A DNA stretch of 64,000 nucleotides. Origin: Pseudomonas maioricensis. Its GTDB lineage: Bacteria > Pseudomonadota > Gammaproteobacteria > Pseudomonadales > Pseudomonadaceae. The notes beneath the pieces are model-generated. The model saw nothing but the letters and a program-made list of their open reading frames with translations. It ran no database searches and was not told the origin of the DNA. Of the stretch, positions 1 to 64,000 are shown one piece after another. The stretch's first letter is position 1, and every line of letters starts with the position of its first letter. A program made the position numbers and the translations under genes. Location of the stretch: the NCBI RefSeq assembly GCF_022790535.1, contig NZ_LOHG01000011.1, forward strand, positions 149,820 through 213,819, written 5' to 3'.

Positions 1-3
1 CTA

Positions 4-1032
4 TCAGACCTGAGAATCTTCCACTTCAAGGACCGCGCGCCCACCAATCGGACATCCATCCATGTAGCGATGCGCCTGAACCACTTCACTGAGCGGGAAA
101 ACACGAGTCTTTAGCGGTGCCAGCACCCGATCGGCCGTCAGTTGGTTGATGTCACGCAGCGCACGTTGCAACGCGGCCTCATCCTGGGTGATGCCCAGCT
201 CCGGCTTGCCGGTGAAGTTGCCCAGGCAATGCACGAAAAACTGGATGTTCTTCTGGAAAGCTGCGCAGGCAGGAAATGGCGTCTGATTACCGCCTTGCAG
301 GCCGTAAAGCACCAGACTGCCACGCGGCGCCAGCACATCACCCATGATCGACATCTGCGGGCCACCCAGACCGTCAAGCACCACATCGACACCGCGGTTA
401 TCGGTGTACTTGTTAACGGCCATCAACAAGTCCTGCTCCTCAGTTACCACCACCTTGTCGGCACCCAGAGAGAGCAGATACTCACGAGCATCATCCGTTT
501 TGGTCACAGCGATTACTCGTGCACCCAACGCTTTACCCAACTGTACGAACGATGGGCCTGCGCAGTGACTGGCATCCGTCACCAGCGCCGTCTGGCCTGG
601 CTTGATTCGCGCCAGATCGACATAAGCAAAATAAGCCACCAGCAGCGACGTGTAATGAACACTGGCCTCAACCGGCGTCAGCACGTCGGGGTAACGCGTC
701 AGAGACGTACGGGGCAGGACGATCAGTTCGCCATAAACCGGATGCTGGTTCGGATCCGCTGACGGGAAGCTGGCAACCTTGTCGCCAATTTTCAGATCGT
801 CCACGCCGTCGCCGAGAGCGGTGACCACACCGGCCATCTCGTGGCCGAGGCCAGCGGGAAGCCGTGCCTGGGAAGGAGCCAGATTTTGCCGCCAAAGCAC
901 GTCGTACCAGCTGATACCGATTGCCTGGACACGTACCTGTACCTCACCGGGTGCTGGCAACGCGACCGGATGCTCTTCGACCTTGAGCACCTCGGCTGGA
1001 CCAAACTGATGAAAACGAATCGTGCGGGACAT
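4..1032 (-). CDS. mexS: MexS-like NADPH:quinone/alcohol oxidoreductase (MDR family)
   Basis: A 342-residue medium-chain dehydrogenase/reductase. It has the N-terminal GroES-like fold with GLGHEMAGVV near residue 61 and a Rossmann part around residues 145-200. The usual Ala-x-x-Gly-x-x-Gly nucleotide loop is replaced by TDASHCAGPS, so cofactor binding may differ. I see no clear catalytic zinc cysteine set. It is divergent from a mexT-like LysR gene, which is the arrangement of mexS and mexT in P. aeruginosa, where MexS (a proposed detoxifying oxidoreductase) keeps MexT-driven mexEF-oprN expression low (known). The symbol rests on this context; a generic quinone oxidoreductase is the alternative. 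The stop codon lies at the very edge of the window. Confidence 0.65.
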   Translation of the reverse strand: MSRTIRFHQFGPAEVLKVEEHPVALPAPGEVQVRVQAIGISWYDVLWRQNLAPSQARLPAGLGHEMAGVVTALGDGVDDLKIGDKVASFPSADPNQHPVYGELIVLPRTSLTRYPDVLTPVEASVHYTSLLVAYFAYVDLARIKPGQTALVTDASHCAGPSFVQLGKALGARVIAVTKTDDAREYLLSLGADKVVVTEEQDLLMAVNKYTDNRGVDVVLDGLGGPQMSIMGDVLAPRGSLVLYGLQGGNQTPFPACAAFQKNIQFFVHCLGNFTGKPELGITQDEAALQRALRDINQLTADRVLAPLKTRVFPLSEVVQAHRYMDGCPIGGRAVLEVEDSQV

Positions 1033-1108
1033 TTCGAACCTCGCCTAGAAAACCTTGATGCCATGAACTCTATCCGGGCTCTGCCGGTAACACTATCAGT
1101 GGCTATTA

Positions 1109-1132
1109 ATAGTCGACATGTCTGTCATCGAT
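1109..1132 (-). promoter_or_regulatory. Candidate MexT (nod-box-like) site upstream of the mexS-like gene
   Basis: On the minus strand the segment reads ATCG, five bases, AGACAT, four bases, ACTAT. The MexT consensus I recall from P. aeruginosa is ATCA-N5-GTCGAT-N4-ACYAT. The outer blocks and spacing fit, the central block only at its last two bases. It ends about 77 bases before the mexS-like start codon, a usual place for a LysR activator. Inference only. Confidence 0.35.
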
Positions 1133-1535
1133 TGTCATAGGTTTCGCAGGGGTATTCCCGGATCAATCCTGCGACGCCCATGCATCCATAGGCGGCCATT
1201 GTTCGCATGTCAGCCAGACAATGCAACCCATAGCGCTGCTGTACGCTTCACCTCACACGGTCTGCTCAGGCAAAAAACGCTGTACTGATTAGGCGCGTCG
1301 GCGAGCTGCTCGTTCCATCGACTTGCCGCGCGGTCGTGACGCCCAAGCGATGGGGCGGGCTCAAGGTTAAATTTATGAATGCGTAAATGTAGCGTTTGCT
1401 CGTATTATTCACGCCACAGATGTGTAGGAGAATTGCCGCTGGATTATCGGCATCATCCGCCCCGCTTCACTTAACGCTGATAAATGTCAGCTGTTTGCAC
1501 ACCATCGCATTGATCAACGGCTGAGATCTCCCGCC
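1133..1535. other. Intergenic region between divergent mexS-like and mexT genes
   Basis: With the candidate MexT site this forms a gap of about 500 bases with no convincing coding frame. AT-rich stretches around 1370-1415 could hold the mexT promoter. A GGAGAATT element near 1427 is too far from the mexT start to serve it. Confidence 0.5.
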
Positions 1536-2450
1536 ATGAACCGCAACGACCTGCGTCGCGTCGACCTCAATTTGCTCATCGTTTTCGAAACCCTGATGCA
1601 TGAGCGCAGTGTTACGCGGGCGGCCGAAAAGCTGTTTCTCGGGCAGCCAGCAATCAGCGCAGCGCTGTCACGATTGCGCGGTCTGTTCGACGACCCCTTG
1701 TTCGTCCGCACCGGACGCAGCATGGAGCCGACCGCCAGGGCTACAGAGATTTTCGCCCTGCTTTCACCGGCTCTTGATTCGATTTCAACGGCGGTCAGTC
1801 GCGCATCGGAGTTTGATCCTGCGACCAGCACCGCCGTATTCCGGATAGGCCTGTCGGATGACGCGGAGTTCGCCCTTCTGCCGTCGTTGCTCAAACGTCT
1901 GCGCTCGGAGTCGCCGGGTATCGTCCTCGTGGTCCGCCGGGTCAACTACATTCTGATGCCCGCATTGCTGGCGTCGGGCGAGATATCCATTGGCGTCAGC
2001 TACACCAACGACTTGCCCGCCAACGCCAAGCGCAAAGTCTTGCGCAGAAGCAAGGCCATGCTGCTGCGCGCCGACACCATGCCTGGTCCGTTAAGCCTGG
2101 AAGACTTCTGCTCCCGACCCCATGCACTGGTTTCATTCGCCGGCGACTTGAGCGGCTTTATCGATGAACACCTGGAAAAAATCGGCTGCAAACGCCACGT
2201 CGTCCTCGCCGTACCGCAATTCAACGGCCTGGCAACCCTGCTCACCGGTACCGACATCGTCGCCACCGTGCCCGACTACGCAGCCGCCGTCCTGGCAGCC
2301 GCTGGTGGTGTAAGGGCCGAGGCGTTACCGATCGAAACCCAGACCTTCGAACTGCACATGGCCTGGCGTGGGTCGCAGGATAATGATCCGGGTGAGCGAT
2401 GGTTGCGTTCGCGGATTCAGATGTTTTTTGGGGACCCTGACAGCCTCTAA
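1536..2450 (+). CDS. mexT: MexT-like LysR-family transcriptional regulator
   Basis: A 304-residue LysR regulator. The N-terminal helix-turn-helix spans about residues 8-66 (DLNLLIVFETLM, RAAEKLFLGQPAISAALSRL, DDPLFVRTGR). The substrate-binding domain follows to the C-terminus. The opening MNRNDLRRVDLNLLI and the closing WLRSRIQMFFGD belong to the NodD/MexT branch of the family. Known role of MexT: activation of the mexEF-oprN efflux operon and of mexS. Divergent transcription from a mexS-like gene supports the name. The mexEF-oprN operon is present in this window at 51.2-57.1 kb rather than directly downstream as in P. aeruginosa. Confidence 0.8.
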   Translation: MNRNDLRRVDLNLLIVFETLMHERSVTRAAEKLFLGQPAISAALSRLRGLFDDPLFVRTGRSMEPTARATEIFALLSPALDSISTAVSRASEFDPATSTAVFRIGLSDDAEFALLPSLLKRLRSESPGIVLVVRRVNYILMPALLASGEISIGVSYTNDLPANAKRKVLRRSKAMLLRADTMPGPLSLEDFCSRPHALVSFAGDLSGFIDEHLEKIGCKRHVVLAVPQFNGLATLLTGTDIVATVPDYAAAVLAAAGGVRAEALPIETQTFELHMAWRGSQDNDPGERWLRSRIQMFFGDPDSL

Positions 2451-2570
2451 GCGTCGTCTGGAAGGCTTGTTTATCTTCCTTGAAACAAAGCACCAACTTG
2501 ACGGTATTCACAAGCCTGTCATGGGTATCTCCTGATTACAGACGGAATCGAGGCGATTCGGCAGACCTGA

Positions 2571-3821
2571 TCAAAGGTGCAACGCAGGCTTGGGCTGGCG
2601 AACGCCATGAGCAGAAGGTACGCGGACACGCAGCGCAATCAGCAACGCAGCCAGCAGCATCAGCACAGCCGCCGCGACGAATACGCCTGCGCTGCCACCG
2701 AGGCTGAACATTGCACCGCCAGCGGCGGCGCCTGTGGCGATGGCTGACTGCACAGAGGCCACTACCATGCCTCCGGCGCTTTCCGCCTGATCAGGTACCG
2801 CGCTGGCGACCCAGTTCGACCACGCCACCGGCACGCCGCCAAAGGCCAGCCCCCAGATCGCCAGCAGTACCGCTTGCCCCGGTACCGAGGCAGGCAACAG
2901 CACCAAGGCCAGTGCTGCAACACCGACCAGCGCGGGCATCAATACGAGAGTGGCCAGCGGATGGCGCTCCAGCAGCTTCCCGGCCAACAGCGTGCCGACG
3001 AAATTCGCCATACCGAACCCCAGCAGCATCAGCGACAGGCCTTGCGAGCCAATGCCGGTCGTCCCTTCAAGGAAAGGCCGGACATAGGTGAACATCGCGA
3101 AGTGGCCACTGTGCACCAGCACGCAACCGAACATCCCCATGGCGATGCCCGGGCGCACCAACACCTCTAAAACGGTGCGCAGTCTTGCCGGCCGACGCGG
3201 CGCGAGGCGCGGCAGAGTGAACGACTGAAAAGCCAGGGTCACCATGCCTACCGCCGCCGCTGCAAAGAACGCACTGCGCCAGCCATACAGCCCGCCCATA
3301 TAGCTGCCCAGCGGCACAGCCACTACCGTGCCGATGGCGATGCCGCTGAAAATGATCGACAGCGCCCGGGGCAACAGAGCACTCGGCACCAGGCGCATCG
3401 CTACTGCCGCCGCCATGCTCCAGAAACCGCCAAGGGCAATGCCGAGCAAGATGCGCATCAATAACAGCACCGCGAAGCTGGAGGAAACGGCGACCAGCAG
3501 ATTGGAGGCGACCATCAACGTGGAAAAGCCCAGCAACACCCAACGTCGGTCGATGCCTCGGGTCAGGCCTGGGACCAACAAACCAGCGAACAGCGCCACC
3601 ACTGCGGTCACCGTTACCGCCTGGCCAGCCAGCGCTTCGGACACTCCCAGGTCGGTAGCCATCAGGGTCAACAAACTCGCCGGAAGGTACTCAGCGGTCA
3701 GTAAGCCGAACACTCCCATTGCCAACGAGAAGACGGCCATCCACGCGGGCGTCGCAGGCTCTACGTCCGCGTCGACGCCGGAATGGCGGTCGGATACGGC
3801 GTTACATACACAGTCAGTCAT
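2571..3821 (-). CDS. MFS transporter, DHA1 drug/metabolite exporter family
   Basis: A 416-residue protein with about 12 hydrophobic segments and a polar N-terminus of about 27 residues (MTDCVCNAVSDRHSG). The segment LLMRILLGIALGGFWSM in the first half is typical of the NepI/AraJ-like branch of DHA1 exporters. Likely a proton-coupled inner-membrane exporter of a small molecule; the substrate cannot be read from sequence. It is divergent from an AraC-family gene about 100 bases away, so that protein is its probable regulator (inference). No terminator is obvious downstream. Confidence 0.85.
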   Translation of the reverse strand: MTDCVCNAVSDRHSGVDADVEPATPAWMAVFSLAMGVFGLLTAEYLPASLLTLMATDLGVSEALAGQAVTVTAVVALFAGLLVPGLTRGIDRRWVLLGFSTLMVASNLLVAVSSSFAVLLLMRILLGIALGGFWSMAAAVAMRLVPSALLPRALSIIFSGIAIGTVVAVPLGSYMGGLYGWRSAFFAAAAVGMVTLAFQSFTLPRLAPRRPARLRTVLEVLVRPGIAMGMFGCVLVHSGHFAMFTYVRPFLEGTTGIGSQGLSLMLLGFGMANFVGTLLAGKLLERHPLATLVLMPALVGVAALALVLLPASVPGQAVLLAIWGLAFGGVPVAWSNWVASAVPDQAESAGGMVVASVQSAIATGAAAGGAMFSLGGSAGVFVAAAVLMLLAALLIALRVRVPSAHGVRQPKPALHL

Positions 3822-3884
3822 TGCACGGATCTCCCAATCTTCATTACGAACCGAAGTCTAGGCGCCGAAAACCGGATGATCTAT

Positions 3885-3909
3885 GATCCAAAGTCTGTAC
3901 TTTTTGATC
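3885..3909. promoter_or_regulatory. Imperfect inverted repeat between MFS and AraC genes
   Basis: GATC, one base, AAAGT, four bases, ACTTT, two bases, GATC: a near-palindrome centred in the divergent promoter region, 15 bases before the AraC-family start. It could be the operator for the adjacent regulator. Seen directly; the role is inferred. Confidence 0.3.
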
Positions 3910-3923
3910 AAAACACCTGAACG

Positions 3924-4892
3924 ATGCCAGCGGATCAGTTTGCTCTCTCCTCGGACCTCATCAACGAGCTGTTGCGCGGCATGCGCTTGCGTGGCGTTGA
4001 ATACCGGCGTATCCAGACGGGCCCAACATTTGGTTTGGGTTTCGCGGAAAAACCTGGGCACGCTTGGTTCCACTTCATGGCCGTCGGCAATGCGGTGCTG
4101 CAAATGGAAGACGGCAGCACCTACGCGCTGTCTGCCGGCAACGCCGTGTTCATCTCCCATGGCGCAGCCCATCAACTGTTTTCCCATCAGGACGCGCCTG
4201 TCCAGGACATCGACCGTTTAGACGGCGCGCCCTTGGGTGACACCGTCAGCGCGGTGGATACCGGAACCGATGCCAGCCCCACGCCGAGCACTATTTTGTT
4301 CAGTGGTTGTATGGAGTTTGAACTGGGCAGTATTCATGGCCTTGGCCGACTGATGCCGGGCCTGATGCTGATTGATGCAGGCGGTCAGCGTTACCCTGGG
4401 CTGGTGCCGATTCTGACCACCATGGAACGCGAGGTCAGCGCTGCCCGTGTCGGCTTCGCCGGTATCCTCGCGCGGTTGGCCGACGTAGTGGCTGCCATGG
4501 TCGTTCGCGGCTGGGTCGAGTGCGCCTGCGGCAATGCCTCTGGCCTGGTCGCCGCCTTGCGCGATCCACGCCTGGCCGGTGCACTGCTGGCGCTCCATCA
4601 ACAACCGGGCCGTGACTGGACCGTTGCGCAGTTGGCAGAGCACTGCAATACCTCGCGCTCGGTCTTCGCAGACCGCTTCCAGGTGACGATTGGCATGGCC
4701 CCGCTGCGCTATGTCACCGAACTGCGAATGCGGCTTGCAAGCCAGTGGCTGACCCTCGAAAGGCTACCGATTGAAGAGGTCGCGCAGCGTCTGGGCTATA
4801 CATCCCAGGCCGCGTTCAGTCGTGCATTCAAGCGCATTACGGGCAAGACGCCTGGATTGAGTCGTAAGGTGAGGCAAGCCGAACGCAGCTAG
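3924..4892 (+). CDS. AraC-family transcriptional regulator with N-terminal cupin domain
   Basis: A 322-residue protein. Residues about 1-200 match the cupin-type (Cupin_6/AraC_binding) sensor domain, including GHAWFHFMAVGNAVL and ISHGAAHQLF. The C-terminal 100 residues hold two AraC helix-turn-helix motifs: WTVAQLAEHCNTSRSVFADRFQ and LPIEEVAQRLGYTSQAAFSRAFKRITGKTP. The start at 3924 lacks a strong ribosome binding site. The gene is divergent from the MFS exporter and probably controls it in response to a small ligand. Such pairs are common in Pseudomonas and Burkholderia. Confidence 0.88.
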   Translation: MPADQFALSSDLINELLRGMRLRGVEYRRIQTGPTFGLGFAEKPGHAWFHFMAVGNAVLQMEDGSTYALSAGNAVFISHGAAHQLFSHQDAPVQDIDRLDGAPLGDTVSAVDTGTDASPTPSTILFSGCMEFELGSIHGLGRLMPGLMLIDAGGQRYPGLVPILTTMEREVSAARVGFAGILARLADVVAAMVVRGWVECACGNASGLVAALRDPRLAGALLALHQQPGRDWTVAQLAEHCNTSRSVFADRFQVTIGMAPLRYVTELRMRLASQWLTLERLPIEEVAQRLGYTSQAAFSRAFKRITGKTPGLSRKVRQAERS

Positions 4893-4913
4893 TAGTTGAT
4901 CCGTGCCCCAGAC

Positions 4914-5675
4914 TCATTTCCCCCCCGTTACATCAAGGAATGTACCGGTAACGAATGACGCCTCCGCGCTTGCCAGCCATAGAATCGCGCGTGCGACCTC
5001 CTCCGGCTGACCACCGCGTCCCATGGGGATCGAGTCCTTGACGCGATCGACCCGCCCCGGCTCTCCGCCACTGGCATGCATTTCGGTATAGATATGTCCG
5101 GGGCGAATACAGTTGACGCGTATGCCTTCCCGGGCCACCTCCTTTGCAAAGCCAATGGTGAAGGTCTCCAACGCCCCCTTTGACGCCGCATAGTCGACGT
5201 ACTCATTGGGACTACCAAGTCGCGCCGAGGCCGATGAGACATTGATCACCACCCCGCCCGGGCCGTTGTGACGGTAAGACATGCGCTTAACCGCCTGTTG
5301 GGCACAGAGAATTGGCCCAATGGCGTTGACCGCAAAGATCCGCTGCATCCGCTCGAAGCCGAGGTCCTCCAGGCGTGACTGAGGCGACAGCATTCCCGCG
5401 TTATTAACCAAGACGTCAATGCGCCCGAACGTCCGGTCGATGGCCGAGAACAAATCGGCCACCTGTTGGGGATCCGCACTGTCGGCCCGCATCGCCAACG
5501 CCCGGTGCCCCAATGCCTCCACATCCGCAACCACAGCAAGCGCTGCGGCCTCGTTTGCGACGTAGCTGATCGCAACGTCATAACCGCTTGCGGCCGCCAG
5601 CCGGGCCGTTGCTGCCCCTACTCCACGACTTCCACCCGTGATCAGAATCAGCGGTGCCTGCGAGACGTTGACCAT
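4914..5675 (-). CDS. SDR family oxidoreductase
   Basis: A 253-residue classical short-chain dehydrogenase. The cofactor motif TGGSRGVG is near residue 11, NNAG near residue 92, the catalytic Ser in INVSSASARLG, and the YxxxK pair in YVDYAASKGALE. The C-terminal FVTGTFLDVTGG is typical of the family. The ATG at 5675 is preceded on the minus strand by CAGGAG at a good distance, so I prefer it over a longer frame running upstream to 5744. Probably an NADP-dependent reductase. It lies 29 bases downstream of the EamA gene on the same strand and may be cotranscribed with it. Confidence 0.88.
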   Translation of the reverse strand: MVNVSQAPLILITGGSRGVGAATARLAAASGYDVAISYVANEAAALAVVADVEALGHRALAMRADSADPQQVADLFSAIDRTFGRIDVLVNNAGMLSPQSRLEDLGFERMQRIFAVNAIGPILCAQQAVKRMSYRHNGPGGVVINVSSASARLGSPNEYVDYAASKGALETFTIGFAKEVAREGIRVNCIRPGHIYTEMHASGGEPGRVDRVKDSIPMGRGGQPEEVARAILWLASAEASFVTGTFLDVTGGK

Positions 5676-5704
5676 TAAACATAACTCCTGAGCCGTTGGC
5701 TGTA

Positions 5705-6532
5705 TTAGCCGATAATGAGGATGCCGCTGGCGATCACTACGCACGCCAGTATCCGGCGGGCGGTGAGCGTCTCGCCGAGAAACAGATAGCCGATCAACGC
5801 CGCAAACAGCACGCTGGTTTCCCGCAATGCCGATACCGCACCCAGAGGCGCTTCGTTCATGGCGTAGATGACCATTGCATAGGCGAGCAAGGAGACCAGC
5901 CCGCCGACCACAGCAGTCACTGTTCCGGGCCGGACGGAGAACAAGCTGCGAGTGTCACGCAGGCCGATGTAGACAATCGGCATCAGCACGCCCCACAGGG
6001 CGCACATCCACACCGTGTAGGCAAGCGGCGCGCCGGATAGCCTGGCACCAATGCCGTCGACCACGCTGTAGGCGGCGATAAAGCCGCCCGTTCCCAGCGC
6101 ATAGGGCAGGCTGGGAACCGATAGACTGCGGCCTCTGAAAGCCAGCGAAATAATCCCGCCTGACACCAGCGCAATGCCGAGTAATACCTCAGGCGTAATG
6201 CTTTCTCCGGCAAACACCGCGGCCCCCAAAGTGATCAGCACCGGCGACGATCCACGTGAAATCGGATAGATCTGCCCCAGGTCGCCGACCCGGTAACTGC
6301 GCACCAGAAACAGGTTGTAGCCGACATGCAGCACCCCCGAAAGCACCGCGTAACCCCAACTCTCAATCGCGGGCGGCGCCATGAACACTGCGGCGACGAT
6401 ACTAGTGATGGCGATGGCAATGCACATCACCGTCATGGACCACAACCGATCGGCACCGCTACGCAGCAGCGCGTTCCAACTGGCATGCAGAAGCGCGGCG
6501 AAAAGCACGAGGAGGATGATATGAATAGGCAT
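5705..6532 (-). CDS. EamA/DMT family transporter
   Basis: A 275-residue membrane protein with about ten short hydrophobic segments in two repeated halves, as in drug/metabolite transporters. The N-terminus IILLVLFAALLHASWNALLRSG is typical of one DMT branch, and GETLTARRILACVVIASGILII ends the second repeat. Likely an exporter of metabolites or amino acids. The start is uncertain: the same frame extends to an ATG at 6556, and neither has a strong ribosome binding site. I took 6532 because it begins right at the first membrane helix. Confidence 0.8.
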   Translation of the reverse strand: MPIHIILLVLFAALLHASWNALLRSGADRLWSMTVMCIAIAITSIVAAVFMAPPAIESWGYAVLSGVLHVGYNLFLVRSYRVGDLGQIYPISRGSSPVLITLGAAVFAGESITPEVLLGIALVSGGIISLAFRGRSLSVPSLPYALGTGGFIAAYSVVDGIGARLSGAPLAYTVWMCALWGVLMPIVYIGLRDTRSLFSVRPGTVTAVVGGLVSLLAYAMVIYAMNEAPLGAVSALRETSVLFAALIGYLFLGETLTARRILACVVIASGILIIG

Positions 6533-6606
6533 GCGCCACTTTAGGCAATGTGGCACCGGGACTAAAGCGAAGTCTCCTCATCGCAGCATGAGCTAATACT
6601 CATAAC

Positions 6607-7512
6607 TCACTCATCCGGTTGCTGGACTTTCAGTGCCTCGCTGACCAGCCATTGGCGAAAGCTGGCGATGTGCGGCTGCGATTCGATGCCCTTGGGGCAG
6701 ACGAAGTAATAAGCCAATGGCGATGGAAGCGCCACATCAAACAGCCGCACCAAACGGCCATCGCTGATTTCATTCTCGACATGCCCGCTGCGCACCAATG
6801 CAACGCCTTGGCCGAGCAAAGCTGCCTCGACCGTCATGTTGGTATCGCCAAATCTGACGCTCTCCCGGAGCGGTAAATAGGCCAGGCCGACGGCTTGAAA
6901 CCATACCTCCCATTTTGGTACCAACTCGGCACCATCCCGCGTCAGTAGCGGGAAGTGCAACAGTTCTGCAGGGCTCTGCGGAATCCCGACGCGGCGCAAC
7001 AGTTCAGGGCTGGCCACAGGAAATACCTCCTCCCCAAACAGGAACTCAGAATGCAGACCGGGGTAATTGCCCTTGCCGAGCCTGATCGCAACATCAGCCT
7101 GACCGTGAGAAAAGTGGATGACTTTATCCGTGGTGTCCAGCGCGACCAAGAGCTCGGGGTGTTGACGAGAAAGACGCGGCAAGCGTGGCAGCAGCCATTT
7201 GAGAGCGAAGGAATAGGTGGTGCTGACGCTGAGTCGAACCCTGTCCTTTTGCTCGCGCAAATCTCCCAAAGTCGCCTCCAGGCTGATGAAAAACTCCCGC
7301 ACGATGGGCGCCAGCGCAGCCCCCGCTGCCGTGAGGCGTAACGCCTTGCCACGCTCAAACAACTGCACTCCCCACAGGGCCTCAAGATGCTTGAGCTGAT
7401 GACTGACCGCGCTTTGAGTCACATGTAGCTCTTGTGCGGCCGACGTAAAGGTCAAGTGCCGGGTGGCAGCTTCAAATGCGCGCAAGGTCGCGGTGGGCGG
7501 CAGGTCTCTCAT
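6607..7512 (-). CDS. LysR-family regulator, GcvA-like
   Basis: A 301-residue LysR regulator of the GcvA branch. It starts MRDLPPTATLRAFEAATRH and the helix-turn-helix FTSAAQELHVTQSAVSHQLKHLE follows. The effector domain fills the rest. The frame extends upstream to 7551, but MRDLPP is the family start and is kept in the duplicated fragment at 26.3 kb, so I place the start at 7512. It may control the EamA and SDR genes downstream or the tct operon; the sequence does not decide. A 5' piece of this gene and its leader has a second, truncated copy about 18.8 kb away. Confidence 0.88.
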   Translation of the reverse strand: MRDLPPTATLRAFEAATRHLTFTSAAQELHVTQSAVSHQLKHLEALWGVQLFERGKALRLTAAGAALAPIVREFFISLEATLGDLREQKDRVRLSVSTTYSFALKWLLPRLPRLSRQHPELLVALDTTDKVIHFSHGQADVAIRLGKGNYPGLHSEFLFGEEVFPVASPELLRRVGIPQSPAELLHFPLLTRDGAELVPKWEVWFQAVGLAYLPLRESVRFGDTNMTVEAALLGQGVALVRSGHVENEISDGRLVRLFDVALPSPLAYYFVCPKGIESQPHIASFRQWLVSEALKVQQPDE

Positions 7513-7678
7513 AGGGGGCAGTATCCAGCGAGTTAAGAAGAGCGCATACATGAACGCTAGCTCATGATAGAGCTAAACTTACTCGAAACGTGATGGCGAC
7601 TGCATTGAACGATCTGCCACAAGCACATCCCCAATGTCGCGCATCACTTGCCTGATGGCCTGATCGGCACGGTTCCAA

Positions 7679-7712
7679 TGACTGGCATCGATGCAAAGAT
7701 TGATGCCAGTCA
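7679..7712. repeat. Perfect 11-bp inverted repeat downstream of tctA
   Basis: TGACTGGCATC and its exact complement GATGCCAGTCA are separated by 12 bases. The hairpin starts 15 bases beyond the tctA stop on the minus strand and likely marks the 3' end of the tct transcript. It lacks a T-run, so it is a weak factor-independent terminator at best and may act as an mRNA-stabilising stem. Confidence 0.5.
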
Positions 7713-7727
7713 GTACAACCCCTTAGA

Positions 7728-9248
7728 TCAAGTGCGCAGGATCTCGTCGATGGCACTCTTCTTCGGCCGCATCGCGCTGTAGACCTGCCAAATGATGAAA
7801 ACCAGCGCCAGTGCCAGGAACGAGGCAGCGATGGGATTGGCAAGGAATGCCAGGAAGTTGCCATCCGACAGCATGAGTCCGCGACGCAAGTTGGTTTCAG
7901 CCATAGGCCCCAGAATGAAGCCGATAATGAACGGTGCTGCGGGCATGCCCGCCTTGACGAAGCCATAGCCAAGGACACCGAATAACAAAATCGACCAGAC
8001 ATCGAACAGGCGGCTGGACAAGCCGAAAGCTCCGACGACACAGAGCACCAGAATGATCGGCAGCAAAATGTGTTTTGGCACATCCAGCAGCTTGATGAAC
8101 AGGCGCAGGCCGTAGAACTCCATGAACAGCATCATGAAGGTGGCGACGATCAATGCAGCAAAGATCGTGTACACCAGCGGCCCCTGGCTTATAAACAGCA
8201 GCGGCCCTGGCTGGATACCGTGTATCAGAAAACCGCCGAGCATGATCGCGGTAACGGTGTCACCGGGAATACCCAGTGTCATCAAAGGCATCATGGCGCC
8301 GCCGATACCCGCGTTGTTCGCCGTTTCACTGGCAACGACCCCACCGATGTTGCCTTTGCCGTAGGAGTCAGGATCCTTGGCGCGCTTCTTGGCGATGATA
8401 TACGCCACCAGGTTTGAAGTGCCCGCACCAATGCCCGGCAAAATGCCAATCCCCAAACCTATTAGCGCGGAGCGAAAAGAGTTAGGAATCTGCTCGCGAA
8501 ACTCTTTGAGTGAGAAACCGAAGCCTTTGATGTTTTTCATGCTCACTGAGCGTGCCTTGCCCTGCTTGGCATATCGGCCGGATTCCGCAAGCTTGATAAT
8601 CTCGGCGACCGCAAACATGCCGATCATTACCGTGAGCATGGAAAAGCCACCGTTCAGTTCAGGGAAGCCGAAGGTGAAGCGGCGGATCGCTTCAACCGGA
8701 GCAATACCCACGGTAGAAACGGCAAAGCCCAATGCGCCCGCGAATAACCCTTTGGCCATGGACCCCGCAGACAGCGTGGCAATCAGGGTCAAGGAGAACA
8801 CTGCGATCGCAAAATATTCATGAGGACCGAAACGTAATGCGACCTTGGCAAGCTGCGGAGCGATGAACATCAGCGCCGCAATACTGAACAGAGTGCCCAA
8901 AAAGGAGAAGACGATGCCAATGCCCAGCGCCTTGACGCCATGGCCCTGCTCCATCAGCGGCCCACCGTCGAACACCGTCGCAATCGATGACGGTGTCCCG
9001 GGAATCTTCAGCAGGATCGCCGAGATAAGCCCCCCCGAGGTGGCACCAATGAACAGCGACACCAACAACGAAAGACCGGCCTGAGGCCCCATGGTAAAGG
9101 TCAGCGGCAGGCACAGTGCGACGGCCATAGTGGCTGACAGACCGGGCACGGCACCGAAGACGATTCCCACGGCCACGCCGATGGCCATCAGCAACATGAT
9201 ATTGATTGAGAAAACTGCACCGAAGCCTTGCTGTAACAAGTCGAGCAT
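7728..9248 (-). CDS. tctA: Tripartite tricarboxylate transporter, large permease TctA
   Basis: A 506-residue inner-membrane permease with about 12 helices. The TctA signatures are plain: GIVFGAVPGLSATMAVAL near residue 30, GATSGGLISAILLKIPGTPSS, and GIGILPGIGAGTSNLVAY. It works with the small membrane subunit TctB and the periplasmic receptor TctC, encoded just upstream on the same strand, to import carboxylates by a secondary mechanism (known for the family). The gap to tctB is 11 bases, so this is one operon in the order tctC-tctB-tctA. The substrate (citrate, tricarballylate or another acid) cannot be told. Confidence 0.95.
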   Translation of the reverse strand: MLDLLQQGFGAVFSINIMLLMAIGVAVGIVFGAVPGLSATMAVALCLPLTFTMGPQAGLSLLVSLFIGATSGGLISAILLKIPGTPSSIATVFDGGPLMEQGHGVKALGIGIVFSFLGTLFSIAALMFIAPQLAKVALRFGPHEYFAIAVFSLTLIATLSAGSMAKGLFAGALGFAVSTVGIAPVEAIRRFTFGFPELNGGFSMLTVMIGMFAVAEIIKLAESGRYAKQGKARSVSMKNIKGFGFSLKEFREQIPNSFRSALIGLGIGILPGIGAGTSNLVAYIIAKKRAKDPDSYGKGNIGGVVASETANNAGIGGAMMPLMTLGIPGDTVTAIMLGGFLIHGIQPGPLLFISQGPLVYTIFAALIVATFMMLFMEFYGLRLFIKLLDVPKHILLPIILVLCVVGAFGLSSRLFDVWSILLFGVLGYGFVKAGMPAAPFIIGFILGPMAETNLRRGLMLSDGNFLAFLANPIAASFLALALVFIIWQVYSAMRPKKSAIDEILRT

Positions 9249-9259
9249 GCGAGATACTC

Positions 9260-9751
9260 CTAGAAATTCATCAGGCCAGCGGGCAGCATCAAATCGAAGG
9301 CCTCGCGGAACAGCAGGTAGATGACGGCCGAGGTCGCCAAGGCGATCAGGGCGTAAGTGACGTGTCGTACCTTCTGGTCGTGCGGCGTCAACACGATGAA
9401 CTGCAGATACAGATAGACCACCGTCATGATCGGAAAACCGACCGGATTCATCAACGCGATATAGCCCACGATCAGGGCTAGCGTCTTGACCACGGTTTTC
9501 ACATCAACAGCAGTGCTCGTCTCCTCTACATCGACCTGGGGGAGGTTGTCGGCCGGAGCTTGAGGTGTGGAAAAAACACTGACGAGCTGTATGACGGCAA
9601 GGAGGCCGAGCATCCCCGCCAACAGCGCCGGAACGAAAGCCGCATCGATACCGGAGTGAGTCGGTAGTTTGAGCGTCATGAGTAAGTAGCCGAGCGCGGT
9701 GCCAAACATGGCAGCGCCGATAATCAGCTCTTTTTTCTTGCAAGTAGCCAT
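9260..9751 (-). CDS. tctB: Tripartite tricarboxylate transporter, small permease TctB
   Basis: A 163-residue protein with four predicted membrane helices, starting with the KKKELIIGAAMFG helix. A polar loop of about 25 residues (around 66-90) separates the two helix pairs. Size and topology fit TctB, the poorly conserved small membrane subunit of TTT systems. A GAGG element lies upstream of the ATG. Middle gene of the tctCBA operon. Confidence 0.9.
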   Translation of the reverse strand: MATCKKKELIIGAAMFGTALGYLLMTLKLPTHSGIDAAFVPALLAGMLGLLAVIQLVSVFSTPQAPADNLPQVDVEETSTAVDVKTVVKTLALIVGYIALMNPVGFPIMTVVYLYLQFIVLTPHDQKVRHVTYALIALATSAVIYLLFREAFDLMLPAGLMNF

Positions 9752-9815
9752 CGAAAGACCTCAATAAATAGTCCAAGCGCTACGGGCTGGCGATAAGGCC
9801 AGCCCGTCTCAGGTG

Positions 9816-10790
9816 TCACTTGGTGCGCAGAACATCCTTGAATTGCATGAAGTCGTCGCGGGTCTTGGCAAGGATTTTCTTGGACTCTTCGGTGCCGTAA
9901 TAAGCAACCGGCTGCTTGAACTTCTTCAGTTCCTCGGCGTATTCGGGCATTTCGCTGATCTGCTTCATGATGTCTGCCATCTTGCTCACAATCGCTACGT
10001 CAGTACCCTTCGGGAACGCTACGACATAAGGCTTGTCGATGGTGAAGTCGACACCTTGCTCCTTGAAGGTCGGGACGTTATCCAGCATAGCGTTGCGTTC
10101 GTCATTAGGCTGACCCAGCGCGACCATTTGCCCGCCGTTGACGTAGTCTTGTACTGAGCCGTAACTGATGGCGCCGAGGTCGATACGCGCGCCAAGCAGT
10201 GCGACAACTTTCTCCGATACGGTGCCGGCATCAACCATCTTCAGTTTGACCCCGGTGATTTTCTCGAACATCAGGCCCTGAATATGCGAGAAGTTACCCA
10301 TCTCGGTGCCGTAGGTAACGCTTTCTGGCTTGGCCTTGGCCTTGGCGATAAGGTCCTTGACGCTGGTCACTCCGGACTGAGTAGAAGCTACGAATACCGC
10401 GCCCTTGTCGACCCCGGCAATGCAGGAAACATCAAACGCTTCGAAGCTGTCATCTGAGAGCCCCGCCACTTCGTTAACGATCAGTTGCCCTGGATGTGTG
10501 AAGAGGATGGTGTTCCCGTCCGCTGCTGCACTTTTCACCTGCTCAGCCGCCAGCGTGCCACCGCCTCCGGCAACGTTGGTTACCACCATGGTGGTGCCGG
10601 TGATCTTGTTGAAATACTTGGCCATCATGCGGGCATTGAAGTCGGTATCACCGCCGGGGTTGGCGATGACGACGACTTGCACCGAGCGCGTCGGCCATTT
10701 CACATCCGCTGCGAAGGCCATGCTGTTTGAAGTGATAGCACCCATGCCAACAAGTGCAGAAAGGAGAGAGACTCGAAGTGTTTTTATCAT
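9816..10790 (-). CDS. tctC: Tripartite tricarboxylate transporter substrate-binding protein TctC (Bug family)
   Basis: A 324-residue periplasmic receptor. Residues 1 to about 28 form a signal peptide (MIKTLRVSLLSALVGMG, cut after AFA). The mature start WPTRSVQVVVIANPGGDTD and the GSVQDYVNGGQMVALG segment fit the Bug/TctC fold. It captures the carboxylate and hands it to TctAB. It is the first gene of the operon, which suits the high level needed for a receptor. No TctDE two-component regulator lies next to it. Confidence 0.93.
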   Translation of the reverse strand: MIKTLRVSLLSALVGMGAITSNSMAFAADVKWPTRSVQVVVIANPGGDTDFNARMMAKYFNKITGTTMVVTNVAGGGGTLAAEQVKSAAADGNTILFTHPGQLIVNEVAGLSDDSFEAFDVSCIAGVDKGAVFVASTQSGVTSVKDLIAKAKAKPESVTYGTEMGNFSHIQGLMFEKITGVKLKMVDAGTVSEKVVALLGARIDLGAISYGSVQDYVNGGQMVALGQPNDERNAMLDNVPTFKEQGVDFTIDKPYVVAFPKGTDVAIVSKMADIMKQISEMPEYAEELKKFKQPVAYYGTEESKKILAKTRDDFMQFKDVLRTK

Positions 10791-11523
10791 TGGAATGCTC
10801 CGGTTTTAAAAAACTGACCGAACTTGTGGGCTCGGCGAAGTTGTAACTCTTTATGTCAGAACACCGACTTACATACCGGTGATCGCTATTAGGGGTGGGT
10901 GCATTAGGCGTTCAAGGCGTTTCCCGTCGGGGCGCAGGTCGCTACTGCACAGATCAGAAACAGTGCATCGACCGCTGATCAATGAACGCACAGTCGTCCG
11001 CGAACTGCTGGCTGGCAAAGACTTGTGTGTGGAAGGTTGGAGATGCTGTGCGCCCTGCTCTGCCGGGCTTTGCGGCCAAACCACGGCATGCTCTAGGCGT
11101 GAACATAGATGGGGAATCAAGGAATACTGCGTGTTGCTTTCAAGACGCGCGACGAGGGTCGTCAGCATGATCTGAGCCTCAATTATTATTATTTTTTGTC
11201 ATATGTTGTCATATGACTTGAGCTTTTCTACCAAGCAGCCGCACTGCTGTCAATGTGCAATCGGCTGGTGAAAAATACCTTTCAACTGTCTGCCATGAAC
11301 TGCGGACATAGAAGCGCTATGGTTTCAATCCCACAATTGAAGACATTCAGGCACGAATAACTTCAGATCATTTAAAGGATGTGTTTTTTCGAGTCGTACG
11401 ATAACTTACCCAGTCTCGGACTATCCCTGCTCATGCTGACCAGGCGAGCAGGCGTCACCGGTCAGCTTCGCGGAGTCGAAAACAAAAATAACAACGTGTT
11501 CGATCATTGGAAGATCAAGCCAT
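10791..11523. other. 733-base intergenic region between tctC and the GudP-like permease
   Basis: Holds the divergent promoters of the tct operon and of the MFS permease. Frames of about 100 codons exist on both strands around 10870-11175, but they show no recognisable domain and mirror each other, so I do not call a gene. The AT-rich part at 11175-11220 carries the GTCATATG repeats listed separately. Confidence 0.5.
11198..11217. promoter_or_regulatory. GTCATATG repeats, one part of a perfect 10-bp palindrome
   Basis: GTCATATG occurs at 11198-11205 and again at 11208-11217, where it extends to the perfect palindrome GTCATATGAC. The pair follows an AT-rich tract in the gap between tctC and the MFS permease. 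It looks like a double binding site for a dimeric regulator, possibly a GntR-type protein, whose sites often carry GT(N)AC palindromes. The role is inferred. Confidence 0.35.
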
Positions 11524-12858
11524 ATGCCTGAAACCAAACCGGGCCGGGTCCGTTACTCGATCCTGCTGATGCTGTTTTTTGTCACATCAGTGACGTTCGC
11601 CGACCGCTCCAGCCTGTCCATTGCCGGTTCTGCCTTGCAGGCTGATTTAGGAATTGACGCGCTGACCCTCGGCTATATTTTCTCGGCGTTCGGCTGGGCC
11701 TACGTGATCGGCCAGATTCCTGGAGGCTGGCTGTGCGACCGCTTTGGTGCGCGTCGGGTGTACGGCATCGCGCTGTTCAGTTGGTCGCTATTTACCCTGT
11801 TACAGGGGTTCGTCGGCGTGTTACCGCTGAGCTGGACAATCGTCAGCCTGTTCCTCCTCAGGATGGCGGTGGGCTTTGCCGGCGCCCCCTGTTTCCCAGG
11901 TAACGCCCGGATAATTGCCGCCTGGTTTCCAAGCGCAGAGCGCGCCACGGCAACTGCCATTTCGAGTTCAGCGCAATACTCTGCCACGGCGATCTTCGCC
12001 CCCTTGATGGGCTGGGTCGTCCAGGCTATGGGCTGGCAGTACGTGTTCATCGTGCTCGGTGGATTTGGTCTGCTGTTCAGCATCCTCTGGTTCAGGGTCA
12101 TCCACGGGCCACGTGAGCATCCGACAATCACCCAGGCCGAATTCAGCCATATAGAATCCGGCGGCGGATTGCTGGACCTTGAGCCTCGCGTTGGCGATAC
12201 CACCGAATCGCAGTGGCGTTACCTCAAGTTGCTACTGAGCCACAGAACGCTGATAGGCCTTTATCTAGGCCAATACTGCAACAATGCGATTACCTATTTT
12301 TTCCTGACGTGGTTCCCTGTCTATCTGGTACAGGCGCGCGGCATGACCATCCTCTCCGCCGGTTTCTTCACGGCGTTACCAGCGATCAGCGGTTTCGTGG
12401 GTGGCGTCCTGGGAGGTTTGATATCCGATGGTCTGCTGCGTCAGGGCTATTCCCTGACACTGGCGCGCAAGCTCCCCATCGTCTGTGGTCTGCTGCTGTC
12501 TAGCAGTATGGTGCTGTGCATTTACGTTCAAAGCGACGCCGCTGTGGTCGGGCTCATGGCCCTGGCTTTCTTTGGCAAAGGCTTCGGCTCGCATGGCTGG
12601 ACTTTAGTCGCCGATACCTCGCCGCGTCAGATCATCGGCCTCTCGGGCGGTCTGTTCAACACCTTTGGCAACTTGGCGGCGATAACCACCCCAATTGTGG
12701 TTGGCTATCTGGTCAGTCGCACCGGCTCGTTCGATTCGGCGTTGGTTTACGTCGCGGCCAATGCTCTGCTGGCGGTGTTTTTCTACCTGGTTGTGGTGGG
12801 CCGTATTTACCGGATCGATCTGGAAAAAGGGGCGAGCGATTCGGCCGTAAAGGATTGA
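11524..12858 (+). CDS. MFS transporter, anion:cation symporter (GudP/GarP-like)
   Basis: A 444-residue 12-helix MFS protein of the ACS branch. RYSILLMLFFVTSVTFADRSSLSIAGSAL and FGWAYVIGQIPGGWLCDRFG match the glucarate/galactarate transporter group. Likely imports a sugar acid or other organic anion with protons. Downstream lies a 24-codon remnant of an FAD-linked oxidase, which suggests that this permease once travelled with an enzyme for its substrate. The start at 11524 has only a weak GAAGATCAAG element before it. Confidence 0.88.
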   Translation: MPETKPGRVRYSILLMLFFVTSVTFADRSSLSIAGSALQADLGIDALTLGYIFSAFGWAYVIGQIPGGWLCDRFGARRVYGIALFSWSLFTLLQGFVGVLPLSWTIVSLFLLRMAVGFAGAPCFPGNARIIAAWFPSAERATATAISSSAQYSATAIFAPLMGWVVQAMGWQYVFIVLGGFGLLFSILWFRVIHGPREHPTITQAEFSHIESGGGLLDLEPRVGDTTESQWRYLKLLLSHRTLIGLYLGQYCNNAITYFFLTWFPVYLVQARGMTILSAGFFTALPAISGFVGGVLGGLISDGLLRQGYSLTLARKLPIVCGLLLSSSMVLCIYVQSDAAVVGLMALAFFGKGFGSHGWTLVADTSPRQIIGLSGGLFNTFGNLAAITTPIVVGYLVSRTGSFDSALVYVAANALLAVFFYLVVVGRIYRIDLEKGASDSAVKD

Positions 12859-12903
12859 ACTCATCAGTGTTCATTTTGGGCTAACAATAAAAAGGAGCGT
12901 GTC

Positions 12904-12978
12904 ATGAGTCATTTGAGCGAAGCATTGATACAAGCCCTTGACCTGATCGGTTTAATGAACCCCGGCAAACTGCTGTAA
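12904..12978 (+). pseudogene. 24-codon remnant of an FAD-linked oxidase/D-2-hydroxyacid dehydrogenase
   Basis: A strong AAAAAGGAG ribosome binding site is followed by ATG and a 24-codon frame, whose last residues read ALDLIGLMNPGKLL and then stop. ALDP-x-x-LMNPGKVL is the conserved C-terminal end of FAD-linked oxidases such as GlcD and D-lactate dehydrogenases (known). The start signal and the last codons survive while some 450 codons are gone. An in-frame internal deletion explains this best. The frame may still be translated as a micropeptide. It sits 45 bases after the GudP-like permease, so both probably formed one operon. Confidence 0.7.
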
Positions 12979-13018
12979 CGCCGGGGCCCGGACCACAGGT
13001 TGGGGGTGTGATGACGTT

Positions 13019-14368
13019 TCAAGCTCTTTTATGAAACGTTATCTTCCCCCAAATCAATCCTATGACTGCTGCAACCGAAGAGGCTGCCAGCACGCTGAGT
13101 TTGGCGGACGACAGTAACGCAGCATCGGAAAACGCCAACGATGCAATAAAAATAGACATGGTGAAGCCAATCCCTGCCAACAGGCCGACTAGCCCTACTC
13201 CACTCCACGTCACGCCAGCAGGCAACTTGCAGACGTTAAGTTTGACCAGAGCAAAGCTGGCCAGCATCACGCCCAACGGTTTTCCAAGCACCAACGCCAG
13301 CATCACACCCACAAACACTTTCTGGGAAAGCGCCTCATCCAGATTGGCACCCGCAAAGCTCACACCTGCGTTAGCCAGTGCGAACAGGGGCATGACGCCA
13401 AAAGCCACCCATGGGTGCAACCCAATCTGGATTCGCTGTACGGGTGGCAGCACTTCGCGCTGCGCGTGGCGCAATTGCTTGAGTGGTTCTGCGACCGCCT
13501 GCGGATTGTCTTTGGCCTGAGAAAAGCGGTCCATTAACTCATGGAAGGTCCGCCCGATTGTCTCCAGTGGACGCTCCGTTGCGGGCTTGGAGTTCACCGG
13601 CGTCATGAGCCCAAGTATCACTCCCGCCAGCGTTGGATGAACTCCAGTCTTCAACAGACCAAACCAGACGATGGCACCTGGCACAACATAGGCGTATGCC
13701 TTTCCTATGCCCATTCGCTGTAAAACCAGTACCAGCGCCAAACCGCCCAACGCGACCACCAGCCCTAGATAATCCAGGCTCGCGGTGTAAAAAATCGCGA
13801 TGATCAAAATCGCGACGATGTCATCGATAATGGCCAGTGCCAACAGCAGAATCCGCACGCCACTCGGGATAGATTTCCCCAGCAAGGCGAGTACCCCGAC
13901 CGCAAAAGCAATGTCCGTCGCGGTAGGCACAGCCCACCCGGCACTCGCCTCGCTACCGTGATTGAGCAGTGTATAAATGATCGCCGGCATCATGACACCG
14001 CCCAGCGCCGCCCCTAAAGGCAGTGTCGCGAGTTTCATATTCGCCAGTGCGCCGTCCTTGATCTCTTGGCGGATTTCAGCCCCAACCACCAAAAAGAAGA
14101 TCGTCATCAGGCCATCATTCACCAGAAAATGAAGTGAGCGGGAGACGCTGAAATCGCCCACCCCCAAGGTGACTTGCGTGTGCCAGAAATGCTCATAGGA
14201 TTCGGCGACCGGACTATTGGCCCAAATCAGAGCCGCCAAGGCCGCGAGCAAAAGGACGATCCCGCTGACCGCTTCAATATGAGAGAACCGCTCCAGCGCA
14301 GAAAACGCACGTTCGGTTAAAACCTGAGGACGGGGAATGACTGCAGAGGCCGAGTTTTTTTCAGACAC
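13019..14368 (-). CDS. nhaA: Na+/H+ antiporter NhaA
   Basis: A 449-residue inner-membrane antiporter. The essential aspartates of NhaA are present: TDIAFAVGVLALLGKSIP carries the Asp133 equivalent and LALAIIDDIVAILIIAIFY the Asp163/164 pair. It is longer than the E. coli protein (388) because of an N-terminal extension of about 30 residues and a loop around residues 265-305 (FHELMDRFSQAKDNPQ). Exchanges sodium or lithium for protons at alkaline pH. It lies on the same strand as the ClC gene upstream, about 140 bases away. A second, shorter nhaA lies at 24.8-26.0 kb. Confidence 0.95.
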   Translation of the reverse strand: MSEKNSASAVIPRPQVLTERAFSALERFSHIEAVSGIVLLLAALAALIWANSPVAESYEHFWHTQVTLGVGDFSVSRSLHFLVNDGLMTIFFLVVGAEIRQEIKDGALANMKLATLPLGAALGGVMMPAIIYTLLNHGSEASAGWAVPTATDIAFAVGVLALLGKSIPSGVRILLLALAIIDDIVAILIIAIFYTASLDYLGLVVALGGLALVLVLQRMGIGKAYAYVVPGAIVWFGLLKTGVHPTLAGVILGLMTPVNSKPATERPLETIGRTFHELMDRFSQAKDNPQAVAEPLKQLRHAQREVLPPVQRIQIGLHPWVAFGVMPLFALANAGVSFAGANLDEALSQKVFVGVMLALVLGKPLGVMLASFALVKLNVCKLPAGVTWSGVGLVGLLAGIGFTMSIFIASLAFSDAALLSSAKLSVLAASSVAAVIGLIWGKITFHKRA

Positions 14369-14511
14369 GATAACGCTCCGTTGGCGGCCCGACCAACGTT
14401 TGAATTTAACCTGCGCAGTGCCGTATGCAACAACGCACCCAGCGCGATCATAAGAAGCTGGCGGATCAGATGCAAATTGCCATAGCCCAATGCGTCCTAT
14501 GCAGCACGGCT

Positions 14512-15834
14512 CTACTGCCTGCCCTGACGAGACGCTGATTCATCCATCGAGGGCTGGATAAAGCCGCGAGCCAACTGCTGATACAGCTCAGGCCCCATTC
14601 TTGAACTCACTGCCTTGGCGATCAGGGCGACAGCCATCAGGCTGATCACCATAGAGTGGCTGTCGATCATTTCCATGACGATGATCGCGGACGTGATGGG
14701 CGACTGGGTAACTGCAGCCAAAAAACCGACCATGCATAGCGCGATCATGGGCTGCGCAGCCAGGCCGAACAGATCAGCGACGTTTGCACCTACGGCGGCC
14801 CCCACGGCCAGGGCCGGTGCAAAGATGCCGCCGGGAATGCCCGAGAAATAAGTCACCACCGTGGCGAGAAAACGCGTGATTGGTGCGTGCCATGGCAGGC
14901 TGATTTCGGAAGCGATGACATGGGACGTGATGCCGTACCCACTGCCAAAAGACATGCCACCGCTCAGCCAACCCAATATCGCCACAATCAAGCCACAGAT
15001 CCCGGCAAACCAGACGGGATGGCTGGCGCGCCACTCCCAGACTACAAATCGACGATGTCGCTGAGGCCACAGCAGCATACGGCTGAACAACCCGCCCAGC
15101 AACCCGCAGCCGACACCGATCGCCATCACTGGCGCGACGATATCGACATTGATGCCCTCTATGTCGAAATGACCGAAGTAGTTGTAATTACCTTGCAAGG
15201 CAATGGCGACCATCCCCGACAGGATTATGGTACTGAGCAGCACCCCGCTGGTGCGGGTTTCCAGCTTGCGTCCCAGCTCTTCCACAGCGAAGGCGATGCC
15301 GGCCAGAGGGGTGTTGAACGCGGCCGCAATACCTGCCGCACCACCGGCCAGAATCAGGTCTTCAGCCCGGATGATCCGCGCGTTGGGCAAGAACCGATGA
15401 AAGAAATGCATGATCGAGGCCGCGACCTGCACGGAGGGACCTTCGCGCCCAGCCGAAAAGCCCCCAGTCAACGCCAATGTGCCGAGCCCTATCTTGGCGA
15501 AGGCTATCCGCAGCGACACCAGACCGTCCACGCGCTTGCCCTGATGAACCAAGCGTGTCGCCGCAATCACCTGCGGGATTCCACTGCCCTGAGCACCGAC
15601 AAAAAAACGTGTCGTGAGCCACACCACCAGCATGCCGATCAGTGGGGTGTAAATGAAGGGAAGCCACGGCCGCTCGGCAGTCTGCTGGGCAAATTGCGCC
15701 AGGGCCATATCGGCTAAACGAGCAAACATAACGACCAGCAGGCCCGCCATGGTCGCGGCCGCCCAAAGCGTAATACGAGTGCGCCAGCGCATCGACGCGA
15801 AACGACGGCGTATCAGTATTATCGGTTTGATCAC
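14512..15834 (-). CDS. ClC-family chloride channel/H+-Cl- exchanger
   Basis: A 440-residue membrane protein. It has the ClC selectivity motifs GSGIPQ (near residue 84) and GREGPSVQ (near residue 129), the latter with the gating glutamate of exchangers. A third conserved glycine-rich stretch, GIPGGIFAPALAVGA, is in the second half. The intact Glu in GREGP favours proton-coupled exchange over a pure channel (known for the family). No CBS domains follow, as in bacterial short forms. Next to NhaA it suggests a pair for pH and salt homeostasis (inference). Confidence 0.92.
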   Translation of the reverse strand: MIKPIILIRRRFASMRWRTRITLWAAATMAGLLVVMFARLADMALAQFAQQTAERPWLPFIYTPLIGMLVVWLTTRFFVGAQGSGIPQVIAATRLVHQGKRVDGLVSLRIAFAKIGLGTLALTGGFSAGREGPSVQVAASIMHFFHRFLPNARIIRAEDLILAGGAAGIAAAFNTPLAGIAFAVEELGRKLETRTSGVLLSTIILSGMVAIALQGNYNYFGHFDIEGINVDIVAPVMAIGVGCGLLGGLFSRMLLWPQRHRRFVVWEWRASHPVWFAGICGLIVAILGWLSGGMSFGSGYGITSHVIASEISLPWHAPITRFLATVVTYFSGIPGGIFAPALAVGAAVGANVADLFGLAAQPMIALCMVGFLAAVTQSPITSAIIVMEMIDSHSMVISLMAVALIAKAVSSRMGPELYQQLARGFIQPSMDESASRQGRQ

Positions 15835-16070
15835 TCGATGGCTTCCAGTTGCGGTTCAGCACTCTGTGTCAGCAAGACTACCCAATTAAACCGCCACGTC
15901 CAAATGCCCGACACCGCTGTTTGCACGCCTATGCTACCGAGACCGGACAGCTTTACGGTTCTCGCTATACACCTGCGCAAACATTGGCTAGCAACTCGCC
16001 AACTTTTTCGCCTGCATCAACTACAGTGCAATGACTCTGGATAAAGCCATAACAAGACGGAGCATTCCCA

Positions 16071-17027
16071 ATGCGAGTAACACAGCGCTTCACCCTTCTG
16101 GCCGCTGCGGCAACCCTGGCAGTAGCAACCACCGCTGCACAGGCTGCACCGGTGTTTATCAATGTACTCACCGGTGGCACTAGCGGGGTTTATTATCCGA
16201 TCGGGGTTGCCCTTTCACAAATCTACGGTGAAGCAATACCTGGCGTGAAGACCTCGGTTCAAGCCACCAAAGCGTCGGTGGAGAATTTGAACCTGCTGCA
16301 GTCCGGGCGCGGAGAGTTGGCTTTTGCCCTCGGTGATTCGGTTGCCGACGCAAAAAATGGTGTGGAGGACGCTGGATTCAAAGTGCCGCTGACCAAGCTG
16401 CGCGCCATTGCAGGGGCCTATCCCAACTACATTCAGATCGTGGCCAGTAAGGAATCAGGCATCAAGACGCTGGCGGACCTCAAAGGCAAAACCGTCTCAG
16501 TCGGAGCCCCAAAGTCAGGCACGGAGCTCAATGCACGGGCGATTTTCAAGGCGGCCGGATTGACCTATGAAGACATGGGTAAAGTTCAGTACCTGCCCTT
16601 CGCTGAATCTGTCGAACTGATCAAAAACCGCCAGTTGGACGCCACACTACAGTCGTCCGGGCTTGGCATGGCGGCGATTCGCGACCTGTCCTCGGTCATG
16701 CCGTTGAACTATGTCTCGATCCCCGTCGACGTGGTGGCGAATATTGGCAACCCTGCCTACCAGAGCGCAATGATTCCGGCCAATACCTATGATGGGCAAC
16801 CGGAGGCAGTACCGACGGTTGCGATCACCAACATTCTCGTTACTCGTGAAGATGTTCCGGATGAGGTTGCCTATGAGATGACCAGGCTGATCTTCGAAAA
16901 CCTCACGCGTCTGGGCAACTCTCACTCAGCAGCCAAAGACATCAAGCTGGATAATGCCGCGAAAAATCTTCCCATCCCACTGCACCCGGGTGCCGAGCGT
17001 TACTGCAAAGAAAAAGGCGTGCTCTAA
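16071..17027 (+). CDS. TAXI-family TRAP transporter solute-binding subunit
   Basis: A 318-residue periplasmic binding protein. The signal peptide covers about residues 1-25 (TLLAAAATLAVATTAAQA). The mature protein begins with the TAXI hallmark FINVLTGGTSGVYYPIGVALS, and continues with TKASVENLNLLQSGRGELAFALGD. ATG at 16071 is preceded by ACGGAG. First gene of a three-gene set with the fused TRAP permease and a DUF1850 protein. TAXI receptors are thought to bind acidic ligands such as glutamate or dicarboxylates; the ligand here is unknown. Confidence 0.94.
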   Translation: MRVTQRFTLLAAAATLAVATTAAQAAPVFINVLTGGTSGVYYPIGVALSQIYGEAIPGVKTSVQATKASVENLNLLQSGRGELAFALGDSVADAKNGVEDAGFKVPLTKLRAIAGAYPNYIQIVASKESGIKTLADLKGKTVSVGAPKSGTELNARAIFKAAGLTYEDMGKVQYLPFAESVELIKNRQLDATLQSSGLGMAAIRDLSSVMPLNYVSIPVDVVANIGNPAYQSAMIPANTYDGQPEAVPTVAITNILVTREDVPDEVAYEMTRLIFENLTRLGNSHSAAKDIKLDNAAKNLPIPLHPGAERYCKEKGVL

Positions 17028-17107
17028 ACAGGCAAAGTGCAGAGGCGCCACGTGCCGCCGCACCGACACGTCGCTCGATTTCAATGCAGTCATGAGGCAG
17101 GCAGCAC

Positions 17108-19135
17108 ATGAGTGAAGATCAGCACGGTATTCCCGCGAACCCGCGGGACTGGCCAAAAACCTTGTTTTATGTAGCGCTGGCGTTTTCGATCTTTCAGATC
17201 ATCACCGCGGCGTTTGCACCCATCTCCAGCCAGATATTGAGGGCCGTCCACGTTGGCTTCCTCCTTTGGGTGGTGTTTCTGAGTTATCCGGCTTATGGCA
17301 AAAAACGCCCTTGGCAACCTTTGGCCTGGGTACTAAGCCTGGCCAGTATTGCCACCGCACTCTATCAGTGGGTATTTGAGGCGGATCTGATTCAGCGCTC
17401 TGGTGACCTGACCACCAGCGACATGGTGATCGGGCTGGTCTTGATCGCGCTGGTGTTCGAGGCTGCCCGGCGGGTGATGGGCATCGCACTCCCGGTGATC
17501 TGTGGTTTGTTCCTGGCTTATGGTTTATTGGGGGAGTACCTGCCCGGTGATCTGGCCCACCGAGGGTATGGCTTCGACCAGATCGTCAACCAGTTGTCTT
17601 TTGGTACCGAAGGGCTGTACGGAACCCCCACTTACGTATCCGCCACCTACATTTTTCTGTTCATCCTGTTTGGTGCATTCCTTGAACAGGCTGGCATGAT
17701 CAAATTGTTCACTGATTTCGCCATGGGACTGTTCGGCCACAAAACCGGAGGGCCAGCGAAGGTAGCGGTTGTTTCTTCAGCACTGATGGGCACCATCACC
17801 GGCTCGGGCATCGCGAATGTCGTCACTACAGGGCAGTTTACTATTCCGCTGATGAAGCGCTTCGGCTACCGGGCAGCGTTCGCTGGCGGGGTGGAAGCAA
17901 CCTCAAGCATGGGCAGCCAACTGATGCCGCCCGTGATGGGCGCAGTGGCATTCATCATGGCTGAAACCATCAACGTGCCTTTTGTAGAGATCGCCAAGGC
18001 TGCACTGATTCCCGCTATCCTCTATTTCGGCTCGGTATTCTGGATGGTTCATCTGGAAGCCAAACGCTCCAGTCTACAGGGACTGCCCAAAGACCAATGC
18101 CCCAGCGCGCTGGGCGCTGTAAAGGAAAACTGGTACCTGCTGATTCCTCTGTTGGTGCTGGTCTATCTACTATTTTCGGGACGCACCCCGCTGTTTTCCG
18201 GCATGGTTGGGCTGGCATTGACTGCCATTGTGATTCTCGGTTCGGCGATCATCCTCAGGGTATCCAGCTTCGCTTTACGCTGCGCATTCTGGATTGCGTT
18301 GGGGGTGCTGTGCGTCGGCTTTTTCCAGTTAGGGATCGCAGTGATCTTCGCGGTCATCGCAGTTTTGGTAGCGGTCTGCTGGTTTATCAAGGGCGGTCGC
18401 GAGACCCTGACTATATGCCTGCATGCACTGGTTGATGGCGCACGTCACGCAGTACCAGTCGGGATTGCCTGTGCATTAGTCGGCATCATCATCGGTGTGG
18501 TTTCACTTACCGGTATTGCATCAACCTTCGCTGGTTACATTTTGGCAATTGGCCGGGACAATCTGCTGTTGTCACTGATCCTCACCATGATCACTTGCCT
18601 GGTTTTGGGCATGGGGATCCCAACCATTCCCAACTACATCATTACCAGTTCAATCGCCGCACCGGCCCTGTTGGAGCTAGGGGTTCCACTGATTGTGTCG
18701 CATATGTTCGTGTTCTATTTCGGCATCCTTGCTGACCTCACCCCGCCGGTCGCTCTGGCTTGCTTTGCCGCTGCGCCGATTGCCAAAGAGACAGGATTCA
18801 AGATAAGTCTATGGGCGGTACGCATCGCGCTGGCCGGGTTTGTCATTCCATTCATGGCGGTTTATAACCCGGCACTTATGCTGCAAGGTGACAACCTGTG
18901 GATGACCGCGTACATGCTGATCAAGACAACCCTGGCCGTGGGCCTCTGGGGCATGGCCTCCACCGGGTATCTGCAACAGAAAATGCCGGTATGGGAACGC
19001 TCACTCAGCTTCATCGCCGGAGCTTTACTGGTAGTGGCTCTGCCGTTGACCGATGAGATCGGCTTCGCGCTGGGCTTATTATTGATCGGCCAGCACTACT
19101 GGCGCGCTCGTCAGTCAGGCTTGGCGAAAGCATGA
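17108..19135 (+). CDS. TRAP transporter permease, fused small and large subunits (4TM/12TM)
   Basis: A 675-residue membrane protein. The first about 180 residues hold the DctQ-like small domain, the rest the DctM-like large domain, as is usual for TAXI-TRAP systems. Markers are FLFILFGAFLEQAGMIKLFTD, GTITGSGIANVVTTGQFTIPLMKR, and GMGIPTIPNYIITSSIAAPAL in the C-terminal half. Imports the ligand bound by the receptor encoded 80 bases upstream, driven by the sodium or proton gradient. The stop overlaps the next start (ATGA), so the DUF1850 gene is translationally coupled. Confidence 0.95.
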   Translation: MSEDQHGIPANPRDWPKTLFYVALAFSIFQIITAAFAPISSQILRAVHVGFLLWVVFLSYPAYGKKRPWQPLAWVLSLASIATALYQWVFEADLIQRSGDLTTSDMVIGLVLIALVFEAARRVMGIALPVICGLFLAYGLLGEYLPGDLAHRGYGFDQIVNQLSFGTEGLYGTPTYVSATYIFLFILFGAFLEQAGMIKLFTDFAMGLFGHKTGGPAKVAVVSSALMGTITGSGIANVVTTGQFTIPLMKRFGYRAAFAGGVEATSSMGSQLMPPVMGAVAFIMAETINVPFVEIAKAALIPAILYFGSVFWMVHLEAKRSSLQGLPKDQCPSALGAVKENWYLLIPLLVLVYLLFSGRTPLFSGMVGLALTAIVILGSAIILRVSSFALRCAFWIALGVLCVGFFQLGIAVIFAVIAVLVAVCWFIKGGRETLTICLHALVDGARHAVPVGIACALVGIIIGVVSLTGIASTFAGYILAIGRDNLLLSLILTMITCLVLGMGIPTIPNYIITSSIAAPALLELGVPLIVSHMFVFYFGILADLTPPVALACFAAAPIAKETGFKISLWAVRIALAGFVIPFMAVYNPALMLQGDNLWMTAYMLIKTTLAVGLWGMASTGYLQQKMPVWERSLSFIAGALLVVALPLTDEIGFALGLLLIGQHYWRARQSGLAKA

Positions 19136-19512
19136 TCGGTTTGTGTCTGGGCCTTGCAGGTGTGGTGTGGGCCCAACTCCCCCTCTCCCATTTCACGCTC
19201 GCCTGGACCCACACCATCGAAAAAATCCGCTGGGAGGAAGACTATCGCGTCACCGAGCAGGGCCTGCTGTTGGGTGAGGCCCGGGTCCGTGGGGCTGGCG
19301 CGGGCATGGAGATCCCGCCAGACGCACAACTTCAAAACGGCAGTTGGCATTACCACCGTCAAATGCCGCCCCTGCAGCCGCTCAAACTTGCTCGCACACC
19401 GCAAGCTGGTGACTTTCAGCTGTGTTTCGATGACGCCTGCCACTTGATGAGCGAATGGGTAGGAGTACCCAATAGCAGTGACGCGTCAATAGAGCTCTGG
19501 AGCTGTGCGTAA
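19132..19512 (+). CDS. DUF1850 domain protein, accessory to the TAXI-TRAP transporter
   Basis: A 126-residue protein with a short hydrophobic N-terminus (IGLCLGLAGVVWAQL) that could be a signal peptide or anchor. A soluble part follows with FTLAWTHTIEKIRWEEDYRV and a Cys pair in FQLCFDDACHLMSEW. This is the DUF1850 pattern. DUF1850 genes sit beside TAXI-TRAP permeases in many proteobacteria, so a role in assembly or gating of that transporter is likely, but it is not established as far as I know. It overlaps the permease stop by four bases. Confidence 0.85.
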   Translation: MIGLCLGLAGVVWAQLPLSHFTLAWTHTIEKIRWEEDYRVTEQGLLLGEARVRGAGAGMEIPPDAQLQNGSWHYHRQMPPLQPLKLARTPQAGDFQLCFDDACHLMSEWVGVPNSSDASIELWSCA

Positions 19513-20002
19513 GACCAAGGCCGCGACTGCAACTGACCTGGCAACAGAACAGGTTGGATAAAAAGCGTGCATTAATCTGCCTTAAGAAAAATTTAGTTTA
19601 AAGGACGGGCTTAGCGGCCCAAAATCCTGCCGCCGTTAGAGTTCACACCATCACTGCACATTGCCTGAGTCGCGTGTGAGCACTGCGCACAAGGCGTGAT
19701 TTTCAATTCAATGATCAGCTCTAATGTTCAGCGTTCTGACGGACATAAACGATCGCTTACCAGGCCTGTGACCGCAGCCTGGTTGACCTCATAAAGTTGT
19801 TCTCAAGGGTGAATGGCTTCGCTCCAGAGATTGCAACTGACGCTGATCCCCCGATTGCTCGGGCGGACAACCCACACCCTCGGCACCTGACAGCCGATTG
19901 ATTGTTCGATCCGACTGGGGAACCAAGTATCTCGTTCTACCCTCGGAACAGCGGGCATCAATATAAATGCACGCAATGCGTGCCCTAACCAAGGAGGCTC
20001 TC
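19513..20002. other. Intergenic region upstream of the BCCT gene
   Basis: About 490 bases without a supportable gene. It begins with an AT-rich part (19575-19610) that could act as a promoter, and ends in the strong AAGGAGG ribosome binding site of the BCCT gene at 19991-19997. No clear hairpin terminator follows the DUF1850 stop. Confidence 0.45.
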
Positions 20003-21673
20003 GTGGGTCAAAATCCAAAGGATGATCTACCCGTCAATCCTCAGCCCGTCAGTGAGGACGGCATTCCTGCTCCCAGCGGTGCCGCTAATCTCATTGATAC
20101 CGACTACGTCATCGGCCAAGACAACATAAAGGGTGACTTCTCCTTTTCGCTCGATATCCATGGCAAAGTTTTCATCATTTCGGCAGCTGCAATATTGCTG
20201 TTCGTCATTCTGACATTGGCGCTACAGAATGAGGTCGAACCCCTTTTCAGCTCCATCCGCGACTGGCTGACCAGCCACCTTGCATGGTTTTTCATGAGCG
20301 TGGCGAACGTGTTTGTTGTGCTGTGTCTGGCGTTGATTGTTTCCCCGTTAGGCAAGGTTCGCCTGGGCGGAAGAGACGCCAAACCAGACCATACTTACAT
20401 TGGTTGGTTTTCAATGCTCTTTGCCGCCGGCATGGGTATCGGACTGATGTTCTATGGCGTTGCCGAACCTATGTCGCACTACGCCGCGTCAATGGGTGGT
20501 GTCACTCTCGACGCTAATGGGGCGCGTACCGACTGGGCTCCGCTGGCAGGTGCTGCAGGCGATATGAAAGGGTCCGCCGACCTGGCGATGGCCTCAACAA
20601 TCTTCCACTGGGGACTGCACCCTTGGGCGATCTACGCGATTGTTGCTCTGTCCCTTGCTCTTTTTTCTTACAACAAGGGTCTGCCGCTCTCAATACGCTC
20701 GGTCTTCTATCCATTGCTGGGCGAGCGTGTCTGGGGATGGCCAGGGCATATCATCGATATACTCGCGGTTTTCGCCACGCTCTTCGGATTGGCGACATCA
20801 CTAGGGATCGGTGCAGAACAGGCAGCTGCGGGGATTGAGTATCTATTCGGTATCAAGTCCACGAACCTGAGCAAAGTTGTGCTGATCATTGGCATTACAC
20901 TGATCGCACTATGGTCGGTTTTGGCAGGTCTGGACAAAGGCGTGAAGCTGCTGTCCCAGATCAACATGGGTTTGGCGCTGTTGCTGCTGCTGTTCATTAT
21001 TGTAGTGGGCCCGACCCTGGCAATTTTCAGCGGGTTCTTCAAGAACCTGGTGACCTATGCAGAGTACCTTCCGGCACTATCCAACCCCTTTGGAAGAACT
21101 GACACCGAGTTCACTCAAGGCTGGACTGCGTTCTACTGGGCCTGGTGGATCAGTTGGTCGCCCTTTGTCGGGATGTTTATCGCCCGTGTCAGTCGTGGCC
21201 GAACAGTTCGAGAGTTCCTGGTCTCGGTGTTGCTGGTACCTACACTCGTCTCAGTGTTGTGGATGACGACGTTCGGCGGAACGGCGATTGACCAGGCCAC
21301 GGTCCAGGGATTTGTCGGTGTCAAGGATGCCGTTCTGGAACTCAAATTGTTCGCAATGCTCGGGCATTTACCGCTCAAGGAAATCACCTCGTTTCTGGGG
21401 ATTATCCTGGTCATTGTCTTCTTCATTACGTCCTCTGACTCAGGATCGCTGGTGATCGACACCATCACAGCTGGTGGCAAGGTCGACGCGCCTGTCCCGC
21501 AACGCGTGTTCTGGGCGGTTATCGAAGGCGTAATCGCTATCGCTTTGCTGCTTGGGGGTGGTCTGATCGCATTGCAGGCGATGGCAGTTTCTACCGGCCT
21601 GCCCTTCGCGATCGTACTGATGCTGGGCTGCATTTCGCTGGTCAAAGGCCTGATGTCTGAACCCCGAGCCTGA
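20003..21673 (+). CDS. BCCT-family betaine/carnitine/choline transporter
   Basis: A 556-residue, 12-helix secondary transporter. Family signatures are present: the glycine-rich GMGIGLMFYGVAEPMSHY in helix 3 and the tryptophan box WTAFYWAWWISWSPFVGMFIARVSRGR. It ends soon after the last helix and lacks the long C-terminal osmosensing tail of BetT-like choline carriers. Start choice: GTG at 20003 sits six bases after a consensus AAGGAGG; an ATG at 19967 in the same frame lies before that Shine-Dalgarno sequence and is not the start. Likely imports a quaternary ammonium compound for osmoprotection or catabolism. Confidence 0.92.
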   Translation: MGQNPKDDLPVNPQPVSEDGIPAPSGAANLIDTDYVIGQDNIKGDFSFSLDIHGKVFIISAAAILLFVILTLALQNEVEPLFSSIRDWLTSHLAWFFMSVANVFVVLCLALIVSPLGKVRLGGRDAKPDHTYIGWFSMLFAAGMGIGLMFYGVAEPMSHYAASMGGVTLDANGARTDWAPLAGAAGDMKGSADLAMASTIFHWGLHPWAIYAIVALSLALFSYNKGLPLSIRSVFYPLLGERVWGWPGHIIDILAVFATLFGLATSLGIGAEQAAAGIEYLFGIKSTNLSKVVLIIGITLIALWSVLAGLDKGVKLLSQINMGLALLLLLFIIVVGPTLAIFSGFFKNLVTYAEYLPALSNPFGRTDTEFTQGWTAFYWAWWISWSPFVGMFIARVSRGRTVREFLVSVLLVPTLVSVLWMTTFGGTAIDQATVQGFVGVKDAVLELKLFAMLGHLPLKEITSFLGIILVIVFFITSSDSGSLVIDTITAGGKVDAPVPQRVFWAVIEGVIAIALLLGGGLIALQAMAVSTGLPFAIVLMLGCISLVKGLMSEPRA

Positions 21674-21704
21674 CGCCTGAAGGGTTCGCCATTATCTTCA
21701 GGAA

Positions 21705-21746
21705 CTGCGGGGCTGTAACGCTTCTGGAAGCGTTGCTACCTCGCAG
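21705..21746. repeat. Hairpin downstream of the BCCT gene
   Basis: Nested inverted repeat. The inner arms AACGCTTC and GAAGCGTT (21717-21734) are perfect around a two-base loop, and the outer arms CTGCG and CGCAG close a longer stem. It lies about 30 bases after the BCCT stop without a T-run, so it is a transcript-end stem or a weak terminator. Confidence 0.45.
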
Positions 21747-21876
21747 TGTGGCATGAGGATGGCTGACCTGTTCCTGCCCATTGTGAACAACAGGTACCCG
21801 GTTCAACCAGCCTCCCTGGCGCCGAAAAGTCTCTGCGGTTCTACGCAATAAACCTTCGATTACCCAAGACAGCCGG

Positions 21877-22599
21877 TCAATCCCATAACGCCCCGACGGG
21901 AGTCGACGAGGAGTAGTGTTTGGCTACTTGCGCCTGCAGCAACTCGGCAGTAGCAAGGGCATCGGTTAATGCGTGATGCGCATGGTAGTTTGGCAGGTTG
22001 TAGCGCACGCGGCTGTCAGCCAGCCTGATCGAGGGCTGAGGACGACGCAGAAGCCGGTCGAGCCATCCCGGTTTCTGTCTGTGCATTCGTGCTTCCAGCT
22101 GCATGGTGTCAATGACCGGAAATTGCAGCCCTTCTCCCAGGTAACGGCGAAACGCCTGATCAAGAAAGCCTCGCTCCATATTGCGGTAATGCACAACCAT
22201 CACCTTCCCTGCCATCGCACCCAACAGGGCGTCCACAACCTCCGTCAGGGGGGGAGCCTGCAAAATATCGGTATGGGTTATGTGGTGGAACGTGATCGAT
22301 TGGTCACTCAGCCCTGAGGGAGGCTTGATCACCCGATAAAATGCCTGACCACAGCATACACGTTGCAAGCTGAACGGCATCAGCCCGATGCTGACAATGC
22401 TATCGCTCTGCGCATTGAGGCCGGTCGTCTCCACATCCATGGCCAGCAGTTGCACTTGCTCTATGGGGGTGTTTGCGTCGACGACGCCAGCTTCATAGAA
22501 GCTTCGCACGCAAGGATTAATCGCGTTCTTAGCCAATGTCTGAAACCTGTCGGCCCACTCCACGGTTTCAGGTTTGCTTACGGAGCGGCCATTCATCAT
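21877..22599 (-). CDS. 3'-5' exonuclease, DEDDh family (DNA polymerase III epsilon-like)
   Basis: A 240-residue protein. The ExoI motif is in LAMDVETTGLNAQSDSIVSIG (Asp and Glu), ExoII lies around VVHYRNMERGFLDQAF, and ExoIII is HHALTDALATAELLQ with the His of the DEDDh type. An N-terminal part of about 50 residues precedes the nuclease fold. It overlaps the upstream DUF294 gene by four bases, so both are coupled. This pair recurs in Pseudomonas and other gammaproteobacteria; the exonuclease may act on RNA or DNA in a signalling-linked process (inference). Confidence 0.9.
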   Translation of the reverse strand: MMNGRSVSKPETVEWADRFQTLAKNAINPCVRSFYEAGVVDANTPIEQVQLLAMDVETTGLNAQSDSIVSIGLMPFSLQRVCCGQAFYRVIKPPSGLSDQSITFHHITHTDILQAPPLTEVVDALLGAMAGKVMVVHYRNMERGFLDQAFRRYLGEGLQFPVIDTMQLEARMHRQKPGWLDRLLRRPQPSIRLADSRVRYNLPNYHAHHALTDALATAELLQAQVAKHYSSSTPVGALWD

Positions 22600-24476
22600 T
22601 GCGGCTGACGCCCTTTGCCCGGATAGCGAAACCGCAGAAAATTCTGCGCATTGCTCAACACCTGAAACGCCTCTTTCAGGTTGTGCCTTTCACTGGTCGA
22701 AAAGCGCTCAGGCTCGATGTAGTTATCGGGCGTCGTGCCCTGCTCCAGGGCGTCTGCTTGATGCCGGATGCGGACCATGGACAAAAACTCCAATGCGTAA
22801 CGCAGATGCTCAACTGCATCGGGCTGTAAACGCTGGGTCGTGCTGATTGCATCGAGGCGATCAAATGAGTTCTGCGCCGTGCTGGCGCATGCCAGAGCAT
22901 GGATGCGGATGAGATCGGTCAGGGGCGCTGTTCCCCTGCCCTTCAAATTGATGATTCTCTTCTGCTGGCCGTCTGTTTCCACTACAAAAGTACGGAAGAA
23001 TCCCAACGGAGGTGTACGGTTCAGCGCGATCCGGGCCATTGCGTTAAGAAACCCGGGATGGGTGCTGGATTTTTCCGCACACAACGTCTTGAGTTCCTGA
23101 ACGAGATCTAGCTGGCCATAGACACCATCGAGGTCGAAAAAAATACAGCTGTTAAGTAGCGTCGCAGCATTTGGTTTTTCAATCCATTGCTCAAAGTAGG
23201 CCCGCCAGACCCGTAACGGCTGCCGCCACTGATCATTGGTGGCCATCACCCCACCCTTGCAGTAGCTATAACCGCACGCTGCGAGGCCATCACTGACGAA
23301 TGTGGCCAGACTGTGAAAATAACCGTCATGCAGGACGGGATCGAACCGATCATCCAGCACCAGAGCGTTATCCTGGTCGGTTACCAGCAGTTGTTCATCT
23401 CGTGCCATCGAGCCCAATACCATGAAGCAGTACGGTACTGGCGGCGGGCCGAGTTCTTTCTCCGCCAACTCAATCAGACGTTGGGTAAAGGCCCGGCCAA
23501 TACCTGAAATAGCGCTGCCAATCATGTGCGCAGTCGCGCCGTCCCGCACCATGCGAATGTAGGTCGCGCGAAGATCGCGGAGCAACGAGCGCAGTCCCGC
23601 GACAGACGTCTGATTGGATATTCGGTTGACCAGGTACAAGCTACTCTGGGACTCGTAACGGATGATATCCGACAGATTAATCAGCCCTAAGGTACGGCCC
23701 TTGTACACGACTGGCAGGTGATGAATATTGCGCCTCAGCATCACCAGCATGGCCTCGAACACCGAGTCATCTGCCTGTATTGCTACGGGATCACTGGACA
23801 TGACTTCACTGATAGGTGTAGACACCCCACTTAGCCCCAAGGCAACCAAACGGGTACGCAGATCACGATCAGTGACGATACCGACCATCTTTGCCGCTTC
23901 GCCTTCAACCGCAGCCATAACCACAACACAAGAAACACTTTGTTCGGTCATGACTTTAGCGGCGTCATGCACCGAGGTATCGGATGCGACCCAAACCAGC
24001 GCACGAGAAATCAAAGCGCGACTTTTGAGCTGGATCAACTCGCTTGCACGGCCTTGGGCATCGACGGCGGACTTGAGTCTGGAGTGGCCTTCAGCCTCAA
24101 CGAAATCGGCAAAGGCATCGTGTTGCGCGCATAACTGAGCGAACACCTCTGCGGGAATAAAGTAAATCAGGCTGTCTTCCAGGGCCCGGGCAGGAAAGCG
24201 AACTTTGTTGCTGCGCAGCAAACCTGCCTGGCCAAAGATGTCTCCTTCAACGAGTCGGTTATAGAGCTCACCATTTCTGCGATAAACCTCCACTGCCCCG
24301 CTGCGCACGTAGTGCAGATCCTGAATGACCGCTCCCGCCTCAAGAATATCGCTGCCGGCCTTGAAATAGCTGACTTCAACGCGCCGGGCGATAGCATCCA
24401 GCGATGCCTGGGGCAAGGTATCGAAAGGTGCGAAGCGTTGAAGATGGTCGCGAATCTCCAGTAACTCGATTTGCAT
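22596..24476 (-). CDS. cNMP-binding/CBS/DUF294 nucleotidyltransferase-like protein
   Basis: A 626-residue cytoplasmic protein. Domains in order: a cyclic-nucleotide-binding fold at about 15-125 (LPQASLDAIARRVEVSYFKAG), two CBS domains at about 160-285 (VASDTSVHDAAKVMTEQSVS; FEAMLVMLRRNIHHLPVV), then a DUF294 nucleotidyltransferase-like domain with the GSMARDEQLLVTDQDNALVLDD signature (Gly-Ser plus two acidic residues). A DUF294 C-terminal helical domain closes it. The layout resembles GlnD-like regulators of metabolism. The catalytic residues look intact. Coupled to the downstream exonuclease gene by an ATGA overlap. Confidence 0.9.
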   Translation of the reverse strand: MQIELLEIRDHLQRFAPFDTLPQASLDAIARRVEVSYFKAGSDILEAGAVIQDLHYVRSGAVEVYRRNGELYNRLVEGDIFGQAGLLRSNKVRFPARALEDSLIYFIPAEVFAQLCAQHDAFADFVEAEGHSRLKSAVDAQGRASELIQLKSRALISRALVWVASDTSVHDAAKVMTEQSVSCVVVMAAVEGEAAKMVGIVTDRDLRTRLVALGLSGVSTPISEVMSSDPVAIQADDSVFEAMLVMLRRNIHHLPVVYKGRTLGLINLSDIIRYESQSSLYLVNRISNQTSVAGLRSLLRDLRATYIRMVRDGATAHMIGSAISGIGRAFTQRLIELAEKELGPPPVPYCFMVLGSMARDEQLLVTDQDNALVLDDRFDPVLHDGYFHSLATFVSDGLAACGYSYCKGGVMATNDQWRQPLRVWRAYFEQWIEKPNAATLLNSCIFFDLDGVYGQLDLVQELKTLCAEKSSTHPGFLNAMARIALNRTPPLGFFRTFVVETDGQQKRIINLKGRGTAPLTDLIRIHALACASTAQNSFDRLDAISTTQRLQPDAVEHLRYALEFLSMVRIRHQADALEQGTTPDNYIEPERFSTSERHNLKEAFQVLSNAQNFLRFRYPGKGRQPQ

Positions 24477-24766
24477 GGAACCTCAAGGTTGATGAACAAG
24501 GTGGGTTCGGCGAAGTACCCGGGCAGTATTGGTGCTCCAGTCATGCGCCACCAAATCACATGTCAGAGCGATGTTCAACCAACCTGTGCCCGTGTGAAGA
24601 ACCCCGCATGGGGAACCGTCGTAATCGCTGTATGTCCTCGTAGCCAGCAACAGGTCGTCTTGTCATGCACATTTGTGTAACATGCCCCGCTGGGTGTCAC
24701 CGCACAACGCGGCATGGCAGGTTTAACTTAGCGCAGGTCGGGCCGCCGCGCGGGGTTATCGCGCCT

Positions 24767-25969
24767 ATGAACCTGGATCCCTCACGTCTTGAAAAAGACC
24801 ATAGCCATCGTGCAACACCTGCCACGCTGGCTTTTCTCACCCGCTTTTTCGCTGCCGAATCCGCTGGCGGCCTGATGTTGATGGCGGCTGCGTTTGCCGC
24901 TCTCGTCGTCGCCAACTCCTCATGGTCTGAAGCTTACTTTTCAACCCTGCATATCAAGCTATTCGGTCTCTCGATCGAACATTGGGTCAACGATGGGTTG
25001 ATGGCTATTTTCTTCATGCTGGTCGGCCTCGAAATCAAGCGTGAAATGCTCGTGGGTCAGTTATCCAGATGGAGCCAGCGCGCACTTCCAGGCTTTGCCG
25101 CACTGGGAGGGATGCTTTTGCCGGCATTGATCTACATTGCCATCAACTGGGGAAATCCTGAAACCCTGGGTGGGTGGGCAATCCCTGCGGCAACGGACAT
25201 CGCCTTTGCGTTGGGCGTTTTGTCCCTGCTGGGCAAGCGCGTTCCTGTCTCTTTGAAAATTTTTCTGTCTGCGCTGGCGATTCTTGATGACCTTGGGGCA
25301 GTGGTGATCATCGCACTGTTCTACACCAGCGGTTTATCCATCAGCATGCTCCTGGCTTCGCTGGCCGTGATTGTGTTTTTGCTCGTGCTCAACCGTTGTG
25401 GAGTGAAGAGGCTCTGGCCTTACCTGATGGCGGGCGGTTTGCTGTGGTTCTTCATGCTCCAGTCCGGCATTCACGCAACCTTGGCGGGAGTCATTCTTGC
25501 ACTCTGCATTCCGCTGGGTGATTCGAACAACGAGCGAAACTCTCCACTTCTCTATCTGGAGGAAAAGCTGCATCCGTGGGTTGCTTTCGCCGTCGTGCCC
25601 GTCTTTGGTTTTGCCAATGCAGGGGTGTCTTTTGCAGGCATGTCGCCAGGTAATCTGATTGATCCAGTGCCGCTGGGTGTTGCTTTGGGGCTCTTGCTGG
25701 GTAAGCAAGTGGGCGTGTTCGGTTTCTCAGCGCTGGCCATTCGTTCAGGTCTGGCAAAATTGCCGGAAGAATGTGGTTGGTTCCATCTATACGGCATAGC
25801 ACTGCTATGCGGCATTGGCTTCACGATGAGCCTGTTTATCGGGGCGCTCGCCTTTGCCGGAAATCCACTCCTGGTGGATGAGGTAAAGGTCGGTGTGTTA
25901 CTCGGTTCTGTGCTTTCCGCTGCTCTAGGGGTTGCTGTTCTTCTCAGCGCCAGACCGCTCCGGCTCTGA
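24767..25969 (+). CDS. nhaA: Na+/H+ antiporter NhaA, second copy
   Basis: A 400-residue NhaA, close to the family norm of 388. It contains [25 protein letters not shown] (Asp133 equivalent) and [18 protein letters not shown] (Asp163/164 pair). It is nearer to the E. coli protein in length and motif than the copy at 13.0-14.4 kb, which is extended at its N-terminus. The start is placed at 24767 ([12 protein letters not shown]) rather than upstream at 24665, since the extra residues are unlike the family. No strong ribosome binding site is seen. The two copies probably differ in pH range or expression (inference). Confidence 0.92.
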
Positions 25970-26259
25970 GAGTCCAAAAGCGTTATACAACAGCCTGTTT
26001 GGCTGATCATTTGGCCTTTGCACAAACCCTGGAGCTCCATTCACTTCCAGTGGATTGCTACATCGGGGGTGTATCTGAGGGCATGCTTTGAATGGTTTGA
26101 AAAGGATGCCCCCAGCCTGACGCTCAACAATCCCCTTCCTGGAAAACCACTCTCTGCTCGCCGCCGAAGTGTTACGGCGAGTAGATGGATACATGGCGAC
26201 CTCCAGAGGAACGATTTCAGTATCGTTTACTGGCTTCCGTTGTCATGGGACGGGCCCAT
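25970..26259. other. Intergenic region after the second nhaA
   Basis: About 290 bases without a supportable gene. It ends abruptly where the duplicated LysR fragment begins at 26260. Confidence 0.4.
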
Positions 26260-26354
26260 GTCACATGTAGCCCTTGTGCGGCCGACGTAAAGGTCAAGTG
26301 CCGGGTGGCAGCTTCAACTGCGCGCCAGGTCGCGGTGGGCGGCAGCTCTCTCAT
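26260..26354 (-). pseudogene. Truncated 5' copy of the GcvA-like LysR gene at 6.6-7.5 kb
   Basis: On the minus strand ATG at 26354 opens a 32-codon frame, MRELPPTATWRAVEAATRH followed by LTFTSAAQGLHVT. It matches the first 32 residues of the LysR gene at 6607-7512 with four differences (E/D, W/L, V/F, G/E). Identity also covers the leader to about 26405, corresponding to 7418-7575, with a gap of roughly 12 bases. The match stops sharply at 26260, inside the helix-turn-helix. It is the remains of a duplicated or recombined regulator gene. The frame is open as far as it goes, so the loss came from truncation. Confidence 0.85.
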
Positions 26355-26423
26355 AAAGTCAGTATCCAGCGGGTTATGATGAACGCTCGCTCATGATAGA
26401 GCCCAACCCACCCAAAGCGTCAC

Positions 26424-26666
26424 TTAGGGAGCCATCACGTTAGCGTGAGCGGCTTCCACTCTGTCAGGTTCCGCCTGGAATCGGCTCAGATCGTGCGTAC
26501 AAGCAACTATCACCTCCGTAAGACGCGCCGCACGTTGGCGCGCTTGCAGTTTGAATATGACGATACGGCTATGGAGAACTGATAGACACGCTTCGGCCAT
26601 TGCCCCCTGAAAAGTCCGTACGGGGCCGATCATCACGCTGACTGAACTCTCGATAAACACCTGCAT
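26424..26666 (-). CDS. Small hypothetical protein (uncertain)
   Basis: An 80-residue frame, divergent from yciE. The first residues are MQVFIESSVSVMIGPVRTFQ and the middle is Arg- and Ala-rich (LQARQRAARLTEVIVA). Composition looks protein-like and a GAAGG element precedes the ATG, but I recognise no domain. It may equally be a chance frame in the region damaged by the LysR duplication. Confidence 0.3.
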   Translation of the reverse strand: MQVFIESSVSVMIGPVRTFQGAMAEACLSVLHSRIVIFKLQARQRAARLTEVIVACTHDLSRFQAEPDRVEAAHANVMAP

Positions 26667-26698
26667 CCATCGTGTACCTTCACCAAGAGGATGTTCAC

Positions 26699-27208
26699 AT
26701 GGCTAGCCCAAAAGAAAACCTGCTCGATTGGCTTCGCGATGCCCACGCTATGGAGCAACAGGCGGAGAAGATGCTCACTGCTCAATCTGAGCGCCTTGAG
26801 CATTATCCCGAGCTCAAATCCCGGATCGATCAGCACATTCAGGAAACCCTCGGTCAGCAAAAATTGATCGATGAATGTCTGTCCCGCCTTGGCGGCAGCG
26901 CTTCGACGATCAAAGATCTGACCGGCAAGCTGATGGCGTTTGGACAAGCCGTAGGCGGGTCAATGATGAGCGACGAAGTTGTCAAAGGTGCGATGGCTGG
27001 CTACGTATTCGAGAACGTAGAAATCGCTACGTACAAGGTGCTCATTGCGGCGGCGCAAGCGGCTGGCGATGCCCAGACCCAGGCAGCTTGCGAACAAATT
27101 CTTGCGCAGGAAGAAGCTATGGCCAAATGGCTTCTGGAGCACTTGCCCGAGATTACGAAAGCCTTCCTGATCCGGTCAGAAAATCCCGACCTCGAAGCTA
27201 AAAAGTGA
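26699..27208 (+). CDS. yciE: YciE-like ferritin-fold stress protein (DUF892)
   Basis: A 169-residue DUF892 protein. It resembles E. coli YciE along its length: WLRDAHAMEQQAEKML at the N-terminus, SDEVVKGAMAGYVFENVEIATYKVL in the middle, and FLIRSENPDLEAKK at the C-terminus. The fold is a four-helix ferritin-like bundle with carboxylate and His residues that may bind a di-metal centre. In Salmonella yciE belongs to the RpoS-dependent yciGFE-katN operon (known). Here a katN-type catalase follows about 200 bases downstream. The ATG at 26699 has AAGAGGA before it and is preferred to an in-frame start at 26672. Confidence 0.88.
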   Translation: MASPKENLLDWLRDAHAMEQQAEKMLTAQSERLEHYPELKSRIDQHIQETLGQQKLIDECLSRLGGSASTIKDLTGKLMAFGQAVGGSMMSDEVVKGAMAGYVFENVEIATYKVLIAAAQAAGDAQTQAACEQILAQEEAMAKWLLEHLPEITKAFLIRSENPDLEAKK

Positions 27209-27214
27209 CGCTTT

Positions 27215-27244
27215 GGGCACAGCCGCTTATTGCGGCTGCTGCCC
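27215..27244 (+). terminator. Hairpin after yciE
   Basis: GGGCA plus AGCCGC pair with GCGGCT plus TGCCC around a TTATT loop. It follows the yciE stop by seven bases and lacks a T-run, so termination may be partial, with read-through to katN possible. Confidence 0.4.
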
Positions 27245-27408
27245 ACCACTCAGTCCATAACAGGCGAAAAAGTGGGAACCTTCTGAAGCAAACCATTCGT
27301 CAACCCAATCAAAAACTGCTGAAATTTTCCGCTCAATCCTCCGCTCATTAGTTTGCAAGCGCAGTCATCCGAAGTGATGACATGACCCCGTGAACGAGAG
27401 GAATGAAC

Positions 27409-28284
27409 ATGTTTCTACACAATAAACGTCTTCAGTACACCGTCCGTGTTGCTCAGCCCAATCCAGGTTTGGCGAATCTTTTACTTGAACAATTTGGCGG
27501 TGCCCAGGGAGAACTGGCGGCCGCTGCTCGCTACTTTACCCAGGCATTGGCAGAAGAAGATCCAGGCAGAAAAGACCTTTTGATGGATATCGCTACCGAG
27601 GAGCTGAGCCACCTCGAAATCGTCGGGTCAATCATTGTGATGCTCAACAAAGGTGCAAAGGGTCAACTGGCGGAAGGTGTACAGGAAGAGGGCGAGCTGT
27701 ACCGTGCCATTAACGGTGCCGGTAACGACTCCCACATCACCAGCCTGTTGTACGGCGCAGGTGCGCCATTGGTGAACTCCGCGGGTGTTCCCTGGACAGC
27801 CGCTTACATTGACACCATTGGTGAACCTACTGCCGACTTCCGCTCGAACATCGCCGCAGAAGCCCGCGCCAAGATGGTTTACGAGCGCCTGATAAATGTG
27901 GTGGACGATCCGGGCATCAAAGACGCGCTGGGCTTCCTCATGACGCGTGAAATAGCGCATCAGAAATCGTTCGAGAAAGCTCTCCACTCCATCCAGCCGA
28001 ATTTCCCGCAGGGCAAACTGCCCGGTATGCCTGAGTTCGCCCGAACCTATTTCAACATGTCCAATGGCGAGCCAAATTTGCGCGGTCCCTGGAACAGTGA
28101 GGATGAGTTTGAGTACGTCGAAATCCCGCAGCCGGCAGTCGATGGCGGTGACGGTACAGCATCGGTAATGCTAAATGACGCCGAGGCGACCACACTCGAA
28201 ATGATGAAGCTGCGAACCGCATCTGACACAACCGCAAATCCCGTCACGGGTGCGGACCTTGGCTCTGGTCTGGCTCAAAAATAA
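27409..28284 (+). CDS. katN: Manganese catalase (KatN-like)
   Basis: A 291-residue non-haem catalase that converts hydrogen peroxide to water and oxygen. The di-manganese ligands expected for the family are in place: Glu35 (GAQGELAAAARYF), Glu65 and His68 (ATEELSHLEIVG), Glu151 (AAEARAKMVYERL) and His184 (TREIAHQKSFEKAL). The opening MFLHNKRLQYTVRV is typical. A start at 27409 gives a better-spaced ribosome binding site (GAGAGGAA) than the ATG six bases earlier. The neighbours are yciE upstream and a sensor kinase downstream, which fits a general stress role. Confidence 0.93.
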   Translation: MFLHNKRLQYTVRVAQPNPGLANLLLEQFGGAQGELAAAARYFTQALAEEDPGRKDLLMDIATEELSHLEIVGSIIVMLNKGAKGQLAEGVQEEGELYRAINGAGNDSHITSLLYGAGAPLVNSAGVPWTAAYIDTIGEPTADFRSNIAAEARAKMVYERLINVVDDPGIKDALGFLMTREIAHQKSFEKALHSIQPNFPQGKLPGMPEFARTYFNMSNGEPNLRGPWNSEDEFEYVEIPQPAVDGGDGTASVMLNDAEATTLEMMKLRTASDTTANPVTGADLGSGLAQK

Positions 28285-28304
28285 AGCGCGACATAAAGCA
28301 GACT

Positions 28305-28330
28305 ATGGGTGCCGGGACTCCAGCACCCAT
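28305..28330 (+). terminator. Hairpin between katN and the small membrane gene
   Basis: ATGGGTGC and GCACCCAT form an eight-base stem with a ten-base loop, followed by CTTTGATT. It is placed 20 bases after the katN stop. A weak terminator or mRNA-end stem; the small gene at 28351 would be expressed by read-through. Confidence 0.4.
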
Positions 28331-28350
28331 CTTTGATTGGGAGATATGGC

Positions 28351-28491
28351 ATGCGAATAATCAGAGAGATAGCCAAATCAGAAGCTATGGAAAGCTTTAT
28401 CGCCCGCCCCAGATTCGCGTTAGGCGCGACGATTTTCTTGGCGGGAACCAGCCTTTTACTGACTGAAGCTCTCAAGGTCATTTACAGGTAG
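28351..28491 (+). CDS. Small single-pass membrane protein
   Basis: A 46-residue frame with a GGGAGATA ribosome binding site eight bases before the ATG. It has a charged N-terminus (MRIIREIAKSEAMESFIARP) and one hydrophobic helix (ALGATIFLAGTSLLLTEAL) ending in KVIYR. The clear start signal, single helix and place right behind katN make it a plausible gene, though I know no family for it. It may be membrane-stress related like other genes here (inference). Confidence 0.5.
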   Translation: MRIIREIAKSEAMESFIARPRFALGATIFLAGTSLLLTEALKVIYR

Positions 28492-28710
28492 GTCAACGGC
28501 GACGGGAACCGCGCAATCAATTCCAGCTCGGCAGAGCTGCAGCGTCTGCGCAAAGGCAGTGCGCCGCTGTCACGGCACAGGAGACAGACGGGTCACTGAT
28601 ACGGCGATGACAGATGCTTAACGGTAATAGAGGCCAGCGACCCCACCAACATGATCGCTGCCATGACAACGATGTCGCCCACCTGAAAATACGTGGGCGA
28701 CATTACCTGT

Positions 28711-31700
28711 TTAGTCCCGTGCCACAACCAACTCACGAATCAGCCTGATCAAATCTTCCAGTGCCACGGGTTTACCAAGGGAGGCATCAAAACACCCCTC
28801 CCCTTGGTAGTTCGCTCCCTCACCCGCTCCATATCCCGTAAGCGCAATCGCTGGCAGTGTTGTGTAGTCCGGCAGTTTGCGCAGCGCGGCAAGAAATTGA
28901 TGACCGTCCATACCTGGCAGCCCTATGTCGGAAATGATCACGTCGAAGCGTTGCGATGGTGCCACGGTCAGCGCAGTTGACGGATGATCGAATGCTTCTA
29001 CCTGTCCATCCTCCAGTTCAAGCAACAACTGCAGCGCTTCCAGAACCTCGGACGAATCATCAACCAGCATTATCCTGATACCGGAGAGTTGACCACCGTC
29101 AGCATCGAGACCCTGGGCATCTTGCTGACCCGACACATCTGCCAACGGCAACTCCACAGTGAAGCATGAGCCTTTGCCCGCCCCCTCGGAATACGCATGA
29201 ATTCGCCCATGATGGCTTTCCACCAGTTGCTCGACCAGCGCAAGGCCAATCCCCAACCCAGCCCGGCGCTGACCCGCAGGATGGTGATCAGCTTGTCCAA
29301 ACATCTCAAAGATGCGTTGCAACTGATCTTTCTCGATGCCTGGCCCCGTATCGGTTACCTCGATACGTACCCACTGCTCCTGCTGCGTTACCACAACGCT
29401 CACATCGCCTTCGGCCGGAGTAAATTTGATGGCATTACTCAGCAAGTTCCAGATGATCTGTTCGATTCTGGTCTGGTCTGCGTGAATGAACAGGCTCTGC
29501 TGCGGTGTCTCGAACCGGATCTTGCAACCTGGCTCGGCCTTGAAGACTACCTGTCTGATTTCGTTGACCACCGCCACTATATCGAGCGTCTTGCATTGCA
29601 ACTGCAATTTGCCATTACGTACCCGCGCAACATCCATCAGGTCATCGATGATGCGTGCCTGGCTAGCAACTGCGTCGGTGATGGTGCCAATGGCTTTTTG
29701 CAGCGTCGGGTCTTTTTTCGCGACCGGAAGCCGCCGAGCCACCTGAGCATTTAACTGAATAAGATTTAACGGATGTTTGAGTTCATGCGACATGACCGCA
29801 AAGAACTGGTCCTTTTGCTGGATAGAGTTCAGTGACTCCGCAAGGCTCTGCTGCTGTTCTTCCTGCAACTTGATATGGTCAGTCATATCGCGCGCGATTT
29901 TGACGAAGCCCTGGAAACCTTTGCTCGCCAACGCGGTGACCTCACCACTGCAATAGAACCTGCTGCCGTCCTTGCGCACATGCCAGCGCTCGTCATCGCT
30001 ACGGCCATGGGTACTGGCAGTGGCGAGCTCCGTTTCCGGAACACCTGAGCGTTGATCCTCGTCGGAAAAAATGAAGCGAAAATGCCTGCCTTCGGCTTCC
30101 TCTCTGCTGTATCCAAAGGTGTGCCACGCGCCTTTGTTCCAATCGGTAATGATGCCCTGCTCATCCAGCACCACGATTGCATAATCATGGGTGCTTTCCG
30201 TTACAAGGCGCATTCGCTCTTCACTCAAGCGAAGTTCCTGCTCCGCCTCGCGGCGGGAGGTGATATCAACAAAAGTGAGAACGATCCCACCGATCTGATC
30301 CACGTTGGACCGGAAAGGCAATACCCGCACGATGTACCAGCGGCCGCTGGAACTGGCGATTTCCCGCTCGATGCCCTTTAGCGATTCGAACACCGACATG
30401 GCATCGTCGATCATTTCATCGTATTTAAGCCGGTGAGTGATATCCATCAACGGGCGGCCAGCGTCTACCGACCGCATGTTGAAAATATCGGTCGCCCTCG
30501 GGGTGAACCATTTGATTCGCAGTTCTCTGTCAACGAAAACAGTCGCGATGTCGGTGGAGCTGATCAGGTTACTCAGGTAGTCGTTGACCTGGTCTGTTTC
30601 CTCGACCTTGATCTTCAACTCGTGGTTCACCGTCAGAAGCTCTTCGTTGATCGACTGCAACTCTTCCTTGCTGGTTTCCAGCTCTTCGGACGCGGACCGC
30701 AGTTCTTCATTGATCGCCTGCATTTCCTCATTGGAGGCCTTGAGCTCTTCGCTGGAGACCTCCGCCTGCTCGATCACTTCCTGAAGTTGCAATTTGGTCC
30801 GCTGCAACTCGCGGTCCAGATTGGAAAGCATCTGGTTCTCTGACTGCACGGACACATCGGAGCTGACGTTCTGCGCGTCTATCTCCTGCTCGCTGAACAG
30901 GATGTACAGGCAGTTGAGCTCTGTTACCGAGTCGGTGAAAGGATGCACTTCAATCTGCACCTGATAGTGCTGTGCGTCGCGCTTATGGTTAACGGGACGC
31001 GCTCTGGCGGATTGCCCGGATTGTTGAGCCTGGAAGATCGTAGTACGCAGTTCCAGACGCAGGTCGCCGCTGACCAGCGACAGCAGATTATTGCTGACTT
31101 CTCCCGTCATATGCTGCAAGTAGCGGCCAGCCCCCTGGCTGATATAAAGCACATCCGCTTCGTTATTGATAATAATGCTGGGCGGGGAAAAGCGTTCTGC
31201 AGCCCGGTGGTAAAGCTCGACCGTTGACGGCTTTTTGGCCACCCGGGCGTCGCTGGGCTGGGACGCCGAAATTGTTCGGGCATAGCCACCACGAGGCATC
31301 GCCGGCAGTCGATGGGTGTTCGGGCCGCTGCGCGCGCGAAAGATGCGATTTTTTTTGTCCAGGGTCGTGAATAGTTCAGGGCACGCATCGGCTGATTCCG
31401 AAGTGCCAAGAAACAGATAACCTCCCTCGCGCAGCGCAAAATGGAACATCTGCAAAATCTCGCGCTGAACGTCGCGATCAAGATAAATGAGCAGATTGCG
31501 ACAGACAATCAGGTCGATCTGCGAAAAAGGCGGATCTACCAGCAGGCTATGTTTGGCGAACAGAACGCGCTCGCGAATGTCTTTGCGCACCCGGTAGTTG
31601 GTGTCCTCCTTGACGAAGTAATGGCGCAACCGTACAGGCGAGACGTCGGTGACAATGGCTTCGGAATAGAGCCCATTGCGACCGGCACCAATAGCGCGTT

Positions 31701-32838
31701 CGTCAATATCGCTGGCGAATATCTGGATCTTGAGATCGGAAGATATCTCGGCTTTGTAATCGTTGAGCAGAATAGCGAGCGAGTAGGCTTCCTCACCCGT
31801 GGAAGTGCCCGCAGACCAGACACGAATTTCCTTGGCACTATCCGGGTGTTGCTGACGGGCGAAAAGCTGCGGCACCACTTCGCGCTCCAGCGACTCAAAA
31901 GAATCACGATCGCGAAAGAAATTGGTCACGCCAATGAGCATGTCATCAAGCAGCGCCTTGGTTTCTTCAACGTGCTCCTCTATGTAGCGATAGTAAGACG
32001 GTAAATCAGGTTGCGTTGTGACCTGCATTCGCCGCTCGATACGACGTAGAACAGTGGCCCGCTTGTAGTGCCGAAAATCGTGTCCGGTGCCTGCACGCAA
32101 CTTGGCGAGAATATCAAGCAACGCTTGCTCGGCTTGTTCGGCCGCCCGCTCATCGAGTTTGGGCGCAGGACCAGGAAGAATGTCAGCGGCATTCGGCAGC
32201 TGGATGCGCTGGGCGTTGTGCCATAACTCCAGAATCTTCTGCGGCAGCTCGACCACCGGCAGCACGAAGTCAACCTGCTGAGTCTTGATAGCTGCCTGCG
32301 GCATCCCGTCGTACTCGGCATCCTCCGGGTGCTGGGCAAGCGTCACCCCGCCTTGCTCTTTGATACGCGATAAGCCAACGGCTCCGTCAGAGCCGGTACC
32401 TGACAACACGACGCAAAATGCGCGCTCTTTATGTACATCAGCCAGGTCGCGGAAAAACAGGTCTATGGTCTCGTGACCGCCATGCCTGGGGACCGGAGGC
32501 AAGGCGCGCAAATAACCATCGTTCATGGCCAGGCGTTGCCCTGGGGAAATGACGTACACATGGTTGCGTTCGATGGGTAAGGCAGAAGTCAACTGTGTGA
32601 CCGGCATTTTGGTTCGGTTGGCGAGTAGTTTGCCAGCGCTGCTTTGGTGCTCGGGAGACAAGTGCAGCACCACCACAAAGGCCATTCCGCTATTAGCCGG
32701 CATGTGCTCGAAAAAGTGCTGAGCAGCCTGCAGTCCGCCTGCAGAGGCCCCAATGCCGACTACTGGAAAATCAAGGTGGCTGGGCTGGGTATCATTGCGC
32801 TGAGGGCGGCCTACGCCGGCATTTTCCTGGGTGTTCAT
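28711..32838 (-). CDS. CheB-CheR-PAS-PAS hybrid histidine kinase with receiver domain
   Basis: A 1375-residue cytoplasmic signalling protein. The CheB methylesterase domain (24-205) keeps its triad Ser32 (GASAGG), His59 and Asp151. The CheR methyltransferase (about 230-505) has VWSAGTSTGEEAYSLA. A Glu-rich coiled coil (about 665-750) leads to a PAS10-type domain (755-860), a PAS domain (880-990), HisKA with His1018 (SHELKHPL), an ATPase domain with NAIKF, DTGPG and GLGIG, and a C-terminal receiver with Asp1304 and Lys1356. All catalytic residues look intact. I chose ATG 32838, which has AGGACTT before it, over the longer frame to 33012. It points away from katN and faces stress genes on both sides; no cognate receptor is adjacent. 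Confidence 0.93.
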   Translation of the reverse strand: MNTQENAGVGRPQRNDTQPSHLDFPVVGIGASAGGLQAAQHFFEHMPANSGMAFVVVLHLSPEHQSSAGKLLANRTKMPVTQLTSALPIERNHVYVISPGQRLAMNDGYLRALPPVPRHGGHETIDLFFRDLADVHKERAFCVVLSGTGSDGAVGLSRIKEQGGVTLAQHPEDAEYDGMPQAAIKTQQVDFVLPVVELPQKILELWHNAQRIQLPNAADILPGPAPKLDERAAEQAEQALLDILAKLRAGTGHDFRHYKRATVLRRIERRMQVTTQPDLPSYYRYIEEHVEETKALLDDMLIGVTNFFRDRDSFESLEREVVPQLFARQQHPDSAKEIRVWSAGTSTGEEAYSLAILLNDYKAEISSDLKIQIFASDIDERAIGAGRNGLYSEAIVTDVSPVRLRHYFVKEDTNYRVRKDIRERVLFAKHSLLVDPPFSQIDLIVCRNLLIYLDRDVQREILQMFHFALREGGYLFLGTSESADACPELFTTLDKKNRIFRARSGPNTHRLPAMPRGGYARTISASQPSDARVAKKPSTVELYHRAAERFSPPSIIINNEADVLYISQGAGRYLQHMTGEVSNNLLSLVSGDLRLELRTTIFQAQQSGQSARARPVNHKRDAQHYQVQIEVHPFTDSVTELNCLYILFSEQEIDAQNVSSDVSVQSENQMLSNLDRELQRTKLQLQEVIEQAEVSSEELKASNEEMQAINEELRSASEELETSKEELQSINEELLTVNHELKIKVEETDQVNDYLSNLISSTDIATVFVDRELRIKWFTPRATDIFNMRSVDAGRPLMDITHRLKYDEMIDDAMSVFESLKGIEREIASSSGRWYIVRVLPFRSNVDQIGGIVLTFVDITSRREAEQELRLSEERMRLVTESTHDYAIVVLDEQGIITDWNKGAWHTFGYSREEAEGRHFRFIFSDEDQRSGVPETELATASTHGRSDDERWHVRKDGSRFYCSGEVTALASKGFQGFVKIARDMTDHIKLQEEQQQSLAESLNSIQQKDQFFAVMSHELKHPLNLIQLNAQVARRLPVAKKDPTLQKAIGTITDAVASQARIIDDLMDVARVRNGKLQLQCKTLDIVAVVNEIRQVVFKAEPGCKIRFETPQQSLFIHADQTRIEQIIWNLLSNAIKFTPAEGDVSVVVTQQEQWVRIEVTDTGPGIEKDQLQRIFEMFGQADHHPAGQRRAGLGIGLALVEQLVESHHGRIHAYSEGAGKGSCFTVELPLADVSGQQDAQGLDADGGQLSGIRIMLVDDSSEVLEALQLLLELEDGQVEAFDHPSTALTVAPSQRFDVIISDIGLPGMDGHQFLAALRKLPDYTTLPAIALTGYGAGEGANYQGEGCFDASLGKPVALEDLIRLIRELVVARD

Positions 32839-33253
32839 CACGTAAGTCCTATCGTGGCCGTACCTATTCTGTAAGTTACCTCTTAGAGCAAGCTTGTTAG
32901 CTACGGTCGTCCATGGCGAACAAAGAATCTGCAGCAAGCGAACACCTGGAAAAGAGATGGTATTCATAATAGCGCATAGGTGAAGCCCTGACGTCATGCC
33001 ATGAAGATGCAACGTGACGTTGGCAAAACGCCTGCACCATTAACCGCTTGCGGTGATTCCTAGTGATGCCATAGAGATATCAGCTGACTCGACCGGATAG
33101 TTGCGCCTGATTAACGGGAGGTCTCACGACAAGTGCCTTCGCGCTGCGAGCTTCATCCGCCCGCGGTAATACTGACAGAACCCTCATGGGCTATCGGCGT
33201 CTACCGGTGCATGCAGTCGACGATATCCAACCACTTTGATACGAGGGGTCAAC

Positions 33254-34033
33254 ATGGTCGCCGAGCTTAACTCCGAAAAAAACACATCAACGACAGGTAA
33301 GCTGGCCATCGCCTGTTTCGTCTCATCGGCAATCGCAGGATGTGCCGGGAGCAACAGCGCATCTCCGGTCGAGGCACCGGGTAATCCCGCCACGGTGCTC
33401 ACCAGGACTCTTGAGGCTGGAGCAGATGCGCTTCAGTCCCGCCCGCCTGTCGCGGCACTCAATACATACCTGGATGGCTTCCACTTTTATAACGGCGACA
33501 TGAAGGCGCAAATGGAAGCTCATCACTACTGCTCAGTCCTCAATGAAGAGGTGATTCAGTGCGTGATCTATGACGGCAACATGAAGGATGCCAAGCTGAT
33601 GGGCGTGGAATACATCATCAGCGAGCAGTTGTTTTCTACTCTGCCTCCAGCCGAGAAAACGTTATGGCACAGCCATGTTCACGAAGTGAAGTCTGGCCAG
33701 CTCATTGCTCCCGGTATCCCTGCGGCGGCTGAACACGCCTTGATGGAAAAGCTGGTTCACACCTATGGCAAGACGTGGCACACCTGGCATACCGATCAGG
33801 ACAAACAACTGCCCTTGGGCATGCCTCAGCTCATGATGGGTTTCACAGCCGACGGCCAGGCCGATCCATCGATGGTCATGCAGCGCAACAAACGATTTGG
33901 CATTGATAGCGCAGCAGAGAAAAAAGCCCGAGAGGACATCCCTGCGCCAAGCGTGCAGCCCGGGGCAGACGCCTGGAGTGACGGCAAGGTGATTCAGATT
34001 GATGACCCTTCTAGCGCCCGGCACTCTCACTAG
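33254..34033 (+). CDS. DUF1264 lipoprotein (OBAP-like)
   Basis: A 259-residue protein. A lipobox is at the end of a hydrophobic stretch (ACFVSSAIAGC, Cys30), after an unusually long polar N-terminus of about 16 residues. The rest is the DUF1264 domain: LDGFHFYNGDMKAQMEAHHYC, CVIYDGNMKDAKLMGVEYII, LWHSHVHEVKSGQLIAPGIP and a His/Trp-rich WHTWHTD. This family includes plant oil-body-associated proteins; the bacterial function is not known to me. The His clusters suggest metal binding. It starts at ATG 33254, preceded by GAGGGG. Divergent from the sensor kinase. Confidence 0.85.
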   Translation: MVAELNSEKNTSTTGKLAIACFVSSAIAGCAGSNSASPVEAPGNPATVLTRTLEAGADALQSRPPVAALNTYLDGFHFYNGDMKAQMEAHHYCSVLNEEVIQCVIYDGNMKDAKLMGVEYIISEQLFSTLPPAEKTLWHSHVHEVKSGQLIAPGIPAAAEHALMEKLVHTYGKTWHTWHTDQDKQLPLGMPQLMMGFTADGQADPSMVMQRNKRFGIDSAAEKKAREDIPAPSVQPGADAWSDGKVIQIDDPSSARHSH

Positions 34034-34114
34034 CGCGGAACTGGGGACCCTTGTCCTCTCAGGCAGCACGTCGACTTAAGTATCGAGTAACAACACATCA
34101 GGAGCGACTGACTA

Positions 34115-34354
34115 ATGGGCAAGGACAGTGCAATCCTCGTTGCCGGAATTTTCAACCAGCTTCGCGTCCTCCGGGAATCCGTGATGGTTCTGGAGGCCGC
34201 CTAATCTGACTTGACGTCGCTCCAGGGCTCGCAAACGATGGATATTGAGGGGGCTGTCCATCTGTCTTTCATGAAACTTCAAGATCAGATCGCTGGAATG
34301 GAGGAGACCCTGGCATCCATTGCAGAGGCTACCGGTGAGATACCCAAGTTGTGA
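34115..34354 (+). pseudogene. Small coiled-coil-type gene interrupted by one in-frame stop
   Basis: ATG at 34115, with AGGAG before it, opens a frame of 29 codons (ending LRESVMVLEAA) that hits TAA at 34202-34204. The same frame continues without another stop for 49 codons, SDLTSLQGSQ to EATGEIPKL, and ends at TGA 34352-34354. Both parts have the same amphipathic, protein-like composition (FMKLQDQIAGMEETLASIAEA). A single-base change to TAA in a 79-residue gene explains this. Alternatives are stop readthrough or two tiny peptides. I do not recognise the family. Confidence 0.65.
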
Positions 34355-34582
34355 GTTCAGGAAGAGCGAGGTTGGCCCTTGAGAGTTCATCCACCCCACG
34401 ACCTTCACGGGCGGATTGACTCGGTACCCTGTCGCTGCCCGCTTATAACTTCTGCAACCGTCGCGCCTTCAGGGGCTGAGCTGGCCATTCGGAAACTGTG
34501 TTACTGACTGGAAGCGTTGAACGTTGCTTCACGCGGTACATCAGACATGATCGGGTTCCCCGTACAGCCACCTGTACAGGAC

Positions 34583-34607
34583 AAGCGGCGCCGTTGCAGC
34601 GCCGCTT
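34583..34607 (-). terminator. Hairpin downstream of yciF
   Basis: AAGCGGCGC and GCGCCGCTT form a perfect nine-base stem with a seven-base loop, 17 bases after the yciF stop on the minus strand. No T-run follows on that strand; the palindrome CCTGTACAGG at 34571-34580 does instead. Confidence 0.5.
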
Positions 34608-34624
34608 GCTTCACCTCAACGCTG

Positions 34625-35125
34625 TCACTTGGATTCCAGCGTTGCGGCCTGATTACCGCCTTGCTCCGCAATCTTTGTCAGCTTTTCATCAGCGCCCTTT
34701 TCCTCAGCGAGCGTGGCAGCCAACAACGCTGCAGCGTCATCAAGTTTAAGATGTTTGGCCATTGCCAGCAGAGTGCCATAGGCGGCTATCTCGTAGTGCT
34801 CAACCTTCTGCGCCGCACCAATCAACGCCGCATCCAGAACGGCCCCCTTCTCGATCTCTTCCAGGATCTCTTTGGACTCTTCAACCAGCCCCTCCATGGC
34901 CGCGCATTTCATGCGTTTCAACTTTAACCCGGTTAGTTCCACCAGTTGATCAATACGCTCGATCTGACCTTGGGTTTCCTCAAGATGTGAGTTGAAGGCA
35001 TCTGCCAGCAGCGGGTTGGTCGCCGCTCTCGCCAAACGCGGCAGCGCTTTGGTGATTTGCTTTTCAGCACTGTAAACATCGGAAAGTTCATGGATAAACA
35101 GGTCTTGGATAGTTTTTCTAGCCAT
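34625..35125 (-). CDS. yciF: YciF-like ferritin-fold stress protein (DUF892)
   Basis: A 166-residue DUF892 protein resembling E. coli YciF: DLFIHELSDVYSAEKQITKALPRLARA, HLEETQGQIERIDQL, KRMKCAAMEGLVEE, and DAALIGAAQKVEHYEIAAYGTL. The Glu and His residues of the ferritin-like di-metal site are visible (EETQGQ, KVEHYE). In enterobacteria yciF lies next to yciE and, in Salmonella, katN (known). Here it is 7.4 kb from yciE on the opposite strand, with a sensor kinase and a DUF1264 gene between. A GGAAG element precedes the start. Confidence 0.9.
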   Translation of the reverse strand: MARKTIQDLFIHELSDVYSAEKQITKALPRLARAATNPLLADAFNSHLEETQGQIERIDQLVELTGLKLKRMKCAAMEGLVEESKEILEEIEKGAVLDAALIGAAQKVEHYEIAAYGTLLAMAKHLKLDDAAALLAATLAEEKGADEKLTKIAEQGGNQAATLESK

Positions 35126-35697
35126 TTCAACACTTCCTTCTGATCAGTATGCCGTCGCCTCGTCGCGGCGTTCGCATGGGATTTACATTGCAGTATTTGC
35201 AATGCACGAAAAACTGACCCGGTTGATTTAGGAAGTGTTCAAAGAATTTTCACAGGGGCGGATAAAAGGTTCAGAGATCACTCAAGGCTGAACCAAGCCC
35301 GCCGCACTTTCCCACCCAGCGCGCGATCGCGCCTATGTTTGTGCAGCAATAAGGGATGTTTTAACGACGTGCGCGCGAACATGTTAATCGCGCCTGAGGC
35401 GATCAGATCAGTAGAATAGATTGCGGTCACATCAGGGCATTATCACGAACACGCCTATAAGAGGCGTCGTCAATAACCAATGCTTATCAGCATTCGTTGT
35501 GACAGCCCGACTTGGTTGCCGGTGATGTTGTGAAAATAAACACGCATACGTCCCGAGAAACAATCGCAGACAGATAGACGAGTCGGCCCTCATGGACAGA
35601 CGGCTGACCTCATCCATTCGTGCTGATGAGATTCGCTTTGGCAACGCGGGCCAGGATGAAGCCAGGCCTGGCCGGCGCTGCCAGTCACGACGGTTGC
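35126..35697. other. 570-base intergenic region upstream of yciF
   Basis: Contains the yciF promoter region and otherwise nothing I can support. A 70-codon minus-strand frame around 35432-35644 and plus-strand frames around 35592-35805 have Arg- and Ser-rich noise-like translations. Confidence 0.4.
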
Positions 35698-35847
35698 CTA
35701 CTTGTGTTCATCGGCCTTGCCCTCTTGCATCTGAACAGAGGATCGAGTGCCGTCCGTATTGGCTTTGGTCGTAGTGTCGGAGTTCTCGAAGCAGCCGTGC
35801 AGTAACACTACAATGCTCAAACCTAGGAAAATGTGTAATTTTTTCAT
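35698..35847 (-). CDS. Small lipoprotein, 49 residues
   Basis: The frame starts MKKLHIFLGLSIVVLLHGC, a clean lipoprotein signal with the lipobox LLHGC (Cys19). The mature tail of 30 residues is polar (FENSDTTTKANTDG, ending in GKADEHK). The start follows GAGGCGTGAAG, and the gene begins two bases after the stop of the DUF1652 gene, so the two are almost surely coupled. Short lipoproteins of this kind are often missed in annotation. Function unknown. Confidence 0.7.
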   Translation of the reverse strand: MKKLHIFLGLSIVVLLHGCFENSDTTTKANTDGTRSSVQMQEGKADEHK

Positions 35848-35849
35848 CT

Positions 35850-36131
35850 TCACGCCTCGTTCACACGTTTACTGGAAGCGAATTTCCTTTCTTGACTATT
35901 GGCATTCGCGAGTCGATAGCGAACATCGCCAATGAGCTCCGCTATTGCTCTACTGGTCGACAGACCTTTGAAATCCAGATCCGGAATAACGACAGATATC
36001 AGTGGATGGTTGTTTAACGTCACGCGAAGCGTATGCAAGCCATTATCTTCGCTGAACAAGCAGTGATCCGGCAGTAGCGCACGCTCGATGATGTATTTAA
36101 TTTCCAGGGCAGACAAACCATAATTATCCAT
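35850..36131 (-). CDS. DUF1652 domain protein
   Basis: A 93-residue protein. The first half, LSALEIKYIIERALLPDHC, followed by TLRVTLNNHPLISVVIPDLDF, fits DUF1652, a family seen almost only in Pseudomonas. The start at 36131 (MDNYG) has GAGGA seven bases before it; the frame runs on to 36206 but the extra residues do not look like part of the domain. Function is unknown. It forms a two-gene unit with the lipoprotein immediately downstream. Confidence 0.8.
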   Translation of the reverse strand: MDNYGLSALEIKYIIERALLPDHCLFSEDNGLHTLRVTLNNHPLISVVIPDLDFKGLSTSRAIAELIGDVRYRLANANSQERKFASSKRVNEA

Positions 36132-36431
36132 GGGTAAATCCTCAAAAACCTCACTTCCAAGTGAATATTTATCATATGAATCTGAGGCGAAGCGCCAGGC
36201 ACTCACCTTATTAACATCCGACTAAGTGAGCTCTCGAAACGCTTTATTTTTTGAATCATTTACCGACGAATGGCAGCATTGCCGCTGCGCTTTCACAGGA
36301 CACCTGTTTATGTAGCTGCGCTACTTGTACGACTCTTGTATAACTTACGTTTCGTAAACTGATGTTTGCCTGCTATCAATGCGATTATCCGAAGCAACAT
36401 CTGCGGTGAAGTCATTCACCGCCGAGATCTG

Positions 36432-36872
36432 TTAGTCAGGAATGATCGAGATCTTCCCGTTGCGCTCCAGAATGGCGTATTTGATCTGCTCTACTCGCTC
36501 GACCCCCTGCCCGATTCTTGCAGCTTCCATGATGTCATCTTCCTGAATCCGCGCTTCGTGCATGCGATGGCGCAAAAATGCGCCGTTCTCCACAACAATG
36601 GTCGGGCCCCCATCGATCAGTTTTGCGACCCGCTTGAAGCGACGTTTGATCAGCGAAAACCCGATGTCGATCACCATGAGCGTGATGATAACCAGAATGG
36701 CATTAGTGACCGAAAAATCATCCCCAAGTAACGCTTGCTGGGTGGCTTCACCGATGACCATCAGCAAGACGAAATCAAACGAAGTCAGCTCTCCCAGAGA
36801 TCGTCTGCCTGATATTTTGAACAGCACCATCAACGCAAGATAGATGGCGCCCGCGCGCAAGACTGCATCCAT
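36432..36872 (-). CDS. DUF421 domain membrane protein (YetF-like)
   Basis: A 146-residue protein with three N-terminal membrane helices (AVLRAGAIYLALMVLFKISG; FDFVLLMVIGEATQQALLG; NAILVIITLMVIDIGFSLI). A cytoplasmic DUF421 domain follows with RVAKLIDGGPTIVVENG and RHRMHEARIQEDDIMEAAR. YetF proteins are implicated in stress and spore-related functions in Bacillus; the role in Pseudomonas is unclear. The ATG at 36872 is preceded by AGGTG. The gene upstream on the same strand ends only seven bases before it, so they form an operon. Confidence 0.9.
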   Translation of the reverse strand: MDAVLRAGAIYLALMVLFKISGRRSLGELTSFDFVLLMVIGEATQQALLGDDFSVTNAILVIITLMVIDIGFSLIKRRFKRVAKLIDGGPTIVVENGAFLRHRMHEARIQEDDIMEAARIGQGVERVEQIKYAILERNGKISIIPD

Positions 36873-36879
36873 GTGGCAC

Positions 36880-37392
36880 CTATGGGTAGATAAATTGAGT
36901 GATCGGAATGTGGCCACCACCGGCGATAGCGATCTCGCTTCTGATGAGTCCCAGGCCACTGCTTTTCCAGGAAACGTAAAGTGTCGCGTCTCCCCGTTTA
37001 TCAGCCATCAGCGTAAGCGCCAGACCCTCGGACGTGCCTGTTGAAGTTATCGGCTGTGGCTGGATTGAATCGATGCTGAAGCTTTCCAGCATGCCCTTGC
37101 CAATCAGCACTGTGACCGTTTGACCGGCTTTTCCCTGCGTTCGTATGATCATCGAGTTCGAGCCGCCGCTGCGATGGAAACGCTCATACTCCACAGTCAG
37201 ATCCCCTGGATCACTGACGGCTACGAGCGAGCTGAGCGGCCCCCTAGAAAATAAGCCAAGCAGGGTCAGGATCACCACCGCCAGAAGCACGTACCAACCT
37301 AAGCGCTCGAACTTCCAGACCTTGCGTTGCAACTGGATATCCTCGATCACTGGATGCTCGCGATCCTTCATCTCATGCTCTAACACGCCCAT
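36880..37392 (-). CDS. Membrane-anchored hypothetical protein paired with DUF421
   Basis: A 170-residue protein with a polar start (MGVLEHEMKDREHP), one membrane helix (LGWYVLLAVVILTLLGLFS) and a periplasmic beta-rich domain of about 115 residues (DLTVEYERFHRSGGSNSM, SEIAIAGGGHIPITQFIYP). The C-terminal SEIAIAGGG-type ending recurs in uncharacterised proteins next to DUF421 genes, as far as I recall. Start at 37392 is chosen for GGGGCGAGG just before it; 37371 is possible. Cotranscribed with the DUF421 gene, and the two proteins may interact in the membrane (inference). Confidence 0.75.
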   Translation of the reverse strand: MGVLEHEMKDREHPVIEDIQLQRKVWKFERLGWYVLLAVVILTLLGLFSRGPLSSLVAVSDPGDLTVEYERFHRSGGSNSMIIRTQGKAGQTVTVLIGKGMLESFSIDSIQPQPITSTGTSEGLALTLMADKRGDATLYVSWKSSGLGLIRSEIAIAGGGHIPITQFIYP

Positions 37393-37788
37393 GTGCCTCG
37401 CCCCGATAGATGACCAATCATGACCCTGAGAGTCGCCGACCACACCGTTCTCAATGGAGCGCTCGCCCCCTGTCATAGTTCCAGAGCATCATGATCCGAC
37501 CACGGCAGTGAGGTAGCCAACGCTTGAATAGTCCAGACTGGCCGGGATCAATCCGGGTCCTGACAGCGGTCTCAAAGACCGCCTGGCAAAGGAATGGCAA
37601 GTAGTAGTACTCGCGGATGGGGTACTCGCACCTCCAGGCGTCTGACGGCACCGAAGGTTCGCGCATGTGTCGACTTAACGGTGCGTCGCGCTGACGCTTG
37701 GACAAAATGCCGACCTTTGGTCCGTCATCCCGATCAGACCGGCAGTAACGAAGTCGAATATTTCAACCCACCCGCTCAGGAGATGCCG
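37393..37788. other. Divergent intergenic region before the DUF4174 gene
   Basis: About 400 bases between divergent genes. An 84-codon minus-strand frame (37451-37705) is present but overlaps the upstream part of the neighbour's frame and shows no known domain. No gene is called. Confidence 0.4.
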
Positions 37789-38226
37789 ATGAAAAGCTAT
37801 ATAACCCCGCTGGCCTTGCTGCTTGGTATGGCGGGTAGCCAGGTGATGGCTCAGACTTCGTCCAACCCCCTGGACAGTGAGCGCTGGCAGTCCCGGCCGC
37901 TGATCGTGGTGGCGCCCAACGCCGGCGATGCTACCTGGCTGCAGTTCGAGCAGGACCTGATGAAGCCTGCCAACCGTGAAGCCTTCGTCGACCGCGAAAT
38001 GGTGCTGTATACCGTGGTGGGTGGAGTCGGTAAACGCAATGACCAAGCCCTGGACCCGCGCGCGACCTCAGCTCTGCTGAGCAGCCTTGGCGTTGAGCCC
38101 GACGGCCCGACCCGGTTGCTGCTGGTAGGTAAAGACGGCGGCACAAAAATTGACCAACACGCGCCACTGGACGTCAGCGTGGTCTTCGCGACCATCGACA
38201 AAATGCCGATGCGGCAGAATCGCTGA
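37789..38226 (+). CDS. DUF4174 secreted protein
   Basis: A 145-residue protein with a signal peptide (MKSYITPLALLLGMAGSQVMA). The mature part is a DUF4174 domain: RPLIVVAPNAGDATWLQFEQDL, FVDREMVLYTVVGGVG, TRLLLVGKDGGTKID, then a C-terminal FATIDKMPMRQ. It resembles a thioredoxin-like fold without the CxxC pair. The ATG at 37789 follows AGGAG by seven bases; another ATG six bases earlier overlaps the ribosome binding site. Function unknown; periplasmic. Confidence 0.85.
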   Translation: MKSYITPLALLLGMAGSQVMAQTSSNPLDSERWQSRPLIVVAPNAGDATWLQFEQDLMKPANREAFVDREMVLYTVVGGVGKRNDQALDPRATSALLSSLGVEPDGPTRLLLVGKDGGTKIDQHAPLDVSVVFATIDKMPMRQNR

Positions 38227-38384
38227 CCCGGTGATTTCTCGACCTGTCGCGGCCTTGAGCGCAGAATTGACAGGGCAAGCGTCGTGACGGGACGTTAGTG
38301 TCCGGTTGTGACCAGTAGTAATCCCTTCCTCCCCCGCCGCGCCTTGTCTGACGATCAATTAACACCTGCACAAAAGAGTACCCG

Positions 38385-38840
38385 ATGGGCTACACCATTC
38401 GAAAAGCAGTCAGCCAGGACGCTACAGCAATAAGCCTGGTCATCGTGACCACACTGCGCGAATCCAATGCTCAGGATTATTCGCCAGACATCATTGAGTC
38501 CGTGCAGCAAAGCTTTTCACCATCGGCGATCCTTGGCTTTCTAGCCAACCGGCAGGTGTATGTGGCGAGCATCGACAGCCATGTCATCGCAACGGGCAGC
38601 CTCGATCAGGACACTGTCCGAAGTGTATTCGTTGACCCGGCCCATCAGGGGAATGACATAGGGACTCAGCTGATATCGACACTCGAGGCAACAGCTGCGC
38701 TGAACGGAGTGAGACGGTTGCGGGTCCCATCCTCGATCACTGCAGAAGGATTTTATCGCTCGCTGGGTTTTCAGAAAATCAGGGACGAGTTTCACGGTGC
38801 CGAGCGCACCATCATCATGGAAAAAGTTCTGGCCGTATGA
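38385..38840 (+). CDS. GNAT-family N-acetyltransferase
   Basis: A 151-residue acyltransferase. The acetyl-CoA loop lies in VFVDPAHQGNDIGTQLIS, where the usual Q/R-x-x-G-x-G/A has Asp-Ile-Gly. The C-terminal RVPSSITAEGFYRSLGFQKI is the standard GNAT beta-bulge region. The substrate is unknown. It is followed by the ABC exporter on the same strand after about 80 bases. Confidence 0.88.
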   Translation: MGYTIRKAVSQDATAISLVIVTTLRESNAQDYSPDIIESVQQSFSPSAILGFLANRQVYVASIDSHVIATGSLDQDTVRSVFVDPAHQGNDIGTQLISTLEATAALNGVRRLRVPSSITAEGFYRSLGFQKIRDEFHGAERTIIMEKVLAV

Positions 38841-38918
38841 TCCGCGCCCCTGATCAAAAACCCTCAACGCAGCCTTTAAATGCCAGAATCTGCGCACTGG
38901 ATCGTTTTGGAGACCACC

Positions 38919-40772
38919 ATGCTTCGCGCGTTTGAACAATGGCTCGACCCCTTCCCGCCCGATGAAGTACCGCCACCGCCTGACGGCCTGGCCCGTTTTC
39001 TGTGGGCCTGCACACGCGGCGCACGCGGCTATATCCTTGCCCTTGCGTTACTCAGTGCCGGTGTGTCGATTTACGAAGCCTGGCTCTTTTCGTTTCTCGG
39101 CCAGGTCGTGGACCTGCTGTCGACCTGGCAGGCTGGCGGCGATGCGGCCTTACAGGAAAGCCGCGTGCTGTGGGGTATCGGCATCGTATTGCTGACCAGC
39201 ATCGGCCTCGTAGCGTTGCGCACGATGGTTCAGCATCAGGTATTGGCGATCAACCTGCCCTTGCGCCTGCGCTGGGATTTCCATCGACTGATGTTGCGCC
39301 AAAGCCTGTCTTTCTTTTCCGATGAGTTCTCCGGGCGAGTCACCACCAAGGTGATGCAGACTGCCCTGTCTGTGCGCGATGTGCTGTTCACGATCATCGA
39401 GATCGCACCGGGGATCGGGGTCTACTTCATCGCGATCATCGCGCTGGCTGGTGCTTTTGACCTGAAGCTGATGCTGCCTTTTATTGCCTGGGTGGCGTTG
39501 TTCGGTCTGGCCATGCGTTATTTCGTGCCCCGCCTGGGTAAGGTCGGCCAGGAACAGGCCAATGCGCGGTCATCGATGACCGGACGTATTTCGGACGCCT
39601 ACACCAACATCACCACGGTAAAGCTGTTCTCACACTCCAAACGTGAAGCGCACTTCGCCCGCGCCGCCATGGAGGACTTCAAGCTGACCGGCTTACGCCA
39701 GATGCGTCTGGTCAGCCAGTTCGAGATCGTCAACCAGGCATTGGTAGTGGCGTTGATCATGGGCGCAGGCGGTTATGCCCTGTGGCTGTGGCATCAAGGC
39801 CAGGTTGGCACCGGCGCGGTTGCAGCAATTACCGCCATGGCGCTACGCATCAATGGCATGTCGCACTGGATCATGTGGCAAATGACTTCGCTGTTCGAGA
39901 ACATCGGTACCGTACAGGACGGCATGGCCACTCTGACCCGCGGCCCCAAGGTACAGGATGCGCCGGACGCGGACGCTCTGGTGACCACGGGTGGCGCGGT
40001 CACCTTCGATAATGTCAGCTTCAACTACAACGGCGAGCGCCAGGTGCTTGATGGCCTGAGCCTGACTATTCGGCCGGGTGAAAAAATCGGCTTGGTGGGT
40101 CGTTCCGGCGCTGGTAAATCCACACTGATCAACCTGCTGTTACGCTTCTATGACGTCGACAAAGGCGAGATTCGCATCGACGGACAAAACATCGCGCACG
40201 TCACTCAGGACAGTCTGCGCAGCGCCATCGGCATGGTCACTCAAGACACGTCCCTGCTGCACCGCTCCATTCGCGACAACATCGCCTATGGCCGTCCCGA
40301 TGCGACTGACGAGCAAATCCGTACGGCGGCGGCCAATGCCCAGGCTGATGGATTTATCAGCCAGCTCAGCGACAAACAAGGTCATAGCGGCTACAACACG
40401 CTGGTGGGCGAGCGCGGCATCAAGCTTTCCGGCGGCCAGCGTCAGCGCGTCGCGATTGCCCGGGTGATGCTCAAGAATGCCCCGATCCTGCTGCTTGACG
40501 AGGCCACCAGCGCGCTGGACTCGGAGGTCGAGGTGGCCATCCAGGAAAGCCTTGATGAAATGATGGAGGGCAAGACCGTGATCGCCATCGCCCATCGTCT
40601 GTCCACGATTGCAGCCATGGACCGGCTCATCGTCATGGATGACGGACGCATCATAGAGCAAGGCACCCACGCCGAGTTGCTTGTCAGGAATGGTACCTAT
40701 GCACGGCTATGGCACCACCAGAGCGGCGGGTTTCTGGGCGAGGATCAGGGCGTGGTTGAACCCATTGAATAG
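38919..40772 (+). CDS. ABC transporter, fused permease and ATPase (MsbA-like exporter)
   Basis: A 617-residue half-transporter. Six membrane helices fill about residues 30-340. The nucleotide-binding domain has Walker A GRSGAGKST, the signature LSGGQRQRVAIARVML, Walker B ILLLDEATSALDSE and the H-loop IAIAHRLSTI. It works as a homodimer or with a partner and exports a lipid, peptide or drug. ATG at 38919 is preceded by GGAG; an earlier in-frame start at 38880 adds residues unlike the family. It ends eight bases before the convergent MDR gene. Confidence 0.93.
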   Translation: MLRAFEQWLDPFPPDEVPPPPDGLARFLWACTRGARGYILALALLSAGVSIYEAWLFSFLGQVVDLLSTWQAGGDAALQESRVLWGIGIVLLTSIGLVALRTMVQHQVLAINLPLRLRWDFHRLMLRQSLSFFSDEFSGRVTTKVMQTALSVRDVLFTIIEIAPGIGVYFIAIIALAGAFDLKLMLPFIAWVALFGLAMRYFVPRLGKVGQEQANARSSMTGRISDAYTNITTVKLFSHSKREAHFARAAMEDFKLTGLRQMRLVSQFEIVNQALVVALIMGAGGYALWLWHQGQVGTGAVAAITAMALRINGMSHWIMWQMTSLFENIGTVQDGMATLTRGPKVQDAPDADALVTTGGAVTFDNVSFNYNGERQVLDGLSLTIRPGEKIGLVGRSGAGKSTLINLLLRFYDVDKGEIRIDGQNIAHVTQDSLRSAIGMVTQDTSLLHRSIRDNIAYGRPDATDEQIRTAAANAQADGFISQLSDKQGHSGYNTLVGERGIKLSGGQRQRVAIARVMLKNAPILLLDEATSALDSEVEVAIQESLDEMMEGKTVIAIAHRLSTIAAMDRLIVMDDGRIIEQGTHAELLVRNGTYARLWHHQSGGFLGEDQGVVEPIE

Positions 40773-40780
40773 CGCGACCG

Positions 40781-41782
40781 TCATTTGATCTTGACCACAA
40801 CTTTGCCTCTGGCCCGCCCTTTAGCCAGGTATTCGAGCGCGTCTTTTGCTTGCTCGAACGCAAAAACCTTGTCGATCACCGGACGAATCTGTTCGGCTTC
40901 AAGCAACTTGGCAATCTCGCCGAGTTGATCGCCGTCGGGCCGAACGAAGAGGAAGGAATAGGTCACCCCTCTGTTTCTTGTGAGCCGCATAATCCTGCGG
41001 CTCATAAGCCCAAAGATGAAGCCAAGCAAGCTGTTCAATCCGCGTGCACGGGCGAACGCTTTATCCAAAGGGCCAACCAGCGAAACGATCTTGCCGCCAG
41101 GCTTGAGAACGTCAACGGACTTCTCTATCGCGTCGCCCCGGAGCGTTCCGAGCACCAGATCGTAGTCACTTAGCACCGTCTCGAATGCCTGCTTCTTGTA
41201 ATCGATCACCGTCTCTGCACCCAAACTGCTGACCAGTTGCACATTGGCCGTACTGGTATTGGTTGCCACTTTGGCGCCGAGATATCTCGCAAGCTGGATC
41301 GCAAAACTGCCAATGCCTCCAGAGCCGGCCGGAATAAATACTTTATGGCCCGGTTGAAGATCAGCACGTTCCCTGAACGCTTGCCACGAGGTCAGCCCAA
41401 CCATCGGAATCGACGCCGCTTGCACAAAGTCCAGGTTGGCTGGTTTCAATGCGGCCGCGCTTTGCGGTACAACCGCAAACTCGGCGATTGAGCCGGTGCC
41501 GAGGTCGAACAGGCTGGCGAAGATCGCATCCCCAACCTTGAAGCGAGTCACGCCGCTACCGACCGCGGTGATTACGCCAGCCAGGTCACTGCCCAGAACG
41601 GCGGGCAGCTGGAACTTCAGGACGGGCTTGAAGATGCCGGTTGGGATCATGTTGTCGATAGGATTGATCCCGGCAGCGTGCACTTCGACCAACACTTCAT
41701 CGGGCTTTAACACTGGCAGTGAAACCTGAGCAAAGCCCACATCAGGGGATTTGCCGTAGCGTTTAAAAACAAGCGCTTTCAT
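40781..41782 (-). CDS. NADP-dependent MDR oxidoreductase (quinone reductase-like)
   Basis: A 333-residue zinc-free medium-chain reductase. GINPIDNMIPTGIF and LGSDLAGVITAVGSGVTRFKVGD mark the N-terminal domain. The nucleotide motif is GHKVFIPAGSGGIGSFAIQLARYLGAKV. The C-terminus FEQAKDALEYLAKGRARGKVVVKI is typical of quinone or enone reductases. Third gene on the minus strand after the alkene reductase and an SDR, all facing away from a TetR regulator. Likely reduces reactive enones or quinones (inference). Confidence 0.9.
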   Translation of the reverse strand: MKALVFKRYGKSPDVGFAQVSLPVLKPDEVLVEVHAAGINPIDNMIPTGIFKPVLKFQLPAVLGSDLAGVITAVGSGVTRFKVGDAIFASLFDLGTGSIAEFAVVPQSAAALKPANLDFVQAASIPMVGLTSWQAFRERADLQPGHKVFIPAGSGGIGSFAIQLARYLGAKVATNTSTANVQLVSSLGAETVIDYKKQAFETVLSDYDLVLGTLRGDAIEKSVDVLKPGGKIVSLVGPLDKAFARARGLNSLLGFIFGLMSRRIMRLTRNRGVTYSFLFVRPDGDQLGEIAKLLEAEQIRPVIDKVFAFEQAKDALEYLAKGRARGKVVVKIK

Positions 41783-41922
41783 GGTGCTCTGATTCCGAAT
41801 AATGTGCGGGGAAATCCCGGCAGGCTAAGCGCATCCCCTGTGTGCGTTTTTTCAAAGCCCCCTGCCGAGTGCTCCCCGCAAACAACTTCGCAGGAAGCCT
41901 GTATGTTACGAAACCAGAACCA

Positions 41923-42711
41923 TCAGGCTTTCGGCTGATAGCGCTCGGCGGCATGGGCCTGGCGGATGTCAGACAACAAGCCCTGACGCGCTCCATCCAG
42001 TGCATCCCAGCGCTCTGCGACGTGCAGCGGTGGAATGGTCACGAGTTCACGGCGGTCGAACCCGACCAGAGCGGCATCGACCAGCTCATCAACCTCCATT
42101 ACATCGGCAATGGTATTAACGTCGATTCCCGCCCTCTCCCATATCTCAGTGCGCGTCGCGGCAGGCAGAACGGCCTGGACATAAACGCCCTTTGGAGAGA
42201 GTTCAAGGTTCAGGCCTTGAGACAGGAACAGCACAAACGCTTTGGTAGCACCATAAATCGTCATGCCAAACTCGGGTGCCAGGCCCACCACCGAGCCGAT
42301 ATTGATGATTGAGCCTGTACCTGACTGAGCAAAACGCGGGGCGACTGCGGCGGCCAAGCGGGTCAGCGCAGTGATGTTAAGGGTGATCAGGTTCTCGATA
42401 GCGTCTGCTTCCTGCTGGACGAACCCGCCCGACTGAGCCATGCCAGCGTTGTTGATGAGAATGCCAATATCAGCGTCGTCGCGCAGGCGAGCTTCAAGTG
42501 CAGTGAGGTCCGCAGCCCGGGTCAAATCGGCTTGCAGCACTTCAACTGCAACGCCGTTTTCTTCGCGCAAGTGCGCTGCCAGCGCGTCAAGGCGGGTCTT
42601 GTCACGTGCCACCAGCACCAGGTTATGACCACGGCTGGCGAAGCGTTTGGCGTAGGTGGCGCCGATACCGGTAGAGGCGCCGGTGATGAGTACAGTAGCG
42701 AGCTTTGTCAT
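41923..42711 (-). CDS. SDR family oxidoreductase
   Basis: A 262-residue classical SDR. Cofactor motif TGASTGIGATYAKRFASRG at residue 9, NNAG near 91, catalytic Ser in INIGSVVGLAPEFG and YGATKAF as the YxxxK pair. The EVDELVDAALVGFDRRE segment near the C-terminus is common in a Pseudomonas subgroup. ATG at 42711 follows AAGGATTCCC. It lies 49 bases downstream of the alkene reductase gene, so both are probably cotranscribed. The substrate is unknown. Confidence 0.9.
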   Translation of the reverse strand: MTKLATVLITGASTGIGATYAKRFASRGHNLVLVARDKTRLDALAAHLREENGVAVEVLQADLTRAADLTALEARLRDDADIGILINNAGMAQSGGFVQQEADAIENLITLNITALTRLAAAVAPRFAQSGTGSIINIGSVVGLAPEFGMTIYGATKAFVLFLSQGLNLELSPKGVYVQAVLPAATRTEIWERAGIDVNTIADVMEVDELVDAALVGFDRRELVTIPPLHVAERWDALDGARQGLLSDIRQAHAAERYQPKA

Positions 42712-42760
42712 GGGAATCCTTCAAAAATTGGGGTTCGATCAGGCGTGGTAGCTAAGCGCT

Positions 42761-43843
42761 TCAGCCGGAAATGGTCGGGTAGTCGGTATAACCTGCCGCG
42801 CCGCCGCCATAGAGCGTGGCCGGGTTGAGCTGCGCCAGTGTTGCTCCGGTTTTCAATCGCTCGACCAGATCCGGGTTGCTGATGAAAGGACGACCAAAGG
42901 CAACGAGGTCAGCCTTGTCAGCATTCAAATGCTCAGTGGCAAGTTTCAGGTCGTAGCCGTTATTGGCCAGATAGGTCTGCTTGAAGCGACTGCGCAGTGC
43001 CGCGTAGTCGAACTCGGCCACATCACGCGGACCACCCGTTGCGCCTTCCACCACATGCAGAAAAGCCACGCCCAGGGCACTGAGTTGCTCGACGATGTAC
43101 TCGTACTGCGGTTGCGGGTCGCTGCTGGAAATTGCATTGGCAGGCGAAACCGGTGAGATACGCACGCCCGTGCGCCCTGCCCCGATTTCTTCAACCACGG
43201 CCGTGACCACTTCCAGCAACAGGCGTGAGCGATTTTCGATAGAGCCACCGTAGGCATCAGTACGCTGGTTGGCACCGTCCTTGATGAACTGTTCCAACAG
43301 ATAGCCGTTGGCTCCGTGAATTTCCACACCGTCAAAACCAGCAGCAATGGCGTTGGCCGCTGCCTGACGAAAATCGTTGACGATGCCAGGCAGTTCCGCG
43401 AGTTGAAGCGCGCGCGGCTCGGAAACGTCAGCAAATTCATTGTTAACGAAGACCTTGGTCTGCGCCCGTAGCGCTGAAGGCGCGACCGGCGCTGCACCAC
43501 CCGGTTGCAAGTCAACGTGAGACACGCGGCCTACATGCCAAAGCTGGACAAAGATCCTTCCGCCCTCGGCATGCACAGCATCGGTAACCTTGCGCCAGCC
43601 CGCAATCTGTTCGGGCGTGTAAAGACCGGGTGTGTCCTGATAGCCCTGAGCCTGCGCTGAAACTTGTGTGGCCTCGGTGATGATCAGCCCTGCCGAAGCG
43701 CGCTGGGCATAGTAAGTGGCAGCCAATTCGCCGGGGACCAAGCCCGCACCGGCACGGTTACGGGTCAATGGCGCCATGACAACACGATTGGCGAGGGTCA
43801 GGTCGCCGAGGGCATAGGGTTCGAATAACGTTTTGTCGGACAT
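42761..43843 (-). CDS. Alkene reductase, old yellow enzyme family (NemA/xenobiotic reductase-like)
   Basis: A 360-residue FMN-dependent enone reductase. Markers are LFEPYALGDLTLANRVVMAPLTRNRAG, QLWHVGRVSH, and FDGVEIHGANGYLLEQFIKDG followed by GGSIENRSRLLLEVV. The His/Asn-type active site (HGAN with the flavin-stacked Tyr) is intact. Reduces activated C=C bonds, nitro-esters or N-ethylmaleimide-type electrophiles with NADPH. It is divergent from a TetR gene 130 bases away, the layout of nemR-nemA. ATG 43843 is taken as the start because MSDKTLFEPY is typical; the frame opens upstream to 43876. Confidence 0.93.
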   Translation of the reverse strand: MSDKTLFEPYALGDLTLANRVVMAPLTRNRAGAGLVPGELAATYYAQRASAGLIITEATQVSAQAQGYQDTPGLYTPEQIAGWRKVTDAVHAEGGRIFVQLWHVGRVSHVDLQPGGAAPVAPSALRAQTKVFVNNEFADVSEPRALQLAELPGIVNDFRQAAANAIAAGFDGVEIHGANGYLLEQFIKDGANQRTDAYGGSIENRSRLLLEVVTAVVEEIGAGRTGVRISPVSPANAISSSDPQPQYEYIVEQLSALGVAFLHVVEGATGGPRDVAEFDYAALRSRFKQTYLANNGYDLKLATEHLNADKADLVAFGRPFISNPDLVERLKTGATLAQLNPATLYGGGAAGYTDYPTISG

Positions 43844-43907
43844 TTGTTTTGGCTTCTGATGTGTGGATGAAGCCAATGATTACGGTCGCAATCTAAAATG
43901 TCAACGG

Positions 43908-43927
43908 TTTGATGTCGATCAACATCA
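43908..43927. promoter_or_regulatory. Palindromic operator candidate between the TetR and alkene reductase genes
   Basis: TTGATGT, six bases, ACATCAA: perfect seven-base arms in a 20-base site, 65 bases before the alkene reductase start and 47 before the TetR start. Size and position fit a TetR-family dimer controlling both divergent genes. Confidence 0.6.
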
Positions 43928-43974
43928 ATGTATAGTGTCGCACTCATAACGGTACAAACTTGAATGGGTAAGCG

Positions 43975-44568
43975 ATGAAAGTCACCAGGCAACAGGCCCA
44001 AGCGAATCGCGCGCACATTGTCGAAACCGCATCGGCCCTTTTTCGGGAACGCGGTTATGACGGGGTTGGCATTGCTGATCTGATGGCGGCGGCTGGCTTT
44101 ACTCAGGGCGGTTTCTACAAACACTTCCGCTCCAAGGCTGATCTGATGGCCGAGTCAGCCAGTTGCGGCATCGCCCAATCTGCAGCGCTGACGGCGGGAG
44201 CATCAGTTCAGGAGTTCATTGAGGTTTATCTTTCCCGCGAGCATCGCGACGACCGTTCCACCGGTTGCACGATGGCAGCGTTATGCGCAGATGCTGCGCG
44301 TAAGGAGGACGAGGTTCGGGCTACATTTGCTGCTGGTATCGAAACCCAACTGGCCACGCTACGAGAAGGCGCAGGGCATTCGGACGATACGGACTCTGCC
44401 CAATTACGCAAACGGCGTCTTGCTGTCATGGCGCAGGCACTCGGGGCAATCGTCCTGTCTCGTGCATGCCCGGATGACTCAACACTGGCCGATGAGATTC
44501 TCGCCGCCAGTCGCGAAGCTATTCTGGGGTCAGTGACTCCCTCTTCCGCTCCCGACAAGAAAATGTAA
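43975..44568 (+). CDS. TetR/AcrR-family transcriptional regulator
   Basis: A 197-residue repressor. The DNA-binding part is RAHIVETASALFRERGYDGVGIADLMAAAGFTQGGFYKHFRSK (residues about 12-54). The ligand domain includes REHRDDRSTGCTMAALCADAARK with two cysteines, Cys98 and Cys103, which recall the electrophile-sensing Cys of NemR-like repressors. It likely represses the reductase cluster transcribed the other way and itself through the palindrome at 43908-43927 (inference). Confidence 0.88.
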   Translation: MKVTRQQAQANRAHIVETASALFRERGYDGVGIADLMAAAGFTQGGFYKHFRSKADLMAESASCGIAQSAALTAGASVQEFIEVYLSREHRDDRSTGCTMAALCADAARKEDEVRATFAAGIETQLATLREGAGHSDDTDSAQLRKRRLAVMAQALGAIVLSRACPDDSTLADEILAASREAILGSVTPSSAPDKKM

Positions 44569-44624
44569 ACCCTTGAGTTGAAAACGCATGGCAAGGAGCT
44601 GCCGAAAGCCACTCACTTGCTGCG

Positions 44625-45824
44625 CTACGGTGCCATGCATAGACGGTCACGACCCGCATGCTTGGCGGTATAAAGCGCGGCATCAGCAGCACCGATCAAC
44701 GCTCCGGCACTGACTTGAGGCGCGACTGCAACCGCCAGCCCCAGGCTGATAGTGACCCTGGCACCTTCGCCCAATACCGGATGCGGAACATTGAGCTTGG
44801 CAACTGCCGCCCGCAGTGCTTCGGCTAACGTGCTGACTTTGTTGGCATCCGCATTAATCATCAACACCAGAATCTCTTCGCCACCAAAACGGAACGTCAA
44901 CGCTCCTGTGTTTTTTGCGGTCTGCTGAATAGTTTCGCTCAGCAATCTGAGGCAGGTATCGCCCTGCGGGTGGCCATAACTGTCGTTGTAGAGTTTGAAG
45001 TGATCGATATCCAGCAGGATCGCGGCCACTTTCGTGGGCGTCTGCAAGGCGTGCTCCCAAATGGACATCAGGACTTCTTCCTGATAGCGCCGGTTGAACA
45101 ATTGCGTGAGCGCATCAGTGCGGGCCATCTCCATCAATTGCACCTGCAACAAACGCCCTCTCAGCGCGAACAGATAGCTCATGCGGCTGCCCCGTTCCAG
45201 GAAATAAGACGCCATTAACAACAGCGCCACTGTGGCGACAAATAACAGTGCATTGGCTTGCCAGATCAGGAAGTCTGCAAAATTGGCAAGATAGGTCGTC
45301 ACCAACTGGATGATCAACATGACGCTCATCGCCAGCGCAGCGTAACGCAGCGGTAGCTGCTGGATCATCGTGCAATACACCATGAGCAACAGCATCCCCA
45401 ATTGATAATGAAGCCTGTAGGGGCTGTCGCTGTAGATCATGACCACCAACGGCATCAGCGACGCCAGTACGGTACCCATCGCTGCAGCGGTTTCCAGCGA
45501 CCATCGTTGTGTCAGACGTTGAACCAGCAGCAAAAGCACGATGAACAGAGGGGTAATCAGGCACAAGCGTCCGAGTGCGACGTAGGTGAATACATCGCGC
45601 AGTGTCAGCCAGTCGCTGATCAGGAACAGGTTGTAAACCAGCCCTCCTCCAATACCGACGATGGTGAGGAATTGACGCCGCTGCTCAAGTGTTTCTGCTT
45701 CGTAGCGTTGTTCAAGATCGTCGCTAAAGCGCAACGCACGCACGCCTGAGACGATGGTCTGCTCGACCTCGATCAGCGTTTGAGGATCTTTGGAGCTGGG
45801 GCGATCCAGGAGGGTATTCAGCAT
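44625..45824 (-). CDS. Membrane-bound diguanylate cyclase (GGDEF)
   Basis: A 399-residue protein. After an N-terminal cytoplasmic part of about 50 residues come about six membrane helices (to about residue 225), then a GGDEF domain with DALTQLFNRRYQEEVL, ILLDIDHFKLYNDSYGHPQGD and the signature FRFGGEEI. The motif has Ile where Phe or Tyr is usual; the four residues that matter most for catalysis are kept. Makes cyclic di-GMP. No RxxD inhibitory site is plain. The start at 45824 (MLNTLLDRPSSKDP) is chosen over upstream GTG 45950 and lacks a strong ribosome binding site. Confidence 0.88.
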   Translation of the reverse strand: MLNTLLDRPSSKDPQTLIEVEQTIVSGVRALRFSDDLEQRYEAETLEQRRQFLTIVGIGGGLVYNLFLISDWLTLRDVFTYVALGRLCLITPLFIVLLLLVQRLTQRWSLETAAAMGTVLASLMPLVVMIYSDSPYRLHYQLGMLLLMVYCTMIQQLPLRYAALAMSVMLIIQLVTTYLANFADFLIWQANALLFVATVALLLMASYFLERGSRMSYLFALRGRLLQVQLMEMARTDALTQLFNRRYQEEVLMSIWEHALQTPTKVAAILLDIDHFKLYNDSYGHPQGDTCLRLLSETIQQTAKNTGALTFRFGGEEILVLMINADANKVSTLAEALRAAVAKLNVPHPVLGEGARVTISLGLAVAVAPQVSAGALIGAADAALYTAKHAGRDRLCMAP

Positions 45825-45953
45825 GCGGCACCGCAACGACAAAAAGGAATCGGTTGGGATAGCTCGATTGAAACCTCTTGCTATCCAGATAACGGCAGCG
45901 ACCGGCAAAAGCGATCGCTCCGTTTTCGCGTTATGAGTGCCAGTGATCACGTT

Positions 45954-47978
45954 CTACATTTTGAAACGTGACACCACCATTCGTAGTTCGCCAGCCAACG
46001 TCGACAACTCGTTAGCGGTGACCGCGTTATCTTCGATCTCTTCCCTGAGTGCCTCGCTCCCATTACGAATCTCAGTAACATTGCGGTTGATGTCTTCGGA
46101 CACCGAATGCTGCTCCACCGCGGCACTGGCGATCTGGGTGTTCATGCCGACAATCCGGTCAACACCGTTATTGATTTCATCAAGGCTGGCCGCAGCCAGG
46201 TCAGCAGACGCAATACAATCCTGCGCTCTGTGCCTGCCCGCTTTCATTTGCTCTACTGCCGCCGTGGTTGCAAGTTGCAACTCTTGAATAATCCGACGAA
46301 TTTCTTCGGTCGAATTCTGCGTACGCGATGCCAGGGTCCGGACCTCGTCAGCAACCACTGCGAAGCCGCGCCCCTGCTCACCAGCGCGGGCAGCTTCGAT
46401 GGCCGCATTGAGCGCCAACAGATTGGTTTGATCAGCAATGTTGCGGATCACCTCGATCACGCCGCCGATTTCCTGGCTGTGCAGGGCAAGCGCAGACACT
46501 TTGTCAGCGCTGGCTTCAACTTCACTGGCCAGTTCTTCTACTGTTATCCGGGTGTCGCGCATCACCGCCAGACCAGTATTAGAAGCCTGGCTGGCTTGCT
46601 CCGCAGCTCGAGCGGCACCCTCGGTATTTTGCGCAACGTCTGCAACGCTTGCGGTCATCTCGTTGATCGCCGTGGCGACTTGCTCAGTCTCACCCTGCTG
46701 GGAACCCATTGACTGCCTGGCGCGATCAATCGACAAGCCCAGGCGTTGAGCGGCTTCCGATACGGACTGCGAGCTCTGCTCAACCTGAGTCAACGACGTG
46801 CTGAACGCTTGCGCCATATGGTTGAGGCCATTACCGATGTCTGCCATCTCATCTTTACCCTGCACTTTCGCGCGGGCCGTGAGATCGCCTTGGGCGATAA
46901 GCTGCGTAGCACTCAGCACACCGTCGATGGCACGCCGCATTGAGGTGTAAATACCAGCAAATGAATAGATCAGCAGCAGGCCGATAAGGGCCAAGCCGCC
47001 CAATATGAACGCTCTGTCTGCTGTTTTTTCGCCGACTCGCTGTTCCAGCAGTTCAGACAGTGACTCCTGAAGCATGTCCTGCGCCTTGTACAAGTCGGCC
47101 ACCACAGCGTTGCCTTTTGCTGGCAGGTCTTGCACGCCGCTGATGGTGTCGCTCGTCGAGCGTATCAACGCTTCAATGTCGTTGCGAAAACTGTCCAGAT
47201 TCGCCAGCGCGTTGGTTACCGGCTGTTGAATGCTGTCAGCGAGAGCGGGTTCCTTGCGGCGCAAAAGACCGATGCTCTGTTGGAGTTCTGTGCGTATCTG
47301 GGCTTCTTGCTTTAGCAACGATTGCAATGAAGAACGAGTGCTGTCACTTAATGGTTGCCCATTGCGCAACCCACTGGCCAGGCCTCGTAGCTGCCCGACG
47401 ATATTGATTTGTCGAGGCAACCTGAGCGTGCTTTGGTCAATCATGAACAGCGACGCGTAATCTTCATCCAGCACCATGCCGGAAGTGGCTGAAACGAAAT
47501 AGATGAAATTCAATGTCTGAGTCAGTTGCTCGTTCCACTCATCGAACGCTTTCATCTGATTGGCATCAGGTTTGGCCTGATCGACGAGTCGCTGAGCCCC
47601 CGAGCGCAAGCGCTGCACGCGGTCGCCTGTTTCCAGCGTCACATTGTATTGTCGGTCAGTAGATTCAAGCTTTGAAAAAGCGTCCTGAAGCTTCGCCTGG
47701 TTGGCAGCGAAATCAGCTTGAGCAGTGGAGTCACCACTCAACAATCGGTTGGTCAGCGCACGCTGCATCATCGACAGGCGAAGGACAGGCGTGACATCCA
47801 TCAAGTAGCGCTGGCCTAGTTGCTCTGAACGCACCCCTTCAATGCTGTCATTGATCTGGTGAACTATTCGTGCAGCAAGGAGTGAAAGCGCAATCAGGAC
47901 GATGAAGGCAAGCAGTGCGAATTTTGCGGGAAAACGTAGACGGCTGGACAGGTAAACGGCAGGAGCAAGGATGTTCAT
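45954..47978 (-). CDS. Methyl-accepting chemotaxis protein
   Basis: A 674-residue receptor. A first membrane helix ([20 protein letters not shown]) precedes a long helical periplasmic domain of about 290 residues, a second helix ([21 protein letters not shown]), HAMP, and the signalling hairpin tip [37 protein letters not shown]. The periplasmic part is long enough for a helical bimodular domain of the McpS type, which binds organic acids; the ligand here is unknown. No CheR-docking pentapeptide is seen at the end (VVSRFKM). It lies upstream of the cyclase gene on the same strand with a gap of 129 bases. Confidence 0.93.
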
Positions 47979-48517
47979 AGGATTCTCACAGCCCTTATTG
48001 GGGCGATTTTTTAGTGAAGGTGAGAACAATCCGTTTCTCTAATAAGCAGGGACTTCTTTGACCCCTTTGCAACGCACTTGATAGCGTGACACTACGAGCG
48101 CCATTCGATAATGGCCATGAGACATCATCGAAGTCAAAGCTCCGACTTGTAAGGCCTGCAGAAAGTTGCGTGGATATTTTCTGTTTCGGCAATATTTCGA
48201 TTTTTATTGGGTTTTAGCGACGAATGGCGATGTGCCATCGAGGAATCTGTTGCCGGGTGACACGTTTCCCGTGTCGACGCATCCGGTACAGCCAGGGTTA
48301 TACCTCCCTCGCCTACTATCAGGTTATTTCATACATAAGACCTACATAATGCCTTTAAAGAATAATATCAATATTCCAAAATAGCATTTCCAACGCTTTT
48401 GTTATGCAAATAACATTCATAGCAGACGACATCGTTTCAGGCATCACAACCTCTATCAGACCAACCAATCTGCACCCTCACCACGGGCCAGTGCCAGTTC
48501 AATGGACACCGCCCGAC
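47979..48517. other. Divergent promoter region before the TonB-dependent receptor gene
   Basis: About 540 bases. No gene is supportable; the frame that runs into the receptor from 48404 lacks a signal peptide in its first 38 codons. The AT-rich segment 48330-48420 is a likely promoter zone. I found no convincing Fur box. Confidence 0.4.
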
Positions 48518-50950
48518 ATGACAAAGACGCTTGCAGCAAGCGCTGCCAAAACGTTCCCGCTTTCAACACTCACCGCTGCTTTGTTGCTCGGGGCATTCTC
48601 GCCCCTCGTCGAGGCCGACAATGACGAATCCAGGCTCAGCACCGTTACGGTGATATCCACCGGCGTACGAGGACAACAGCGGACAGTGGCAGACAGTCCT
48701 GCGCCTATCGACATCATCAACAGTGATCAACTGCTAAAAACGGGCCGCGCAGAACTCTCTGAAGCGATCGCCAAACTGCTGCCCTCCTTCAATTTCGGAA
48801 CAAATATTGCGGGCTACAACTCGGTGACCCGGCCGCTGAGCAATCGAAGCCTGGGGCCGGCTTACACGCTGGTGCTGGTCAACGGCAAGCGGCGGCACAA
48901 TGGCGCAGTGGGTCAGCGAGGCTCAATCGATAACAGCGGTGCCAACGCAGTGGATATCGATCTGATCCCGGTCAGCGCCGTGGACCACATCGAAGTGCTC
49001 AAGGACAGCGCTGCCGCTCAGTACGGTTCTGACGCAGTTGCCGGGGTGATCAACATTATTCTCAAGTCCGGTGATTCCGGCGGGCACTATGAAAGCACCT
49101 ACGGCAAGCTATTCTCGGGCGCGGGAGAAACCCTGAAGATTGCAGGTGACCAAGGCTTTACCCTTGGCGAAAAAGGCTTTTTCCACTTTTCAGCGGATGC
49201 CCGCAAACGAGGTGAAGCCGCCTGGAACGACAAGGCGGACAGTAGCGTTCGGGCGTTCAGCGACCCGGCAAAAGAAGCGTCCTGGGATCGCGTGGCAATC
49301 AAGAACGGCGATCCGGATTTGAAAGCCTTTAACCTCGCTTACAACGCCGAATTACCGCTGGAAGATCTGACGTTGTACTCCTTCACCACTTATGGCGAGC
49401 GCGACGCAGAGGCCGCTAACTATTTTCGCCTGCCCACTGGCACTGCCTCGGTGCCCGAAGTGCTCCCCGACGGTTACTACCCGTTGAACAACATCAAGGA
49501 TACCGATTACCAGTTTCTGTTCGGTGGCAAGGGCGAGGCCGCCGACTGGAACTGGGACCTGAGCACCACCTACGGACGGAACAACGTTCATCACTCCAGC
49601 GACTTGAATATCAATCCGTCACTGGGCACGGCGTCGCCGACCAAATTCGACAATCTGGCGACTTTCCGCTTTGAACAATGGGTTAACAACCTGGACTTCA
49701 CCCGTCGCTACGACAGCCTGTTTCAGTTGACCCCACCTGTGCAAGTATCAGCGGGGCTGGAACATCGCTGGGAACGTTTCAGCACCTTCGCGGGTGATCC
49801 GGAAGCCTATATTACCGGCACCTACCCTGCCGCTTCGGGGGCTCAGGCGGCCGTGACCATTCGCCCGGAGGATGAGGTCAACCTGATTCGCAACAACTAT
49901 GCGGGCTACCTGGACCTTGGCTTTGATCTGACGGATCGCTGGTTTCTCGACGTCGCGGGACGGGTTGAACATTACGACGACGATTCAGGCAATACCTTTG
50001 GCCTGAAAGTGAACTCCCGTTACGAACTGACCGATACGGTTGCCGTACGTGGCACTGTCGGCACCGGCTTTCGTGCCCCTTCCCTGACCCAGATCGGCTA
50101 TACGGTTGCGGACAATCGGGTCGCTGTCGATGTAAACGGCAACGTCGTACCGGCCGTGACCCGCCTGACCCCGTCAGGCAGCAACCTGGCCGCAGCGTTA
50201 GGCGGCGATGATCTGAAACCGGAGAAGTCGCGCAACCTCGGGCTGGGGTTGACCTGGCAACCGGCACCCCGAACCAGTGTTACGGCGGATGCTTACCTGA
50301 TCGACATTGATGATCGAATTGCACTGACCAGCAACATTTATGATCAGGGCAACGGGGTGATCAACGGCATCCTCACCGCTCAAGGCGTCCCCAGCGGCAC
50401 GTGGGTCAACTATTACACCAACGCATTCGACACCCGTACGCGGGGTCTGGATATCGTTGCCGACCACAGTACTCCGCTGGATGCCTGGGGAGAGGTGCGC
50501 TGGAGCCTGGGCTTCAACTGGAACAAAACCACTATTGAAGGCGTGCGCGATACGCCTGCTGCGCTGGCCAGCTCCGGTGTCACCCTGGTAGGACGTGATC
50601 GCGAAGGCGATTTGACCGAAGCATCACCCAAGACCAAATGGATACTGGGCGCCAACTGGAAGGTCGACGACCTGGCGGTAAACCTGCAGACCAGCCGAAA
50701 CGGCGCAGTCAAGACACTGGCCGTCAATCCCAGTGGCGATCGTAGCTTTGGCGCCAAGTGGATAACCGATCTGGACGTCAGCTACACCTTTATTGATCAA
50801 CTGACGGTAAGCATCGGCGGGACCAATATCTTTGACGTGCGGCCATCAAAAAATGCGGTTTACAGCAACCTCGGCCTGGCACCGTATGGCAACCCGCCGT
50901 TCTACCCGGGTGGCGGTTACTGGTACACCAAACTGGCTTATGATTTTTAG
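48518..50950 (+). CDS. TonB-dependent outer-membrane receptor
   Basis: An 810-residue receptor. Signal peptide about residues 1-33 (FPLSTLTAALLLGAFSPLVEA). TonB-box-like STVTVISTG is followed by the plug domain (SPAPIDIINSDQLLKTGRAELSEA; LGPAYTLVLVNGKRRHNG; IEVLKDSAAAQYGSDAVAGVINI). The barrel ends with a terminal aromatic residue (LAYDF). The substrate is not evident; no sigma/anti-sigma pair or siderophore genes are nearby, and no N-terminal signalling extension is present. The start at 48518 gives a standard signal peptide; an upstream in-frame start exists at 48404. Confidence 0.9.
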   Translation: MTKTLAASAAKTFPLSTLTAALLLGAFSPLVEADNDESRLSTVTVISTGVRGQQRTVADSPAPIDIINSDQLLKTGRAELSEAIAKLLPSFNFGTNIAGYNSVTRPLSNRSLGPAYTLVLVNGKRRHNGAVGQRGSIDNSGANAVDIDLIPVSAVDHIEVLKDSAAAQYGSDAVAGVINIILKSGDSGGHYESTYGKLFSGAGETLKIAGDQGFTLGEKGFFHFSADARKRGEAAWNDKADSSVRAFSDPAKEASWDRVAIKNGDPDLKAFNLAYNAELPLEDLTLYSFTTYGERDAEAANYFRLPTGTASVPEVLPDGYYPLNNIKDTDYQFLFGGKGEAADWNWDLSTTYGRNNVHHSSDLNINPSLGTASPTKFDNLATFRFEQWVNNLDFTRRYDSLFQLTPPVQVSAGLEHRWERFSTFAGDPEAYITGTYPAASGAQAAVTIRPEDEVNLIRNNYAGYLDLGFDLTDRWFLDVAGRVEHYDDDSGNTFGLKVNSRYELTDTVAVRGTVGTGFRAPSLTQIGYTVADNRVAVDVNGNVVPAVTRLTPSGSNLAAALGGDDLKPEKSRNLGLGLTWQPAPRTSVTADAYLIDIDDRIALTSNIYDQGNGVINGILTAQGVPSGTWVNYYTNAFDTRTRGLDIVADHSTPLDAWGEVRWSLGFNWNKTTIEGVRDTPAALASSGVTLVGRDREGDLTEASPKTKWILGANWKVDDLAVNLQTSRNGAVKTLAVNPSGDRSFGAKWITDLDVSYTFIDQLTVSIGGTNIFDVRPSKNAVYSNLGLAPYGNPPFYPGGGYWYTKLAYDF

Positions 50951-50990
50951 TTGATTAGTGATACTGCTCTACTTATCTGCGAATGAGGAT

Positions 50991-51081
50991 CTGTGGGAGC
51001 AGAGCTTGCTCGCGATAAGGCTGGAAGCGGTCCAAAGTGAATCGCGTCCAGCCTTATCGCGAGCAAGCTCTGCTCCCACAG
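50991..51081. repeat. REP-type perfect inverted repeat, 35-bp arms
   Basis: CTGTGGGAGCAGAGCTTGCT at 50991 runs on to 51025, and its exact reverse complement occupies 51047-51081, leaving a 21-base loop. The GTGGGAGC-n-GAGCTTGCTCGCGAT core is the REP sequence frequent between genes in P. fluorescens and P. syringae. Two head-to-head REPs make a REPIN, moved in trans by a RAYT transposase that I do not see in this window. It sits 40 bases after the receptor stop and may end that transcript or shield mexE from it. Confidence 0.9.
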
Positions 51082-51133
51082 AATTCTGCGCAACTCCGCA
51101 AACCACCGGATTATTACCCGCCGAGCGATACTC

Positions 51134-51160
51134 AATATCATTCCGAATGATATTAACTTT
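51134..51160 (+). promoter_or_regulatory. Candidate MexT box and 21-bp palindrome upstream of mexE
   Basis: AATATCATTC and GAATGATATT flank one central base, a perfect 21-base palindrome. The site also reads ATCA, five bases, AATGAT, four bases, ACTTT, close to the MexT consensus I recall, ATCA-N5-GTCGAT-N4-ACYAT. It lies 75-100 bases before the mexE start, the right place for LysR-type activation. Confidence 0.55.
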
Positions 51161-51234
51161 TGTTTCATTCGATTCGTGCAATACAACCCTCAAGAACAGA
51201 ATCCGCCCATCTTAATATTCCGGCGGACATTCCC

Positions 51235-52476
51235 ATGGCTCAGAAATTCAATCAATTGCGCTTTCCACTCGCCGCGTTGGCGCTGGTGGTGATAAGCGCT
51301 TGCGGCGGAGCGCCTGAAGCGACGGTCGCGCCTGCGGCAGCCAAAGTCAGTGTTGCCAAGGTTCTGGAACAACCCGTCAACGAGTGGGATGAGTTCACCG
51401 GTCGCCTCGAAGCCCCCGAAACCGTAGAGATTCGCCCTCGCGTATCCGGTCAGATCGATGCCGTAGCCTTCACTGATGGCGCGCTGGTCAAGAAAGGCGA
51501 CGTGCTGTTCCAGATCGACCCTCGCCCGTTCCAGTCAGAAGTTCGCCGCCTCGAAGCACAACTGCAGCAAGTTCGCGCGACGGCAACCCGCAGTGAAAAC
51601 GAAGCCCAGCGTGGTGAGCGCCTGCGAACCAACAACGCTATCTCCGCTGAACTGGCTGATTCGCGCACCACCACTGCACAAGAAGCCCGTGCCGGTGTAG
51701 CGGCCATTCAGGCCCAGCTGGACCTGGCAAAACTCAACCTGAGCTTCACCCGCGTGACGTCGCCTATCAGTGGTCGCGTGAGCCGCGCCGAAATCACAGC
51801 CGGTAACATCGTCACCGCCGACGTGACGCCGTTGACCAGCGTGGTTTCCACCGACAAGGTTTACGCCTACTTCGACGCCGATGAGCGTGTCTTCCTTAAA
51901 TACACCGAGCTGGCTCGCAAAGGCCAACGTGGCCAAACGACTCCGGTGTACCTGGGGCTTTCCAATGAAGTTGGCAACCCACACCAGGGCCAGATGAACT
52001 TCGTCGACAACCAGGTCAACCCGCGTACCGGCACCATTCGCGGTCGCGCTGTATTCGACAACAGCGACGGTAGCTTCACCCCGGGCCTGTATGCACGGGT
52101 CAAACTGGTTGGCAGCGGTACCTACTCCGCGGTGCTGATCAACGATGAAGCCGTCGGCACTGATCTGGGCAAGAAATTCGTGCTGGTCATGGACAAGGAC
52201 AACAAGCCCTCTTACCGCCCGGTTGAGCTGGGGCCAAAAGTCGAAGGTCTGCGCATCGTGCGTAGCGGCCTGAGCAAAGACGACACCATCGTCGTCAAGG
52301 GCCTGCAACGTGTGCGTCCAGGCCAGCCGGTTACCCCGGAAGTCACTCCGATGGCCAGCGCCGAGACCCTCGCCGCGCTACTCAAACAACGCCAGGCTCT
52401 GGAAGCCAGCAACTTGCCGCAAGTGAAGCCTAAAGCACCTGAAAAAGTTGCCGGCATCGCCGCGCCACGCGGTTAA
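51235..52476 (+). CDS. mexE: RND efflux periplasmic adaptor MexE
   Basis: A 413-residue membrane-fusion lipoprotein. The signal ends in the lipobox VVISAC (Cys23). EPVNEWDEFTGRLEAPE-type sequence opens the mature protein, then come the lipoyl halves (RVSGQIDAVAFTDGALVKKGD; LSFTRVTSPISGRVSRAEI), a helical hairpin rich in Glu and Arg, and the beta-barrel (QVNPRTGTIRGRAVFDN). Sequence and length match P. aeruginosa MexE closely from memory. First gene of mexEF-oprN, which exports chloramphenicol, quinolones, trimethoprim and kynurenine-type metabolites in P. aeruginosa (known). Start at 51235; the frame extends upstream to 51160. Confidence 0.93.
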   Translation: MAQKFNQLRFPLAALALVVISACGGAPEATVAPAAAKVSVAKVLEQPVNEWDEFTGRLEAPETVEIRPRVSGQIDAVAFTDGALVKKGDVLFQIDPRPFQSEVRRLEAQLQQVRATATRSENEAQRGERLRTNNAISAELADSRTTTAQEARAGVAAIQAQLDLAKLNLSFTRVTSPISGRVSRAEITAGNIVTADVTPLTSVVSTDKVYAYFDADERVFLKYTELARKGQRGQTTPVYLGLSNEVGNPHQGQMNFVDNQVNPRTGTIRGRAVFDNSDGSFTPGLYARVKLVGSGTYSAVLINDEAVGTDLGKKFVLVMDKDNKPSYRPVELGPKVEGLRIVRSGLSKDDTIVVKGLQRVRPGQPVTPEVTPMASAETLAALLKQRQALEASNLPQVKPKAPEKVAGIAAPRG

Positions 52477-52488
52477 GGGAAACCACTG

Positions 52489-55400
52489 ATGAACTTCTCT
52501 CAATTCTTTATCTCGCGTCCGATCTTCGCGGCAGTGCTGTCGCTGTTGATCCTGATCGCCGGGTCGATTTCACTCTTCCAGTTACCGATCAGTGAATACC
52601 CCGAAGTCGTACCGCCAACCGTGGTCGTTCGTGCCAACTTCCCGGGCGCCAACCCCAAGGTCATCGGCGAAACCGTCGCGGCTCCGCTGGAGCAAGCCAT
52701 TACCGGTGTCGAAAACATGCTGTACATGTCTTCGCAATCCACCGCCGACGGCAAGATCACCCTGACCATCACTTTCGCGCTGGGTACTGACCTGGATAAC
52801 GCGCAGGTACAGGTTCAGAACCGGGTCACCCGAACCGAGCCGAAACTGCCCGAAGAAGTGACGCGCATCGGTATCACCGTAGACAAGGCGTCGCCCGATC
52901 TGACGATGGTGGTCCACCTGACCTCGCCGGATAAACGTTACGACATGCTTTACCTGTCCAACTACGCCATCCTCAACATCAAGGACGAGCTGGCTCGCCT
53001 TGGCGGTGTCGGTGACGTGCAGTTGTTCGGTATGGGCGATTACTCGTTGCGAGTCTGGCTGGACCCAAACAAGACTGCTTCGCGCAATCTGACCGCGACC
53101 GATGTTGTAAACGCTATTCGCGAACAGAACCGTCAGGTCGCTGCGGGCCAGTTGGGCGCACCGCCCTCGCCTAGCGCTACCAGCTTCCAGATGTCAGTGA
53201 ACACTCAGGGCCGTCTGGTCAGCGAAGAAGAATTCGAAAACATCGTGATTCGCTCCGGCGCCGATGGCGAAATCACTCGACTGCGCGATGTAGCGCGCGT
53301 CGAACTGGGCTCCAACCAATACGCCTTGCGCTCATTGCTGGATAACCAGCCCGCTGTGGCGATTCCAATCTTCCAGCGCCCTGGCTCCAACGCCATCGAC
53401 ATCTCCAACGAAGTTCGGGCAAAAATGACCGAACTAAAGCAAAACTTCCCTGAAGGAATGGATTTCAGCATCGTTTACGACCCGACGATCTTTGTTCGTG
53501 GCTCGATCGAGGCGGTTATCCATACCCTGTTCGAGGCGTTGATTCTGGTTGTGCTGGTGGTGATCCTGTTCCTGCAGACCTGGCGTGCTTCGATCATTCC
53601 GTTGGCTGCGGTACCGGTATCGCTGATCGGTACGTTCGCCGTGATGCACATGTTCGGCTTCTCACTCAATGCGCTATCGCTGTTCGGACTGGTTCTGGCC
53701 ATCGGTATCGTGGTCGACGACGCCATCGTGGTGGTGGAAAACGTCGAGCGAAACATCGGACTCGGGCTGACCCCGGTCGAAGCCACCAAACGGGCCATGA
53801 AAGAAGTGACAGGGCCAATCATCGCCACGGCACTGGTGCTGTGTGCGGTATTCATCCCGGCTGCGTTCATCTCCGGATTGACCGGGCAGTTCTATAAGCA
53901 GTTTGCCCTGACGATTGCGATTTCCACGGTGATTTCGGCCTTCAACTCCCTGACTCTTTCTCCGGCGCTGTCAGCCGTGCTGCTCAAGGCTCACGACGCG
54001 CCAAAGGATCGTTTCTCGCGCGGCCTCGACAAAATATTTGGTGGTTGGTTGTTCCGGCCGTTCAACCGCGTGTTCGAACGCGCCAGTAACAGCTATGTGG
54101 GAATCGTCGGTCGCGTGATCCGCAGCAGCGGCATTGCCCTGGTGCTTTACGGCGGCCTGATGGTGCTGACCTACTTCGGTTTCGCCACCACACCAACAGG
54201 CTTCGTGCCGCCTCAGGACAAACAGTATCTGGTGGCTTTCGCCCAACTGCCGGACGCGGCCAGCCTGGACCGTACCGAAGACGTCATCAAACGCATGTCC
54301 GACATTGCCTTGAAACAGGAAGGTGTTGAAAGTGCGGTGGCGTTCCCTGGCCTGTCCATCAACGGTTTCACGAATAGCCCGAACGCCGGCATCGTGTTTG
54401 TGACCCTCAAGCCTTTTGAAGACCGTAAAGACGCCAGCCTGTCAGCGGGTGCCATCGCGGGTGCATTGAACGGCAAATTCGGCGACATTCAGGACGCCTA
54501 CATGGCGATCTTCCCGCCACCGCCGGTACAAGGCCTGGGTACCATCGGCGGTTTCCGCCTGCAGATCGAAGACCGTGGCAACCTCGGTTACGACGAGCTC
54601 TATAAAGAGACGATGAACATCATCGCCAAGAGCCACAGCGTGCCGGAACTGGCCGGGCTGTTCACCAGCTACACCGTGAACGTGCCGCAAGTCGATGCTG
54701 CCATTGACCGTGAAAAAGCCAAGACCCACGGCGTGGCCATCAGCGACATTTTCGACACCCTTCAGGTGTATCTGGGCTCGCTGTACGCCAACGACTTCAA
54801 CCGTTTCGGTCGTACTTATCAGGTCAACGTTCAGGCTGAACAACAGTTCCGTCAGGATGCCGACCAGATTGGTCAGCTCAAGGTTCGCAACAACCTTGGC
54901 GAGATGATTCCACTGGCGACCTTTATCAAAGTCAGCGATACCGCTGGCCCTGATCGCGTCATGCATTACAACGGCTTCATCACGGCTGAAATCAACGGCG
55001 CTGCGGCTCCGGGTTACAGCTCGGGTCAGGCTCAGGCCGCCGTGGAGAAACTGCTCAAGGACGAACTGCCTAATGGCATGACCTACGAGTGGACGGAGAT
55101 CACGTATCAGCAAATCCTGTCAGGCAATACCGCGCTGCTGGTTTTCCCGCTGTGCGTACTGCTGGCCTTCCTGGTGCTGGCTGCTCAGTACGAAAGCTGG
55201 AGCCTGCCACTGGCGGTGATTCTGATCGTACCGATGACACTGCTGTCGGCCATCACTGGTGTGATCCTGTCCGGTAGCGACAACAACATCTTTACCCAGA
55301 TCGGACTGATCGTATTGGTGGGACTGGCCTGTAAGAACGCGATCCTTATTGTCGAATTCGCCAAGGACAAGCAAAGCGAGGGCATGTCGCCGCTGGAAGC

Positions 55401-55680
55401 CGTACTGGAAGCGTGCCGCCTGCGTCTGCGTCCGATCCTGATGACCTCCTTCGCGTTCATCATGGGGGTTGTGCCGCTGGTGTTCTCCAGTGGTGCCGGT
55501 GCAGAAATGCGTCACGCCATGGGTGTAGCGGTGTTCTCGGGGATGCTTGGGGTGACTTTCTTCGGCTTGCTGCTGACACCGGTGTTCTACGTGCTGATTC
55601 GTAATTTTGTTGAGCGCAAAGAGGCCCGCAAGGCAGCCAAGGCACAGAGCCTGCAAACCCTGAACCCGGAGGCGCATTGA
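52489..55680 (+). CDS. mexF: RND efflux inner-membrane pump MexF
   Basis: A 1063-residue HAE1-type proton-driven pump with 12 helices and two large periplasmic loops. FFISRPIFAAVLSLLILIAG opens it. The proton-relay Asp pair is in GLVLAIGIVVDDAIVVVENVER, and the fourth-helix Lys region is in LVGLACKNAILIVEFAKDKQ. Near-identity to MexF in the stretches I remember (FPGANPKVIGETVAAPLEQAI-type) makes the call firm. It lies 12 bases after mexE, and its TGA overlaps the next ATG, so the operon is tightly coupled. Confidence 0.96.
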   Translation: MNFSQFFISRPIFAAVLSLLILIAGSISLFQLPISEYPEVVPPTVVVRANFPGANPKVIGETVAAPLEQAITGVENMLYMSSQSTADGKITLTITFALGTDLDNAQVQVQNRVTRTEPKLPEEVTRIGITVDKASPDLTMVVHLTSPDKRYDMLYLSNYAILNIKDELARLGGVGDVQLFGMGDYSLRVWLDPNKTASRNLTATDVVNAIREQNRQVAAGQLGAPPSPSATSFQMSVNTQGRLVSEEEFENIVIRSGADGEITRLRDVARVELGSNQYALRSLLDNQPAVAIPIFQRPGSNAIDISNEVRAKMTELKQNFPEGMDFSIVYDPTIFVRGSIEAVIHTLFEALILVVLVVILFLQTWRASIIPLAAVPVSLIGTFAVMHMFGFSLNALSLFGLVLAIGIVVDDAIVVVENVERNIGLGLTPVEATKRAMKEVTGPIIATALVLCAVFIPAAFISGLTGQFYKQFALTIAISTVISAFNSLTLSPALSAVLLKAHDAPKDRFSRGLDKIFGGWLFRPFNRVFERASNSYVGIVGRVIRSSGIALVLYGGLMVLTYFGFATTPTGFVPPQDKQYLVAFAQLPDAASLDRTEDVIKRMSDIALKQEGVESAVAFPGLSINGFTNSPNAGIVFVTLKPFEDRKDASLSAGAIAGALNGKFGDIQDAYMAIFPPPPVQGLGTIGGFRLQIEDRGNLGYDELYKETMNIIAKSHSVPELAGLFTSYTVNVPQVDAAIDREKAKTHGVAISDIFDTLQVYLGSLYANDFNRFGRTYQVNVQAEQQFRQDADQIGQLKVRNNLGEMIPLATFIKVSDTAGPDRVMHYNGFITAEINGAAAPGYSSGQAQAAVEKLLKDELPNGMTYEWTEITYQQILSGNTALLVFPLCVLLAFLVLAAQYESWSLPLAVILIVPMTLLSAITGVILSGSDNNIFTQIGLIVLVGLACKNAILIVEFAKDKQSEGMSPLEAVLEACRLRLRPILMTSFAFIMGVVPLVFSSGAGAEMRHAMGVAVFSGMLGVTFFGLLLTPVFYVLIRNFVERKEARKAAKAQSLQTLNPEAH

Positions 55681-57077
55681 TGAATTCGTTAAAGCTGTTC
55701 ATGCCGAGCCTGCTGGTTCTCGCACTGGCGGCCTGTGCGGTCGGCCCTGATTACAAGGCACCCGATACCGCAGCAGCCAAGGTCGCTTCGGCGGAGAAAG
55801 GTAATTATGACCGCAGCCATCAGCAAACCGTCTGGTGGCAGCAGTTCGACGACCCGACGCTGAATAAGCTGGTGGCAAAGTCGCTCAACGACAACCGCGA
55901 ACTGCGCGTCGCCTTTGCCCGCCTGAAAGCGGCCCGGGCGATCCGCGATGATGTCAGCAATGACGCCATGCCCGTGGTGACCAGCCGGGTCAGCAGTGAT
56001 CTCGGCAAAGGCCAGCAACCTGGCATCACCGAGCGCCGCGTCAGCAGTGAACGTTACGATCTGGGCCTGGACATGGCCTGGGAACTGGACCTGTTTGGGC
56101 GGATCCAGCGTGAACTGGAAGCCAGCGAAGCCGATCAGGACGTTGCCGAGGCCAATCTGTATCAGCTTCAGGTCACCCTGATCGCTGAAGTAGTAGATGC
56201 CTATGGCCAGTTGCGCGGTGCGCAGCTGCGTGAAGGCATTGCCCGGGAAAACCTGAAAAACCAGCAGGAATCCCGTGGCGTTACCGAACAACTGCGCGAT
56301 GCCGGTGTGGGTAACGAACTTGATGTCGTGAGAGCGGACGCCCGCCTCGCCGCCGTCGAAGCTTCGGTCCCACAACTGCAAGCTGAGCAGGTTCGTCAGC
56401 GTAATCGCATTGCGACTTTGCTCGGTGAACGTCCGGAAAGCCTGAGTGTTGATCTGAGCCCGGCGAAACTGCCAGCCATTGCCAAAGCACTGCCCATTGG
56501 TGATCCGACGCAGTTGCTGCGTCAGCGTCCGGACATTCGCTCGGCAGAGCGTCAACTGGCCTCCTCGACTGCGCGGATTGGTGTCGCAACCGCTGATTTG
56601 TTCCCTCGCGTCAGCCTGAGTGGTTTTCTGGGCTTCACCGCGGGACGTGGGTCGCAGATCGGCTCCTCAGCCGCCCGGGCATGGTCGTTAGGGCCGAGCA
56701 TATCCTGGGCAGCTTTTGACCTGGGCAGCGTGCGAGCGCGAATCCGGGGCGCCGACGCCGATGCTGAAGGCGCGCTGGCCAACTACGAGCAGCAAGTGTT
56801 ATTGGCACTGGAAGAGTCGGAAAATGCGTTCAGCGACTATGACAAACGTCAGCAACGTTTGGTCTCTCTGATCCGGCAAAGTGAAGCCAGTCGCGCGGCG
56901 GCCAATCTGGCGTCGATCCAGTATCGCGAAGGCACCGCAGACTTCCTGGTCCTGCTGGACGCGGAGCGCGAGCGTCTGGCGGCCGAGGACTCACAGGCTC
57001 AGGCTGAGATTGAGCTGTATCACGGCATTGTCGCTATCTATAAAGCACTGGGCGGAGGTTGGCAGCCACAGGCTTGA
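55680..57077 (+). CDS. oprN: RND outer-membrane channel OprN
   Basis: A 465-residue outer-membrane factor of the TolC/OprM group with a lipobox at LALAAC (Cys19). The two repeats (NDNRELRVAFARLKAARAI; YDLGLDMAWELDLFGRIQRELE) and LFPRVSLSGFLGF are typical of NodT-type lipoproteins. It completes the tripartite pump with MexE and MexF. The ATG at 55680 shares its A with the mexF TGA stop. A strong terminator follows. Confidence 0.92.
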   Translation: MNSLKLFMPSLLVLALAACAVGPDYKAPDTAAAKVASAEKGNYDRSHQQTVWWQQFDDPTLNKLVAKSLNDNRELRVAFARLKAARAIRDDVSNDAMPVVTSRVSSDLGKGQQPGITERRVSSERYDLGLDMAWELDLFGRIQRELEASEADQDVAEANLYQLQVTLIAEVVDAYGQLRGAQLREGIARENLKNQQESRGVTEQLRDAGVGNELDVVRADARLAAVEASVPQLQAEQVRQRNRIATLLGERPESLSVDLSPAKLPAIAKALPIGDPTQLLRQRPDIRSAERQLASSTARIGVATADLFPRVSLSGFLGFTAGRGSQIGSSAARAWSLGPSISWAAFDLGSVRARIRGADADAEGALANYEQQVLLALEESENAFSDYDKRQQRLVSLIRQSEASRAAANLASIQYREGTADFLVLLDAERERLAAEDSQAQAEIELYHGIVAIYKALGGGWQPQA

Positions 57078-57099
57078 TGGATTGAATGCTTAAACCAGG

Positions 57100-57122
57100 A
57101 AGCCCCGATTTCGGGGCTTTTT
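57100..57122 (+). terminator. Intrinsic terminator of mexEF-oprN
   Basis: AAGCCCCGA, a short loop, TCGGGGCTT and then TTTT, starting 23 bases after the oprN stop. GC-rich stem plus T-run; a textbook factor-independent terminator. Confidence 0.92.
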
Positions 57123-57246
57123 GGTGTCTGGCGTTTAGTGATATGTCCCCATAAATCACTAAATGGAAGAACTATAGATACCGGACACTCAACATACACC
57201 GTTTGACACCAAGCCATCCCTCCACGAAGCTGCAAGCCGTAAAGAA

Positions 57247-58350
57247 ATGGATATCGGTGTGCTCATGCCTTTTCGAGGCTACTTTTCAAAAAACACTGCC
57301 CGTCGCCGTATCGGACTGGTAGCCGCTTTGGTTCTGATCGTGCTGGCAGGCGTCGTTTACCTGACACGACAATGGTCAACCCCGCCTGCTCCGCCAGTGC
57401 TTAGCCAGACTTACGGCGAGGCCCTGGAACTTGCACACAACGGAAAGCCTGGCGCTGCAAGGGTCCTCTATCAACACCTGGCCCGCACCGACCTCTCCGA
57501 CATTCGTCGCGCCAGCCTGCTGGCTGAACTCGCAAACTACCCAAGTCCTCAGGCATTGAAGTTGCTGGATGCGGCACTGCAGAATGATTCGGTGCTGGTC
57601 CGCCAGGCAGCGATTGGCGTCACGCAAAAAATGCTACCTGACGGCAAGCGCAGTATTCTGCTGGGGCCAATGCTCGAGGATCGGGAGCCTGCGGTTCGCT
57701 TCGACGCAACGTGGGCGCTGCTCGACCTGTCTCCGGATGAACTGGGCCTGTATTACGCAGCCTTGCAGCACAGTGTTGAACTCTGCGTGACCGCCCTAAA
57801 GGCCCAGCCCCCTTCGGGCACCAGCCAGGTGCAACTGGCGCGCCTGCTCGCGCACAACGGCGATAAACCCTCTGCGTTGGCTGCCTTGCAAGTTGCGATG
57901 GACCTGGAGCCAAAAAACCTCGAAGCGTCCATCGCCTACCTGGAGCTACTCGACCAGCTAGGGCAAACCGAGCGTGCACGCCAGCTGCTGGCCCGCCTGC
58001 TGGCCCAACATCCGCAGTCCTCCAGGCTACAACATGCCTTGGGCATGTGGCTCCTTGACCACGAACAGAGCGAATATGCTCTGCTTGCACTGGCCAAGGC
58101 GGTTGAACTAGAGCCCGACAACACGACTTACCGCTATGATCTGGCGGTAGCACTGCACGACCTTGAGCAACTTGAAGCCGCGCAGAAACAATTGGCCGAA
58201 ATCCTCCAGCGCCAGCCCGCCAACCGCCAGGCCAGAATAATGTTGATTCGATACTGGAAGGAAACCGGGCAACTGCAAAACGTACAGGTACTGCAGGCCG
58301 AGCTTGAGCAGCAAAACCCGGATGACCCAGCCCTGCAACAGGGGCTTTAG
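57247..58350 (+). CDS. Membrane-anchored HEAT/TPR repeat protein
   Basis: A 367-residue protein with one N-terminal helix (IGLVAALVLIVLAGVVYL) and a periplasmic solenoid. HEAT-like repeats come first (SPQALKLLDAALQNDSVLVRQAA; LEDREPAVRFDATWALLD), then TPRs (ALAALQVAMDLEPKNLEASIAYLELL; YALLALAKAVELEPDNTTYRYDLAVAL). The same HEAT-TPR order ends some multihaem cytochrome proteins, but no CxxCH motif is present, so this may be a haem-less relative (inference). The start could also be ATG 57265. It stands alone, with terminators or gaps on both sides. Confidence 0.75.
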   Translation: MDIGVLMPFRGYFSKNTARRRIGLVAALVLIVLAGVVYLTRQWSTPPAPPVLSQTYGEALELAHNGKPGAARVLYQHLARTDLSDIRRASLLAELANYPSPQALKLLDAALQNDSVLVRQAAIGVTQKMLPDGKRSILLGPMLEDREPAVRFDATWALLDLSPDELGLYYAALQHSVELCVTALKAQPPSGTSQVQLARLLAHNGDKPSALAALQVAMDLEPKNLEASIAYLELLDQLGQTERARQLLARLLAQHPQSSRLQHALGMWLLDHEQSEYALLALAKAVELEPDNTTYRYDLAVALHDLEQLEAAQKQLAEILQRQPANRQARIMLIRYWKETGQLQNVQVLQAELEQQNPDDPALQQGL

Positions 58351-58717
58351 CTGTAAAGGACTGCCGAGCGAAAAAATACGCTGTTTGGGGTAGCCGCTAA
58401 TATCAGAAATAACTTACAGCCGAGTTCATCTGATAAGACAACGTGAGTGGCGCGGCCACCAACTCTAGTCATTCACGTCGCTAGTTAATTGCATCAAAAC
58501 TATTTTCTAACTCAAAAAAAAAGTGCATGATTTGCACGCTACTGCTTTAAAACCACCTTTTTTCATCACAGCGAAGCGACAGGAAAGCGTTAATCCCTCG
58601 GGGAAAAACGCGACCTTGGGTTCCGTTAAGGCACCTTCAATACACGCACTCTTCCCAAGCGCTTGTCTTATCGTTTTGTGACGCTGGTAACAGCCAATCA
58701 CCGTCGGAGTATGTTAT
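58351..58717. other. Intergenic region upstream of the H-NS-like gene
   Basis: About 370 bases, AT-rich at 58370-58560, as expected for a promoter bound by a MvaT-type protein itself. A small stem, GTGCA-TGATT-TGCAC, follows a run of nine A near 58515. No gene is called. Confidence 0.45.
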
Positions 58718-59080
58718 TTGTCCAGACTTGCCGAGTTTCGCGCAGCAGAAAAAGCCCTTCAGGAACAGCTGGCTCAGCTGGAGTCCTTGAAGAATGATGC
58801 GGGCCTGAAAAAGGAGATCGAGTTCGAACAGAAGCTTCAGGCTTTGATGAGCAGCTATGACAAGGGTCTGCGCGACATCATTACGATCCTTGATCCAAAA
58901 GGCTCGTCGTCCCTGCCCGTAGCAGCCGGGCCAAAGCGCCGTCGCGCACGCGTCGTCAAGGTTTATCAAAACCCGCACACCGGTGAACTGATCGAGACCA
59001 AAGGTGGTAACCACCGCGGCCTGAAGTCCTGGAAAGAGCAATACGGTGTTGAAACCGTGGATTCATGGCTTCGCGCCTGA
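58718..59080 (+). CDS. H-NS-like xenogeneic silencer, MvaT/MvaU family
   Basis: A 120-residue nucleoid protein. The N-terminal coiled coil (EFRAAEKALQEQLAQLESL) drives oligomerisation, a linker with KRRRARVVK follows, and the C-terminal AT-pincer domain holds PHTGELIETKGGNHRGLKSWKEQYG. Closer to MvaU/MvaV than to MvaT by its MSRLAEFRA opening. Silences AT-rich, horizontally acquired DNA. Start choice: TTG at 58718, eight bases after GGAG, is the only start giving the family N-terminus; a nearby ATG at 58711 is out of frame. A strong terminator follows. Confidence 0.93.
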   Translation: MSRLAEFRAAEKALQEQLAQLESLKNDAGLKKEIEFEQKLQALMSSYDKGLRDIITILDPKGSSSLPVAAGPKRRRARVVKVYQNPHTGELIETKGGNHRGLKSWKEQYGVETVDSWLRA

Positions 59081-59100
59081 TCAAACTCTGCCCGTTAAAA

Positions 59101-59126
59101 AGCCCTGCCTCTGCAGGGCTTTTTTA
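59101..59126 (+). terminator. Intrinsic terminator after the H-NS-like gene
   Basis: AGCCCTGC, loop CTCT, GCAGGGCT, then TTTTTT, 20 bases after the stop. Strong factor-independent terminator, with an A-run upstream so it may also work in reverse. Confidence 0.93.
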
Positions 59127-59480
59127 TAAAAACGACAACTCTCTGACGTCAGATATAACTCTTTGAGATTAATCGCTGTTCGCGTGTCGCCTGCGCTGTG
59201 GATATAGTTCGAATTGAGTTACGCGGATCACGATGCCTATAACTGTTCAGCCTGCGATTACGATACCTATGTATATGCACGGCTCGTCGCCGTCCTCGAC
59301 ATGCATATGCCGCAACCGCCATCAGCAATCCATGCTAATAACAACCAGCATTATCATTGGTACTTGTCAGAATATTCCGATATTTATAAGTACGGACGTT
59401 CCAGATTTTTCTCACGGGCTTCACGTTTTTTTCACAGGCCGTCTTCCACTATAGAGGCTGCTAAAGGATTAGCGCCCCAT
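59127..59480. other. Gene-poor stretch before a free-standing terminator
   Basis: About 350 AT-rich bases. A 73-codon plus-strand frame (59233-59454) has a noise-like translation. Because a strong terminator follows at 59481 with no gene before it, a small RNA or an unrecognised leader transcribed here is possible. Confidence 0.4.
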
Positions 59481-59504
59481 GCCCGCTTCGGCGGGCCTCT
59501 TTTT
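59481..59504 (+). terminator. Intrinsic terminator without an assigned gene
   Basis: GCCCGC, TTCG tetraloop, GCGGGC, then CTCTTTTT. It lies about 360 bases beyond the terminator of the H-NS-like gene and 27 bases before the convergent DUF4946 stop, so it must serve a separate plus-strand transcript or act as a backup. Confidence 0.85.
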
Positions 59505-59530
59505 GCCTGAAATTCGTGCATGCCACGGAT

Positions 59531-60082
59531 TCACTGCGCCCCGCCTAGCCGCAATGTATTGCGAATCTGCATGGCTTCATCACTGGTAGCCGCGTAACCG
59601 GCAGCAGAACCTGCGTATGACAGCGACCATGCTGTATCAGCGGTCGCCGCGGCCACCAGCGTCTGAGTCATGACGTGCACCCCGTTCTGAGTGATCGTAC
59701 AGCTTGTCTCCATTGCGGGTAGCTTGCTGAGCTCCGTCGCGTGAATGCGGGTACAGACGCTCTGGAAGCCACTGCGCGCGAAATTCACCTGTACAGCCTT
59801 ACGCATCTCCAGCAGCACGCCCTCGACATTCACCTGATGGCCTGATTGCAGACGCGACTCGGTAAGCTCCATGACCATGACCGGGTTACCCGCCTCGTCA
59901 TTTTTGGCTGCTCGTTGCCTGGATTGAGGCGAAGGCTGCCCGGCAGCGGGCTCACTAGCGCCCAGCTCTTCAACTTGCCAGCCGCTCGGCCAGATGATAA
60001 CCGCATCACCCGCATGAGCCCCTCCGACGACCAGCGTCAGAAAAAAACCAATGAATGAATATCTGTATCGCGGGTCAATCAT
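59531..60082 (-). CDS. DUF4946 periplasmic protein
   Basis: A 183-residue protein with a signal peptide (YSFIGFFLTLVVGGAHA). The mature part starts GDAVIIWPSGWQVEEL and continues with VNVEGVLLEMRKAVQVNFARSGF, two cysteines that may pair (Cys in SVCTRIH and TSCTITQ) and YAATSDEAMQIRNTLRLG. I take this as the DUF4946 family, which occurs mainly in Pseudomonas; function unknown. The start at 60082 (MIDPRYRYS) gives a normal signal peptide; longer starts to 60151 are possible. Confidence 0.75.
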   Translation of the reverse strand: MIDPRYRYSFIGFFLTLVVGGAHAGDAVIIWPSGWQVEELGASEPAAGQPSPQSRQRAAKNDEAGNPVMVMELTESRLQSGHQVNVEGVLLEMRKAVQVNFARSGFQSVCTRIHATELSKLPAMETSCTITQNGVHVMTQTLVAAATADTAWSLSYAGSAAGYAATSDEAMQIRNTLRLGGAQ

Positions 60083-60234
60083 GAGGGCACCACCCAAGTA
60101 CATAGGCGACAAAGTCTGACCGCCCGCAGCTTCGGGAACAAGGGCTGTCACGCGGCAATTGAGTCGCAGGTTTGGCTTCGACGCGGGCGGCCCGTATCAT
60201 TTGCCCATACAGAAGACCTCAACCGGAGATATCC

Positions 60235-60756
60235 ATGAGTTTGCAAGACCTTAATACCTTCCCTGGCGTAACCGCAGAGCCTGAGGTTGCGACCCGGCAA
60301 TTCGTGTTCAACCACACCATGCTGAGGGTCAAGGACATTACCGCGTCACTGGACTTCTACACCCGCGTATTGGGTTTCAGTCTGGTTGAAAAGCGTGACT
60401 TCCCCGAGGCCGAATTCAGCCTGTACTTCCTGGCACTGGTCGACAAAAGTCAGATCCCTGCAGATGACGCGGCTCGTAACGTGTGGATGAAGTCCATTCC
60501 CGGCATTCTCGAGTTGACGCACAACCACGGCACCGAAAAAGATCCAGCGTTTGCCTACCACAATGGCAACACTGACCCTCGAGGGTTTGGGCACATATGC
60601 ATTTCCGTGCCGGACGTGCATGTTGCCTGCGAACGCTTTGAAAAACTGGGCGTGGACTTCCAGAAGCGCCTCGCTGACGGGCGCATGAACAGCCTGGCAT
60701 TCATCAAGGATCCGGACGGCTACTGGGTAGAAATCATCCAGCCGACACCACTGTAA
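60235..60756 (+). CDS. gloA: Lactoylglutathione lyase (glyoxalase I)
   Basis: A 173-residue glyoxalase that isomerises the methylglyoxal-glutathione hemithioacetal to S-lactoylglutathione. The metal ligands fit the family: His in FNHTMLRVKD, Glu in ILELTHNHGTE, His in GFGHICISVPD and Glu in GYWVEIIQP. The long insert KSIPGILELTHNHGTEKDPAFAYHNGN marks the longer, zinc-type form seen in Pseudomonas and humans rather than the short nickel-type E. coli enzyme. GGAG precedes the ATG at 60235. A bidirectional terminator follows. Confidence 0.95.
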   Translation: MSLQDLNTFPGVTAEPEVATRQFVFNHTMLRVKDITASLDFYTRVLGFSLVEKRDFPEAEFSLYFLALVDKSQIPADDAARNVWMKSIPGILELTHNHGTEKDPAFAYHNGNTDPRGFGHICISVPDVHVACERFEKLGVDFQKRLADGRMNSLAFIKDPDGYWVEIIQPTPL

Positions 60757-60764
60757 GCACAAAC

Positions 60765-60801
60765 AAAAAGGGCCTCATGAATAATCATGAGGCCCTTTTT
60801 T
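60765..60801. terminator. Bidirectional terminator between gloA and ahpF
   Basis: AAAAAGGGCCTCATGA, loop ATAA, TCATGAGGCCCTTTTTT: an 11-base stem flanked by A- and T-runs, so it can end both the gloA and the convergent ahpF transcripts. Confidence 0.94.
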
Positions 60802-60822
60802 TATTGCCTGAACATTATGTGC

Positions 60823-62385
60823 TTACGCTGGCGCAGAGGTTCGGATCAAGTGATCGAATGCGCTGAGAGAGGCTTTGGCACCCTCCCCCAGGGCAATGAT
60901 GATCTGCTTGTAAGGCGTGGTGGTGACGTCGCCTGCAGCAAAGATACCTGGAAGCGAAGTTTCCCCACGGGAGTCGACAACGATCTCGCCGCGTGGCGAC
61001 AGCTCGATACTGCCTTTGAGCCAATCGGTGTTGGGCAGCAGACCGATTTGCACGAAGATACCTTCCAGTTCTACCGTGACTTCCTCACCGTTCACACGGT
61101 TTTTGTAACGCAACCCGTTGACCTTCTGCTCATCGCCGGTGACCTCAGTGGTCTGCGCGTTGGTGATGACCGTTACGTTAGGCAAACTGGTCAGCTTGCG
61201 CTGCAACACGGCGTCAGCCCGCAATTGCACATCAAACTCCAGCAATGTGACGTGAGCCACGATACCGGCCAAATCAATGGCAGCTTCGACGCCGGAGTTA
61301 CCGCCGCCAATCACCGCAACACGCTTGCCTTTGAACAACGGGCCATCGCAATGCGGGCAGTAAGCAACACCTTTGTTGCGATATTGCTGCTCGCCCGGAA
61401 CGTTCATTTCCCTCCAGCGTGCGCCAGTGGCGAGAATAACGGTCTTGGCCTTGAGACTAGCACCGCCGGCAAATTTCACTTCGTGCAGCGCACCGTCCTT
61501 GCCGGGAATCAGTTGGTCTGCACGCTGCAGGTTCATGATGTCCACTTCGTACTGCTTGACGTGCTCTTCAAGCGCTACAGCCAGTTTCGGACCTTCGGTG
61601 TGCTGCACTGAAATGAAGTTCTCGATAGCCATGGTGTCCAGCACCTGACCGCCGAAGCGCTCAGCCGCCACACCGGTACGAATACCTTTGCGCGCTGCGT
61701 ACACTGCCGCTGCGGAGCCTGCCGGGCCACCGCCAACTACCAATACATCAAACGCTTCTTTGGCATTGAGTTTCTGTGCCTGACGATCACCAGCACCGGT
61801 GTCGATTTTGGCCAGAATTTCTTCCAGACCCATACGGCCCTGACCAAACAGTTCACCGTTCAGGTAGATGCTCGGCACCGACATGATATGGCGATCGGTG
61901 ACTTCGTCCTGGAACAGCGCACCATCAATAGCGATGTGTTTGATGTTCGGGTTGAGCACTGCCATCAGGTTCAGCGCCTGCACGACGTCCGGGCAGTTCT
62001 GGCAAGACTGGGAAAAATAGGTTTCGAACGTGAATTCGCCTTCAAGTGCGCGAATCTGTTCGATGGTGTCCGCGCTGGCCTTGGATGGGTAGCCGCCAAC
62101 CTGCAGCAATGCCAATACCAGCGAAGTGAATTCGTGGCCCATCGGGATACCGGCGAAACGCAGGCTGATGTCTTGTCCCGGGCTGTTGAGCGAGAACGAC
62201 GGGGTACGCACGTCGGTGCCGCTGTCATTAAGGGTAATGTCTTTCGAAACGCTGATCACGTCATTGAGCAACGCCAGCATTTCCTGGGATTTCGCGCCGT
62301 CATCGAGGGACGCGACGATCTCGACCGGGCGGGTAAGACGCTCCAGGTACGATTTCAGCTGGGCTTTAAGATTGGCGTCCAACAT
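60823..62385 (-). CDS. ahpF: Alkyl hydroperoxide reductase subunit F
   Basis: A 520-residue flavoprotein that passes electrons from NADH to AhpC. The N-terminal double-thioredoxin part holds CxxC in [14 protein letters not shown]; the C-terminal thioredoxin-reductase part has [17 protein letters not shown] (FAD), the redox pair in [11 protein letters not shown] and [18 protein letters not shown] (NADH). Length matches the family (521). ATG 62385 has AAAGGA upstream; the frame extends to 62433 but those residues are not part of AhpF. Downstream of ahpC with a terminator between. Confidence 0.97.
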
Positions 62386-62431
62386 GCGGGCGATTCCTTT
62401 AGCAATTAGAAAAACAGGAAGTAGAAAAAAC

Positions 62432-62460
62432 AACGCCCAGGCGATAGTCGCCCGGGCGTT
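62432..62460 (-). terminator. Intercistronic terminator between ahpC and ahpF
   Basis: Arms AACGCCC-A-GGCGA and TCGCC-C-GGGCGTT with a TAG loop, followed on the minus strand by GTTGTTTTTT. It should stop most ahpC transcripts and let a fraction read into ahpF, which fits the higher need for AhpC (inference). Confidence 0.85.
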
Positions 62461-62520
62461 TTTTGGGGCGATGCGGTTTACGTGCTTAAGCGCTCAGCGC
62501 CCCAAGCCGGTTCATACGGC

Positions 62521-63084
62521 TTAGATCTTGCCAACCAGGTCCAAAGATGGAGCCAGAGTGGCTTCGCCTTCTTTCCATTTAGCTGGGCAAACTTCGCCTG
62601 GGTGTGCAGCAACGTACTGAGCAGCTTTGACTTTACGCAGCAGCTCGGAAGCGTCGCGGCCTACACCACCGTCGTTCAGCTCAACGATTTTGATCTGACC
62701 TTCTGGGTTGATCACGAAAGTACCGCGGTCAGCCAGACCAGCTTCTTCGATCAGCACGTCGAAGTTGCGGGACAGGATGTGAGTCGGGTCGCCGATCAGT
62801 GGGTACTGGATTTTGCCGATGGCTGGCGAAGTGTTGTGCCAGGCAGCGTGTGCGAAATGGGTGTCAGTCGACACACCGTAGATTTCAACGCCCAGTTTTT
62901 TGAAGTCGGCGTAGTTATCAGCAAGGTCTTCCAGTTCGGTCGGGCATACGAAGGTGAAGTCTGCTGGGTAGAAGAAGACGACAGACCATTTGCCTTTGAA
63001 GTCAGCTTCAGACACGTCTACGAAAGAGCCGTTCTGGAATGCAGTGGCTTTGAACGGTTTTACCTGGCTGTTGATGATAGGCAT
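62521..63084 (-). CDS. ahpC: Alkyl hydroperoxide reductase subunit C (peroxiredoxin)
   Basis: A 187-residue 2-Cys peroxiredoxin that reduces hydrogen peroxide, organic peroxides and peroxynitrite. The peroxidatic Cys is in [17 protein letters not shown] (about residue 47) and the resolving Cys in [15 protein letters not shown] (about 166). AGGAGA lies upstream of the ATG. Length is that of E. coli AhpC. Usually activated by OxyR in Pseudomonas (known); I could not find a convincing OxyR site with the right spacing by eye in the upstream 100 bases. Confidence 0.97.
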
Positions 63085-63461
63085 CGGTGAATCTCCTAGT
63101 GGGTTGTTAATTCGATGAGACAGAGCTTACGCATAATGGCCTATGTAGGCTCATTGGCAAACCTCATGTGCACGATTGGTTTTGACTATAAGGGAGGCTT
63201 ATTAATAGAAGGAAAGGTAATTTCGCTTTTGAAGGTCAAACGCCTCGCAAAGGCTCAAACTCGGCAATTTCCCCACCTCTCCCTCCCCTAATCTCACCCT
63301 TGGGCGAACTTTCGATTCGCGGCCAGCATGCGAGACGACGAAAACAAGGCTCTTAACCTGCACCGGCAAATAACCAGACCAAAAAAATCGATTCGCTATC
63401 ACAACTCAAATAGTATGTAATTACAGGGTACATACCACAGTATGAAATAAAGGATCATGAA
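63085..63461. other. Intergenic region between ahpC and the KfrA-like gene
   Basis: About 375 bases with the divergent promoters of ahpC and the KfrA-like gene. A 66-codon minus-strand frame at 63202-63402 looks like chance. The KfrA-side palindrome is listed separately. Confidence 0.45.
63413..63435. promoter_or_regulatory. Inverted repeat upstream of the KfrA-like gene
   Basis: GTATGTA, nine bases, TACATAC: a perfect seven-base inverted repeat 27 bases before the start codon, with another GTATGA just downstream. KfrA proteins repress their own promoter through palindromes (known for plasmid RK2), so this is a likely autoregulatory operator. Confidence 0.5.
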
Positions 63462-64000
63462 ATGGCTCGCGGCGGCATCAACAAGGCTTTGGTACAGACA
63501 GCAAGACTTGCGCTACTGGCCCGCGGTGAGCACCCCAGCATCGACTCAGTACGCATTGAAATGGGCAACACCGGCTCGAAAACCACCATCCATCGCTATC
63601 TGAGAGAGCTGGACGAAAGCGATCGGGCAGGCACAACACCTTCGGACATCACTGATGAGTTGACCGAACTGGTCACCCGCCTCGCGCATCGCCTGCAAGG
63701 CAAGGCCCAAGAGACCATTGATGAGGCTCAGTCGCGCTTCGATGTAACGTGTTATCAGAAGGATGAAGCACTGCATCAGGCAAACAGTCAGCTCGCAGAG
63801 ATGACCGCACGCTGGAATCGCAAGACCGAACAATTGAAGGAGCAGGCAACGACGCTGCTTGCCACCCGCGAACGACTGCAGACGGAGCACACCCAGAATG
63901 CTCGTCTGACTCAAGCCAATCAGGATTTGATGAATCGACTCGCAGACAAAGACGAACAGATTCGCTCACTGGAAGAAAAAACCCTGAAAGCCCTCGAATC
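63462..64000 (+). CDS. KfrA-like DNA-binding protein (5' part, runs off the window)
   Basis: The first 179 codons of a gene cut by the window edge. The N-terminal domain MARGGINKALVQTARLALLA with IDSVRIEMGNTGSKTTIHRYLRELDES is the KfrA_N DNA-binding fold (residues about 5-55). A long Glu/Gln/Arg-rich coiled coil follows (EQATTLLATRERLQTEH; LADKDEQIRSLEEK). KfrA-like proteins occur on plasmids and, in Pseudomonas chromosomes, near integrases and islands. An AAAGGA ribosome binding site precedes ATG 63462. The C-terminus is not visible. Confidence 0.85.
   Translation, partial: MARGGINKALVQTARLALLARGEHPSIDSVRIEMGNTGSKTTIHRYLRELDESDRAGTTPSDITDELTELVTRLAHRLQGKAQETIDEAQSRFDVTCYQKDEALHQANSQLAEMTARWNRKTEQLKEQATTLLATRERLQTEHTQNARLTQANQDLMNRLADKDEQIRSLEEKTLKALE

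Follow-up and report, generated by a model that had tools for sequence, protein, structure and literature searches.

The closest described relatives of the locus presented here come from Pseudomonas aeruginosa, Pantoea and Salmonella. In P. aeruginosa, PA2134-PA2190 has been described as a region co-expressed in stationary-phase and biofilm cells that includes both katN (PA2185) and the hybrid kinase PA2177; 32 of its 57 genes are reported to be QS and/or RpoS regulated (PMC1525188). PA2184 is named beside yciE, and biofilms of a PA2184 (yciE) mutant are reported to be susceptible to peroxide and tobramycin (PMC9262955). The PAS domains of PA2177 are placed at residues 62-180 and 190-308 (PMC8694187), an arrangement without space for an N-terminal CheB-CheR pair. 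In Pantoea, ICEPan is reported to carry katN-yciEFG as mobile cargo (PMC4458695), and in Salmonella the related genes form the operon yciG-yciF-yciE-katN.

The locus described here occupies positions 26699-38226 of a 64,000-nt stretch of Pseudomonas maioricensis DNA (contig NZ_LOHG01000011.1), hereafter the window, and is a mosaic stress island of this known kind and not a single operon. A sequence-only reading had proposed an undescribed module, a claim that falls before the described relatives PA2134-PA2190 (PMC1525188) and ICEPan katN-yciEFG (PMC4458695), as far as the available texts of these sources go. Like PA2134-PA2190, the window has katN and a hybrid kinase among stress genes, but it also has DUF1264, yciF and DUF421 genes nearby, and no glycogen, trehalose or LigD protein occurs among its Pfam-scanned proteins. 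KatN, YciE-type and YciF-type proteins are likewise shared with the Salmonella operon, whereas the adjacent, single-strand arrangement of that operon is absent: by ORF coordinates katN and yciF are 6.3 kb apart on opposite strands, separated by the kinase and DUF1264 genes, and a tblastn search of the whole window with the YciG-type frames found at the loci (E 0.01) gave no YciG relative. ICEPan also combines katN with yciE and yciF; its set includes yciG, however, and the available text mentions no CheB-CheR kinase or DUF1264 (PMC4458695).

The block opens with the gene for a YciE-type ferritin-like protein (DUF892, 169 aa; 26699..27208, + strand; Pfam 174 bits), followed by katN, encoding a manganese (non-haem) catalase of 293 aa (27403..28284, +), and, directly downstream of katN, by a gene for a 46-aa protein with one hydrophobic stretch and no Pfam match (28351..28491, +). 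The gene of a soluble hybrid sensor kinase of 1375 aa, recognised by its Pfam domains (28711..32838, -), and that of a putative lipoprotein of the DUF1264 (OBAP) family (265 aa; 33236..34033, +; Pfam 245 bits) have their starts back to back. The YciF-type ferritin-like protein (DUF892, 166 aa; 34625..35125, -; Pfam 190 bits) is encoded beyond them, and the distance from the yciE start to the yciF end is 8.4 kb by ORF coordinates. Coordinates and Pfam families thus agree with the sequence-only reading that yciE, katN and yciF are spread over this distance and two strands, with a 1375-residue kinase and a DUF1264 gene between the stress genes. The same reading had DUF1652, DUF421 and DUF4174 genes following. 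The DUF421/YetF membrane protein (146 aa; 36432..36872, -; Pfam 56 bits) and the DUF4174 gene (37789-38226, +, with a longer frame beginning at 37594) stand, whereas the gene at 35850-36206 (-) loses its DUF1652 identity at 16.5 bits against a Pfam cut-off of 23. Directly upstream of the DUF421 gene is one for a membrane protein of 198 aa (36880..37476, -) that cannot be placed in a known family and reaches the threshold of no Pfam family; the sequence-only reading mentioned neither this gene nor the 46-aa gene.

KatN matches the Pfam family Mn_catalase with 318 bits over most of the protein (cut-off 27), and its metal ligands are kept in an alignment to Mn-catalases of solved structure. The di-manganese ligand positions used are those of the Lactobacillus enzyme; read by eye, the Glu, Glu, His, Glu and His of KatN align with 1jku. 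In a search of solved structures both DUF892 proteins are nearest to their own namesakes, the YciE-type protein to YciE 3ogh (6.7e-49) and the YciF-type protein to YciF 4eru (2.3e-57). The DUF1264 protein has a lipobox-like IAGC in its sequence and no meaningful match among solved structures. The term DUF1264 appeared in none of the papers on OBAP found by a literature search, in so far as their text was available.

A close relative of part of this block is carried by the conjugative P. syringae plasmid pB76-81 (NC_019328.1), which, like the window, has DUF1264, kinase, yciE, katN and 46-aa genes, in that order. The two share 1.9 kb at 84% DNA identity over yciE-katN, and the encoded proteins are 89% (YciE) and 96% (KatN) identical. 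The 46-aa gene has a 76% identical counterpart in the same place, unannotated there, and the DUF1264 relative (68%) is annotated as OBAP family. In contrast to the window, the genes are plasmid-borne and lie, together with others, in a segment of 13.5 kb that has a tyrosine recombinase on either side, and the kinase is a 401-aa GAF-HisKA_2 protein. No match to yciF was found within the 40.9 kb of the plasmid that were examined.

Recurrence in the genus was surveyed in 198 genomes besides the window's own, after removal of weak or partial rows (4 of 70 Mn-catalase rows, from 61 to 60 genomes; 10 of 68 DUF892 rows, from 47 to 45 genomes; 3 of 39 DUF1264 rows, with 36 genomes kept; no kinase rows). 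One of the relative searches covered the best 80 of 578 relatives. Genes for katN and DUF892 lie at most 25 kb apart in 33 of the 37 genomes that have both. Relatives of the kinase lie within the same distance of katN in 6 of 25 genomes with both (6 pairs vs 0.36 expected), of DUF892 genes in 7 of 20 (8 pairs vs 0.30 expected) and of DUF1264 genes in 4 of 17. From 55 kinase rows, 52 neighbourhoods were compared, leaving out the window's own and two partial ones (G141:C42 and G046). At least two families common to katN neighbourhoods are present in 36 of these 52, vs 2 of 40 random stretches, and in 35 of 39 once a clade with motility genes is set aside. Of 80 katN loci, 28 have a kinase of any type no more than 9.5 kb away, vs 5 of 40 random stretches (P 0.007); at 3 kb the figures are 16 of 80 vs 3 of 40 (P 0.06, an excess that is not clear). 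These P values overstate independence because the genomes are related. The neighbourhood-sharing and any-kinase tests are moreover not fully independent, because three genome-locus pairs are probably the same records (G066/L032, G040/L060 and G172/L052) and four of the 80 katN loci hold a kinase relative. The association of the island families is above chance, and the families recur together in both the survey and the neighbourhood comparison; the absence of recurring co-occurrence, which the sequence-only reading had named as refuting it, is not borne out.

These counts bear on the explanation that the genes are chance neighbours in a variable region and that the kinase is a passenger with an unrelated role, for example in motility or c-di-GMP. 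Gene order differs even around the nearest kinase relative (L007, 85%), which is also near katN and yciF. Within the motility-type clade of 13 kinase rows, eight adjoin a gene for a YcgR-type flagellar regulator, and in most of these eight cases glutamine-synthetase and FlgN genes are present too; just one of the 13 has two or more katN-neighbour families. In the available text on P. putida, moreover, the cfc cluster of the c-di-GMP-acting kinase CfcA has a separate CheB/CheR pair (PMC4951495). The excess of katN-kinase and kinase-DUF892 pairs over expectation and the family sharing seen in the kinase neighbourhoods nevertheless make coincidence very improbable.

The kinase itself is a CheB-CheR hybrid kinase in a single chain, with the Pfam order CheB-CheR-(PAS)-coil-PAS_10-PAS-HisKA-HATPase-REC and with its catalytic residues in place. 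Conservation was measured over 56 sequences, the window kinase included. The CheB methylesterase domain (residues 27-202; 32233..32760, -; 174 bits) keeps S32, H59 and D151 in 54, 55 and 55 of them, and the CheR N-terminal and SAM-binding methyltransferase domains (residues 242-495; 31354..32115, -; 46.8 and 186 bits) keep R309, E349, D377 and N448 in all 56. H1018 of the HisKA and HATPase_c core (residues 1008-1233; 29140..29817, -; 49 and 102 bits) is retained in 55 sequences, and D1304 of the receiver domain (residues 1256-1367; 28738..29073, -; 61 bits) in 52. Modelling of residues 1-870 from four sequences with AlphaFold2 gave a poor result (mean pLDDT 46.7, pTM 0.26); residues 540-655 appear PAS-like in it (blocks mostly at 49-81), and one kinase relative (L185) has a Pfam PAS domain in the matching region. 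A literature search, limited to the text available, found no study of the CheB-CheR-kinase architecture in stress islands.

Hydropathy gives no transmembrane segment in the kinase (top 19-residue value 1.06), which leaves the suggestion that it may sense membrane stress unsupported. It is also improbable that the kinase is dedicated to regulating its neighbours katN, yciE, yciF and the DUF1264 gene in response to membrane or oxidative stress. Several kinase types do recur near katN and OBAP genes, and the back-to-back starts of the kinase and DUF1264 genes would suit such a role. However, no separate response regulator was found among the ten proteins scanned, 76 of 80 katN loci are without a relative of the kinase at 60% identity or more, the type of kinase varies among islands, and no promoter motif common to the genes was found; the proposed control of the flanking genes is left without support by these results. 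Both genes are present but more than 25 kb apart in 19 of the 25 genomes with katN and a kinase relative. The block is no richer than its shuffles in sigma-70-like or terminator-like sites, no RpoS-like -10 was found upstream of block genes, and the AlgU-like matches there are two only, both weak. Across species, the regions upstream of katN, yciE and yciF have little sequence in common (for yciF, among the matches listed), with the exception of a stretch upstream of yciE that the window shares with pB76-81.

The block is likely a mosaic island for stress survival, of the stationary-phase type known from Pseudomonas, in which small units are reshuffled and the kinase recurs but is exchangeable. 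The units would be yciE-katN (joined in some cases by the 46-aa gene), DUF1264, yciF, and DUF421 with the 198-aa gene, and they may have been reshuffled among chromosomes and one or more conjugative plasmids. Judging from the described relatives, KatN would remove hydrogen peroxide and the island genes would be under RpoS-type induction, while YciE and YciF may serve as ferritin-like proteins in the protective programme of KatN and the DUF1264/OBAP protein as a putative envelope lipoprotein. In related islands the kinase is a different CheB-CheR protein, one of PAS-HK-REC type or one of GAF-HisKA_2 type. The soluble multi-PAS kinase of the window could thus be a recurring, exchangeable island sensor, which would sense a cytoplasmic cue and pass the signal on, beyond its receiver domain, to a partner whose gene lies elsewhere. 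The Pseudomonas katN stress set is mosaic and partly mobile, with different sensor kinases in a comparable place, and the question of kinase targets can therefore be tested by comparison of islands.

Between the CheR and PAS_10 domains lies a 64-residue coil (residues 684-747; 30598..30789, -) with six EExx[AST] heptads, whose mean identity of 0.936 over the 56 sequences is the highest among the kinase regions measured. In other genera, a fused CheR stands alongside the coil in 19 of 20 frames. One distant frame (L260) has the coil but no CheR; a second frame at L262, with a short 33-residue coil-like match, is likewise without CheR. In the poor AlphaFold2 model, residues 696-761 form one helix. 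These heptads resemble chemoreceptor methylation sites in motif, which suggests, as a doubtful reading, that the fused CheR and CheB might add and remove methyl groups on the kinase's own coil and make it a self-adapting sensor with a chemoreceptor-like memory of stress. A strict methylation pattern, based on the chemoreceptor consensus, finds the coil in all but one of the 56 sequences and also matches 1 of 18 PAS-HK-REC kinases; it is a poor detector, as it misses the window's own chemoreceptor (45954-48029). The coil is kept at almost all positions without its glutamates being singled out, and this near-uniform conservation would also fit a purely structural signalling helix. No report of adaptation by in-cis coil methylation in one kinase outside chemotaxis was found in the literature text available, and methylation of the coil in cis would give a single kinase, not part of chemotaxis, its own means of adaptation.

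The smaller genes of the block differ in how they recur. The DUF1652, DUF4174 and GNAT genes look like bystanders because none of the 80 katN loci contains a relative of them (tblastn, E 1e-5). The 46-aa gene has a 41% relative in L010, the only one of these loci with a match. DUF421 adjoins kinase relatives in five loci (L026, L039, L153, L156 and L181), and it recurs jointly with the 198-aa gene, both being present in one and the same set of 7 among the 80 katN loci.

The window (G000:C11:149820-213819) belongs to a 5.9-Mb genome assembled in 41 contigs, and the genes that a sequence-only reading had proposed as a stress module around a kinase are real and correctly placed. These are a YciE-type DUF892 gene (26699-27208, +; best solved relative YciE 3ogh), the Mn-catalase gene katN (27403-28284, +), the 1375-residue CheB-CheR hybrid sensor kinase gene (28711-32838, -), DUF1264 (33236-34033, +), a YciF-type DUF892 gene (34625-35125, -; best solved relative YciF 4eru), DUF421 (36432-36872, -) and DUF4174 (37789-38226, +). 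KatN was aligned with solved Mn-catalases, and the positions that we take to be ligands aligned. A proposed DUF1652 gene scored 16.5 bits, under the Pfam cut-off of 23, and two genes had been overlooked, encoding 46 residues directly downstream of katN (28351-28491) and a 198-residue membrane protein directly upstream of DUF421 (36880-37476). No YciG relative was found in the window. The block is not a single operon; the kinase gene is convergent with katN across a gap of about 0.43 kb and divergent from DUF1264, and yciF and katN lie on opposite strands. Promoter and terminator scans of the block gave counts no higher than chance, and no common motif was found upstream of its genes. The small frame at 34115-34354 (some 80 codons) looks like a broken gene: it has one in-frame stop, through which relatives in three other loci (L017, L007 and L004) align. 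G+C drops beside yciF and DUF421, to 0.498 at 35001-37000 from about 0.53-0.58 in the surroundings.

The association of these families is genuine yet loose. Of 199 genomes of the genus surveyed, that of the window included, 60 had Mn-catalase, 49 a kinase relative, 45 DUF892 and 36 DUF1264, once weak or partial hits were removed. With its own genome excluded, genes lay within 25 kb of each other for katN-DUF892 in 36/53 pairs (33/37 genomes), katN-kinase in 6/33 (6/25), kinase-DUF892 in 8/28 (7/20), katN-DUF1264 in 4/32 (4/28), kinase-DUF1264 in 4/20 (4/17) and DUF892-DUF1264 in 6/32 (6/24). That the families recur together was upheld by the survey and by neighbourhood comparison, with 4-36 pairs against 0.22 to 0.57 expected over these six combinations. 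The best 80 of 578 katN relatives, whose source names are Pseudomonas, Stutzerimonas, Burkholderia-group or unclassified gammaproteobacteria, were inspected with up to 10 kb per side, some shortened by contig ends. A yciE- or yciF-type gene occurred in 35 of these 80 loci, DUF421 jointly with the 198-residue gene in seven, DUF1264 in six (one match partial), a kinase relative with at least 60% identity in four and the 46-residue gene in one; DUF1652, DUF4174 and the GNAT gene were found in none of the 80. Kinases of any type lay within 9.5 kb of katN in 28/80 loci versus 5/40 random stretches (P 0.007), and within 3 kb in 16/80 versus 3/40 (P 0.06). In several Pseudomonas loci (L026, L032, L035, L039, L198 and L200, of which L200 and L032 are probably one contig) a PAS-HK-REC kinase gene directly follows katN-yciE. 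The genome itself holds a second Mn-catalase (G000:C6:96364-97152) and a second YciF-type gene (G000:C20:5586-6053), on contigs other than that of the window (loci L196 and L197).

Neighbourhoods were retrieved for 52 of 55 kinase relatives, and their frames were clustered together with those of the katN loci, the clusters being named by Pfam. The kinase tree holds several groups. Most rows in a group of 19 carry some of LigD, PLD-type (cardiolipin-synthase-like), endo/exonuclease/phosphatase, DUF72, ClpP-like and DUF6555 genes; a group of eight carries DUF421, DUF1264 or SDR plus TPP-enzyme genes, and in a group of six katN/yciE or YciG adjoins in some. In a group of 13, a YcgR-type flagellar regulator gene adjoins in eight, most of these also having glutamine-synthetase, REC-TPR and FlgN genes. 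The nearest kinase to that of the window is at L007 (85% identity), and L186 joins this pair through a long, unsure branch. Families present in at least three katN loci served as reference, with 40 random 20-kb stretches from 20 of these genomes as controls. At least one such family was shared by 39/52 kinase neighbourhoods versus 7/40 random stretches, and at least two by 36/52 versus 2/40 (35/39 outside the group of 13 and 1/13 inside it).

The block belongs with a Pseudomonas stress region already described, of which it is a mosaic and partly mobile variant. The top plasmid match to KatN (96% identity; the top chromosomal one among the matches listed reaches 89%) lies on pB76-81, a conjugative P. 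syringae plasmid, where a 13.5-kb segment flanked by two tyrosine recombinases carries the katN set plus other genes. This segment includes a DUF1264/OBAP gene, yciE (89%), katN and an unannotated 46-residue gene (76% identity), and the yciE-katN DNA is 84% identical to that of the window across 1.9 kb. On the plasmid too, DUF1264 and yciE-katN are separated by a kinase gene, though a different one, coding for a 401-residue GAF-HisKA_2 protein on the opposite strand, and the order differs from the yciE-katN, kinase, DUF1264 of the window. In P. aeruginosa, PA2134-PA2190, which include katN and the hybrid kinase PA2177, have a single expression profile, with 32/57 genes reported to be regulated by QS and/or RpoS (PMC1525188). 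PA2177 has PAS domains starting at residue 62 (PMC8694187) and is therefore not of the CheB-CheR kind, unlike the kinase of the window. Biofilms of PA2184 (yciE) mutants are susceptible to peroxide as well as tobramycin, and PA2184 has the KGG protein PA2146 as an interaction partner (PMC9262955). A Pantoea ICE carries katN with yciEFG among its cargo (PMC4458695), and RpoS control is described for Salmonella KGG proteins (PMC7161692). The block is therefore a variant of a known region, the variant itself being new; the observation behind the sequence-only reading stands, and its interpretation is borne out in part. The kinase may control the flanking genes, as that reading suggested.

The kinase is soluble by hydropathy. 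Across 56 kinase sequences, that of the window included, the presumed catalytic residues are well kept. CheB Ser is conserved in 54 and its His and Asp in 55 each; all 56 have the four CheR residues that were checked, and the phospho-accepting His and Asp occur in 55 and 52. The highest conservation among the regions measured belongs to the 64-residue coil (residues 684-747), with a mean identity of 0.936; PAS_10 and HisKA reach 0.84, CheB and CheR 0.81, HATPase 0.72 and REC 0.70. In our judgement, conservation this tight is unusual for a kinase coil, and it would fit a substrate of the fused methyltransferase. It contains six EExx[AST] heptads, whereas residue shuffles gave a mean of 1.1 and reached six with a frequency of 0.0008. 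A search of 143 genomes across the class with the coil and PAS_10 returned 21 places in 15 other genomes; the coil was present in 20, with CheR in the same frame in 19, and no CheR was seen at the single place where the coil was missing. At one of these places (L262), a second frame contains a short stretch resembling the coil, without CheR. Several points count against methylation of the coil: its conservation extends beyond the glutamates, one coil occurs without CheR, the strict motif, which we assume to be that of chemoreceptor methylation sites, misses the chemoreceptor of the window, and the structure predicted for the kinase was poor.

The block is bordered at 13019-25969 by a salt and osmotic stretch encoding NhaA, a ClC channel, a TRAP transporter, a BCCT transporter, a cNMP-CBS-DUF294 protein and a further NhaA. 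Both Na+/H+ antiporter genes have Rfam nhaA-I riboswitch matches, at 14379-14440 (-) for the gene at 13019-14440 and at 24692-24750 (+) for that at 24665-25969. As the latter match sits inside the long NhaA frame, the true start of this gene is probably further in.
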